Shown: positions 1 through 40,845 of the stretch, one piece after another
Layout of the letters: each line of letters begins with the position of its first letter
Position numbering within the stretch: the stretch's first letter is position 1
Source of the DNA: Candidatus Peregrinibacteria bacterium
Lineage (GTDB): Bacteria > Patescibacteriota > Gracilibacteria > Peribacterales > Peribacteraceae
NCBI GenBank assembly: GCA_016178535.1
Contig: JACOTD010000012.1
Coordinates: forward strand, 1-40,845
DNA length: 40,845 bases
Direction of reading: 5' to 3'
The notes under the pieces: generated by a model
Told to the model about the DNA's origin: nothing
Database searches by the model: none
Seen by the model: only the letters and a program-made list of their open reading frames with translations
Made by a program: the position numbers and the translations under genes

Positions 1-1080
<1,080 letters not shown>

Positions 1081-1092
1081 TACGATACAGGC

Positions 1093-1683
1093 ATGGATAC
1101 CGGTCTCCGACATCCCTTGGTTGCAGCCGCCTTCGCATGGGCGACGGCGACGAAAGACGTTGCACCTTCACAGGAACAGTACTGCGAGAGCCGCGATCAC
1201 TTGAACGCAAGAATGGAACGCCTGCGATCAACGATGATGAAGGAAGGGATCAGTGAAACGACGGCATTCCTTCTCCACGCAATCCTCTCGGAGATCGGCG
1301 GGAATTCCTTCGATCACAACATCGGCCAATGGAGGGACATTCCTGGTGCGTTCTTCGGACATGCCACGGAAGAGAAAGAACTGATCGTTGCGCTGGCAGA
1401 CAGAGGCCAGGGGATACGGACAACGCTGCAACGCGTTCGTCCTTCCATGCGATCAGACGAAGAAGCTCTCCGTGTGGCTTTCCTTGAGCGCATTTCCGGG
1501 CGTGCGCCGGAGCGCCGGGGAAACGGCCTGAAGTTCGTTCGGCAGACGATCATGGAGGATGGCATTGATCTCTTCTTTCAATCGGGAGCCGCTACATATT
1601 CCCTCGAAGAGAAACGCGAATCGTGGGGAAGGACCGAGGAGCAGATTCCGGGGTGTTTTGCTACACTCACCATCCGACGATGA
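1093..1683 (+). CDS. GHKL/HATPase-type ATP-binding protein
   Basis: N-box-like EIGGNSFDHN, G1-like ADRGQGI, G2-like RRGNGLKFV. Confidence 0.75.
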   Translation: MDTGLRHPLVAAAFAWATATKDVAPSQEQYCESRDHLNARMERLRSTMMKEGISETTAFLLHAILSEIGGNSFDHNIGQWRDIPGAFFGHATEEKELIVALADRGQGIRTTLQRVRPSMRSDEEALRVAFLERISGRAPERRGNGLKFVRQTIMEDGIDLFFQSGAATYSLEEKRESWGRTEEQIPGCFATLTIRR

Positions 1684-1994
1684 CCATCCAGGTGCAAAAA
1701 TTCGGCAAGGTGCTCAATGCTCGTCCGGCGGGTCGCGAGGCTTTTTTGGCAATACGTCCATCGCTCCCCTCTCATAACGTTGATGCGGGCAGTGATCGAG
1801 GAAAAACGGAAGATATCATTATCGATTTTGACGGCGTGGAAGTCCTCACGCCTTCCTTCGCCGACGAATTCGTCACGCCGCTCACGCAGCTGTACCCGGG
1901 CCGCATCTCGTTTGCGAACACCGAGAACATCACCGTGCGAAAAACGTTGGCATTCCTCTCCGAGGATTGGCCGAAAGGCACGTACCAATCTTGA
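1680..1994 (+). CDS. STAS-like (DUF4325-type) protein, ATGA-overlapping with the upstream GHKL ATPase
   Basis: MTIQVQKFGKVLNAR...IIIDFDGVEVLTPSFADEFVTPL; matches the C-terminal part of the 39647..40666 product (ILDFDKVRTIGQAFADEIFRVF). Confidence 0.7.
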   Translation: MTIQVQKFGKVLNARPAGREAFLAIRPSLPSHNVDAGSDRGKTEDIIIDFDGVEVLTPSFADEFVTPLTQLYPGRISFANTENITVRKTLAFLSEDWPKGTYQS

Positions 1995-2048
1995 TCTTCG
2001 CCATTCTTTTCACCATGGCGTACACTCTCCCACATTCCCGCATACTCC

Positions 2049-3244
2049 ATGCGCCACCTCGCTCCCCTCTTCCTCCTCGCGACTCTCTCCCTGAGCGCCG
2101 CTCCCGCCTGCGCCGCGACACTCTTGACCCCGAAGGATCTGCCGCTCAGCGCTCCGATCAAGGATGACGTCTACGGCGGCGGCGCAACAATCGCCGTGAC
2201 GCAAGATGTCGACGGCGATCTCGTGGTCGGCGGTGGCACGGTGAGCGTCCAGAAGCACGTGACCCACGACATGCTCGCGGCGGGAGGCGCGGTGATCATC
2301 ACCGGAAGCGTGGATGATGATGTGCGCGCGGCCGGAGGGAGAGTGATCGTCAGAGGGAGGATCGGGAGCGACCTGATCGTCGCGGGTGGAAACGTCCTCA
2401 TCGATGCTCCGGCGTCGGTCGCCGGAGACGTGATCGCCTACGGCGGATCGGTGACGATCCTCGGATCGGTGCACGGGGTGCGGGCTGCGGGCGGGCAGCT
2501 GCGCATCGCGACACCCGTGCGCGGCGACCTGACGGTCAACGCGGGGGACTTCATCCTCAATGGCGTCGTCCTCGGGAAGGCAACGATCGCGGCGGACAGC
2601 ATCCAGCTCGGGAAGGAAGCGCAGTTCGCCGGGCCCGTGCGGTACTGGCGCGCGGCCGGCCCGATGGATTTCGGCGACAGCGTCAAGAGCGGCCAGAATC
2701 CCGTGTTCGATTCCGCTCTCCAGAACACCGTCGGCACGATGCGCAGGAACGCGGTGGGGTCTTCGGCGTGCTGCTCGGCATTCTCACGATCTTCTCGATC
2801 CTCTCCTCCGCACTCGTGATCCTCCTCCTGACGCTCCTGACGAAGAACTTCTTCACCGACACGGCCAAGCGCCTGCAAGCGCAACCCGGCAGGAGTTTGC
2901 TCTACGGCTTGCTCTCCATCGTCCTCATCCCGACGGCATCGGTCCTGCTCTTCGCAACGGTGATCGGCATTCCGCTGGGGCTGCTCCTGCTCGCGATCTA
3001 CGGCTTCTCGCTCTTCTTCCTCACGGCGATGAGCGCCGTGGTGCTCGCCAAGTTGCTGCAGATGTTCTACAGGAGAAAATGGTCGAGGGGGAAGCTCTTC
3101 TTCGTGAGTGTCGGCGTCTTCATCGTCCTGCGTCTCCTCGTGCTCGTCCCGATCCTCGGGTGGTTGTTCAAGACCGTCGTGCTCCTCGGGTGCCTGGGAG
3201 CGTTGCTGATGACGAAGTGGGAGAAGATGAGGAAGATTATTTGA
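2049..3244 (+). pseudogene. Polymer-forming/bactofilin-like beta-helix plus C-terminal membrane protein, frame broken near 2751-2760
   Basis: Signal peptide, then VYGGGATIAV...GDLVVGGG...DDDVRAAGGRVIVRG repeats in frame 3; TM-rich C-terminus (GVFGVLLGILTIFSIL...) continues in frame 2. One extra G in the GGGG run restores AVGVFGVLLGIL. Confidence 0.7.
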
Positions 3245-4294
3245 GCAGTCGCTTCGAGACTTCCACATGCTCCATCAATGACCCGACTGACACCCACTCC
3301 TCCATGGAATGGAATCCACCGCCGACCGGCCCGTAGAGGAAGGACGGAATGCCGCGTGTCGGTGGCGCCGTGCTCGCGCGTGAGCGCGATGGGGACACCC
3401 GTGACCTCTTCCAGAATGCGCTTGAGACGTTGGAGCATCGGATGTGCCGGGTCGATCTGGAGCGGATCGGCTTGCTCGAGCAGTGTGAGCGTGCAGCCAC
3501 TCGGGAGGGCGCGCGCAACGATTGCAAGAGCCTCGGAGGGAGTTGCGCACACGGTCGGCGGGAAGCGGATGTCGAGCGTGCACGTGGCGGCATCGGGGAC
3601 GGCGTTCATGGCGATGCCGGCGCTGAGTTGCGTCGGCGAGACGGTCACCCGCCAGTCCGCGTTGGTCCCTGGCGGGAAGGTTGTTGAGAGGATCCGCAGG
3701 GCGTTTGCGAGGAGTGCGATTGGATTCACGCATGTCCACGGATACGCCCCATGCCCGCCCTTCCCCGCGCACGTGAGGCGCGCCCACGCGGCGCCTTTGT
3801 GCTCGACGATGATCACATGGCCGTCGCCGCCGTCGGGTGTGCAGGCGACGGGGACGTTCCCGAGAATGTTCTGCTCGAAGAGCGCAGGGATCGTCGCGCC
3901 GCCGATCTCCTCGTCGCTCGTGAGGAGAATGCTTGCGGGAGGAATCATTCCGGATCGACAGAGTTCGTCGAAGGCGATGAGGAAGGGGAGCGCGCATCCT
4001 TTCATGTCCTTCACGCCGCGCCCGAGCGCACGATCACCGTCCATGCGCAGATGAAATTGATCGGCAGGCGCGGGCACGACGTCAACGTGGGCGAACCAGA
4101 GAAGACACGAACGTGGATGGGGAACGTAGGTACGGCGCTCCTCGCATTTCTCCTCGCATGAACCGAGCGTGCGCGTGGGAGAAAAAACTCGTCTCGATCC
4201 AATCGAGACATTCCCGTTTGGCATCCTCTCTCCCGGCGATTGTCGGGAACGCGATGAACTGCTCGAGGAGGGAGAGGAGAAGATGCCGATCCAT
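3237..4294 (-). pseudogene. M20-family peptidase/deacylase (ArgE/DapE-like) with two frame breaks
   Basis: N-term MDRHLLLSLLEQFIAFPTIAGRED in one frame, core FAHVDVVPAPADQFHLRMDGDRALGRGVKDMKGC...TSDEEIGG...GKGGHGAYP in a second, C-term GIPSFLYGPVGGGFHSMEEWVSVGSLMEHVEV in a third. Confidence 0.8.
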
Positions 4295-4339
4295 GAGCGC
4301 ACTATAGGACGTGAGCCCATTCCTTGCGAGGAGCATACG

Positions 4340-4364
4340 AAAACGCCCCGCAGTTGCGGGGCGT
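4340..4364 (-). terminator. Rho-independent terminator
   Basis: ACGCCCCGC-AACT-GCGGGGCGT hairpin followed by a T run on the minus strand; downstream of the ribBA/small-ORF unit. Confidence 0.75.
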
Positions 4365-4382
4365 CATCGTGAAGCGACGTGC

Positions 4383-4451
4383 TTACCTCCTCCTTTTCTT
4401 CGTCTTCCTCTTCTTACTCTTTTTCGCCTTCCTTTTTTTCTTCTTCGGCAT
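4383..4451 (-). CDS. Polycationic micropeptide MPKKKKRKAKKSKKRKTKKRRR (upstream in-frame ATGs at 4478 and 4493)
   Basis: 22 codons, 17/22 Lys or Arg, lies between ribBA and a terminator; start codon uncertain. Confidence 0.5.
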   Translation of the reverse strand: MPKKKKRKAKKSKKRKTKKRRR

Positions 4452-4565
4452 AGGAAGTGTGGGGAAAAAATACTTCATGAAGTGTATGGCCATCCTCGTG
4501 CGCTGAAAAGAAAATTGCGCGGCGTCAAAAGAAAATTGTGATCCCGTAGTGCTTCACGCCGACGA

Positions 4566-4643
4566 TCATTCCTCTTGGTATTTCTCCCTCCTCTCGTCCA
4601 TCGACGCGTACATTTTCTGTATCTTTTTTCTCCTTTCCATCAT
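4566..4643 (-). CDS. 25-aa charged micropeptide [29 protein letters not shown]-coupled to ribBA
   Basis: ATG at 4643-4641 overlaps ribBA stop TGA (4642-4640). Confidence 0.4.
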
Positions 4644-5851
4644 AGATCGCTCAACAAATGCCCCAACTTTTCCTTCTTGGTCTTCAGATATTTTCTCTGA
4701 CGGTCGCTCGCAGGAACGATCTGCACCGGCACCTGCTCAATCACTTCGAGTCCGTACCCTTCGAGTCCCACGATCTTCTTGGGATTATTCGTGAGCAGGC
4801 GAATCTTCCGCGCGCCGAGATCATTGAGGATCTGCGCACCGATGCCGTACTCCCGCAGATCGGCGCGTAACCCCAATCGCTCATTCGCTTCCACGGTGTC
4901 GAGGCCTTCGCGCTGCTGCAGATCGTACGCGCGCACTTTGTTGATCAGCCCGATGCCGCGACCCTCCTGCCGCATGTACAGGAGGATGCCTTCCCCCGCT
5001 TCCGCGATCTGCTGCATCGCTGCATGGAGCTGCTGGCCGCAATCGCAGTACTGTGAATGGAACACGTCGCCCGTGAGGCACTCGGAATGGACGCGCACGA
5101 GCGCGGGTACCAGCGGATCGATCGCCCCCTTCACGAGCGCCACGTGCTCGCGGCGGTAGGGCGAGTCGGCGTAGACCTTCATCCTCCACGGTCCCGTCCC
5201 GGTTTCCAGATCCGTCTCGGCCTCCAGCCGCACGAGCGTCTCGTGCTTGCGCCGCCACGCAATGAGGTCGGCGATCGTCACGACGGGAATGTCGTGCTCG
5301 TGACCGAACGCGAGGAGGGACGGCAAACGCATCATCGTGCCGTCGTCGTGCATCATCTCGCTCAGAACCCCGACTTCCCGCAATCCCGCGAGGCGGCAGA
5401 GATCAGCAACGGCTTCCGTATGTCCCGAGCGCACGAGCACGCCTCCATCCTTCGCGCGCAGCGGAAAGACGTGACCGGGTCGGCGGAAATCTTCCGGATG
5501 CGCCACGGGATTCGCCGCGCTGCGTACGGTCTTTGCCCGATCGAACGCGGAAATGCCGGTCGTGATTCCCTCGGCGGCATCGATGCTCACCGTGTAGGGA
5601 GTCTGGAGTCGCGATGTGTTGCGTTCGACCATCGGGGGAAGATTCAATTGATCGGCAACGCCATTGCTGAGCGAGAGGCAGACCACGCCTCCGGTATTCC
5701 GGATCATGAACGCGATCTTCTCGGGCGACGCGTGCTCGGCCGCGAGGATGAGGTCGCCTTCGTTCTCGCGATCTTCATCATCCACAACGATCACGAACTG
5801 TCCGTCGCGGAGCCTGTCGAGGGCCTGGGGGATGGGGGAGATGTGGTCCAT
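4640..5851 (-). CDS. ribBA: Bifunctional 3,4-dihydroxy-2-butanone 4-phosphate synthase / GTP cyclohydrolase II
   Basis: [75 protein letters not shown]. Confidence 0.95.
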
Positions 5852-5892
5852 GGAGGGGAGACTATAGCAAAAGTTCCCGCAGGGCGCTGAAA

Positions 5893-5990
5893 AGTCGAAC
5901 TGCAAATGGCGAATTGTGAATTGCGAACTTTGCTCATTCCATTCGCAACTCGTAATTCGTAACTCGTAACTCGTAACTCGTAACTTCTCA
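5893..5990. repeat. Heptamer-based inverted/tandem repeat (CGTAACT-type)
   Basis: gcgaattgtgaattgcgaa ... ttcgcaactcgtaattcg as imperfect arms; tandem cgtaactcgtaactcgtaactcgtaact. Confidence 0.8.
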
Positions 5991-6002
5991 GACGTCACCT
6001 CT

Positions 6003-7409
6003 TCACTTCACCTGCAGCGTGTACGTCTGACGACTCCCGCGGACGAGACCGTGCCCGATGCGCAGGTAATAGGTTCCGCCCGGGAACGCGTACTCTTGAC
6101 TGCAGAGGGGTCCCGCGAATCCGTAGATGTCCACGTCCGTCCAGGGATAGATGAGACAGGTGACTTGCGAAGCACTGACCGTCTGCACCGTCAGCGGCAC
6201 GCCGTTCCCCGTCGGATCTTTGACGGTGAACACGTACCAATCCTCCAGATCGTTCGGGCCGAGATCGGCGGTGCGCACTTGACCCAGCGCGATCGGCGAT
6301 GCCTGGGAGATGCCGTCGTTGCCGTCGCCTTTGCCGACCGCAGCGCTCACCATGAACGCGGCGTTTTGGACGGTCGCGCGCAGATCGAGCTGGTAATCGC
6401 CGGCAGTGAGTGCATTGAGGAGGAAGCAGCTCTGATTCTCCTGGTAGCCGAGGTAGTACTCGGGCGAGAAGCCGTCGGACTGAACGTGGAAGAGACGGCA
6501 GGTGAGTTGCGCATGCACCGCGTTGACCAGGCTCGCTTGGATGCTGGCGACGGTGGAGGATGCGAGGCGGAATTTGTAGGAGAGGGAGTTCGGTCCGCTG
6601 AACTGCCAGGATTCCTTGAATGGGAAGTTGACCGCGTGGATGTCCGGCTTGGGGGGATTCGCCTTCGCCGAGGACGAGGAGGAATGCGCACTCGCGCTCG
6701 CCGCGGAGGAAGACGAGCTGGTCTGCGTCATCGACGCCTCGCTCGCTGCGGATGCTTCGCTCGATGAGGAAGACACGGTGGCGCCCACGGAGAGGCTGGC
6801 TTGCCACGCCGCGTAGACGAGCGCCGCGGCCTGTTGGCGTTCCATCGGATCATCGGGATAGAACTGCGCGTTATCGATGCCCGTGAGAGGGAGGATGCCT
6901 TGCTTCACCGCCGCAACGAGATACTTGCCGTACCACGCTTTCGGATTGGCGTGGGGGAGGCCCGCGGCTGCGATGTCATCTTGGATGACGTCGTTCACCC
7001 CGAACTCGAAGACGGTGAAGGCCATCTTGATGCCTTCGGCGAAGGTGACCGCACTGTTTGGGCGGAACGTGCCGTCCCCGTAGCCGCTGATGAAGCCATG
7101 CTCGAATGCATCGCATACGTACGAAGCGAACCATGCATCCGCCGTGAACTCCTTCCCGAAACATCTTCCGTTTGCGGGAGAGGCGGTTCTGCCCGCGGCG
7201 AGGTAGAGCATCTTGAGCATCGCCGCGCGGTTCACCGGGTTCTTGGGATGGAAGGTGCCGTCAGGATTCCCGCGGATCACGCCGTTCTGGACGAGCGTGG
7301 CGATCGCGTCTGCGTACGGAGACGTGCTGGGGACATCCGGAAAGGTTGCCGCAGAGGCCAGGAGCGGGACGAGGAGAAGGGAAGCGACAAGCAGACGTGA
7401 AGTGCGCAT
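6003..7409 (-). CDS. Secreted S-layer-homology (SLH) domain protein with Ser/Ala-rich linker
   Basis: Signal peptide; [43 protein letters not shown] and a second SLH repeat; [14 protein letters not shown] linker. Confidence 0.85.
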
Positions 7410-7469
7410 ACGCAATCGGGGGCAACGACGGAAGACATCGTAGCCTGAACAAAATCGTTGCTCAATAGA

Positions 7470-7934
7470 TCAAGAGCGGAGCGACTTGAGTTGCGCAAGG
7501 GAATGTAGCACGACGCGCGCAGCTTCCGCCCCTCGAGCGAACCGGGCGCGCGCCTGCCGAAGGTTCTTCACGTAGAGGACTTCGAATGCGAAGGGGGTCT
7601 GGAAGCGGAGTTGCACATCCATGATGCCCCGCGCGACTTCACAAGCGAGGAGTTTCGCATGATGCGTTTCCCCTTCGATGATGATACCAAGTCCGATGAG
7701 CGCATCGACCTTCTTCTGCGAAGCGAGAACTGCACCGAGAAGGGGAATTTCGAAGGAGCCCGCCGCCTCGCATTCGATGATGTTCTTGGGGGGAATTCCC
7801 GCTTCCAGAAGTCCTTCCCTGGCGCTCTCCCGAAGCGGAGCCATCTCCTCCTTATAATAGGAGGAGTGGATGATGGCGATGCGCCAGGAGAGGTCGGCAG
7901 AAATGGCGGACGGAATACCGCGGATCATCTTCAT
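7470..7934 (-). CDS. ribH: 6,7-dimethyl-8-ribityllumazine synthase
   Basis: IAIIHSSYYKE, PGSFEIP-like AAGSFEIPL, DALIGLGIIIEGETHHAKLLACEVARGIMDV. Confidence 0.88.
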   Translation of the reverse strand: MKMIRGIPSAISADLSWRIAIIHSSYYKEEMAPLRESAREGLLEAGIPPKNIIECEAAGSFEIPLLGAVLASQKKVDALIGLGIIIEGETHHAKLLACEVARGIMDVQLRFQTPFAFEVLYVKNLRQARARFARGAEAARVVLHSLAQLKSLRS

Positions 7935-7960
7935 GGCAATAGGATAGCAAATTGCGAACC

Positions 7961-8371
7961 TTATGCGGCCGTCATTGACTCAGGGGGCTTCGCTGCGTCG
8001 ACAGTGGTCTTGAGTTCTTCGGGGGATTCCACTTCAACCATCTCATTGAAGAGCGAAACAATCTCGGGAACGTCGTCCAATGTCTCACGAATCTTCAGCA
8101 GCCTGTCATTCCTCTCAACGCGGTCGTATGCGCTGCGAAGAGCACGTATGGCATGAAGATCATCTTGCCAATTGGAGGAGACGTTGAATTGAATCTTTGG
8201 GCCCTGCGCTACTTTTTTTACAAATGCTTCTATGCTCATCCGTTGCTCCTTCATATCTTCTTTTGCTTGTGTGAATCGCCTATTTTGCGGGGAGGTTGTT
8301 TCCAATTTGGTAAGGAGAACTTCGAGCCGACTTCGAAGAGATGTTATCCGTTCTTCCATTCTCTGTTCCAA
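7961..8371 (-). CDS. Hypothetical coiled-coil-like protein (TTG start in ORF track)
   Basis: 136-aa ORF between ribH and ribE; no recognised family. Confidence 0.4.
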   Translation of the reverse strand: MEQRMEERITSLRSRLEVLLTKLETTSPQNRRFTQAKEDMKEQRMSIEAFVKKVAQGPKIQFNVSSNWQDDLHAIRALRSAYDRVERNDRLLKIRETLDDVPEIVSLFNEMVEVESPEELKTTVDAAKPPESMTAA

Positions 8372-8578
8372 GATACATTTCGGATGAAGGCGACTGATGC
8401 CGTCTTGTACTATCGCTCGAGAAAGCGAATCAGATGCATTGAGCCTCGTGCTCTCTTCTAAGCACTCGCAGTACGTGCGTTTTTCGATAGTGACCGAAAT
8501 TGCAGTGTGGGGGAGAAATGTCTTAATATATTATAAACCTTACTCCGTTGCTGTCCAGGCAACCGCGGCTCTTCTGAA

Positions 8579-9643
8579 TTACGGCATCTCCTTGCGCACC
8601 GATCGCACAAGGAAATCCGTCTCCACATTCACGAAGTCGCCGATCGCGAGTGAACCGAGCGTCGTCTTCTCCCGTGTGTGCGGAATGAGCGCGACCGTGC
8701 AGCGACCATCCTCCACCTGAGTGACAGTGAGGGAAACGCCGTCGATGGCGATGGAGCCTTTGGGGACGACGAAGGGGAGAAGATTGTTCGGAAGGGAAAT
8801 GGTGAGGAGGGAGTTGACATCTTCAACCCTCTCCCCTGTCCCCTCCCTCCCAGGAGGGATGCGCGTAGGAAACTCAATGCCTAAATTTCCCTCCACCCCC
8901 GACCCCTCCTCCGGGGGAGGAGGGGGGAATGTTCGAATGGTCGAATGAATGACAGTGAGGACAGTTTCCAAATGTCTCAGGACGTCTTCATTAGTGAATC
9001 GTAGCGTGCGGACACCGAGATATTCTTGAAGCGAACGATAGCGGAGATCATCCTCCTTCCGAGCCGCATCGCTTCGATGAATCGATCCATCCACTTCGAT
9101 GGCAATGTTCAGCGATGGACAATAGAAATCCAAAATGCGCCCGCCAAGCGGATACTGACGTCGGAACCGAACGCCAAGTCGTTCGTAACGCAATGCTTGC
9201 CATAAAGCCTCTTCGGCTCTTGTTGGTTTCTTTCGCATTTCACGAGAAAAATGCAGGATGTTTCGGTTCATGGCGCGCTTGTGTGTTCTCTCCCCTTCCT
9301 CCCGCGGAGGAAGGGGCAGGGGGATGGAGGTGACTGTGCCAATGCCCTCCACATGCCCTTGGACAATGTGCCCCTCGAAGCGATCCGCTGCCCGCATCGC
9401 CCGCTCGAGGTTCACGCTCTCGCCATTCCTGAGCATTCCGAGCTTGGTTCTCGACCACGTCTCGGGGATGATGTCGAACGTCATGGACCGGCGATGAAAG
9501 GCAATGACGGAAAGACAAACTCCGCTGACCGCGATGCTCGATCCGATCTTCAGATCATCGAAGAAGCGCGGGCGTTCAAGGACAATGGAATGATCGTCTT
9601 TGGAGAGAACCTTCGCCGTGGCTTCGATGAGACCCGTGAACAT
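8579..9643 (-). CDS. ribE: Riboflavin synthase alpha chain interrupted by an in-frame DUF559-like nuclease cassette
   Basis: MFTGLIEATAKV...GHIVQGHVEGIGTVTSI and LLTISLPNNLLPFVVPKGSIAIDGVSLTV...IPHTREKTTL flank ~171 foreign codons. Confidence 0.9.
   Translation of the reverse strand: MFTGLIEATAKVLSKDDHSIVLERPRFFDDLKIGSSIAVSGVCLSVIAFHRRSMTFDIIPETWSRTKLGMLRNGESVNLERAMRAADRFEGHIVQGHVEGIGTVTSIPLPLPPREEGERTHKRAMNRNILHFSREMRKKPTRAEEALWQALRYERLGVRFRRQYPLGGRILDFYCPSLNIAIEVDGSIHRSDAARKEDDLRYRSLQEYLGVRTLRFTNEDVLRHLETVLTVIHSTIRTFPPPPPEEGSGVEGNLGIEFPTRIPPGREGTGERVEDVNSLLTISLPNNLLPFVVPKGSIAIDGVSLTVTQVEDGRCTVALIPHTREKTTLGSLAIGDFVNVETDFLVRSVRKEMP
8810..9322 (-). mobile_element. Putative in-frame DUF559/Vsr-like endonuclease insertion cassette
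   Basis: REMRKKPTRAEEALWQALRYERLGVRFRRQYPLGGRILDFYCPSLNIAIEVDGSIH; bounded by CCCCTTCCTCCGCGGGAGGAAGGGG and CCCCTCCTCCCCCGGAGGAGGGG palindromes. Confidence 0.65.
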
Positions 9644-9716
9644 GGGAAAAGTGTAGCGCCCCTGACCCTGGACATCCCCCGAATTTTCTGCTAGGCTGAG
9701 GCCTCTGCGGCACCGC

Positions 9717-9735
9717 ACGGCGTCGGGCCGTTTTT
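9717..9735 (+). terminator. Terminator-like hairpin in the uvrA leader
   Basis: ACGGC-gtcgg-GCCGT followed by TTTT, downstream of a TGCTAGGCT -10-like box and upstream of uvrA ATG; stem only 5 bp. Confidence 0.35.
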
Positions 9736-9760
9736 CGTGTTCTTCGCTTCGTCTTCATCT

Positions 9761-12742
9761 ATGGACCATATCATCATCAAGGGCGCCCGGATGCACAACT
9801 TAAAGAACATCGACGTGTCGATTCCCCGGAACAAATTGACCGTCATCACAGGTCTTTCGGGATCCGGAAAATCCTCCCTCGCTTTCGATACGATCTTCGC
9901 GGAGGGACAGCGGCGGTACGTGGAGAGCCTCTCGGCGTACGCGCGGCAGTTCATCGCGCAGATGGAGAAACCGGAGGTGGAGAGCATTGAGGGCCTCAGT
10001 CCCGCGATCTCGATCGACCAGAAAACCGCGCCCAGGAACCCACGTTCCACCGTGGGAACGGTGACGGAGATCTACGATTACATGCGCCTCCTGTGGGCGA
10101 AGGTGGGCAAGGTGCACTGCAGCATCTGCGGGCGGATGCTCGGGAAGCAATCGGCCTCCCAGATCGTCGACACGATCGCGCGCATGCCGGAAGGGAGGAA
10201 AATCTTCCTGCTCGCGCCGATCGTCTTGGGGAGGAAGGGCGAGCACGTGAAGGTGATCGAGGCGATCCGACGCGAGGGCTTCGTGCGCATGCGCATCGAT
10301 GGGCAGATCGTGACGGTGGATGAAGACATCCGGCTCGACCCCAAGAAGGCCCACACAATCGAGATCGTCGTGGATCGCCTGATGGTCCGGGATTTGCAGA
10401 CGAAGGACGGTGAGGTGAATGCCAACAGAACGAGACTCGCAGATTCCGTCGAACTCTGCCTGAAGAAAGGGGAGGGCTCGCTCATCGTCCTCGATGCGGA
10501 GACGAATGAGGAAACGCGCTTCGCGGAATCGTTCGTCTGCCCCGAGCATCCCGAGGAGGACATTCCGGAGATCGAGCCGCGCAGCTTCTCGTTCAATTCG
10601 CCCCACGGCGCGTGCGAGAACTGCCATGGCATCGGATCGGTGCTGCAGGTGGATGAGAGCGCGATCATCCCCAATCCCCGCCTCTCGCTCAGTGAGGGGG
10701 CGATTCATCCATGGGCGACGTCCGCGAGCCGCACGGGATTCATGTCTCAAGTTCTCAAGTCTCTGTCGGAGAAAATCGGCTTCGGCATGGCGACCCCGTG
10801 GGAGAAGCTCGAGGAAGAGATGCGCCGCATCATCCTGCACGGGTATCCGAGTCCGCTCACGGTGGAGATTCAGTCGATGAAGTTCGGCGGCGCGTACCAA
10901 ACGACGTACGAGGGCGTGATCCCCAACCTCGAGCGGCGTCACAGCGAGACCGAGAGCAGCTACATGCGCACGCAGATCGAAGGGTACATGCTGGAGCTGC
11001 CGTGCAACGTGTGCGGCGGCAGGCGCCTGAAGAAGGAAATCCTGGGAGTGACGGTGGGAGGGGAGAACATCATCGATGGGACGGATATGGCGATTGATGA
11101 AGCGAGGAGTTTCTTTGTGGGACTTATTCCAGTGGAAATTGCGAAGGGCCCTTCGACTCTGCTCAGGACAGGCGAATTGCGAAGGGCGAATGATGGAAAT
11201 AATTCGCAAATCGCACTTCGCAACTCGCAAATCACCGACGGTCATGTATCGCTGAGTTCCTACGAATTCACAATTGCGAAGAAGATCCTCCAGGAAATCA
11301 TCGCGCGGCTCTCGTTCCTCGAGAATGTGGGATTGAAGTACCTGACGCTTTCGCGGTCGGCGGCGACTTTGAGCGGAGGGGAGGCGCAGCGCATCCGTCT
11401 CGCGACCCAGATCGGCTCGGCCCTCCAGGGCGTGCTCTACGTGCTGGACGAACCGAGCATCGGACTGCACCAGCGCGACAACGCGAAGCTGATTGCGACT
11501 CTCCTGCAGTTGCGTGACCTCGGCAACACCGTCATCGTCGTGGAGCACGACCGGGAGACGATCGCCACGGCCGATTACCTCCTCGAGATCGGCCCGGGCG
11601 CGGGGAAGTACGGCGGCGAGGTGATCGCGCAGGGAACGCCGGAGGAATTGATCGCCGAGCCCAAATCCGTGACCGGACAGTACTTGAGCGGCAAGAAATC
11701 GATCGAGATCCCGAAGACGCGACGCAGCGGATCCGGAAACTCGATTGTCGTCCGGGACGCGCACCACCACAACCTCCAGCACGTGACGGTGGAGTTTCCG
11801 CTGGGGACGTTCATCGGCGTTGCGGGCGTCTCGGGATCGGGGAAATCGAGCCTCATCCACGGCATCCTGGGGCCGGAGCTCCAGCGCGTCCTCAACGGAG
11901 CGCACAGCAAGCCGCAGGACGTCGGCGCCATCGAAGGCCTCGAGCATCTCGACAAGGCTATCGTGATCGACCAATCCCCCATCGGCCGCACGCCGCGCAG
12001 CAATCCCGCCACCTACACGGGCGTCTTCACCGAGATCCGCGACATCTTCGCGCTGACGCCGGAGGCCAAACTGCGCGGCTACAAGGCCGGACGTTTCAGC
12101 TTCAACGTGAAGGGGGGACGGTGCGAGGAGTGCGAGGGCGACGGATTGAAGCGCATCGAGATGCACTTCCTCCCCGACGTGTTCGTCACGTGCGAGTCGT
12201 GCCACGGCAAGCGGTACAACCGGGAAACACTCGAGATCACGTACAAGGGGAAGACGATCGCGGAGGCGCTCGACATGACGATCACGGAGGCAACGGGGTT
12301 CTTCGCGGCGATCCCGCCGATCAAGAACAAATTGCAGACGCTCGAGGACGTGGGGCTCGGCTACATTCACTTGGGTCAGAGCGCGACGACGCTCAGTGGA
12401 GGTGAAGCGCAGCGCGTGAAGCTCGCGACGGAATTGACCAAGCGCGCGACGGGCAAGACCTTCTACATCCTCGATGAACCCACGACCGGCCTGCACTTCG
12501 ACGACATCACGAAGCTCCTGGAAGTGCTCCAGCGTCTCGTCGACAGAGGCAACACCGTCCTCGTGATCGAGCACAACTTGGACGTCCTCAAGTCCGTCGA
12601 CCGCGTCATCGACATGGGACCGGACGGTGGCGGGGGCGGGGGCAAGATCATCGCCGTGGGAACGCCCGAAGAGGTTGCCAAGGCGGAGGGGAGTTATACG
12701 GGGGAGTATTTGAAGAAGATCCTGAGCAAGAAAAAGGGGTGA
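9761..12742 (+). CDS. uvrA: Excinuclease ABC subunit A (with in-frame repeat insertion)
   Basis: [64 protein letters not shown]; two ABC signatures [18 protein letters not shown]; zinc-finger cysteines. Confidence 0.97.
11140..11275. repeat. Heptamer-type inverted repeat plus CCTTCGACTCTGCTCAGGA motif inside uvrA
   Basis: gcgaattgcgaagggcgaat / ttcgcaaatcgcacttcgcaactcgc arms; cccttcgactctgctcaggacagg next to them. Confidence 0.8.
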
Positions 12743-12788
12743 TGGATTGGATTCTTTCTTCTCGACAAACACAGGCAGTAAGCCTGCT

Positions 12789-12859
12789 CCCCGGTTGCAA
12801 AATATTCTTCTTACCGGGGAGCGGCCTGTCACCCTGAGCTTGTCGAAGGGCAGGCCGCG
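12789..12859. repeat. Two-hairpin intergenic repeat with CCCTGAGCTTGTCGAAGGG motif
   Basis: GCTCCCCGGT...ACCGGGGAGC, then CGGCCTG-tcaCCCTGAGCTTGTCGAAGGG-CAGGCCG. Confidence 0.8.
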
Positions 12860-12874
12860 GATGGCTCAAGAAAA

Positions 12875-13426
12875 TTATTTCCACTTGATGCTGCACCCAA
12901 TTGCATTTGCTTCTGACGTGGGCGGCGCCTTTCCTTGGATGAGCGCCGCGATCGCATCACGGAGATTGTGTTCATGGACTCCGGAGGGCTCTTTCCAATT
13001 GTCGTCGATGCGGCCTTTGTACTGGAGCGCGCGATCACGGTTGAAGACAAAGCAATGTGGCGTGCAGAGAGCGCCGAACGATTTGGCGACTTCCTGAGTT
13101 TCGTCATGGCAATACGGGAAGAAGTAGCCTTTCTCCTTCGCGCGGATGTTCATGTTGTCGAAGGAATCGTTCGGATACTTCTTCGCATCATTGCTGTTGA
13201 TGAGCACGAACTGGACGCCCTTCGCTTCGAATTCCTGCGCGAGTGCGACGATGCGATCTTCGTACGCCTGCGCGTAGGGACAGTGATTGCATGTGAAGAT
13301 CACGACGAGGATCTCCGAGTCGGGCGTCTTCGAATCGACGATCGAACCATCGATGTCCTTGAGCGAGAAGGGCGGCATAGGGTCGCCGATGGAGAGCTTG
13401 GCCGAGTTGTCGTTGATCAAGACCAT
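12875..13426 (-). CDS. Thioredoxin-like/AhpC-TSA redoxin protein
   Basis: IGDPMPPFSLKDIDG, VVIFTCNHCPYAQAYEDRIVAL, GALCTPHCFVFNRDRALQYKGRIDDN. Confidence 0.85.
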   Translation of the reverse strand: MVLINDNSAKLSIGDPMPPFSLKDIDGSIVDSKTPDSEILVVIFTCNHCPYAQAYEDRIVALAQEFEAKGVQFVLINSNDAKKYPNDSFDNMNIRAKEKGYFFPYCHDETQEVAKSFGALCTPHCFVFNRDRALQYKGRIDDNWKEPSGVHEHNLRDAIAALIQGKAPPTSEANAIGCSIKWK

Positions 13427-13427
13427 G

Positions 13428-13536
13428 GGGTGAAATTGAAAATTGATAATTGAAAATGGATCATGATGGTAGAAACTCTGACACAGGTGATACTTCCATC
13501 ATTTTCAATTATCCATTCTCAATTTTCAATTGAAAT
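13428..13536. repeat. Heptamer-type inverted repeat (ATTGAAA/ATTGATA) between divergent genes
   Basis: aaattgaaaattgataattgaaaatgga ... tcattttcaattatccattctcaattttcaattg; the arms differ by one 7-nt unit. Confidence 0.8.
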
Positions 13537-14014
13537 GCAGAAGCATTTCACCGCCACCGCCTTCGTCATCGATTCCAAGAAGCGGACGCTCCTGCTGTGG
13601 CACAAGCGCCTGCAGCGATGGATGCCGCCGGGCGGACACGTTGACGAGGATGAGACACCTGAGGATGCCGCAAGGAGAGAATGCAAGGAAGAGACGGGTT
13701 TGGATGTCGAGATCATCGGCGAGAGCGGGGAGGATCTCTTCGCAAGAAATCCAGAGGAGGGTCGCATGCTCAAGAAACCGATTGCCCTTCTCCTGGAGAA
13801 CATTCCCGAAAGCACTGAAAGGAATGAGCCCTCGCACCAGCACATGGACTTCCTCTATCTCGCGCGGCCGCTCGACGAATCGCCAATTCTGAAGCTCGCG
13901 GAGGAGGAGGGGCGCGAGATGCGCTGGTTCACGCGTGGGGAGGTTGAGAGGCTGGATGAACGGACGGAGATCTTCGGGAATGTGAAGGGGTACATCCTTG
14001 GTCTGCTGGAATGA
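13535..14014 (+). CDS. NUDIX hydrolase
   Basis: GGHVDEDETPEDAARRECKEETGLDVE Nudix box. Confidence 0.92.
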   Translation: MQKHFTATAFVIDSKKRTLLLWHKRLQRWMPPGGHVDEDETPEDAARRECKEETGLDVEIIGESGEDLFARNPEEGRMLKKPIALLLENIPESTERNEPSHQHMDFLYLARPLDESPILKLAEEEGREMRWFTRGEVERLDERTEIFGNVKGYILGLLE

Positions 14015-14042
14015 AAGCGTGTGGAGAGATACCATTCGTCTC

Positions 14043-14684
14043 ATGCCCTCCTTTCCGAAATCTGTTCGCGAAATGGCGAATGCGCTTGGCCCCAAAGTGC
14101 GCGAGGCGTATGCGCTTGCGAACAAAGTCCATGCAGGGGAAAAGCGGCGATCCGGCGAACCGTACATCACCCACCCGGTCGCTGTTGCCCGCATGCTCTT
14201 CGAAGCCGGTGCCGACGCCGACATCGTCTGCGCAGCACTCCTCCATGACACCCTGGAAGGCAATGGGGCATCCGAACAGATACGAGCAGAGATCTATCGG
14301 AAATTCGGCGGCCAGGTTCTGTACCTCGTCGAAGCTCTCTCCAAAGATATTCGGTTGGAAGACAAAATTGAACAACAGGCCGTGTACATCGAGCAGATCC
14401 AACGTGCCCTTCAAGTGGACATCTTCGTCTTCTTCATCAAGATTGCGGATATCACCCACAACATGAGCACCATCCACGGTTTACGTCGGAAGCGAAAGCT
14501 CCAGTGGCTCCATGAACTACGAGGACAGTATCTCCCTCTCTTCTCGGAATACCTTCATCGCATTCCCTTGGCGCACCGCGCTCTGTACCACCAGATGATG
14601 GACCAGATCGAGCGGCTGCTCACGGCGCACGATGGGTCGCGCACGCCTGCTGAACACGCTATGCTTCCGCCTACGCATGATTAA
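14043..14684 (+). CDS. HD-domain phosphohydrolase, RelA/SpoT N-terminal type
   Basis: GEPYITHPVAVARMLFEAGADADIVCAALLHDTLEG, FFIKIADITHNM. Confidence 0.8.
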   Translation: MPSFPKSVREMANALGPKVREAYALANKVHAGEKRRSGEPYITHPVAVARMLFEAGADADIVCAALLHDTLEGNGASEQIRAEIYRKFGGQVLYLVEALSKDIRLEDKIEQQAVYIEQIQRALQVDIFVFFIKIADITHNMSTIHGLRRKRKLQWLHELRGQYLPLFSEYLHRIPLAHRALYHQMMDQIERLLTAHDGSRTPAEHAMLPPTHD

Positions 14685-15459
14685 CTCGCTTCCGCTCCAC
14701 ACCCGGCAGACGCTGAAATCCTTGGGATTCACCGAGACAGAGTGCTCGCTCCTGCTCCCTCTGTTTACCCAGAAGAAGATGTCGGTGAGGGAACTCAGCA
14801 AGCAAACGGCGTTGTCCTTCGATGCGTTGCACTACGCACTGCGCGCGCTGGAGAAGAAGAAGCTCGTTGGTCTGAAGAAACACGACACCGTTGAAGTGTG
14901 TTCCAGCCAGGAATTTCTCGCGTGGATCGAGGAACAAAAACGCGTGAATGCGGAGGTCTATGACGATGCGAAATCCACGTTGCGGACGTTCCTTTCGAGT
15001 GTCGCCGAAGCCACGTGGAAACCGGAAGTCATCTACTACGAGGGCGTCGAGGGTATCAAAGCAATCTACGAAGACATGCTCCTCGAAGGCAAGGACATCT
15101 ACGGCTGGCGAGACATCGAGAAGCTCCACAGCGCGCTTGGAACGTACGTGGACGAGTACATCGAGAAGCGCATCAAGAAAGGCATCCGCACGTACGGCAT
15201 CATGCCCCGCAACCCGACCAACATCGAGTACTCAAAGAAGAAGAGACAACTTCGGAATGTCCGCTTCTCGGACCACTTAACCATTGAAGGGGAGATCCGG
15301 ATCTACGGCAGCAAAGTTGCCGTGATCACCTTCCACGGCAAGAGGCCCGTCGGCTTCGTCTTCAGCGGACCGATCACTGCGCTCTTCCAGGGCATCTTCG
15401 ACCACGCCTGGCAATGCGAGAATGCACGCGGCTCATGCAGGTCACTCGTGGGAGGATGA
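14677..15459 (+). CDS. TrmB-like transcriptional regulator
   Basis: SLGFTETECSLLLPLFTQKKMSVRELSKQTALSFDALHYALRALEKKKLV winged HTH plus effector domain. Confidence 0.75.
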   Translation: MINSLPLHTRQTLKSLGFTETECSLLLPLFTQKKMSVRELSKQTALSFDALHYALRALEKKKLVGLKKHDTVEVCSSQEFLAWIEEQKRVNAEVYDDAKSTLRTFLSSVAEATWKPEVIYYEGVEGIKAIYEDMLLEGKDIYGWRDIEKLHSALGTYVDEYIEKRIKKGIRTYGIMPRNPTNIEYSKKKRQLRNVRFSDHLTIEGEIRIYGSKVAVITFHGKRPVGFVFSGPITALFQGIFDHAWQCENARGSCRSLVGG

Positions 15460-16992
15460 CGACAATGGAACCAGCCCTACGGTTGTATCTTGGGGGATCG
15501 AATCGTCGACAATGGGGCTTTCATCCATAGGTTGATTCCCCGATGGAACGTCCTCCTTCGATGCGAGCGGGCGCTCCCCATCCGGCAATTCTTCCTCTGT
15601 TTCCACAGTTCCTTCTCCTATCTTGAGCAATGGATCAGATCGGCGAGGCGCAATGATGATGTAGAAATGCTGTCCCACTCCCGGCATCTCAAATCCCTGG
15701 ACCACTCCCTCCGTTTTCCAGATTCCTTCTCGGTCGAACCATGGACCCAGAATTTTCAGCCATTCAAGGAGTCCATGCGACCCGCGGACAATGCCATCGT
15801 GATTGAGCATAAGCCGGTCTTTCACAAGTCCGTACGTCTTGTCCTGCCATTGCTTCCGATGAACGCGGGCGCGCCCGGAGGGAGTGATCTCGGCGATTTT
15901 CCTCGTATCCTCGTACAGGAGTATTCCGCTCTTCCGATCACCCAGGAGGCCTTCCGGCGCCTTCACGCCGAGGGCCAAGTATCCGCCTGGTTCCAGGCAA
16001 TCGTGGATGAGGTTGAACAATTCTTCCTGGGCAGACTTGTCCCAGTAATGACTGCTTGAATTACTCGTGATGAGACGAAACTTTCTCCCCTCTCGTCCCA
16101 CATACCGCAAACCTTCGTGCATGTTCTCGGCATCCCGGATGAAGATACATTTTTGGACGTCAGGATCGAGCTGTGCTTTACGCTGCAGCAGTTTTCCAAG
16201 AACAGATGGGCTCGAATCGATCACTTCGACTGAGTGAGCTCCATGCTTCAAATAATATTCGACATCCGCTCCTCCTCCGGGCCCAAGTTCAAGCACATTA
16301 CCGGCGACCAGTGGTTCCCCATCCCATGCACTGCGCTGCGATATGACGTTCCGAGCGAGAGGAGTCTCTTCGGAGGCCTCCGCGTGTCGGTAAATGCCGC
16401 GGCGCTGCACGTCGTCGTACTCCTTCCGCAGGACGCCCCCCAGGAGCACAACGTAGTCCATCCACATATTCTGGAGAACCCACAGGAGATTCGCCGGGAC
16501 CTGCATGCCGTGGATGTGCGTCATCTCCTTCCCCGGCAACGCAAGCGTACATACATGGTGGGTGCCATCGAGAATGTCGTGCAGATATCCGCTGATCTGA
16601 TGTATGCAACACTGAATGACTGCAGCGACGAGGAATGAACAGACGTACTCCGCTGGAGTCAAATTCTGCCGGATCGCGTACTTGGTAAAGTCGTGAACTG
16701 ATCCACGGAGCAAATGTTTTCCGCATCCCTGTATTTTTGTCCTCGGTATATTGTAGGTCCCCTTGAATTCGTCCACGGCCATCCCCAACTGATGCTTCTC
16801 AATGAATGATCCAATCGCAGCGGGATCCGACAGATTGGTGACGGTCATGAGCATTTCCCAAAAATGTCGTGCCATGCCGCTGATGGCGCGAAAAGACAGC
16901 TGATTATTGGATTCTTTGAAGGACTGCCATACCGCATCGACATCCATCAGGACCGGCCGGGGCGGTTCGTCGTCCCATAATTCCCGAGACAT
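15442..16992 (-). CDS. Class I SAM-dependent methyltransferase-like protein with uncharacterised ~220-aa N-terminal domain
   Basis: NVLELGPGGGADVEYYLKHGAHSVEVIDSSPSVL motif I region; GYLALGVKAPEG. Confidence 0.6.
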   Translation of the reverse strand: MSRELWDDEPPRPVLMDVDAVWQSFKESNNQLSFRAISGMARHFWEMLMTVTNLSDPAAIGSFIEKHQLGMAVDEFKGTYNIPRTKIQGCGKHLLRGSVHDFTKYAIRQNLTPAEYVCSFLVAAVIQCCIHQISGYLHDILDGTHHVCTLALPGKEMTHIHGMQVPANLLWVLQNMWMDYVVLLGGVLRKEYDDVQRRGIYRHAEASEETPLARNVISQRSAWDGEPLVAGNVLELGPGGGADVEYYLKHGAHSVEVIDSSPSVLGKLLQRKAQLDPDVQKCIFIRDAENMHEGLRYVGREGRKFRLITSNSSSHYWDKSAQEELFNLIHDCLEPGGYLALGVKAPEGLLGDRKSGILLYEDTRKIAEITPSGRARVHRKQWQDKTYGLVKDRLMLNHDGIVRGSHGLLEWLKILGPWFDREGIWKTEGVVQGFEMPGVGQHFYIIIAPRRSDPLLKIGEGTVETEEELPDGERPLASKEDVPSGNQPMDESPIVDDSIPQDTTVGLVPLSSSSHE

Positions 16993-17125
16993 ATGCAAGA
17001 ATTCAGAAAAAAGGAAAAAACAGTACAGGATCCTGAAGGATGAAATACATTATTTTCATGTCTGTCAATGGACAAAACACCTCAGACCTTGGGCTTGCAG
17101 GAAAAATCATGGAACTGCGGCGAGG

Positions 17126-20100
17126 TCACGACGCCCTCTCCGCGCGGAAGTTGATGAGTTCCGCCGCAACGGAGGAGATCACGATGAGGATGGCGCTGAG
17201 GAGGAGAACGACCGTGGGGCGCACGGAACGGAGGAGGAACGTCTCCATGCTGAAGGTCACGATGACCGAGAGATTGAACAGCATGAAGGCCAGGTAGCCA
17301 TCGATGCGCTTGAATGCCTCGTAGTTGAGCAATTGGCCGGTACCGACGAAGAGCCCGATGCCGAGCCCCAGGAAGAAGGTCTTGAGCGTGAGTCCAGCGA
17401 GGATCGGTTGGTGAGCGAGGAGCAGGAGCAGGATGGCGGGAGAGACGAAGGCCAGCAGGAAGAGGAAGACGTGCTCATTGAGGAGGAGGCCGTCCGTCTT
17501 GGCGAATTTCTTGATGTACTGGATCTGACCGACCGTCAGAAACACATCGAAGAAGGTCGAAATCATCGCGAGGATATCCCCGAGCGCGGTGGCGGATGAA
17601 TGCTGCACATCGTTGAAGAAGATGAGGGAACTCGCGAAGGCCGAGATCACAGCCAGCAGAAAAATCCAGGACATGGTCTTGGGCTGCCGGAGGTAGGGGA
17701 TGTCCTTCCGCCAGAAGATAGAGGCGATGAGGAGCCCCATGACGGGCGAGAAATTGTTGAAGAGGAGAAGATTCGTCCCGCTCGTGTAGATGAGGCTTGC
17801 GTTCTTGAAATACATGTAGCCGGCCTGCCCAAGGACGAGGAGAACGAACGAGCGATCGTAGGGAAGGCGCAGACGCGGGCGTTTGCATTGGACGATGGAA
17901 CGGAGAAGCAGGATGCAACTGGTGGGGACCAGCACGCCAATGCTGAGGAGAAACGTCCGCAGGAAGGGCGAGAGAACATTGACCGGCGTATACCGTATGT
18001 AGATCGGTTCGATGCCCCAGATGAGGACGGCGAGCACGCGGATGACGTAGCCGACGGTCTTGCGATGGAGAACAGCTGTCCTTTGCTGCTGCGAAATTTC
18101 CCGAGGAATTTCCTGATTGATTTCCGTGAAGAGCGCCTGGCTCTGGATGAACCGATACTCCGTGTAGAGCAGAGAGAGAATGAAGACGCCCACGAGCGGC
18201 AGCAAGCTCGTCTGAACGCGGGCGTAGATGCCGTGGGAAATGAGGAGGATCAATCCGAGGATGTTGAGGAGGAATCCGAGGCCGAGGAACCACTGATCCT
18301 GTCGCATGCGGACGATGTAGTGTCGCAGGAGCTTCAGGAGATAGTAGTTGGCGCCAACAATGGGAAGGAGCGGCAACACCTGCACGAGCGTCAAGGGGAG
18401 CACCGAGAACGCCCCGAAGAGACGCTCGTAGTAGGGCAAGAGCAACACGTCGATGACGATGATGGCGAACGCCAGCGTGAACGACCCGAAGAGGAACAGG
18501 CGCTGGAAGGGCGAGAGCAACACATCGACGTGCGAGATCCACTCCTGGCGCTCGAGGACGGTGAGGAACTCCGCAAAGTGGGTGCGATCCGGCGCGCGAC
18601 CGCGGAGGAAGAGATCGAAGGTTCCCGGCGTCTGCGACACTACATCGACCTGGCGGATATCGATGCCTTCGATGCGCGCAATGCTCGTGAGGAGATGCAG
18701 GACATCCTGCTGGCTCGATTGCGTCCCGCGCACGTGCAGCCGGAACGATTGCGGCAGGTGGGATACTGGAGCCGCACGGAACGAAAATGTCCGATGCTCC
18801 GGGAAGAGGTGGAAGACGATGTCGCGAGCCTCGAGAACGCCCTCACCCACCATGGCCACCACTTCCTCGAAGCTCTGGCGGCGGAAGTGCGCGGCAACGT
18901 CATGCTGTTGGCCTTTCGTGAGCTCGCCGATGAGACCCCTCTTGAAGCGGTCGAATTCCTTCTGCAGCAACTGACTCCCGACGCGGATCTTCTCCTCGCG
19001 ACTGCGCTGTTTGAGCGCTTCGGTGATGAGGTTTCTGGCGAAGCTGCTCACGACATCCTGGAGCCGCTCGAAGGAGACGGTGCCATGCTTGTCCAACGTG
19101 ACACGCAGCACGTCATCATCGGAGAGAATGGAGGAGAAGCGCGCGGGGGCGCCGTTTCTGTCGATTGCGGCGATGCGATGAGCGTCCTTGCCCAGCTGCG
19201 CGTACGCGGCGTCGAGCGCAGTGCTGCCGAGGGCCAGCGCGAGGGAGTTTCCGTCGACCGTCACGTTGACGGTCTCGTGGAGGAGATCGGATTGGAGCGC
19301 GGTCCAGAATGCCTCGCTGCTCTCGCGGGTGGATTGGTCGAGCACCTGGGAACGGCGGATCCAAGAATCGCCGGGACCCCCCATCGTCCCGCCGAAGACC
19401 GATCGCACGATGCCGAGGCGTTGCTGCACATCCATCTCCCAGGTGCGGATGCGGACTTCGAGCAGGGAATTCTCGGGGCCGATGACGGTCGTGGAGATGC
19501 CCTGGCTGCCGCTCTCGGTAGGGGCGGCAATGAAGTCGCGGAAGCGGGAGCCGACAGGACGGTAGAGGGCGTGGAGAATCCGCAGGATCGCGTAGCATGC
19601 ATCTTCATCGCGGACGAGCAGGACGAGCGTGAAGGTCTGTTCGTCGGAGAGCTTGCCTTCGGTTTGGAGCTGGAGCAGGTGCTGCATGGATCGCGCATCG
19701 CTGCGGACGAGCTGAAGCTCCCCGCGCGCTGCCTGCTGCACGCTCTCTTCGACGGCGGTGGCGATTGCCAGGATCTTCGGGGAGGAGCGGCTGCGCATCT
19801 GCACGAACTCCTCCGCCTGCGCGGGGGAGAGGATGGGAACGCAGACTTCCCCGAATTCCCGCTCCAGATCGTGCATGCTCAGGTGACGCGCGATGATGCC
19901 GTAGATCTCGAGCGTCTCGCTGGCCAGGCGTTCTTGGCGCTCCTTCGGCAAGACTCCGACCGTGCGGATGTTGTGCAGGCGGTCGGCGAGTTTGATGAGC
20001 ATCGCACGGATGTCGCGGCGCATGACGTCGAGGAGCTTGCGGAGTGTTTCGATTTTGCGATCGAATGCGGCGCTCACCATGTCCGCCTGCGTAAACTTCG

Positions 20101-20401
20101 TGACTCCTTCGACGAGGGACGCGACAACCGGGCCGAAGGTCTGCTCCAGCTCCGCACGCGTCACGGAGGAATCCTCCAGGACATCGTGGAGGAGGGCGGC
20201 CTGGATGGTTTCGCTGTCGGCATCCCATTCGCACAGGATCAGCGCGACGGCGATGGGGTGCTCTGCGTACGGCGTTCCATCCTCGCGCGTCTGGTTCGCA
20301 TGAATCCTCTTCGCGAAGGCAAGCGCCTCCCCGATGCGCCCTCGCTCGGCGTCGGCGAAGGATCGAATGGCGCGTTGGAAGCTCTGCTCAATGTCCTCCA
20401 C
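17126..20401 (-). CDS. RelA/SpoT-like HD hydrolase + degenerate synthetase + TGS-like region fused to polytopic EamA-like permease
   Basis: HPIAVALILCEWDADSETIQAALLHDVLEDS, IKLADRLHNIRTVG; GSRFRDFIAAPTESGSQGISTTVIGPENSLLEVRIRTWEMD; C-terminal LAVLIWGIEPIYIRYTPVNVLSPFLRTFLLSIGVL... multi-TM. GTG start. Confidence 0.8.
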   Translation of the reverse strand: MEDIEQSFQRAIRSFADAERGRIGEALAFAKRIHANQTREDGTPYAEHPIAVALILCEWDADSETIQAALLHDVLEDSSVTRAELEQTFGPVVASLVEGVTKFTQADMVSAAFDRKIETLRKLLDVMRRDIRAMLIKLADRLHNIRTVGVLPKERQERLASETLEIYGIIARHLSMHDLEREFGEVCVPILSPAQAEEFVQMRSRSSPKILAIATAVEESVQQAARGELQLVRSDARSMQHLLQLQTEGKLSDEQTFTLVLLVRDEDACYAILRILHALYRPVGSRFRDFIAAPTESGSQGISTTVIGPENSLLEVRIRTWEMDVQQRLGIVRSVFGGTMGGPGDSWIRRSQVLDQSTRESSEAFWTALQSDLLHETVNVTVDGNSLALALGSTALDAAYAQLGKDAHRIAAIDRNGAPARFSSILSDDDVLRVTLDKHGTVSFERLQDVVSSFARNLITEALKQRSREEKIRVGSQLLQKEFDRFKRGLIGELTKGQQHDVAAHFRRQSFEEVVAMVGEGVLEARDIVFHLFPEHRTFSFRAAPVSHLPQSFRLHVRGTQSSQQDVLHLLTSIARIEGIDIRQVDVVSQTPGTFDLFLRGRAPDRTHFAEFLTVLERQEWISHVDVLLSPFQRLFLFGSFTLAFAIIVIDVLLLPYYERLFGAFSVLPLTLVQVLPLLPIVGANYYLLKLLRHYIVRMRQDQWFLGLGFLLNILGLILLISHGIYARVQTSLLPLVGVFILSLLYTEYRFIQSQALFTEINQEIPREISQQQRTAVLHRKTVGYVIRVLAVLIWGIEPIYIRYTPVNVLSPFLRTFLLSIGVLVPTSCILLLRSIVQCKRPRLRLPYDRSFVLLVLGQAGYMYFKNASLIYTSGTNLLLFNNFSPVMGLLIASIFWRKDIPYLRQPKTMSWIFLLAVISAFASSLIFFNDVQHSSATALGDILAMISTFFDVFLTVGQIQYIKKFAKTDGLLLNEHVFLFLLAFVSPAILLLLLAHQPILAGLTLKTFFLGLGIGLFVGTGQLLNYEAFKRIDGYLAFMLFNLSVIVTFSMETFLLRSVRPTVVLLLSAILIVISSVAAELINFRAERAS

Positions 20402-20421
20402 AGGCTCATCATGGTAGCAGA

Positions 20422-20692
20422 ACGCGTGTTGGTGTTTGTTGTTTCTGTGACCTCACCCCCAACCCCTCTCCTGTTCTTGGGCTGTCCTTTCCTTCAGAAT
20501 TTTTGCATGTTTCTCGTGCAGGAACGGCAGGAGAGGGGGGTGTTTTGTTTATGTTTTGTCGTGTGGCAGCAAAAAAACAAACAAAACATTCCCCTCTCCT
20601 TGCTCAGAGCCTTCAGGAACATTCTCCTACATCGAAGAAAGGAAAATGGAAGGAGGAGAGGGGTTAGGGGTAAGGTCAAAACACCAACACCA
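20422..20692. repeat. Large imperfect palindromic intergenic element
   Basis: gacctcacccccaacccctctcct ... aggagaggggttaggggtaaggtc, inner ggagaggggggtgttttgttt ... aaacaaaacattcccctctcc. Confidence 0.8.
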
Positions 20693-20743
20693 TACAAAAC
20701 AGACCCCTGTCTTCGCCGAGATCTCCTCTTTATACTCTGTCTG

Positions 20744-23700
20744 ATGTTCGACCCCGTCGATCCACGGCAGAATTTCCCCTCGCTCGAGCGTGGCATTCTG
20801 AAGGAGTGGCGTGAGGAAAACACGTTCAAGCGATCGATTCATCAGAGGAGCCGCCAGGAGGGAGACCCGCTCGACGGGAAAAAAGGGGCGAGGGAAGACT
20901 GCTTCAGCTTCTACGACGGGCCGCCGTTTGCGACCGGGCTCCCCCACTACGGCCACCTCCTCGCGGGGACGATCAAGGACGTCATCCCCCGGTACCAGAC
21001 CATGCGCGGCAAACGCGTGGACCGGCGCTTCGGGTGGGACTGCCACGGGCTCCCCATCGAGAACATCATCGAGAAGGAGCACGGCATCAAGAGCAAGAAG
21101 GAGATCGAGGCCATGGGCGTGAAAGCGTTCAATGACTTGTGCCGCAGCGCCGTCCAGCGGCACACGAAGGAATGGAGAGTCGTCGTGGAACGCATGGGAA
21201 GGTGGGTCGACATGGATCACGACTACCGGACCATGGACCCCGAATACATGGAGAGCATCTGGTGGGTGTTCGCCTCGCTCGCGGAGAAGGAGCTGATCTA
21301 CGAGGGCCGCAAGCCGATGCATATCTGTCCGCGATGCCAGACATCGCTCTCCAATTTCGAAGTGACGCAGGGATACAGAGAGATCACGGACTATTCCGTC
21401 ACGGCGAAGTTTGAACTCATCGATGAGCCGGGAACATTCGTCCTCGCGTGGACGACGACTCCGTGGACGCTACCTGGGAATTTGTTTCTTGCTTTGAATC
21501 CTAATATCCAATACGTGAAATTTAAATACAAAAATGAATTCTGCATTGTTGCAGAAGCTATATGGAATAACCGTGAAAATCCAAAAAATGTATTGCACTC
21601 ACTCATGTACGCCAAAGCGCATGAACCAGGTATGCCAATTTTTGATACCGAAAAAATCGTTGGTAATCCATTTTCAGGGAAAGAACTTCTCGAAAAAAAG
21701 TATGGTCCTCTCTTCCCCTACTTCGCCGAAGAATACCAGAGAAGCGCTTTCCGGATCGTGCCAGGGGAATTCGTCACGATTGACGAGGGAACGGGCGTTG
21801 TGCACATCGCACCGGGATTCGGCGAGGACGACTGCAACATCGGGAAGCGAGAGCGGGTTCCCCTCCTCCAGCACGTTCACATGGACGGAACGTTCACGAG
21901 CGACGTGAGAGAGTTCTCCGGCATGCACGTGAAGCCGAAGGAAGATCCCAGCAAGACCGATCACAAAATCGCCGCATGGCTCGATGCGCACGGAAAGCTG
22001 TTCGCTGCGGAAAACTACTCTCACACGTACCCCCATTGCTGGCGATGCGATACTCCCCTCCTCAACTATGCGACCTCCTCCTGGTTCGTTTCGGTGGAGA
22101 AAATCAAGGAGAACATGCTCCAGGCGAACGCGGAGACGGAGTGGGTGCCCTCGCACATCCGCGATGGAAGGTTCGGGAAGTGGCTCGAGAATGCGCGCGA
22201 CTGGGCGATCTCCCGCTCGCGGTACTGGGGCACGCCGCTGCCGATCTGGCGATGCAGCGAGACGGGAGAGACGGAGGTGATCGGGAGCAGGGACGATCTG
22301 ATGAAGCGCAAACCGATCCGGTTCACGAAAGTAACGGTGCTGCGCCACGGTGAGAGCGGGGGGAACGTGGCGCCGCTCTACCAGGGAAAACCACCCGGAA
22401 CGGATCTGACGGCGAAGGGGAAGAACCAAGTGCGCGCGACGGCGGATCGCCTTTCCGACGAGACGATCGCGCGGATCTACTGCTCCCCGCTCGCGCGGAC
22501 GACGCAGACGGCGGCGATCATCGCGGAGGAGACGGACGCGGAGGCAGTGACTGACGAGCGCCTCCGCGAGGTGGAATTCGGCGAGTACGAGGGCACATCG
22601 ATCGATTTTTCCGACCTCACGCTCGTGAGAGCCAGGAGAGCCCACAAGCTCGAGACGGGGAAGATGGAGAGCATCTACCACTTCCCGGGCATGGAGACCT
22701 GGAAGCACGTGCACGCGCGCATGAGCGATTTCTTGACCGACGTCCTGCCCAGGCACCGCGGCGAGCACATCGTGATCGTCACGCACGCCGATCCCCTCCA
22801 GAACATCCGCACCTTCTTCACGGGCGAAGACCCGGTGAAGATCTCGCACCAGCCTTACCCGGGCTTCGCCGAGCCGTTCACCTTCTACTGGGATCACGAC
22901 ACGGGGAAGGAACTCGATCTCCACAGGGAGACCGTCGATACGATTCGGTGGCCAGGATCTCCGAACGAGAAGAGCGTTGAGGTGACCATCGTGCGGCACG
23001 GGGAGACGGACTGGAACAAGGAGCGCAAAGTGCAAGGCGGCGATGTCGACGAGCCGCTGAATGGCGAAGGGGGAAGCCAGGCGCATGCGCTCGCGAAGAA
23101 GCTCGCGAAGAAAACATTCGACGTGATCCTCTCTTCCGATCTGAAACGGACCGCCGGGACAGCCGCCATCCTCTCAAAGGAGCTCGGCGTTCCGCTCGCG
23201 GGTGAATGGAGAGAGCTCCGCGAACGGTTCACGGGTGAATGGAGCGGGACGTCCATCGATGACGTGATGAAGAAGCACCCGCGGATACACGAGAAACAGA
23301 GTCCGGTTTCCCAGCACGCAACACCGCCGGGCGGCGAGAGCCTCTCAGAATTTCTCCAGCGCATGGAGCGCGCCTACGACCGTCTCCTCGAAGAATTTTC
23401 CGGGAAGAAGATCCTCATCGTCACGCACAAGGGGGTCATTCAGGGGCTCGCAGCGCTCGCGGAGAATCTGACGCACAAGCAGGCGATTGATCATGCGAAG
23501 GAGAATGCCGAACTGCAGACGCTCACCCTCCATCCCCTCCTCCGGCGCATCCCCGAGGTGCTCGATTGCTGGTTCGAGAGCGGCTCGATGCCGTATGCGC
23601 AGGGGCACTTTCCCTTCGCACTTCGCACTTCGTACTTCGCAATTGATCAGGAGCAAAAGGGCGAATTGCGAATTGCGAGTGGCGAATTGCCCCCCGGCTT

Positions 23701-25186
23701 TCCCGCCGACTTCATCGCCGAGGGGATCGACCAAACGCGCGGGTGGTTCTATACGTTGACGGTGCTCAGCGCGGCGCTCTTCAACCTTCCGGCGTTTCGC
23801 CACTGCATCGTGAACGGGACGGTGCTCGCGGAGGACGGCAGGAAGATGAGCAAGCGGCTGAAGAATTACCCCGAGCCGCTCGAGGTCGTGGAGAAGCACG
23901 GGGCCGATGCCGTGCGCTTCGCGCTCATGAGTTCGCCTGCCGTGCGTGGCGAAGACCTGCGCTTCTCGGAGAAACTCGTGCTCGAGACGGTCAGGAGCGT
24001 CCTGCTGCCCCTCTGGAACACGTATTCATTTTTCGTGACGTACGCGAACGCGGCCACGTGGGAAGCGAGTGAAACTCGAAGACATTCGACGCATCCGCTC
24101 GATATTTGGATCCGCGCCGAGGTGCAGGATCTCGTGAATAGGATGACGGAGCAACTCGACGGCTACGATCTCTCCGCAACCTGTGCGGAGCTGCACGACA
24201 CGATCGACGCGCTCACCAATTGGTACATCCGTCTCTCGCGCCGGCGATTCGCCGGGAAGAGCGGCATTCATACGGAGACGGCATTCGATGACCATGGAGA
24301 GGATCGCCATGCGGCTCTCCACACGCTCTTCGATGTTCTCCTGACCCTCTGCCAGCTCCTGTCACCCTTCTGCCCGTTCATCACCGAGGCGATCTACTTG
24401 AACCTCGTTCCCGAGGAGCACGGATCCATCCACCTGACCGACTGGCCGGCCCCTCGGGCACTGACGAAGGAGGAAGAGATTCTCCTCTCGCGCACGCGGC
24501 TCCTGCGGATGATCGTGACGCTCGGGCTCTCGGTGCGCGCCGAGCGGAAGGTGAAGCTGCGTCAGCCGCTCAGCAAGGCGACGGCGGCGATTCCGCAATC
24601 TCTTCGGGAAGGCGGCGATCTCACTCTCGATGAACTGCGGCTCCTGCAGGAAGAATTGAACGTGAAGGCCATCGAAGTGGTGGACGATCCGGGGTCTCTC
24701 GCGCAGGCGATCGCACAGGTGGACGCGCGGAAGGTCGGGCCGCGATTGGGGGGTCGCGTGCAAGAGATCATCATCGCCGGGAAGAGCGGCGACTTCACCG
24801 TGAAGGAGAACGGCGAGGTGTTGATTCTCGAAGAAGTTCTCTCCCCCGAAGAAGTCACGATCGTCTACCGCGGACGCGAAGGGGAGAATATCGCGGCGGA
24901 CCGGGGGATCGTCGTCAGCATGGAGACGGCCGTGACGCCGGCATTGAAGAAGGAAGGGATGCTCCGAGACCTTCTCCGCGCCATCCAGAAGCTGCGGAAG
25001 GAGGAAGGCTTCGCGGTCACCGATCGCGTGACGCTTTCAATCGAGGGAGCGGATGATCTGATTCAGCACAACAAAGAAGTCATTGAACGCGAGACGAACG
25101 TCGTCGTCGACGGGAACAAGGACGGAGAGCACCATGTGATCCAACTCGACGATGACCATTCCGTGACGATCACCATAAAGAAGTGA
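20744..25186 (+). CDS. ileS: Isoleucyl-tRNA synthetase (type-2-like) with two embedded histidine phosphatase domains
   Basis: FYDGPPFATGLPHYGHLLAGTIKD, WTTTPWTLPGN, DCWFESGSMPYAQ, FIAEGIDQTRGWFYTL, DGRKMSKRLKNYPEP; ~1480 aa. RHG domains at ~22328-22970 and ~22972-23530. Confidence 0.95.
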   Translation: MFDPVDPRQNFPSLERGILKEWREENTFKRSIHQRSRQEGDPLDGKKGAREDCFSFYDGPPFATGLPHYGHLLAGTIKDVIPRYQTMRGKRVDRRFGWDCHGLPIENIIEKEHGIKSKKEIEAMGVKAFNDLCRSAVQRHTKEWRVVVERMGRWVDMDHDYRTMDPEYMESIWWVFASLAEKELIYEGRKPMHICPRCQTSLSNFEVTQGYREITDYSVTAKFELIDEPGTFVLAWTTTPWTLPGNLFLALNPNIQYVKFKYKNEFCIVAEAIWNNRENPKNVLHSLMYAKAHEPGMPIFDTEKIVGNPFSGKELLEKKYGPLFPYFAEEYQRSAFRIVPGEFVTIDEGTGVVHIAPGFGEDDCNIGKRERVPLLQHVHMDGTFTSDVREFSGMHVKPKEDPSKTDHKIAAWLDAHGKLFAAENYSHTYPHCWRCDTPLLNYATSSWFVSVEKIKENMLQANAETEWVPSHIRDGRFGKWLENARDWAISRSRYWGTPLPIWRCSETGETEVIGSRDDLMKRKPIRFTKVTVLRHGESGGNVAPLYQGKPPGTDLTAKGKNQVRATADRLSDETIARIYCSPLARTTQTAAIIAEETDAEAVTDERLREVEFGEYEGTSIDFSDLTLVRARRAHKLETGKMESIYHFPGMETWKHVHARMSDFLTDVLPRHRGEHIVIVTHADPLQNIRTFFTGEDPVKISHQPYPGFAEPFTFYWDHDTGKELDLHRETVDTIRWPGSPNEKSVEVTIVRHGETDWNKERKVQGGDVDEPLNGEGGSQAHALAKKLAKKTFDVILSSDLKRTAGTAAILSKELGVPLAGEWRELRERFTGEWSGTSIDDVMKKHPRIHEKQSPVSQHATPPGGESLSEFLQRMERAYDRLLEEFSGKKILIVTHKGVIQGLAALAENLTHKQAIDHAKENAELQTLTLHPLLRRIPEVLDCWFESGSMPYAQGHFPFALRTSYFAIDQEQKGELRIASGELPPGFPADFIAEGIDQTRGWFYTLTVLSAALFNLPAFRHCIVNGTVLAEDGRKMSKRLKNYPEPLEVVEKHGADAVRFALMSSPAVRGEDLRFSEKLVLETVRSVLLPLWNTYSFFVTYANAATWEASETRRHSTHPLDIWIRAEVQDLVNRMTEQLDGYDLSATCAELHDTIDALTNWYIRLSRRRFAGKSGIHTETAFDDHGEDRHAALHTLFDVLLTLCQLLSPFCPFITEAIYLNLVPEEHGSIHLTDWPAPRALTKEEEILLSRTRLLRMIVTLGLSVRAERKVKLRQPLSKATAAIPQSLREGGDLTLDELRLLQEELNVKAIEVVDDPGSLAQAIAQVDARKVGPRLGGRVQEIIIAGKSGDFTVKENGEVLILEEVLSPEEVTIVYRGREGENIAADRGIVVSMETAVTPALKKEGMLRDLLRAIQKLRKEEGFAVTDRVTLSIEGADDLIQHNKEVIERETNVVVDGNKDGEHHVIQLDDDHSVTITIKK
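23613..23693. repeat. Heptamer-type inverted repeat inside ileS
   Basis: cccttcgcacttcgcacttcgtacttcgcaatt ... gggcgaattgcgaattgcgagtggcgaattgcc. Confidence 0.8.
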
Positions 25187-25275
25187 TTCAGCGGCGAAGG
25201 AGAAGAGAAACTTCCATCACGGAACCGCTGCCTGCCCTGAGTGTGATCGAAGCGAACCGCTGCTACACTTCTCCC

Positions 25276-25668
25276 ATGTCCGCCCCTGCCCGCATCATCG
25301 TCCGGTTCGTCCTCAATGTCCTCCTCGTCTGGGGACTCGCAACGTATCTTTCCGACTACGTTTCCGTGGAAGGAGGCTGGACGGCCTTCGTCGTGATCGG
25401 GGCATTGCTCACGCTGATGAATGCGATCGTCCGGCCGCTCCTCACCCTCATCACGCTGCCGTTGCGATTGCTCGCGACGATTCTGACGGTCGTGATTGTC
25501 AACGGCATCTTCCTCTGGCTCACGATCCTGATCGTCGGTGCGATGGATCCGACCGTCGTCTCGCTCCAGATCAACGGCGGCATCGCCGGATGGATCTTCC
25601 TCTCGCTCCTGGTGGGTCTCGCGAACTGGGTGATGAAGGAAGTGCTGCACTACGAAGCGAGGACATAG
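25276..25668 (+). CDS. Small membrane protein, phage holin family 4-like
   Basis: VRFVLNVLLVWGLATYL...LLTLMNAIVRPLLTLITLPLRLLATILTVVIVNGIFLWLT. Confidence 0.8.
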   Translation: MSAPARIIVRFVLNVLLVWGLATYLSDYVSVEGGWTAFVVIGALLTLMNAIVRPLLTLITLPLRLLATILTVVIVNGIFLWLTILIVGAMDPTVVSLQINGGIAGWIFLSLLVGLANWVMKEVLHYEART

Positions 25669-25707
25669 ATTTGCATCTTGTTTCTTGTATCTTCGATCTT
25701 TTTCCTT

Positions 25708-26598
25708 TCACGCCGCCCACCCCTGCATCACCCCCGCAGCGGCGCTGAAGAAGGCAACCAGTGCAGCGCCGAGCATCCACCATCCGGTTGCTCCGAAGAT
25801 TTTCTTCGCCGTCGGATCGTCGCTGCGATGGAGTTGGCGCTTCCACGCGTCCGCAACGAGGAGGAATGCGGCGCTGAGAATGAGTGCGCGGAATGACTCG
25901 TGCGCCATGACCATTCGAAACACCACGAGGAGAATCACAACCGAGAGAAATTGCAAGAGCCCTCGTGCAACATGCGGGCGAGAGAGCAATCGCGCATCGA
26001 CCCATGAGCCGATGATGAGCCCGAGCATGGAGCAAAGGAATGCAACGAGCGGAGATGCTGCCATCGTCGCGTAGCTGGATGTGAAGAAGCTGAGCATCCG
26101 TTCCACCGGCAGCGTGAGGACGATCGCGGCTGCGATGAGGAGACCGATGACCATGCCGCAAGCGGCGAACGGTCGCGAGGGACGCAGAAGGAGTCGCGCG
26201 GCAACGGAGAGCAGGAACAGGAATGCGAGCGCGCAGGCAACCTGACTGTAGAGGAGCACGCTGAATTCCGGCGCGTGATCAGGCGTGTTGGCGCTGACAA
26301 TCGAGGCGACGCCGTTCTGGCTCTTCGCGTACAGGAGGTACGGCTCCCGATCCGCGAGGGCGTTTCCCCAATCATCGCTCTGCGAGAGAAAGACGACGGA
26401 CTCGGGGAACGGCCCCTTGAACGGATGGATGAGCCGCACCTGGGGCATCTCCCCGACGAATTTCATGCGGCCGACGAACACGCTGTCCGCGCTTCTCCAA
26501 AGATCGAACGGCGTTGAGAGGAGCTTGGCAAGGGCAGCAGTCGATACACAAAAAATAAGAAACAACGCGCCGAAGAGAGAGAGAATGGATCTTCGCAT
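25708..26598 (-). CDS. Hypothetical membrane protein with signal peptide
   Basis: MRRSILSLFGALFLIFCVSTAALA; several TM segments. Confidence 0.6.
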   Translation of the reverse strand: MRRSILSLFGALFLIFCVSTAALAKLLSTPFDLWRSADSVFVGRMKFVGEMPQVRLIHPFKGPFPESVVFLSQSDDWGNALADREPYLLYAKSQNGVASIVSANTPDHAPEFSVLLYSQVACALAFLFLLSVAARLLLRPSRPFAACGMVIGLLIAAAIVLTLPVERMLSFFTSSYATMAASPLVAFLCSMLGLIIGSWVDARLLSRPHVARGLLQFLSVVILLVVFRMVMAHESFRALILSAAFLLVADAWKRQLHRSDDPTAKKIFGATGWWMLGAALVAFFSAAAGVMQGWAA

Positions 26599-26621
26599 TG
26601 GGAAGAGACTAGTCGCACGCT

Positions 26622-26748
26622 CGGAGAATGGCCAGATGGTTCGATGGTGAGATGGTTGCAAAGCAAGATCGAGATCGATGGAAACGAACTCTGAGAATCG
26701 CTTGCGAACCATCTAGCCATCACACCATCGAACTATTCGTTCCCTCAT
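26622..26748. repeat. Heptamer-type inverted repeat (GATGGTT-like)
   Basis: ttcgatggtgagatggttgcaaagc ... gcttgcgaaccatctagccatcacaccatcgaa. Confidence 0.75.
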
Positions 26749-26759
26749 CACTCACTCCA

Positions 26760-27020
26760 CTACATCGTCTTATTGATGAGATCGTTCAGGGCCCAACTGA
26801 CACCCTTGATGGCTGCGGGGGCTGGCACGTCACGGTACGAGGAGGCGACGCCGAATTCGTCCTCGCTCTTCTTCCACCCGAAGATGACGAACCCCGGGAT
26901 GCCCAGCTCCGCGAGAAAATCGTCGAGCCGCTTCTGGATGTCGTCTTGTTGCATGAAGGAGATGAACGTGCGCCAAGTGTAGCCGTCATCGATCGAATCG
27001 GGAAGATCCATGAACAGCAT
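26760..27020 (-). CDS. Hypothetical 86-aa protein
   Basis: Intact ORF between repeat elements; no family recognised. Confidence 0.45.
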   Translation of the reverse strand: MLFMDLPDSIDDGYTWRTFISFMQQDDIQKRLDDFLAELGIPGFVIFGWKKSEDEFGVASSYRDVPAPAAIKGVSWALNDLINKTM

Positions 27021-27110
27021 GACTGACTGAATCGCTGAGCCACTGAATCACTCCCCATCGACCTAGGGCAATCCACAAAAATCTGCTATACTATGGGGAA
27101 AACTCACACC

Positions 27111-28145
27111 ATGCCCCTCCTCAAGACTGCAGTCCGCCCGGCGGGAACCAGGCAACGCTTGCCGTGGTACGCGCTGTGCTCGGCGTTGTGCGCGCTCGTG
27201 GTGATCGCCGCATCGGGGCTCTTGATGGTGGATCTGTTCGATGCATCCGCCCTGCATGGAATGCACATCGCGACGACGATCCTCGGATTCGTCGGATTGC
27301 AGCAATTCAGCACCGTGCAGCGGGAGGAAATGATCCTCGTGCTGTGCATCCTCGCCGCGGCCATGGCCGGCTTCGATCTCGCGCGTTTGGCGGGGGCGCT
27401 GCACACATCGTCCGCGGGCATGCGGGAACAGATGGAATCCGAGCGCCTGGCGCTGCTGGATCTTGCCACCCATCAGCTCGGGGCGCCGCTCGCAACCTTC
27501 AAATGGTGGCTGGAGATCCTGCAAGATCCCGAGATGGAGAGCACGATCGACAGGAAGGAAATCTACGCGCAAGTGAAGGAGGGCGTCGACCGGCTCGATG
27601 CGCTCATGCAATCGCTGAGCAAGGGAACGACCGCCCGCCTGGACGCCCGGCACTACCGCAAGGACACGATCGATTCGCTCAAGTACCTCGTCGTGCGGGC
27701 GGTGGAGGAAGCGCGCATGGAGCTCAACGCGCACTTCCTCACCGTGAAGATGAAGATCGATGAAACACTCCCGCCCGTCCAGGCCGACGGCGAGGAACTC
27801 TTCTCGATCCTCCGGGAATTGCTGAAAAACGCCATTGCGTTCTCCAAGCCAAACGCGGCGATCACGGTAACGGTGAAGAAGAAGTGGGGGATGTGCTCCA
27901 TCGCCATCGCCGATCAGGGCCACGGCATTCCGGAGGAAGATCTGCCGCGCGTCTTCGAGAAATTCTTCCGCGCGTCGAACGCCGCCAAATACAAACCGGT
28001 CGGCAACGGCATGGGGCTCGCGACCGCACGGGAGATCGTGGAGCGGTGCGGCGGCACGATCGCCATCGCGAGTACGGAAGACAAAGGAACGACCGTCTCG
28101 CTCATGCTCCCGTTCGCGGTGAAGGCGAAGCAAAGTGCATCATGA
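27111..28145 (+). CDS. Sensor histidine kinase (orphan; alternative start 27093)
   Basis: LLDLATHQLGAPLATFKWWLEIL (H box), LRELLKNAIAFSKPNAAITV, IADQGHGIPEEDLPRVFEKFFRASNA, GNGMGLATAREIVERCGGTIAI. Confidence 0.92.
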   Translation: MPLLKTAVRPAGTRQRLPWYALCSALCALVVIAASGLLMVDLFDASALHGMHIATTILGFVGLQQFSTVQREEMILVLCILAAAMAGFDLARLAGALHTSSAGMREQMESERLALLDLATHQLGAPLATFKWWLEILQDPEMESTIDRKEIYAQVKEGVDRLDALMQSLSKGTTARLDARHYRKDTIDSLKYLVVRAVEEARMELNAHFLTVKMKIDETLPPVQADGEELFSILRELLKNAIAFSKPNAAITVTVKKKWGMCSIAIADQGHGIPEEDLPRVFEKFFRASNAAKYKPVGNGMGLATAREIVERCGGTIAIASTEDKGTTVSLMLPFAVKAKQSAS

Positions 28146-28202
28146 GGTCTGCGTCGAGATCGTGAGCATTCAAGAAGAGAGAGCTGCTGCCGGGCGTCGC
28201 CG

Positions 28203-28598
28203 TCACACGATCTTCTTCGCAATGGCTTCGTCTGCAGACCAGGCTCCACCGCCATGGACGATGAGCGGCAGGAACATGAAGAGGAACAGGAGCGGGATGA
28301 CGAATCCGGTCATGTAGCCGCTGCCGTACGTCGCCGCCACAGCGCCGATCATGATGACCGCCAGCGATGCTGCGCAGAATCGTGTGCAAAAACCCACGAT
28401 CATGCTGAGCGCGCCTACACTCTCGCCGAGAATGACAAGGAACGCGATGAACGATGGAATTCCCTGGCTCGTCAGAAATTGCATCGTTCCCGTGAACGTT
28501 TGGAGCTTGAGAATGCCGAAGGGCAGCATGGCAGCACCGGCCCCCACGCGCAGGAGGAGGGTGCCGTAGTCATGGTTCGTCGCGAAGAAGCGCTGCAT
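28203..28598 (-). CDS. DoxX family membrane protein
   Basis: LLLRVGAGAAMLPFGILKLQTF...GIPSFIAFLVILGESVGALSMIVGFCTRFCA. Confidence 0.85.
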   Translation of the reverse strand: MQRFFATNHDYGTLLLRVGAGAAMLPFGILKLQTFTGTMQFLTSQGIPSFIAFLVILGESVGALSMIVGFCTRFCAASLAVIMIGAVAATYGSGYMTGFVIPLLFLFMFLPLIVHGGGAWSADEAIAKKIV

Positions 28599-28788
28599 AG
28601 AAAAAGGGGGGGAATGTCTGCGCGACTATAGCATCTCTCATCAGCATCTGCATCTGCAGAACAATCTCTCCCCGCAAACATTCCGCAATGCCAAGGATCA
28701 TGCTATGCTCATCGTCTTCGCTCTCTGAAACCATGGGCGAGAAGTTCTCGGTCTCTCATGCTTTTCTGTTTCTCTGAGTTTTTTTGGG

Positions 28789-29202
28789 GGATGACAGGTT
28801 TCGACAGCGTGATACGAGTCCGGTCGTGCTTCTGTTCGGGATGGCAACGGTTCCCGTCACCCACCGCTGCGCACCATATCTGCCAAACTGACAGATCGCG
28901 TTTCCGATTTCGTGAGCAAGGTCACAGGCTTCGCAAGAAGCTTCGTGCCTTCGTTCGCACCGGCATTCGCCTAAGTCCGCACGTGCTGCGGACACGTCTC
29001 ACCCCCGATTCTCGCTACGGGGATGAGGCGCCACCAGCGAGACAGGCAGAGCGTCTGATGTCGCGCTCCGCCTGACTTCCGACATCATCCTCCGCACCTT
29101 TCCTTGTTCCTTCCTCAGGGGTGCGGAACGCGGAAGGAACACGACAGTACGAGCCATCGCACTCCACGTTGGACCCGGGTTCAATTCCCGGCATCTCCAC
29201 CA
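28789..29202 (+). ncRNA. ssrA: Transfer-messenger RNA (tmRNA)
   Basis: 5' GGGGATGACAGGTTTCGACAG and 3' GGACCCGGGTTCAATTCCCGGCATCTCCACCA; acceptor GGGGATG pairs with CATCTCC; tag ORF ends ...PAFA-TAA (28972-28974) followed by a GTCCGCA/TGCGGAC stem. Confidence 0.95.
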
Positions 29203-29222
29203 AACTTCGCGCAGCGAAGTTT
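29202..29222 (+). repeat. Hairpin directly at the tmRNA CCA end
   Basis: AAACTTCGC-GCA-GCGAAGTTT. Confidence 0.6.
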
Positions 29223-29239
29223 GCCCCGTGTAGCCCAAG

Positions 29240-29488
29240 ATGCTTTACTTCTTCGCCGCGTGGTGCCCCATTTGCCACCAGACCAACCAGACGCTCACCT
29301 CGTGGTACACTCACGGCGATGGATTGCTGACGATCTACAGAATCAACTACGACACGGAGAAATCCCTCGAACAGAAGTACGGCGTCACGTACCAACACAC
29401 GTTCGTGAAAGTCGATGGCAAAGGCAATCTCATCACCATCCTCACCGGTCCGAGCGACGAGGAGTTACGGGATCTCCTCAAGGCGTAA
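29240..29488 (+). CDS. Thioredoxin-fold protein (short N-terminus)
   Basis: MLYFFAAWCPICHQTNQTL (WCPIC). Confidence 0.75.
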   Translation: MLYFFAAWCPICHQTNQTLTSWYTHGDGLLTIYRINYDTEKSLEQKYGVTYQHTFVKVDGKGNLITILTGPSDEELRDLLKA

Positions 29489-29526
29489 GGCGTCGTCTTC
29501 TGCGACCATCTCTCTCCATCTCTTCT

Positions 29527-30366
29527 ATGCTCTCCATCGCGTTCACGCTCTTCACGTCGGGACTCCTCACGATCCTCCTGCCGTGCATCCTGCCGTTGAT
29601 CCCGATTGTCCTCGGTGTGAGCATCGCCGATCGAAACCGCTTGAGACCACTGGTGACGATCCTCGGACTGCTCCTGAGCTTCGTCGGCTTCACGTTCCTC
29701 CTGCAGGTCGTGCTGAGCCAGTTCGTCGAGCTGGCGGACTACATCCGGATCGCAACCTTCTATGTCCTCCTGCTCTTCGGGCTTGGATTCCTCTTTCACA
29801 AACGTGCGATCCAGCTCACAGGAGCTGTTCTCGGCAGCATCTTCTTCTTGGATAAGGGATGGATCGCCATACTCATAGCGGCCGTTCTCGGCATCATTGC
29901 AATGAAAATCGGCGGCAGGGTGGCATCGGCCATCCAGCAACTCGGTAGCGACGTGCAGGGGGCGGCTCGCACTGGATTGGGAGCGAATTCCCTCCTCACG
30001 GCCTTCATCATCGGTCTCACCATGGGGCTCGTCTGGGTTCCCTGCGCTGGACCTGCTCTTGGCTTTGCCCTTTCCATCGTACGCAATCAGCCGGGGTTGA
30101 AGGCACTCCTCTTCCTGAGCGCCTATGCAATGGGAGCGGGCATCCCACTCCTCCTCATCGGCTATGGCGGACAAGCTGCGACGCACTCCGTGCGCGCTCT
30201 CAGCCGCTACAGCGGACGCGTGAAACAGGCATCCGGCGTGATCCTCATCCTCGCTGCCATCGGCTTCAACTACAATCTGTTTCAGGATCTGCAGATCTGG
30301 CTGATCACGCACACGACCTATGGAACCCTTGGCACGAACCTATGGAACCCTTGGCACGACGATTGA
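29527..30366 (+). CDS. CcdA/DsbD-like transmembrane protein (N-terminal half of a split DipZ-like protein)
   Basis: LTILLPCILPLIPIVLGVSIADR...GLVWVPCAGPALGFALSI. Confidence 0.88.
   Translation: MLSIAFTLFTSGLLTILLPCILPLIPIVLGVSIADRNRLRPLVTILGLLLSFVGFTFLLQVVLSQFVELADYIRIATFYVLLLFGLGFLFHKRAIQLTGAVLGSIFFLDKGWIAILIAAVLGIIAMKIGGRVASAIQQLGSDVQGAARTGLGANSLLTAFIIGLTMGLVWVPCAGPALGFALSIVRNQPGLKALLFLSAYAMGAGIPLLLIGYGGQAATHSVRALSRYSGRVKQASGVILILAAIGFNYNLFQDLQIWLITHTTYGTLGTNLWNPWHDD
30316..30359. repeat. Perfect 22-bp tandem duplication
   Basis: (acctatggaacccttggcacga) x2. Confidence 0.98.
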
Positions 30367-31462
30367 AGAGAAGATCTTCGGCAAGGACATTGGACGCACA
30401 GCATCTCCTCAGCGTTCATCGTCCTCTGCCTCATCCCCCACCAGCTCGGTTCGCACTTCCTCTCTCGTTTCATCCGAAGCAGGAAATGCGGCCTCAGGGG
30501 AAACGCCCGTTCCAGGAGCTCTGCAAACGAGAGTGAAATCCGATTTGCCCATTCTCGGTGCCGCACCGTCCGCATTCGTGGGCTTGGGTCCATGGCACAA
30601 CAGTCCGCCGCTCTCGCTCCAAGACTTGAAGGGCAAGGTCGTCCTGATCGACTTCTGGACCTACAGCTGCATCAACTGCATCCGCACACTGCCCTATCTG
30701 GAGGCGCTCTGGCAGAAGCACAAGGATCAACCCTTCGTGCTCATCGGCGTGCATACGCCGGAATTCACGTTCGAGAAGAGCGAGAAGAATGTGGCAGCGG
30801 CCATCAAGGAGCATGGCCTCACGTATCCCGTCGCGCAGGACAATGACTACGGGACGTGGAATGCCTTCAACAATCAGTACTGGCCCGCCCACTACCTGAT
30901 TGATGCCGAGGGAAACATTCGCTATACCCATTTCGGCGAGGGGGCGTACGACGAGACGGATCAGGCGGTGACCAGTCTGCTCGCGGAGATCGGCTCCGCC
31001 TCGGTTTCGAAGTCCATGCCGCCAGAAGCCGCCCGTCGACAGCGAGACGTCACCCCGGAGACGTATCTCCATTCCCGCAGCTGGGACAGCTTCGGCAACG
31101 CCCAGGGTCAGCCAGACGCCGCCGTCCACACCTACACTGCACCGACGCGCATGAACCTTCACAAGTTCTACCTCGTTGGAACATGGCAGCTCGTAGCGGA
31201 CGAACGGCAAGTGCTGCAGAGCGACAGCGGCGAGATTCGCATCAGAGCGTTGGCTGGTGAAGTGAATCTCGTGCTCGGCCCGGAAACGTCCACGCAACCG
31301 GTGAAGGCGGATATCGAAGTGGACGGAACATCATACAAAACGATCGCCATCCAGAATCATGATCTCTATACCCTCTTCAAAGGTTCCTACGGACAACACG
31401 ATGTCGTCTTGAAACTGCATGGCAAAGGCGTTGCCGCATACGCATTCACATTCGGCTCCTGA
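30320..31462 (+). CDS. TlpA-like thioredoxin with DipZ-type C-terminal domain (C-terminal half of split gene)
   Basis: LIDFWTYSCINCIRTLPYLEALW, HTPEFTFEK, C-terminal FYLVGTWQLVADERQ. Confidence 0.85.
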   Translation: MEPLARTYGTLGTTIEEKIFGKDIGRTASPQRSSSSASSPTSSVRTSSLVSSEAGNAASGETPVPGALQTRVKSDLPILGAAPSAFVGLGPWHNSPPLSLQDLKGKVVLIDFWTYSCINCIRTLPYLEALWQKHKDQPFVLIGVHTPEFTFEKSEKNVAAAIKEHGLTYPVAQDNDYGTWNAFNNQYWPAHYLIDAEGNIRYTHFGEGAYDETDQAVTSLLAEIGSASVSKSMPPEAARRQRDVTPETYLHSRSWDSFGNAQGQPDAAVHTYTAPTRMNLHKFYLVGTWQLVADERQVLQSDSGEIRIRALAGEVNLVLGPETSTQPVKADIEVDGTSYKTIAIQNHDLYTLFKGSYGQHDVVLKLHGKGVAAYAFTFGS

Positions 31463-31466
31463 AATC

Positions 31467-32204
31467 ATGCAGAAATTGTTTCTGATCGTGGCTCTCCTTT
31501 TCGTCATTGTTCCGCTGACGCTCGTGAAGGCGGCCAAGACCAGGTGTACCGCGGAACGTCTCCGCGCGACGTACCAGCAAAACATCCAACGGGGGGCAGA
31601 GGTCACTCATTTGCAACGGAAGACATGGTGGAGGAACTGCCCTTTATCCATCCGAAAATCTGTGTATGCGGGACTGTTCGCTCCCGCTCAAATTTCTTCT
31701 TCGTCTGTTTCCGTTTCCTCCTCGAGGCACACTCTATCGGTACAGTCTGATCTCCCCATACTCGGCAAGGCGCCTGAGCTCCAGGGACTCGGACAGTGGT
31801 TCAATAGTGATCCGCTGACGATTGCCTCACTGAGAGGAAAAGTGGTTCTTGTGCACTTTTGGACGTTCGAGTGCATCAACTGTATCCATACCCTTCCCGC
31901 GATACAGGGCTACTGGGACAAGTATAGAGAGAAGCCGTTCGTGGTCCTGGGAGTGCATACGCCGGAATTTACCTTCGAGAAGAGTGCCGATCACTTGCGA
32001 GATGCCATCAAGAAAGATGGCCTGACCTATCCTGTCGTCCAAGATAACGACTTTGCGACATGGAATGCATTTGGGAATCAGTACTGGCCCGCGGCGTACA
32101 TCATCGATACGCAGGGTACTATCCGCTACGAGCACTTCGGCGAGGGCGAATACGAGACGATGGACAAGGCGATCCATGATCTGCTCGGAGAGGCGGGGGC
32201 ATGA
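31467..32204 (+). CDS. Secreted TlpA-like thioredoxin, paralog of the upstream gene
   Basis: Signal peptide; VLVHFWTFECINCIHTLPAIQGYWDKYREKPFVVLGVHTPEFTFEKS. Confidence 0.88.
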   Translation: MQKLFLIVALLFVIVPLTLVKAAKTRCTAERLRATYQQNIQRGAEVTHLQRKTWWRNCPLSIRKSVYAGLFAPAQISSSSVSVSSSRHTLSVQSDLPILGKAPELQGLGQWFNSDPLTIASLRGKVVLVHFWTFECINCIHTLPAIQGYWDKYREKPFVVLGVHTPEFTFEKSADHLRDAIKKDGLTYPVVQDNDFATWNAFGNQYWPAAYIIDTQGTIRYEHFGEGEYETMDKAIHDLLGEAGA

Positions 32205-32318
32205 CCCTGCGATGAGCCGAGCAAATGCCGTGGCGCAGGCTACAGAAAGCACGAACGGCTCATGAGGATCAGTTCTCCGGATTCTCGTATAGCTCGCCCC
32301 GCATCGGGACTGCAGTGG

Positions 32319-32460
32319 CAAGCGATCATGCAGGAACGGAAGATTCCACACAGCAGCCACAATGTCACTGCTTCCGAGATAGACCTCGCAGGCAAGCAGA
32401 CCCTGACGGACGGCGGCACATCCGTTCCCGTGCTCGTCGTTGATAGGGGGACAGAGAATC
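32319..32460 (+). pseudogene. Glutaredoxin remnant lacking CxxC
   Basis: IMQERKIPHSSHNVTASEIDLAGKQTLTDGGTSVPVLVVDRGTE parallels intact copy at 33456..33707; 44 bp identical stretch. Confidence 0.75.
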
Positions 32461-32477
32461 ACGAAAAATCTATTGCA

Positions 32478-32511
32478 TTGAATATTTATCATATGCTATA
32501 TTTTCAATGTG
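32478..32511. promoter_or_regulatory. ArsR promoter/operator palindrome
   Basis: TTGAATATTTATCATATGCTATATTTTCAATG overlapping TGCTATATT -10 box, 6 nt before GTG start. Confidence 0.55.
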
Positions 32512-32823
32512 CTATCTCCTGCTCATCAGCAGTTCCTCAAGACCCTTGGCAATCCCAAGCGGATGGAGCTTATGCTGTTCCTCCTGAAGAAGCCTCTGAC
32601 TGTCACGGAGCTCGTGGAGAAGAGCGCCATGGAGCAGTCCACCGTCTCTCATCACCTCAAGCGTTTGAGGATCTGTCAGTTCGTGAAAAGCACGACCAAC
32701 GGAAAGGAGCGCATCTACTCCGTGAATGAGGAGACGGCGGGACCTCTCTTCCGACTGATGAATACGCACGTAGACAAATACTGTCAGCGTGTTTGCTGCT
32801 CCAACAAGAAACGAACCTCGTAG
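32509..32823 (+). CDS. ArsR/SmtB-family transcriptional regulator
   Basis: LKTLGNPKRMELMLFLLKKPLTVTELVEKSAMEQSTVSHHLKRLRICQFV; C-terminal CC. Confidence 0.92.
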   Translation: MLSPAHQQFLKTLGNPKRMELMLFLLKKPLTVTELVEKSAMEQSTVSHHLKRLRICQFVKSTTNGKERIYSVNEETAGPLFRLMNTHVDKYCQRVCCSNKKRTS

Positions 32824-32855
32824 CTCTTTCTCTGTACTTTCTTCCCCCCATTTCT

Positions 32856-33131
32856 ATGGTTCGATCCAGCTCACCACAGGCGGCCACGTTTCGCGTCTTC
32901 TCAGCGGACTGCCCTCTGTGCAGGGCAACCCTTACGACCTTGTGCTCTGCCATCCAGAAGCGCGGCTGCGGCTGCCAAGTGAAAGAGCATCGTTGCAGCG
33001 GCGATGAGTGCTGCGAACCTGCGAAGGAGTACAACGTGAAGTCTGTCCCCACGATCATCCGGGACGGCAAGATCGTTCACGTCGGCAAGCTCACAGAACA
33101 GGAAGCAGAAGAACTCCTCCCCGTTTCATGA
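32856..33131 (+). CDS. Cys-rich thioredoxin-like small protein
   Basis: FSADCPLCRATLTTLCSAIQKRGCGCQVKEHRCSGDECCEPAKEYNVKSVPTIIRDGKIV. Confidence 0.65.
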   Translation: MVRSSSPQAATFRVFSADCPLCRATLTTLCSAIQKRGCGCQVKEHRCSGDECCEPAKEYNVKSVPTIIRDGKIVHVGKLTEQEAEELLPVS

Positions 33132-33346
33132 GCACCGAGGCAGCGGCCGGGCGGCACTTCCATGCAGCAGTGCTCGGCACCATTGCCGTTGCCATCTGCT
33201 GCTTCACGCCGATCCTCGTGCTTGCGCTCGGCGCAGCAGGCCTGGGGATCATAGCGCCATACCTGGACTACGTTCTCCTGCCTGCTCTCGCTCTCCTCGT
33301 TCTCGTGACAGTCCTCTCCTACCGCACATGGAAGGCTCATCGATGA
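33128..33346 (+). CDS. merF: MerF-like mercury transport membrane protein
   Basis: LGTIAVAICCFTPILVLALGAAGLGIIAPYLDYVLLPALA. Confidence 0.82.
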   Translation: MSTEAAAGRHFHAAVLGTIAVAICCFTPILVLALGAAGLGIIAPYLDYVLLPALALLVLVTVLSYRTWKAHR

Positions 33347-33381
33347 TCGACGATCTCCATCACCGGCGTGCGAGTGACTCA

Positions 33382-33409
33382 CGATGCAGTAGCCTAGGCT
33401 ACTGCATCG
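33382..33409. repeat. Perfect 28-bp palindrome without spacer
   Basis: cgatgcagtagcctaggctactgcatcg equals its own reverse complement. Confidence 0.97.
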
Positions 33410-33455
33410 GCAACAGAGCCGACGGAGAATGATCCTGCAACTTCCCTCCGAATCT

Positions 33456-33707
33456 ATGCACACCTTCGATCTCTACACCACTCCCCAGTGCGGCTACTGC
33501 AAGCAGCTGAAGACGATCATGCAAGAACGGAAGATATCATACAGCAATCATGACGTGACCATCTCTGAGTCGGATGTAGCGGACATGCAGACCCTGACGG
33601 ACGGCGGCACATCCGTTCCCGTGCTCGTCGTCGATAAGGGGACGGAGCATCAGCAGGTGGCGCAGGGACTCAACGATGCCCAGTGGCTGCTCGATCACTC
33701 CAAGTGA
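33456..33707 (+). CDS. Glutaredoxin family protein
   Basis: FDLYTTPQCGYCKQLKTIMQERK...TSVPVLVVDKG. Confidence 0.88.
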   Translation: MHTFDLYTTPQCGYCKQLKTIMQERKISYSNHDVTISESDVADMQTLTDGGTSVPVLVVDKGTEHQQVAQGLNDAQWLLDHSK

Positions 33708-33710
33708 ACC

Positions 33711-33920
33711 ATGACTGCACACGAGCCACCGTCGGCGGTTGCACACCTGACGTGTCCCAAATGCGGCCATGTGCAGGAAGCCACGATCCCAACCTCTTCC
33801 TGCGTTCCTTTCTACGTCTGTAGGAACTGCAAGGCTCTCATCAAGGCGAAGGATCATGATTGTTGCGTGTTTTGTAGTTATGGGGATCGTGACTGTCCCT
33901 TGAGACAAGAAAGGCGGTGA
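33711..33920 (+). CDS. GDCCVxC-like small Cys-rich protein
   Basis: LTCPKCGHVQEATIPTSSCVPFYVCRNCKALIKAKDHDCCVFCSYGDRDCPL. Confidence 0.75.
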   Translation: MTAHEPPSAVAHLTCPKCGHVQEATIPTSSCVPFYVCRNCKALIKAKDHDCCVFCSYGDRDCPLRQERR

Positions 33921-33927
33921 AATTTTC

Positions 33928-33951
33928 TCCGGCATCTCCACCGCACTTCGC
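33928..33951 (+). repeat. Direct repeat of the ssrA 3' end (att-like)
   Basis: ccggcatctccaccgcacttcgc vs ccggcatctccaccaaacttcgc at 29188-29210 (21/23). Confidence 0.75.
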
Positions 33952-34060
33952 TCGCTGCGGCGAGCCTCGCGCTTGCCTTTCCGTAACTCGCAAGCGGAGG
34001 AAGGTGGCGAGCCGCAATTCGTTCTTGTTTTTCAAGAAACATGCTCTACTCTCAAGAGCC

Positions 34061-36319
34061 ATGTTCGGCATGAACATGCAACAGGCGATATCTCTCTCCG
34101 GCATCGGTCTGCAGCTCGCCGTGATCGTTGCCGCGGGGGGCGGTCTTTTTCCGGCGACCGTGAGCGCAGGAACGTCCGAGAGCCACGTCGATTGGCAGCA
34201 GACGGCCGGGCCCATCGGAGGAGTCATCAACAGGATGAAGACGGTGAACGGTGAGGTATGGGCATCTCTCTACTCCGGCGGCATCTACAAGTTCATCGGC
34301 AGCCAGTGGCAGCAGATCGGCATCTGGCACGGACTGCCCGAGAATCGCGCCTTTGATTTTGTCGTCGATCCCGTGGATTCTCACATAGTGTACGCCGCAC
34401 AACTCATCGCGTGTCTCGCGAAGAGCACGGATGGCGGCAAGAGCTGGCAGGGCCTCTGCGACGGGTTCCTGCCTCAGTTACAGGTCGATAACTACAGCTC
34501 GAAATCGATTGCCATCGATCCGAAGGATCATCGGAAGATCTACGTGGCCGGGAAGGATTACCATGAGGAAGCCTCCATCGTGATGAGCCCCGATCAAGGG
34601 AAAACGTGGATGATGGTCCATGCGTTCGGCAAGCCCATGCCGATCAATCACCTCGTGTTCTTCCACGATCGCATGTACCTGGCAACGGAAAGCGAGGGCG
34701 TGTACCGCTCGGATGACCGGGGAAAGAGTTGGACCGCGCTCTCCGCCGGCCTCGACCAGATGCGCACGGGGCAATTCGTCGTCGATCCCGACGGAAAGAA
34801 CCTCTCCCTCTTCACCGGACTCCTGCAGTACAACGTGCGGGAGGGGGGGAAGGCCTACGTGCTCGACGAGGGGGCATCGCGCTGGAAGTCTCTCGGAGGA
34901 CCGGACCTCGTGACCAGCCTGACCTGGAACAACGGCGCACTCTGGGCCGGGAACGTGGCGGGGGAAATCTGGAGAAACGATGCGAAGGGTTGGAAGCTTC
35001 TCAACCGCGGCGCCGAGCTCCCCGCAACGGTGACGGAGCTCGCATTCACTGACAAGAACACCCTCTTCGCGGGAGCGCGCGGCTTCGGCGTGTATCGTTC
35101 AACCAACGGTGGGAAGCGGTTCGCGGACGTCAGCGCGGGTTTGGTCGCGAGTGCCACACGGGAAGTCTCCGTGGATCCTGCAAACGGGAAACGGTTCTAC
35201 GTGATGAGCTGGGATCGTCCTGGAATCTATTATTCCGAGAACGGTGGCGCGTCCTTCACCGTCCTGGGGAATGACACCTTCGTGATGAGCATGGCAACCG
35301 TTCCCGGGGATTTTTCCAGGCTCTACGCCTCGGGTTTTGGTCCCACCGGCGGCCTGATGGTCTTCGCAGTGGCGGTGAAGGGCGCCAAGGCAACGTGGAC
35401 CCCGCACCCGCAACCGGGCCCCGATGGCGCGGTCGTCAAGATTCTTGCCGTCGATCCGGGCAATCCCGCCCATGTGCTCCTGAGCCTCGGCAAAGACCGG
35501 GCGGAAACTCCGGCAGGATACGGCGTGTACGCGTCGCGTGACAGCGGACGCACGTGGAAGAAGCTTGCGCTGCCGGATCTCGCATCCTACGCGATTCTGT
35601 TCAATCCCAAGGATCCGAAGATCGTCTACGTCGGCTTGCTCGGCGGCGGCGTCTACAAGAGCATGGATGGCGCAGCGACGTTTGGCAAACTCGGCGATGA
35701 ACGCCTGCAGTACACCTACCGGATGGCGATGTCTCCGAGCGATCCGACTATCCTGCTCGCGGGATCCCACCTCTTCTTCGCAGGGCTCTCGACGGAAGAT
35801 CAGATCTCGGGAAAGTATGGCGGCCTCTTCAAGAGCACCGACGGCGGCGCCACGTGGCGGGACATCACCGCCGGGTATCGCAATTACGGTCCCGATGCGC
35901 AGGGCAACTTCATCGGCTCGCTCTACAATCTCGGACACATGCCGAACTTTGAGCAGCTGCTCTTTGACCCGAAGGATCACCGCCACATGCTCGTCGCCCA
36001 CCATGGCGAAAACGTGTTCATGACCAACGATGACGGGAAGACGTGGACCAAACAGAAGTCGGGAATGATTCCGGAAGATATGCACAACTACGCCTACTGT
36101 CTGGGGGCCGATGCAACATTTACAACCGTCTATGCGTGCACCTGCGGAAGGGGGCTCTTCAGCGGTGTCGTCGGCCCCGGAGGGAGCGTGCGCTGGCGCC
36201 CCGTCGGACTTGCGAGTGTCCTTCCCCCCGAGGATCGCGAGCGATCGCCAACAGCGCCCAAGAACGCCGCCCAAGCGCGCGAGCGCATCGTGGAGGGTTT
36301 GTACACGGACGAACACTGA
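34061..36319 (+). CDS. Secreted BNR/Asp-box beta-propeller (sialidase/VPS10-like) protein
   Basis: Signal peptide; repeated STDGGKSW, SPDQGKTW, SDDRGKSW, SRDSGRTW, STDGGATW, NDDGKTW. Confidence 0.85.
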   Translation: MFGMNMQQAISLSGIGLQLAVIVAAGGGLFPATVSAGTSESHVDWQQTAGPIGGVINRMKTVNGEVWASLYSGGIYKFIGSQWQQIGIWHGLPENRAFDFVVDPVDSHIVYAAQLIACLAKSTDGGKSWQGLCDGFLPQLQVDNYSSKSIAIDPKDHRKIYVAGKDYHEEASIVMSPDQGKTWMMVHAFGKPMPINHLVFFHDRMYLATESEGVYRSDDRGKSWTALSAGLDQMRTGQFVVDPDGKNLSLFTGLLQYNVREGGKAYVLDEGASRWKSLGGPDLVTSLTWNNGALWAGNVAGEIWRNDAKGWKLLNRGAELPATVTELAFTDKNTLFAGARGFGVYRSTNGGKRFADVSAGLVASATREVSVDPANGKRFYVMSWDRPGIYYSENGGASFTVLGNDTFVMSMATVPGDFSRLYASGFGPTGGLMVFAVAVKGAKATWTPHPQPGPDGAVVKILAVDPGNPAHVLLSLGKDRAETPAGYGVYASRDSGRTWKKLALPDLASYAILFNPKDPKIVYVGLLGGGVYKSMDGAATFGKLGDERLQYTYRMAMSPSDPTILLAGSHLFFAGLSTEDQISGKYGGLFKSTDGGATWRDITAGYRNYGPDAQGNFIGSLYNLGHMPNFEQLLFDPKDHRHMLVAHHGENVFMTNDDGKTWTKQKSGMIPEDMHNYAYCLGADATFTTVYACTCGRGLFSGVVGPGGSVRWRPVGLASVLPPEDRERSPTAPKNAAQARERIVEGLYTDEH

Positions 36320-36365
36320 ACGCACCCTCTCTTCGCGTTCTTCATCATCCCGATCGGCTCTACCC

Positions 36366-36438
36366 ATCCCATGATCAACAGCTCCAGACGGTTTAAACTC
36401 TCTCGCAGGATCTCCACCATTGTTTTCTGTAAGCCAAA
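36366..36438. repeat. Direct repeat copy 1 (pairs with 39572..39646)
   Basis: cggtttaaactctctcgcaggatctccaccattgttttctgtaagccaaaa. Confidence 0.8.
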
Positions 36439-37454
36439 AGACAAACCTCACCCCTCAATGACGCATGCGGGTGATACCGCTCCCCAGACTGATGAGTGGG
36501 GTCAACGTGAACGACGGCAAGCGAGAGGTAGTTTATGTGATGGTAGAGCTCATGTTGCACGTCGTTTGCAATCTCATGGCCTTCCGTGACGGAGAGAGAA
36601 GACTCAACGGCAATATTCATCTCCAGATGCAGCTTATGCCCGATCCATCGTGCCCGTACGTCGGAGACATCCTGCACGCCGGTGACATGGCTCACGGCAT
36701 GGGTGATTTCCTCCATGATCTCTGGCTCCACGCCATCGAGCGCCCGGAGGAAGACCGCCTTCACGGAATCCCAGACGATGAAGAAGATCGCAACGGTGAT
36801 GCCAAGGCCGATGAGAGGATCAGTGAGCGGGAAGCCGAGCCAGACACCAAGTGCCCCGAAGAGCACCGCGAGACTCGTCCAGCCGTCCGTCCGTGCGTGG
36901 CAGCCATCCGCGATGAGCGCGGCACTCCTGATCTCCTTTCCCACCCGCAAACGGAACAGTGCCACTCCCTCGTTCCCGAGGAAGCCGACGATGGAGGCGA
37001 TGACGACCGCCCAGAGATGCTTGACGTGCTGGGGATGGATGAAGCGGTCGATGGCCTCGTAGCCCGCCACGATGGCACTGAAGAGAATAATGAGCACGAC
37101 AGCCATTCCCGCCAAGTCTTCCACTCTGCCATAGCCGTAGGAAAAACGCTTCGTGGGTCTGAGGCGAGCGAAGAAGAAGGCAATCCCCAGAGGAATGGCG
37201 GTCGCCGTATCTCCGAAGTTGTGGATGGTATCGGCAAGGAGAGCGACGCTCCCTGAGAGAATGACAACGACGACTTGGAGACAGGCAGTGATGAAGAGGC
37301 CGATGAACGACCACTTCACCGCCCAGAGACCCTTCTTCGAGGAAGCAATCGAGGGATCGACGACGCCGTGCGTATGCGCGTGTTCTCCGCAGTGTGTCCG
37401 TGTATGGCCGTGCTCTTCATGAGAGCGGTCACCATGACGATGTTCGTGTGACAT
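36393..37454 (-). CDS. Cation diffusion facilitator with His-rich N-terminus
   Basis: MSHEHRHGDRSHEEHGHTRTHCGEHAHTHG; SVALLADTIHNFGDTATAIPLGIAF; FSYGYGRVEDLAG. Confidence 0.92.
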   Translation of the reverse strand: MSHEHRHGDRSHEEHGHTRTHCGEHAHTHGVVDPSIASSKKGLWAVKWSFIGLFITACLQVVVVILSGSVALLADTIHNFGDTATAIPLGIAFFFARLRPTKRFSYGYGRVEDLAGMAVVLIILFSAIVAGYEAIDRFIHPQHVKHLWAVVIASIVGFLGNEGVALFRLRVGKEIRSAALIADGCHARTDGWTSLAVLFGALGVWLGFPLTDPLIGLGITVAIFFIVWDSVKAVFLRALDGVEPEIMEEITHAVSHVTGVQDVSDVRARWIGHKLHLEMNIAVESSLSVTEGHEIANDVQHELYHHINYLSLAVVHVDPTHQSGERYHPHASLRGEVCLLAYRKQWWRSCERV

Positions 37455-37502
37455 GCTGACAGAGTAACACAATGCCTTTGCTCTGGTAGAATTGAAAACA
37501 GC

Positions 37503-37970
37503 ATGAAATGGATCACTCGTGAGCGGCCCAAGATCGATCGGGTTGCCTGTCCATGGCTGATCACTCGTTTCATCGATACGGCGGCAAAATTCCTGTTCGT
37601 GCCACCTGACCAGGTGCTGCCAAAAGCGAAGGCGGCCGGAGCGACTCCCTTCGACGTTCCGGGCGTCGAACTGACGCATGATGGACCTCTGTGTAGCTTC
37701 GATGCGGTACTCAAGAAGTACAAACTGGCCGATCCCGCCCTGCATGAACTGGCCGTGATTGTTCGTGGAGCCGACACCGATCGACTCGATCTGGCACCCC
37801 AATGCGCTGGCTTACTGGCAATCTCGTTGGGGCTGTCCCGTGCGCATAGCAATGACCGCGAAATGCTCACGCATGGATTCGTCGTGTACGACGCTCTGTA
37901 TGCGTGGCTGAAATTTGTGCGCAACGAAAAGCATGACTGGAACCCGCAACGAAATCCGCAACGGGCGTGA
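37503..37970 (+). CDS. ChrB C-terminal domain-like chromate resistance protein
   Basis: KWITRERPKIDRVACPWLITRFIDTAAKFLFVP...GAGE-like PFDVPGVELTHDGPLCSFDAVLKKY. Confidence 0.82.
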   Translation: MKWITRERPKIDRVACPWLITRFIDTAAKFLFVPPDQVLPKAKAAGATPFDVPGVELTHDGPLCSFDAVLKKYKLADPALHELAVIVRGADTDRLDLAPQCAGLLAISLGLSRAHSNDREMLTHGFVVYDALYAWLKFVRNEKHDWNPQRNPQRA

Positions 37971-38034
37971 TGACCGCGGTGATGTGCAGACGCACTCACT
38001 TCTCTGCCGAAAGACACGTGCTACTATACGGCTG

Positions 38035-38814
38035 ATGCATCAAACATGGACACGACATTGCATGATCATTCTCTACGTACTCGCTGCGCTCCTTCTGACG
38101 TGGTCGGCCTTCACGTTCTTTTATCAGTACGTTGCGGCGGTTGGTTCTCTTCATGGAGTAATCGCAGCTTTTGGAAACGATCGTATTTTAACGGCGCTCT
38201 GGCTGAGTTTTTCCTCCGCCATTGTTGTTGCCATACTGAGCATCATTCTCGGCATCCCGCTCGGTTACGTCTTCGCTCTCAAGGATTTTCCGGGAAAGGT
38301 CGTCATCGAGACGCTCGCAGTTGATGTGCCGCAGACCTTCCCGCCCATCGCCGAAGGCATGATCTTCCTCCTCATGTTGGGACCAACGTCGCCGCTTCAT
38401 TTCAATCTCTCCCTCACGTTCACGGCACTCGTCATCGCCAAGCTCTTCATCTGTGCCCCATTCGTCGTCTCCTTCGCGGCGAGAGGCTTCCGCGAGATTG
38501 CCAAAACCGGCATCAACGTGACGGCGCGCGCGCTCGGTGCAAACCGCTTCCAAGTCTTCTATTCGGTCTTCCTTCCTCTGGCGCTGCGAGACATCGGAGC
38601 CGGGGTATCGCTCTGCTGGTCTCGGGCGATGGGTGAGCTTGGAGGAAGCCTCCTCTTCGCAGGCGTGATCCCCGGAAAGACCGAGATCATCCCGACCTTC
38701 ATCGCAACACAGGCACACACGCTCACCGTGGAAGCGCTGGCTGCAACAATTCTCGTGACCACTGCGTCCACGCTCGCTCTCGTGTCCTTCAAGCTCTTCA
38801 CCGTCCGCACATGA
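38035..38814 (+). CDS. ABC transporter permease, molybdate/tungstate/sulfate type
   Basis: LWLSFSSAIVVAILSIILGIPLGYVFALKDFPGK; CWSRAMGELGGSLLFAGVIPGKTEIIPTFI. Confidence 0.85.
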   Translation: MHQTWTRHCMIILYVLAALLLTWSAFTFFYQYVAAVGSLHGVIAAFGNDRILTALWLSFSSAIVVAILSIILGIPLGYVFALKDFPGKVVIETLAVDVPQTFPPIAEGMIFLLMLGPTSPLHFNLSLTFTALVIAKLFICAPFVVSFAARGFREIAKTGINVTARALGANRFQVFYSVFLPLALRDIGAGVSLCWSRAMGELGGSLLFAGVIPGKTEIIPTFIATQAHTLTVEALAATILVTTASTLALVSFKLFTVRT

Positions 38815-39536
38815 AAAGGTTGACCGTAGAACACTTGGCATCTGGCTACGAGCAGCACCGAGTGCTGCACGATATTTCCTTTGTTGCACACCCGAATGAA
38901 ACAACGGTCATCATGGGGCCATCAGGGAGCGGCAAGACAACGCTGCTGCTCACCATTCTCGGTATCATCGGCCCGCAAACAGGAAGGGTATTGCTGGGGA
39001 ACAGGAATATGACGCATGAACCGATAGAAACGCGGCATATCGGCTATCTCCCCCAGGACTACGGCCTCTTCCCACACATGAGCGTACTGGACAATGTCTC
39101 CTACGGTCTCCGCGTGTGGGGTGTGCCGAAGCAGGAGCGGTACAAGATTGCAAAGGACATGCTTTCGCTCGTAGAAATGGATGAGTACGCCGACAGGCGC
39201 ATCGCACAGTTATCGGGCGGCCAGCGGCAACGCGTTGGCCTTGCGCGGGCGCTCGCCATCAAGCCTGACCTTCTGCTGCTGGATGAACCGCTCTCGAACA
39301 TTGACCAAGTGACAAAGTTGGACGTCGCCAAAGGACTGATCGATCTTTTCAAGAAGCTCGATATTCCCATTCTCCTCGTCACGCATAACTATGAAGATGC
39401 CCATTGGTTTGCAAAGCACCTCATTGTCCTCATCAATGGGCAGATTGCGCAAGAAGGCACGTTCCAAACAGTGAAGGAATCTCCGAGGACAGAGTTCATC
39501 AAGAGGCTGATTATGCCCTTTTCGGGGCATGTGTGA
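38811..39536 (+). CDS. ABC transporter ATP-binding protein (oxyanion-type)
   Basis: GPSGSGKTTLL, LSGGQRQRVGLARAL, LLLDEPLSNID; ATGA overlap with permease. Confidence 0.93.
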   Translation: MKRLTVEHLASGYEQHRVLHDISFVAHPNETTVIMGPSGSGKTTLLLTILGIIGPQTGRVLLGNRNMTHEPIETRHIGYLPQDYGLFPHMSVLDNVSYGLRVWGVPKQERYKIAKDMLSLVEMDEYADRRIAQLSGGQRQRVGLARALAIKPDLLLLDEPLSNIDQVTKLDVAKGLIDLFKKLDIPILLVTHNYEDAHWFAKHLIVLINGQIAQEGTFQTVKESPRTEFIKRLIMPFSGHV

Positions 39537-39540
39537 TGCA

Positions 39541-39627
39541 TCACCCGTAGAGTTGCCCAATCTGCTCCGCCCAGCCAAGAATCATCTTCTCCAACCGGTT
39601 CAAACTTTTGCGTACCATGTCCACCAT
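39541..39627 (-). CDS. 28-aa small ORF MVDMVRKSLNRLEKMILGWAEQIGQLYG
   Basis: Peptide similar to MVEILRESLNRLELLIMGWVEPIG encoded at 36420 (minus) in the paired repeat. Confidence 0.35.
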   Translation of the reverse strand: MVDMVRKSLNRLEKMILGWAEQIGQLYG

Positions 39628-39646
39628 TGGCTTCTGTAAGCCAAAA
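39572..39646. repeat. Direct repeat copy 2 (pairs with 36366..36438)
   Basis: cggttcaaacttttgcgtaccatgtccaccattggcttctgtaagccaaaa. Confidence 0.8.
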
Positions 39647-40666
39647 TTATTTTCCCACCCTTTCCACCCAGAAACGAACAGTCTCATTCATGTTTGTTGG
39701 AGTAATTTGAATATCGGGATATGTATTTTTGAATACTCTGAATATTTCATCCGCAAAGGCTTGTCCTATCGTACGCACTTTATCGAAATCGAGAATGATG
39801 GACTTAAATTTTTCTAAACCTGCCAATACTCTACGAGCCTGCGACCGTGATACGTGCACAGTTCCCAGAGTATAAAGCTTCATCTGAATTTTAGTCTTAT
39901 CGAATGCATGCTCTGTCGGATCGGTTTGGTATTCCTTGAAAACACCATTGAGATGTTTTTTTGAATCACAAGAAATTTGGAAGAATACCTTCGTGCCTTT
40001 TTTGGAAGGTTTCACTTCTTCGATGAAGATATCTTTCAAAATATTGTTGATAGTCAGTTTTTTCCCGAAGCTTTCAAGGCTGAATATATCCGCCACTTTT
40101 GACGTGAAGAAGATGCCTTCACCCGAATGGGCTTGGGGCTGCGTTGTGGTTTTTCCTTTCAAGAGATCTTGTATTGCTTCTAACTCAGATTGAAGTTTTC
40201 GTTTTTGCATGACGTTACGAAATACTCCGACTCCAAAATCATTGACCATGAAGACGAGAGTATCCGTGCGCTTTTCCACCTCCACATGAACATTTTTTGA
40301 GCTTGAATGTTCGATGGCGTTATTGAGCATTTCTGAAAAAGCATATTCAAAAATACTCCTCTGATTTTCAGAAAAAGATCGGCGGAATTGTGATCTGCTT
40401 TCAATGCCCTCGAGCACTGAGTGCTCTGCCAAATTTTGATTGTGAAATCGCTTGTCATATTTCCATTGCACTTGATCCGCGTACTTGGGCGGCACATAGG
40501 AAGCAGCTCGTGTAGAACCTAATTTTATAAGCAGGCCCTGTTTGATAAGATCCTTCAAGATCCTTTGGGCATACTGCCTGCTGATCTTCAATGCATCGGC
40601 AATTTCTTTGGATTGCAGGTTGCCTCTCTTTTGAGCCATGGAGAGAATTTGACCCTTGGTATCCAC
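39647..40666 (-). CDS. HTH - GHKL ATPase - STAS-like (DUF4325) fusion protein
   Basis: QSKEIADALKISRQYAQRILKDLIKQGLL; FSEMLNNAIEHSSSKNVHVEV, VNDFGVGVF, HSGEGIFFTSK; IILDFDKVRTIGQAFADEIFRVF. GTG start. Confidence 0.82.
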   Translation of the reverse strand: MDTKGQILSMAQKRGNLQSKEIADALKISRQYAQRILKDLIKQGLLIKLGSTRAASYVPPKYADQVQWKYDKRFHNQNLAEHSVLEGIESRSQFRRSFSENQRSIFEYAFSEMLNNAIEHSSSKNVHVEVEKRTDTLVFMVNDFGVGVFRNVMQKRKLQSELEAIQDLLKGKTTTQPQAHSGEGIFFTSKVADIFSLESFGKKLTINNILKDIFIEEVKPSKKGTKVFFQISCDSKKHLNGVFKEYQTDPTEHAFDKTKIQMKLYTLGTVHVSRSQARRVLAGLEKFKSIILDFDKVRTIGQAFADEIFRVFKNTYPDIQITPTNMNETVRFWVERVGK

Positions 40667-40715
40667 GACTCCATTGTAAACTAAGTTTTTTTAATTGTAA
40701 ACACAAAGTCTTCTC

Positions 40716-40805
40716 CCATACAAGATGAGCATGGACCGTACACCCGATTCTCATGCAAATGAGCATGAGGAGAGATGACGAATTATCATGCAAGATGAGC
40801 ATGGA
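40716..40805. repeat. Three iteron-like 20-bp repeats at 35-bp period
   Basis: ccatacaagatgagcatgga (40716), tcatgcaaatgagcatgagg (40751), tcatgcaagatgagcatgga (40786). Confidence 0.7.
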
Positions 40806-40821
40806 AAGGAGGAAGAACGCC

Positions 40822-40845
40822 GCTCACTTCCGTGAGCCGTTTTTA
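40822..40845 (+). terminator. Possible Rho-independent terminator at window end
   Basis: GCTCAC-ttcc-GTGAGC followed by cgTTTTTA. Confidence 0.5.

Follow-up and report, generated by a model that had tools for sequence, protein, structure and literature searches.

The window, a 40,845-nucleotide stretch of DNA from a Candidatus Peregrinibacteria bacterium, encodes an isoleucyl-tRNA synthetase (IleRS) of 1480 amino acids that holds two complete histidine phosphatase (RHG) domains, RHG1 and RHG2, within its CP2/Zn-knuckle loop. Our preferred reading, to which we assign a probability of about 60%, is that this single polypeptide combines a type-2 IleRS with two phosphomonoesterases, and that the recurrence of such domains in isoleucyl- and valyl-tRNA synthetases (ValRS) would reflect a benefit of having a phosphatase on the synthetase. 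The features on which the analysis rests are collected in Table 1.

Table 1 Features of the ileS region (positions in the window)
Feature	Position	Strand	Evidence or remark
RelA/SpoT-like protein with hydrophobic C-terminal half, divergent from ileS	17126..20401	-	HD_4 PF13328 E 4.6e-39; weak RelA_SpoT PF04607 E 5.5e-11
ileS, predicted type-2 isoleucyl-tRNA synthetase with two nested RHG domains, 1480 aa	20744..25186	+	TIGR00392, PF00133, PF08264, PF19302
HIGH motif (HYGH), aminoacylation site	20945..20956	+	sequence
CP1 region (editing domain), residues ~200-440, approximate boundaries	21341..22063	+	PF00133 match position and model
RYWGTPLPIW, catalytic-core strand directly 5' of the inserts	22220..22249	+	sequence
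RHG1 (site A), histidine phosphatase domain	22325..22909	+	PF00300 E 2.8e-37
RHG1 catalytic residues	R534-H535 (22343-22348), R585 (22496), E609 (22568), H681 (22784)	+	
IleRS segment separating RHG1 and RHG2, ELDLHRETVDTIRWPGSPNEK, 21 residues	22910..22972	+	homologous to VDLHRPYIDSIKLP
RHG2 (site B), histidine phosphatase domain	22973..23536	+	PF00300 E 2.3e-47
RHG2 catalytic residues	R751-H752 (22994-22999), R802 (23147), E827 (23222), H895 (23426)	+	
LRRIPEVLDCWFESG, return to the catalytic core	23540..23584	+	sequence
KMSKR motif	23843..23857	+	sequence
Anticodon-binding domain (Anticodon_1)	24101..24577	+	PF08264 E 2.2e-25
C-terminal DUF5915 region	24644..25180	+	PF19302 E 1.3e-23
ileS stop codon	25184-25186	+	
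4-TMS holin-family membrane protein, overlaps the ileS stop	25183..25668	+	PF04020 E 2e-11

The synthetase and its two inserts

The reading frame of ileS is open on the forward strand from position 17600; the most likely start codon is the ATG at 20744, because the frame 5' of it runs antisense to the RelA/SpoT-like gene. The whole protein scores 806.9 bits against the TIGR00392 (ileS) model, passing the curated cut-off of 621.4; PF00133, PF08264 and PF19302 identify the class I core, the anticodon-binding domain and the C-terminal domain, respectively. The motifs HYGH and KMSKR are intact, as the earlier note had stated, and so are RYWGTPLP and DCWFESGS; R493 and W495 of the RYWGTPLPIW strand are invariant columns in an alignment of 50 IleRSs. 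The product is classed as a type-2 (eukaryote-like) IleRS for which isoleucylation is predicted. It has in common with other type-2 enzymes (yeast IleRS 7d5c/8wnd, Priestia IleRS2 8c8v and MupA/MupB) the scaffold, the HIGH/KMSK motifs and CP1, with Z 36-39 over ~726 residues. Whereas the solved IleRSs among the structure matches are without an RHG in CP2, the window enzyme has RHGs and is without the Zn-knuckle Cys pairs.

Both phosphatase domains are complete and in frame at the location given in the earlier note: each is matched by PF00300, with isolated-domain scores of 128.7 (RHG1) and 161.6 bits (RHG2) that exceed the gathering cut-off of 21.7 bits, and AlphaFold folds both confidently. 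The catalytic Arg-His, second Arg, Glu and second His are all present in the two domains, which are 32% identical to each other; the first and last of these had already been picked out in that note. Its description of two tandem domains adding ~400 residues needs amending, in that there is indeed a pair, but not a strict tandem: the two inserts (~194 and ~187 residues, respectively) each have their own insertion point and are separated by 21 native IleRS residues. This segment, ELDLHRETVDTIRWPGSPNEK, resembles the matching segment in relatives that have no RHG, and its H727 and D732 are invariant in the 50 IleRSs. In RHG-less IleRSs of the same class the loop reads ...SRNRFWGAPLPIWKCEKCGELKCVSSKDELEKLSGEKVNDLHKHFADEISWKCDCGATMKRIPEVLDCWFESGSMP, and CxxC-type pairs flank the DLH segment; comparison with these enzymes places RHG1 directly before the DLH segment and RHG2 directly after it, in the place of the second pair, in agreement with the Zn-knuckle position proposed earlier. 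Since IleRS residues stand between them, RHG1 and RHG2 are separate insertions, each with its own point in the same loop.

An AlphaFold model of IleRS residues 1-1185, computed with a 50-sequence alignment, reached a pLDDT of 88.8 and a pTM of 0.88. In the predicted structure both RHGs are accommodated and the IleRS core is unbroken; we judge the core to be undisturbed because the synthetase part of the model aligns with yeast IleRS 7d5c with a Z of 39.1 over 726 residues.

Conservation and selection in the Peribacteraceae

Among Peribacteraceae genomes with a contig covering the site, RHG1 is found at the same point in 35/35 and RHG2 in 28/34, and two of the RHG-bearing genomes are single-contig assemblies. 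This survey of IleRS-RHG fusions, a check suggested by the earlier note, was complemented by a scan of named genomes, where 60 loci were recovered, nearly all of them from Candidatus Peribacteria/Peregrinibacteria. A contig labelled Kiritimatiellales (L191) has a Peribacteria-type IleRS-RHG1, probably owing to a binning error.

The five catalytic residues of RHG1 (R534, H535, R585, E609 and H681) are identical in 26/26 family sequences; in RHG2, H752, R802, E827 and H895 are likewise kept in 26/26 and R751 in 25/26. Random loss of catalytic residues in relatives, which the earlier note had considered, is thus not what is seen. Close pairs analysed by the Nei-Gojobori method gave dN/dS values of 0.04-0.11 for RHG1, 0.08-0.28 for RHG2 and 0.06-0.18 for the remaining IleRS; RHG1 is under purifying selection as strict as that on the synthetase. 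The mean identity of RHG2 within the family is only 42%.

These data bear directly on the idea that the fusion is an assembly chimera or that the inserts are decaying. Split frames are seen only occasionally, in single MAG contigs (L188 and L210), whereas dozens of assemblies made independently, including two that consist of a single contig, share the same junctions, with low dN/dS and intact active sites; a chimera is ruled out by the identical junctions, and the probability of this explanation as a whole is negligible.

In a tree of the synthetase core computed with the RHG domains excised, RHG1 is constant across the family, while members lacking RHG2 are nested at ~3 places. An ancestral RHG2 followed by several losses fits this topology, although gains may have occurred instead; being absent in several nested lineages, RHG2 is dispensable. 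Within the family, the pair L202/L228 shows a dN of 0.51 for RHG2 against 0.09 for the host protein, which suggests that the domain was replaced there.

RHG domains in synthetases across the phylum

The two insertion points of the window enzyme belong to a larger set. Within this CPR phylum, RHG domains occur at four or more IleRS sites. Those defined are A, at RYWG+36; B, at DLH+21; C, which lies 76-80 residues past KMSKS; and D, ~27 past DCWFESG. Several IleRSs carry more than one copy (B+D+C in L055; A+C in L043, L054 and L090; three in L180), and ValRSs with one to three RHGs are present in several genomes, so that up to three RHGs can reside in one synthetase (L055, L062 and L180). The IleRS frame of L180 (2872-7887, +) encodes 1672 aa, with the third RHG adjoining RHG2. 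In a sample of 133 genomes, IleRS was split by an RHG in 21/131 and ValRS in ~3/124; among 107 genomes drawn evenly from the phylum, RHGs within frames longer than 700 aa lay without exception in an IleRS or a ValRS. No LeuRS with an RHG was seen in the phylum genome survey, and in many families of the phylum IleRS is without any RHG. In the TGA-recoded relatives L048 and L058 the RHG domains of IleRS appear fragmented, in a way that would fit an additional insert within them.

The active sites are largely preserved throughout. Among 161 RHG matches, mostly inside aminoacyl-tRNA synthetases, the catalytic residues are retained in 155 (R), 157 (H), 158 (R), 149 (E) and 154 (second H) cases, and those missing belong mainly to extra RHG copies of ValRS. 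Aligning 38 site-A domains from many families leaves 11 invariant columns, five of which correspond to the catalytic residues (R, H, R, E, H).

This distribution also bears on a structural explanation, according to which the RHG folds stand in for the missing Zn-knuckle and lend stability to the synthetase or to its contacts with tRNA, catalysis being incidental. Both inserts of the window enzyme do sit at the CxxC-pair positions of RHG-less relatives, the pairs being lost here, and RHG1 is never lost in the Peribacteraceae. However, the invariant residues of RHG1, and especially those of the otherwise divergent RHG2, are mostly catalytic, and RHGs are also found at sites C and D, away from the Zn-knuckle. 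We consider this explanation very improbable.

Phylogenetic trees place the site-A, site-B and ValRS domains in separate groups, with A-like and B-like domains both found at site C, at limited support. RHG1 and RHG2 fall into different groups, which speaks against a simple tandem duplication; a single clade for the two was, however, not rejected by the AU test (p 0.14), so that such a duplication may still have occurred, and a single origin of all embedded RHGs was only borderline rejected (p 0.048). The topologies suggest separate groups, the AU tests not being decisive.

Other nested domains and the possibility of cargo

RHG is one of several enzyme domains found inside IleRSs of the phylum, the others being GNAT (L061), NUDIX (L048 and L127), a serine hydrolase (L127) and an IS200-type transposase, Y1_Tnp (L045). 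In genome G042, UvrB (L083:2061-5435, +) bears an RHG and a serine-hydrolase domain within its helicase core. Two phylum genomes (L172 and L173) encode a D-2-hydroxyacid dehydrogenase, as identified from its sequence, joined end-to-end with a dPGM-like domain. The only comparable named NCBIfam class among the matches is the GNAT-bearing IleRS, NF040702 (ileS_w_GNAT), which like the window enzyme combines IleRS with an unrelated enzyme domain; its insert is GNAT rather than RHG, and the window protein scores far under its cut-off. Another parallel is provided by the RNase HI-CobC fusions (Rv2228c, MSMEG_4305 and SCO2299), in which an RHG phosphatase is likewise carried by a nucleic-acid enzyme (PMC7466739); there the domains are joined end-to-end on a different host enzyme, whereas the RHGs of the window are nested in IleRS.

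Such a variety of domains nested in other IleRSs and in UvrB argues for a reading in which the RHGs are ordinary metabolic phosphatases and IleRS and ValRS are permissive, essential carriers that keep their cargo expressed and prevent its loss. The RNase H-CobC case supplies a precedent, as its mycobacterial CobC domain serves B12 synthesis, drift being the explanation that the authors prefer (PMC7466739), and it cautions against taking a fusion as coupling. Set against this are the strong preference for IleRS and ValRS as hosts, LeuRS having yielded no case, the use of several insertion sites in the same two hosts, and the presence of up to three RHGs per synthetase, which is beyond a single metabolic need. 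We regard the carrier reading as a real possibility, if a doubtful one.

Phosphatase affinities and candidate metabolic roles

Modelled alone, RHG1 reached a pLDDT of 95.6. Its nearest structures are PspA (4ij6), PhoE and the ARAPDP phosphatase of Aquifex (9MMH), with Z of 23.9, 22.9 and 22.5, respectively, values too close together to single out a substrate. PspA/iPSP1 of Hydrogenobacter (4ij5/4ij6), PhoE (1h2e) and Aquifex HFP (9mmh) have the fold and all catalytic residues in common with RHG1 at 23-28% identity; they are stand-alone proteins of ~200 aa, whereas RHG1 forms part of a synthetase. For RHG2, the solved structures closest by sequence are CobC and PhoE (CobC 6nru, PDB E 7e-18).

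On its own, neither RHG1 nor RHG2 passes any equivalog cut-off in NCBIfam. RHG1 scores 88.1 bits against the PspA model NF045917 (cut-off 350), and RHG2 scores 128.7 bits against TIGR03162, the CobC alpha-ribazole phosphatase, its best named family (cut-off 162.9). The dPGM models give 101.1 for RHG1 (NF038349, cut-off 225) and 51.3 bits for RHG2 (TIGR01258, cut-off 81.7). A role as glycolytic mutase was rejected on account of these scores, far under the cut-offs, and of a separate dPGM-like gene, the sole other PF00300 match in the window's genome. This stand-alone protein (L065, G000:C27:9215-9799) has its second catalytic His changed to Ser (ASGNS instead of AHGNS), a change also present in G031 (L104).

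Two biosynthetic roles deserve comment. The phosphoserine phosphatase step of serine synthesis is disfavoured because no SerC-type aminotransferase is evident among the three Aminotran_5 matches in the window's genome, which weakens the carrier reading in this respect; the PGDH-like protein of the same genome scores below its cut-off. In favour of that reading, dephosphorylation of ARAPDP is a concrete candidate: an RHG enzyme (9MMH) performs this step of riboflavin synthesis in Aquifex (PMC12051542), and the riboflavin pathway of Ca. Peribacter is reported to be complete (PMC4736985). The structural proximity of RHG1 to PspA, PhoE and the ARAPDP phosphatase (Z 22.5-23.9), and the dPGM-like nature of the only other PF00300 match, also agree with a metabolic cargo. 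A search of the window's genome for PIN domains returned nothing relevant.

Neighbours of ileS and a possible role in quality control

The RelA/SpoT-like gene adjoins ileS in many Peribacteraceae and was seen in this position only within that family; a second, canonical-looking RelA_SpoT protein is encoded elsewhere in the window's genome (G000:C87). Among the ligands proposed in the earlier note (an adenylate by-product, a nucleotide or an alarmone), alarmones are the ones toward which there may be a single hint in this neighbour, which may equally reflect plain synteny; we do not take the adjacency to demonstrate an alarmone role, as it is limited to the family. The holin-family gene is also kept as a neighbour of ileS across the Peribacteraceae.

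This neighbourhood is part of the case for a quality-control function, in which the RHGs would act as phosphatases on tRNA 3' ends that are damaged or have been altered by toxins, or would degrade a phosphorylated synthetase inhibitor, as an extra layer of Ile/Val proofreading. The restriction of RHGs to two editing class I synthetases and the nesting of NUDIX and GNAT in the same enzyme elsewhere speak in its favour, and there are toxins known to pyrophosphorylate the CCA end of tRNA (PMC11559606). On the other hand, no known RHG enzyme acting on RNA ends was found, and the RelA/SpoT neighbour, confined as it is to the Peribacteraceae, may be a matter of synteny. Overall, we deem this function improbable.

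Discussion

The combination of IleRS and phosphatases on one chain, which we favour, is in keeping with the intact active sites, the purifying selection on the domains, the undisturbed core, the constant RHG1 with a looser RHG2, and the repeated insertion into IleRS and ValRS. Weighing against it are the other cargo domains in a few relatives, which fit a general tolerance, the dispensability of RHG2 and the families that have no RHG.

By analogy with the chemistry of the family, and given the intact residues, each RHG would be an independent phosphomonoesterase, and we infer that RHG1 and RHG2 are both active in the cell. In the mechanism that we envisage, the two domains, inserted separately in the CP2/Zn-knuckle loop, would lie between the halves of the synthetase Rossmann fold. 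The first His of each (H535 and H752) would be phosphorylated by a small phosphomonoester substrate, with the Arg residues and the second His holding the phosphate and the Glu serving as general acid/base; water would then release Pi from the phosphohistidine intermediate. The most likely target would be a nucleotide or phosphorylated small molecule made by the synthetase, encountered by it or acting as its inhibitor. A substrate met at the synthetase is suggested because RHG recurs in two related editing synthetases and not in LeuRS, and we give about even odds to some functional benefit of co-location. It is rather unlikely, and offered tentatively, that RHG represents a recurrent catalytic module of CPR Ile/Val synthetases, gained repeatedly in different loops, which removes tRNA-, adenylate- or inhibitor-derived phosphate and thereby protects or regulates charging; this would amount to a new form of synthetase-linked quality control.

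A search of the open-access literature recovered no description of RHG domains in aminoacyl-tRNA synthetases. An enzyme domain within a synthetase was already known; what is new is that active-looking phosphatases are nested in IleRS and ValRS, and at several sites. In two of the universal and well-studied synthetases, the split Rossmann core has thus repeatedly taken in complete, catalytically intact phosphatases. If the activities are coupled, an unrecognised phosphorylated substrate would be tied to Ile/Val charging; if the phosphatases are cargo, essential synthetases would be able to carry unrelated enzymes in reduced genomes. For the annotation of small genomes this calls for caution, as an enzyme that is apparently missing may hide in a synthetase.

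Follow-up and report, generated by a model that had tools for sequence, protein, structure and literature searches.

The Islander study stated in 2014 that no serine integrase was then known to use tRNA-type genes as its target (PMC4383910). Serine recombinases residing in tRNA genes have elsewhere been described as rare, with the AICEs in tRNA-Leu and phage phiRSM1 in tRNA-Ser as instances (PMC3218068), while integrases that disrupt their own gene are, according to a review, exclusively archaeal and all members of the tyrosine family (PMC8371274).

We analyzed a 40,845-nt contig of a Candidatus Peregrinibacteria bacterium, referred to below as the window, from a draft genome of 1.25 Mb in 92 contigs. 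The small-genome uncultivated bacteria of the Peregrinibacteria group are thought to be gene-poor and conservative. The loci described here show that ssrA serves in this group as a recurrent gate for foreign genes of metal, redox, restriction and toxin-antitoxin functions, and that the layers deposited there can be read by age.

Duplication of the ssrA 3′ end

The ssrA (tmRNA) gene, which is the intact insertion target, occupies positions 28787-29202 of the forward strand (ARAGORN; Rfam RF00023, 84 bits) and is preceded by the genes for IleRS and a small membrane protein, as it is in many relatives. A first, sequence-only reading of this DNA had claimed that the 3′ end of ssrA is duplicated, and the claim holds: the 23-nt sequence CCGGCATCTCCACCAAACTTCGC (29188-29210) is repeated at 33929-33951 with two mismatches, the chance expectation in the window being zero. 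The 14-nt core of the repeat, CCGGCATCTCCACC, corresponds to the last 14 nt of ssrA and has two exact copies in the whole genome, the second at 33929-33942. Three matches with a single mismatch occur elsewhere in the genome, none of them with a tRNA or tmRNA. On the forward strand, we annotated the ssrA 3′ end (29188-29202) as attL, the left attachment junction, and its displaced copy (33929-33942) as attR, the right junction, of an inserted interval designated segment A (29203-33942).

The sequence directly 3′ of the second copy, CACTTCGCTCGCTGCGGCGAG (33943-33964, forward strand), has one occurrence in the genome searched. The same 21 nt are located directly 3′ of the intact ssrA gene in the related genome G014, and variants of this flank are found 3′ of ssrA in G019, G021, G026, G030 and G244. 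Because the flank of the 33929 copy is unique here and directly follows ssrA in relatives, this copy represents the displaced old end of ssrA, and the interval 29203-33942 was thus placed between ssrA and its old flank.

Gene content of segment A

Segment A begins with a hairpin, AAACTTCGCGCAGCGAAGTTT, followed by GCCCCGTGTAGCCCAA (29203-29238, forward strand). The same left end, AACTTCGCGCAGCGAAGTTTGCCCCG(T/C)GTAGCCCAA, is also present 3′ of an attachment core in G021, which argues that segment A uses the same insertion arena. At its right end, segment A has a longer stretch of ssrA-derived sequence (14 nt here), a feature that it shares with G024, G028, G137, G192 and G218. The genes that had been named from the sequence alone are all present, and all lie on the forward strand. 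The first of them is a thioredoxin gene (29240-29488; PF00085), and the very short N-terminus ascribed to it is indeed short, although it is now understood as a 5′ truncation: in relatives the protein extends at least 50 residues further upstream of its start, and the loss of this long N-terminal part indicates that the gene was cut at the segment boundary. This first gene may be read through from ssrA. The next two frames are halves of a DipZ-like gene, namely a CcdA-like (DsbD_TM) membrane half (29527-30366; PF02683) and a TlpA half with a C-terminal Thioredoxin_10 domain (30320-31462; PF17991, PF00578). In relatives the two halves are fused into a single frame of at least 600 residues; here, a tandem duplication of 22 bp (30316-30359) divides the frame in two, unless this duplication is an assembly error.

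The remaining part of segment A contains a second TlpA/AhpC-TSA-like protein (31467-32204), a degenerate partial copy of a glutaredoxin gene (32312-32461; 78% to 33503-33652) that sits 5′ of arsR, the ArsR/SmtB metalloregulator itself (32509-32823; NF033788), a Cys-rich thioredoxin-like protein of the Thioredoxin_3 family (32856-33131), the mercury transport protein MerF (33128-33346; NF033565, above cut-off), a glutaredoxin (33429-33707; PF00462) and a GDCCVxC protein (33711-33920; NF041374, above cut-off). The Cys-rich thioredoxin gene is also found between arsR and merF in two other Peregrinibacteria, where the three genes are located near a gene for a MerA-like reductase and their products share 64-78% identity with those of segment A. 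Among named organisms, those with the most similar Cys-rich thioredoxin are Candidatus Peregrinibacteria assemblies, in keeping with a Peregrinibacteria-type lineage of the host.

Mer operons comprise MerR or ArsR, MerF or MerT, and MerA. The mercury part of the island described earlier is an incomplete mer cluster, with no MerA-like gene among the ORFs of the interval. With its 5′-truncated thioredoxin gene, split DipZ-like gene, partial glutaredoxin copy and missing MerA, segment A looks decayed. Its cargo, which is undergoing decay, was probably a thiol-redox module along with a portion of a mercury operon, for which a past role in mercury transport and thiol defence is plausible.

Segments B and C and the order of the layers

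Downstream of segment A, a 91-nt direct repeat (75%) is found at 36349-36439 and 39556-39646, and each copy includes a TCCACCA core (36413-36419 and 39620-39626, respectively). Both cores are followed by TTG(G/T)(C/T)TTCTGTAAGCCAAAA, which resembles the ssrA flank of G025 and G192. Counted as copies 3 and 4 of the repeat, they match the ssrA end at only ~11/13 positions. With these two further and more decayed copies, which have a 91-nt right end in common, the segment A interval is only the first in a stack of three segments. The right flank gene, encoding a protein with wHTH, ATPase and STAS-like DUF4325 domains (39647-40666, reverse strand), lies ~0.1 kb from ssrA in G014, 0.95 kb in G004 and 10.4 kb here; taken together with the repeats, its vicinity to ssrA in relatives indicates that the 10.4 kb 3′ of ssrA consist of three stacked segments.

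Segment B carries a gene for a sortilin/BNR-repeat protein (34064-36319, forward strand). Segment C carries genes for a cation diffusion facilitator (36393-37802, reverse strand; PF01545, PF16916), whose C-terminus runs into the right end of segment B, for a protein with a ChrB C-terminal domain (37503-37970, forward strand; PF09828), and for an ABC permease and an ATPase, which are encoded by two genes (37990-38814 and 38811-39536, forward strand; together 37990-39536). Both segments terminate in a right end (RE) of ~70 nt that ends in TCCACCA and was modelled for searches. On the forward strand, the RE of segment B occupies 36352-36420, its other strand reading MVEILRESLNRLELLIMGWVEPIG, and the RE of segment C occupies 39555-39627, its other strand reading MVDMVRKSLNRLEKMILGWAEQIGQLYG.

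The resulting layers, A at 29203-33942, B at 33943-36419 and C at 36420-39626, with A as the youngest, are a well-supported reading of the sequence. The segment ends are more decayed with growing distance from ssrA. The inserted interval of the sequence-only reading is thus real, but rather than a single 4.7-kb island it is the youngest of three segments that reach position 39627.

Empty and filled ssrA sites in relatives

As proposed earlier, empty sites were looked for in relatives, and G014 provided one for the whole A-B-C stack. A relative without segment A alone was not found among the relatives, which are draft genomes whose contigs often break at these repeats. An independent natural insertion/empty pair is formed by G192, with a 2.57-kb insert exactly 3′ of ssrA, and G269, in which the same flank is directly 3′ of ssrA. 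In G218, 8.8 kb encoding a type IIG restriction enzyme and a DrmD-like helicase are placed between ssrA and a mini-element; this mini-element is located directly 3′ of ssrA in G028, so that G218 versus G028 and G025 gives a further insertion/empty comparison. G024 contains a 4.7-kb segment with a 40-nt copy of the ssrA end. These empty or differently filled sites, along with the lack of an integrase, agree with the original proposal of an insertion at the ssrA 3′ end that is a remnant or was mobilised in trans.

Among the segments of relatives, many measure only 0.4-2 kb and contain a single gene, for example Fic, RelB/YafQ, GIY-YIG or Cro/C1 HTH, and they often begin close 3′ of ssrA. Hairpin-like flanks recur behind many cores. 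When 52 loci were searched up to 10 kb from ssrA, exact GGCATCTCCACC occurred six times downstream on the ssrA strand, and zero times each on the other strand and upstream. The ssrA 3′ end is best explained as a family-wide insertion site with the shared core TCCACCA.

Large serine recombinases at ssrA and tRNA genes

Large serine recombinases (LSRs) are encoded directly behind ssrA in G005, G011, G185 and G240, and in two further genomes members of the same protein family are found behind a tRNA gene (tRNA-Ala in G296, tRNA-Arg in G214). These proteins consist of Resolvase, Recombinase and zinc ribbon domains (PF00239, PF07508 and PF13408). Their genes are antisense to the target, and each reading frame extends over the core and enters the target gene, such that the LSRs at ssrA end in VVEMPGIEPGSNV or similar. 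Complete elements, measured from the LSR left end to the RE right end, span 6.73 kb in G005, 6.69 kb in G296 and 5.06 kb in G214. For the examined LSRs of the window's own genome, the C-termini read into tRNAs or elsewhere and not into ssrA, and no LSR remnant was found in the window. The presence of an RE by a TCCACCA core, together with the lack of an LSR gene at the left end, suggests that segments B and C are only remnants of LSR elements.

Segment A could also derive from a classical island of the tyrosine-integrase type, inserted at ssrA and since deprived of its integrase gene; this is the type of enzyme implied by the sequence-only reading. Such an origin would fit the 14-nt duplication of the ssrA end, whose orientation is the one usual for tDNA islands, and the lack in segment A of the RE of the LSR elements, and the usual tDNA integrases are of the tyrosine type (PMC4383910). 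However, family genomes encode about one PF00589 protein each, Xer-type in most, and in the genomes searched it was never on the ssrA contig. The window genome conforms to this pattern, its sole tyrosine recombinase being XerC/D-like and located on another contig. No recombinase was found in the segment A interval and no serine recombinase in the whole window, so the earlier statement that there is no integrase inside is correct. The recombinases that do occur behind ssrA, in the integrase-bearing elements of the family, are large serine recombinases, contrary to the type implied. A tyrosine-integrase island is thus an unlikely source of segment A. Tyrosine integrases were set aside as the enzyme, since most of the family has one Xer-type gene per genome, in the genomes searched never beside ssrA.

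Distribution and coding content of the right end

The RE model, whose E-values are rough, gave 29 matches in 53 ssrA loci, all downstream of ssrA and on the ssrA strand with none upstream, and zero matches in 436 kb of control loci. In segment A there was no match before position 33929. Across whole genomes, an RE is present in 40 of the 74 examined from the family. Most occurrences lie no more than 15 kb behind ssrA, and others are found elsewhere; in the stretch read, the RE also occurs away from any ssrA, with some of these sites being tRNA-linked. A search of IMG/VR with the strict RE motif found no viral carrier.

The opposite strand of the RE encodes a conserved peptide, [MVL]V[DE]xxRKSxxxLxxxIxxW. 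The peptide frame is open in 35 of 37 REs, compared to 4 and 12 for the other two frames. Differences between REs by codon position amount to 5059, 3598 and 6572, with the fewest at the second and the most at the third position, figures that are not fully independent because the training sequences were partly chosen by the peptide pattern. In all six LSRs (6/6) the core is read as NTG-GTG-GA, which is the phase of the RE peptide. The possibility that the RE is a small protein gene in its own right was dropped, since the LSR frame runs in phase into the RE.

The numerous short one-gene segments in relatives, often starting near ssrA, are what one would expect of an integron-like array, in which single-gene cassettes are captured at ssrA instead of attI and expressed by ssrA read-through. 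Against such an array, the sole tyrosine recombinase scores 118 bits with a cut-off of 265 (TIGR02249) and no integron integrase is present, no consensus structure was found for the RE, TCCACCA does not conform to GTTRRRY, the core of attC sites, and the RE is better explained by LSR elements. We regard the array, at first a serious candidate because of the one-gene segments, as very improbable; the findings on the integrase, the fold and the LSRs led us to drop it. Hardly credible at all is an ordinary chromosomal region in which the repeats are due to chance or to a dispersed terminator-type repeat, for although hairpin-like flanks are found behind many cores and copies 3 and 4 match ssrA imperfectly, it is opposed by the genome-wide uniqueness, the strand and position bias and the natural empty sites, and for copy 2 it is refuted, the flank of this copy being the sequence that follows intact ssrA in relatives, which excludes the random repeat considered at the outset.

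Proposed mechanism of insertion

The reading that we prefer combines stacked insertions at ssrA, an LSR with attP in its own gene, segments B and C as remnants of LSR elements and segment A at the same site, and we assign to it as a whole a probability of roughly 0.75. As we infer the recombination chemistry, the elements would recombine at the ssrA end with the core TCCACCA, keeping ssrA intact on the left, and each new insertion would push the earlier ones outward. In relatives, the LSR gene lies at the left end of the element in antisense orientation to the target, its frame crossing the core and entering the target gene, and the RE encodes, in the LSR frame, a helical tail of 25-37 residues. 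Given that the LSR frame extends across the core and that the RE is in the same frame, attP most likely lies inside the LSR gene, at its 3′ end, and insertion would swap the C-terminal tail. The circular form would accordingly encode the LSR with its native tail, integration would exchange this tail for one that is antisense to ssrA, and the native tail would be left as a fossil, the RE, at the right end. Segments B and C would have used such an LSR, while segment A entered the same site with a longer, 14-nt ssrA-derived right end and no RE.

An intact LSR with the native tail in one frame was not found, IMG/VR included, so that we can only infer the circular junction. The LSR relatives in IMG/VR (36-38% identity) terminate within or next to tRNA-like sequence, in one case a called tRNA-Ala, and none has the native tail. 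In known phages there are only distant relatives, the best among the matches listed having <30% identity. We lean towards the view that the LSR family targeting ssrA and tRNA ends carries attP in its own gene, that the tail swap is a possible switch between the integrating and integrated states, and that fossil tails make past insertions countable. If true, these enzymes would be the bacterial, serine-type equivalent of the archaeal integrases that alter their own gene. They would have a directionality switch open to testing, and would form a new group of site-specific integrases acting at the ends of tRNA and tmRNA genes.

Comparison with known systems

The cargo of segment A resembles mer operons in the order of ArsR, Thioredoxin_3 and MerF, as in the two other Peregrinibacteria loci near a MerA-like reductase gene, and differs from them in the presence of glutaredoxin and GDCCVxC genes and in the lack of MerA among the interval ORFs. 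The CcdA, TlpA and Thioredoxin_10 C-terminal domains correspond to a DipZ-type CcdA-TlpA fusion, which is one fused gene in relatives, whereas here the frame is split by the 22-bp duplication and the thioredoxin gene before it is truncated.

As in tDNA genomic islands of the Islander type (PMC4383910), an intact tmRNA gene is located at one end, a displaced 3′ fragment in the same orientation at the other, and the segments are stacked in tandem. In contrast to these islands, the window has no integrase, the enzyme of the family is a serine recombinase, and the segments are small and decayed. In the actinobacterial AICEs and phage phiRSM1, as in the present elements, a serine recombinase directs insertion into the 3′ terminus of a tRNA-type gene. 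They differ in that ssrA is among the targets here, the host is of the Peregrinibacteria type, and attP appears to be located within the recombinase gene; phiRSM1 is compared by enzyme and target type. The archaeal 'suicidal' integrases of the SSV type have the recombination site within the integrase gene, so that integration alters the gene, which the proposed mechanism would also entail. Unlike the present elements, they are of the tyrosine type and are split in two, whereas here the enzyme is of the serine type (PF00239/PF07508) and only a short C-terminal tail would be exchanged. Judged against the open-licence literature, the present elements would represent a serine-family, bacterial variant of self-disrupting integrases.

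Gene content of the window

The DipZ-like gene of segment A, the redox/mercury segment behind the tmRNA gene ssrA, is split by a 22-bp tandem duplication (30316-30359), which is either a real mutation or an assembly error. Upstream of arsR in the same segment lies a partial, degenerate glutaredoxin copy (32312-32461; 78% to 33503-33652). Segment C, with metal transporters, encodes a ChrB C-terminal domain protein (37503-37970) and lacks ChrA. To the left of ssrA, a long plus-strand frame with IleRS (17600-25186) contains two histidine-phosphatase-like segments, with the motifs RHGESGGN and RHGETDWNKE, inside its synthetase part.

Insertions behind ssrA in relatives

In genome G218 (locus L134), an 8.8-kb insertion behind ssrA (3793-12684) encodes a type IIG restriction-methyltransferase, a DrmD-like helicase and a PD-(D/E)XK protein that is shared (89%) with the insertion of G024 (L053). 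Downstream of the ssrA insertion in G192 (L123), a SIR2-domain protein resembling ThsA-type defence proteins is encoded at 8008-9366. Three genera have in common a gene-free mini-element of ~120-150 bp flanked by two TCCACCA cores (L057 in G028, L134 in G218 and L190 in G016), which is possibly non-autonomous.

Serine recombinases and possible further tRNA targets

The ends of other large serine recombinases (LSRs) from the window's own genome (loci L209, C34, and L210, C41) resemble tRNA genes in antisense reading, for example RTWWAGLDSNQRRRKASRFTVCPV, as do those of further family LSRs (L213, L220, L221, L226 and L227). These sequence resemblances suggest that the LSR architecture seen behind ssrA is the same one that serves several tRNA targets. 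This architecture may also occur outside the family; on a prophage contig (L230, IMG/VR 3300005992_000003), a 36%-identical recombinase overlaps tRNA-Ala(ggc).

Follow-up and report, generated by a model that had tools for sequence, protein, structure and literature searches.

A dipZ-like gene that ancestrally encoded a CcdA membrane part, a TlpA-like thioredoxin and a Thioredoxin_10 domain as one fused protein has probably been interrupted by a recent frame-breaking tandem duplication in the Candidatus Peregrinibacteria genome considered here. The window, a stretch of 40,845 nucleotides, is one whole contig (C10) of a draft metagenome assembly (1.25 Mb, 92 contigs). At the exact junction between the CcdA membrane domain and the TlpA-like thioredoxin with its C-terminal domain, the unit ACCTATGGAACCCTTGGCACGA is present in two perfect head-to-tail copies (30316-30359; 0 mismatches), and the two parts of the gene lie in different frames and do not form one polypeptide. 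Most likely we are dealing with an ordinary recent mutation, or with a flaw of the assembly, rather than with a proven on/off switch.

A perfect tandem duplication at a domain junction

The two halves of the gene and the two copies of the repeat are placed as follows:

29527..30366, + strand: CcdA (DsbD_TM) half, 279 aa (open reading frame; Pfam PF02683, E 7.7e-9; hydropathy)
30316..30337, + strand: repeat copy 1, 22 bp, exact match (TRF score 89)
30338..30359, + strand: repeat copy 2, 22 bp, exact match, shifting the frame by +1
30320..31462, + strand: TlpA-like thioredoxin (SCINC) and Thioredoxin_10 C-terminal domain, 380 aa (Pfam PF00578/PF17991)

The preliminary description had claimed a perfect 22-bp tandem duplication, and so it proved: both copies are exact, no further match to the unit was found elsewhere in the window when up to 3 mismatches were allowed, and 100 shuffles gave 0 matches. 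Moreover, this is the sole perfect tandem duplication in the window with a unit of at least 15 bp, and none of this kind occurred in 20 order-1 resamplings of the same stretch. A perfect 22-bp duplication is thus far beyond chance. The remaining arrays in the window are shorter, many of them being repeats of the 7-bp type; arrays with 7-bp units (TCGTAAC, AAATTGA, CTTCGCA, GCGAATT) are frequent throughout the genome, both in the window (5943-5985, 13433-13461 and 23614-23690) and in other contigs. A separate element of about 110 bp (26627-26740) is repeated on several contigs, both in this genome and in a genome of the same genus, its longer matches being about 70-84% identical.

Copy 1 is directly preceded by CACG, which allows an alternative description of the array as a 21-bp unit lying between two CACGAC, with one extra A. 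The duplication may have arisen by slippage or repair through this CACGAC microhomology, which flanks the 21-bp unit on both sides.

Two halves of a DipZ-like protein

Proteins of the CcdA/DsbD type pass electrons from cytoplasmic thioredoxin through their membrane part to an outer thioredoxin domain. The CcdA half in the window keeps both the DsbD_TM/CcdA domain (PF02683 above the cut-off) and the two membrane cysteines (Cys20 and Cys173), with about six hydrophobic segments by hydropathy, and its last residues, the frameshifted NLWNPWHDD, are followed by TGA. The earliest start of the second open reading frame is the ATG at 30320, within repeat copy 1 and 44 bp ahead of the point where CcdA stops, and the two frames overlap by 62 bp (30305-30366). 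This second frame carries CINC at residues 117-120 and shows no other stop or frameshift over its 380 codons. No Shine-Dalgarno-like site was found in the context of its start, and hydropathy revealed neither a signal peptide nor a membrane segment in its product, which lacks any hydrophobic segment near the N-terminus. Both frames are those of the preliminary description, whose figure of ~637 aa for a one-copy frame is arithmetically correct.

Among solved structures, the best match of the second product is DipZ of M. tuberculosis (2HYX, E 1.2e-49). SCINC is a signature of DipZ (PMC6107167), and the mycobacterial protein (structures 2HYX and 5CYY of its C-terminal domain) shows the same order, in which a CcdA-type membrane part precedes a TlpA-like thioredoxin bearing SCINC and then a C-terminal domain, whereas in the window the two parts are read in different frames.

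The fused form is ancestral

The comparison covered 74 genomes of the same order, of which 26 carry an intact two-domain gene. Every one of these 26 copies is a single open frame (604-664 aa) with the same junction motif, which in the aligned fused relatives reads like HTNFGDLGTRLEERLF or NTSFGTLGTDLEEKLF. In the window this shared motif is spread over two frames, the CcdA frame giving THTTYGTLGT and the other one TYGTLGTTIEEKIF. Since fusion and junction motif are common to all the intact two-domain relatives, the fused form is, by sequence, the ancestral one and the split in the window is derived from it by the duplication. Together with the Pfam domains and the match to DipZ, this bears out the idea of a DipZ-like gene split by the repeat. 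The closest parallels, the fused CcdA-TlpA-Thioredoxin_10 genes of Peribacteria-type relatives (e.g., G023 and G029), share about 55-67% identity and the junction motif, but they keep a single open frame and lack the 22-bp repeat; in fact, we did not find the repeat at the junction of any relative, and the tract is therefore not conserved. For the same genus, the comparison covered one genome of 75% completeness, in which the contig breaks off within the tmRNA, before the gene is reached.

The split claimed for the window would have lost its meaning if all the relatives were naturally split at this point, and they are not. One group (G007, G017, G092-G095 and G075) has only the CcdA part; its open frames count 287-306 codons and end just past the junction motif, and no TlpA match was found in these genomes, which indicates an absent rather than a split-off domain. 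In G007 and G017, where thyA directly follows, the gene ends at almost the same point after the last membrane segment as the CcdA half of the window, but its frame is intact and no TlpA half lies downstream. The thioredoxin lipoprotein encoded before ccdA in G017 (L134, 2790-3659) has two tandem thioredoxin domains.

Age and consequences of the lesion

Relative to the conserved ancestral frame, the frame in the window is broken, as in a pseudogene or another loss of function. Compared with the 26 relatives, the CcdA half of the window has a mean identity of 0.608 and the TlpA half one of 0.598, and the same difference among intact relatives spans from -0.061 to +0.039. The window falls within this range, so that its TlpA half does not show the faster evolution that would mark an old decay. 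Since the TlpA half is not running ahead and its frame has no other lesion, the mutation looks recent, or else not real. We infer that the duplication exists in the cells, that it is recent and that it causes a loss of function.

In the fused protein, by analogy with its better-known counterparts, the CcdA membrane part would relay electrons of cytoplasmic thioredoxin to a tethered outer thioredoxin domain. With two copies of the repeat, a membrane CcdA of natural length could still be made: the split product (279 aa) comes close in length to proteins that naturally consist of CcdA alone, and for this reason it may still fold. The tethered TlpA domain, in turn, would be lost, or poorly made in the wrong compartment, as without a signal peptide, a membrane helix or a ribosome-binding site it is predicted not to be exported.

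Neighbouring genes offer a putative backup

Three further features surround the broken gene:

28787..29202, + strand: tmRNA (Rfam RF00023, 84 bits; ARAGORN), immediately upstream, as context
29240..29488, + strand: truncated thioredoxin (CPIC), matching profile positions 23-102 only
31467..32204, + strand: second, separate TlpA-like protein (CINC; Pfam), with an N-terminal hydrophobic, signal-like segment by hydropathy

Loss of the tethered domain is probably tolerated, because the genome has a second, intact pair of CcdA and thioredoxin lipoprotein (contig C70) and, next door to the broken gene, a separate and probably exported TlpA-like protein. By sequence, this pair and the protein at 31467-32204 are a backup for the lost domain. 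The neighbouring protein, whose matches in relatives fall within their fused genes, is also a possible free partner for CcdA. Next to these redox genes we find a small cluster (32509-33707), made up of an ArsR-type regulator, a thioredoxin-like protein, a MerF-like transporter and a glutaredoxin.

On the upstream side, the thioredoxin at 29240-29488 is missing the lipoprotein N-terminus that is present in relatives, and a stop lies in frame just before its ATG. Within 29203-29488, this fragment starts about 40 bp past the CCA end of the tmRNA, for which ARAGORN predicts a long tag reading frame of 30 aa (AKLTDRVSDFVSKVTGFARSFVPSFAPAFA). It is possibly the scar of a recombination event (island insertion) at the tmRNA 3′ end, although a second copy of the tmRNA end was not found in the window.

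Possible recurrent decay of dipZ in the order

Intact copies in the order comprise 26 fused and 8 CcdA-only genes, to which 5 copies broken inside a contig have to be added (the window, G010, G034, G091 and G080, or 5 of the 39 scorable ones); copies seemingly cut by contig ends (G063 and, in G077, the fused one) were excluded. For thyA, used as a control, none of the 64 copies not cut by contig ends is broken. This difference reaches a Fisher p of 0.007, a post hoc count that is weakened by the length of dipZ, more than twice that of thyA, and by the fact that two of the five broken copies (G034 and G091) come from one genus. In G010, a perfect tandem duplication of 97 bp, with the 5-bp microhomology TGGGT at its borders, breaks the CcdA part (L136, G010:C31, 2241-2439, equal to L007, 2652-2850); in another genus, this is an independent event in the same gene. 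The simplest reading is a recurrent decay of dipZ in the order, and the truncated thioredoxin just upstream of the gene in the window also fits it.

Mutation, artefact or switch

An assembly or consensus artefact, with a genome that carries one copy and an intact, fused gene, is unlikely. The assembly is a draft in 92 contigs, every intact two-domain relative is fused, and so short a unit could result from a k-mer overlap error. Against this, an array of 44 bp fits well within a short read and is normally resolved. Moreover, a sample of 360.7 kb from the remaining contigs of this assembly contained arrays of the 7-bp type and one 12-bp pair, but 0 other perfect non-microsatellite tandem duplications of at least 15 bp; a systematic error was therefore rejected, while a single error is not addressed by this result. 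A reversible switch, by which the population would alternate between fused and split forms through loss and renewed duplication of one unit, had also been proposed, and we consider it improbable. The idea is not absurd, as reversible frame-breaking tandem duplications are known in other systems, such as pneumococcal capsule genes (Waite 2001, 2003, as cited in PMC4243769) and ssp1 of fission yeast, where they are mediated by microhomology (PMC13207564), and the same gene of G010 carries its own 97-bp one. The likeness to the capsule phase variation of pneumococcus (cap3A, cap8E, tts) is that a short tandem duplication breaks the frame and could in principle revert (PMC4243769); gene and organism are different, however, and the duplication in the window is known from the sequence of one assembly. 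Related genomes would be expected to share the position of the repeat tract of a phase-variable gene, but all relatives lack the repeat at the junction; a pair of 22-bp copies is, moreover, a modest target and not hypermutable, which leaves the switch possible but unsupported. In addition, a downstream frame devoid of export and initiation signals makes a working split form doubtful. Still more doubtful is a family-wide version, with dipZ turned off and on by spontaneous reversible tandem duplications (22 bp in the window, 97 bp in G010) and populations mixed for the tethered outer thioredoxin. Our search of the literature on Peribacteria redox genes with frameshifts found nothing relevant.

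A functional fission of the gene, with CcdA and TlpA now acting as two working proteins, is very unlikely. It would agree with the CcdA-only relatives (G007, G017, G092-G095 and G075), which terminate no more than a few residues away from the split point, and with pneumococcus, where separately made CcdA and TlpA-type proteins work together (PMC3914529). Nevertheless, the split TlpA has no signal peptide, membrane anchor or Shine-Dalgarno-like site, its ATG precedes the end of the CcdA frame by 44 bp, and the CcdA-only genomes gave no TlpA match. The 62-bp overlap (30305-30366) could also suggest a programmed +1 ribosomal frameshift that restores the full protein, but this is hardly credible, as no codon pair recognised as +1 slippery precedes the stop (GAT TGA), and the site is a fresh duplication not common to the relatives. 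A recent duplication that disrupts an ancestrally fused dipZ-like gene is thus the reading that we consider most probable. If the event is an ordinary one, it offers a clear case of a conserved fusion gene broken at a domain junction, and a caution against taking two open reading frames for two genes. If both alleles were real, they would hint at a duplication-based phase variation of outer redox chemistry in an uncultured lineage with reduced genomes.
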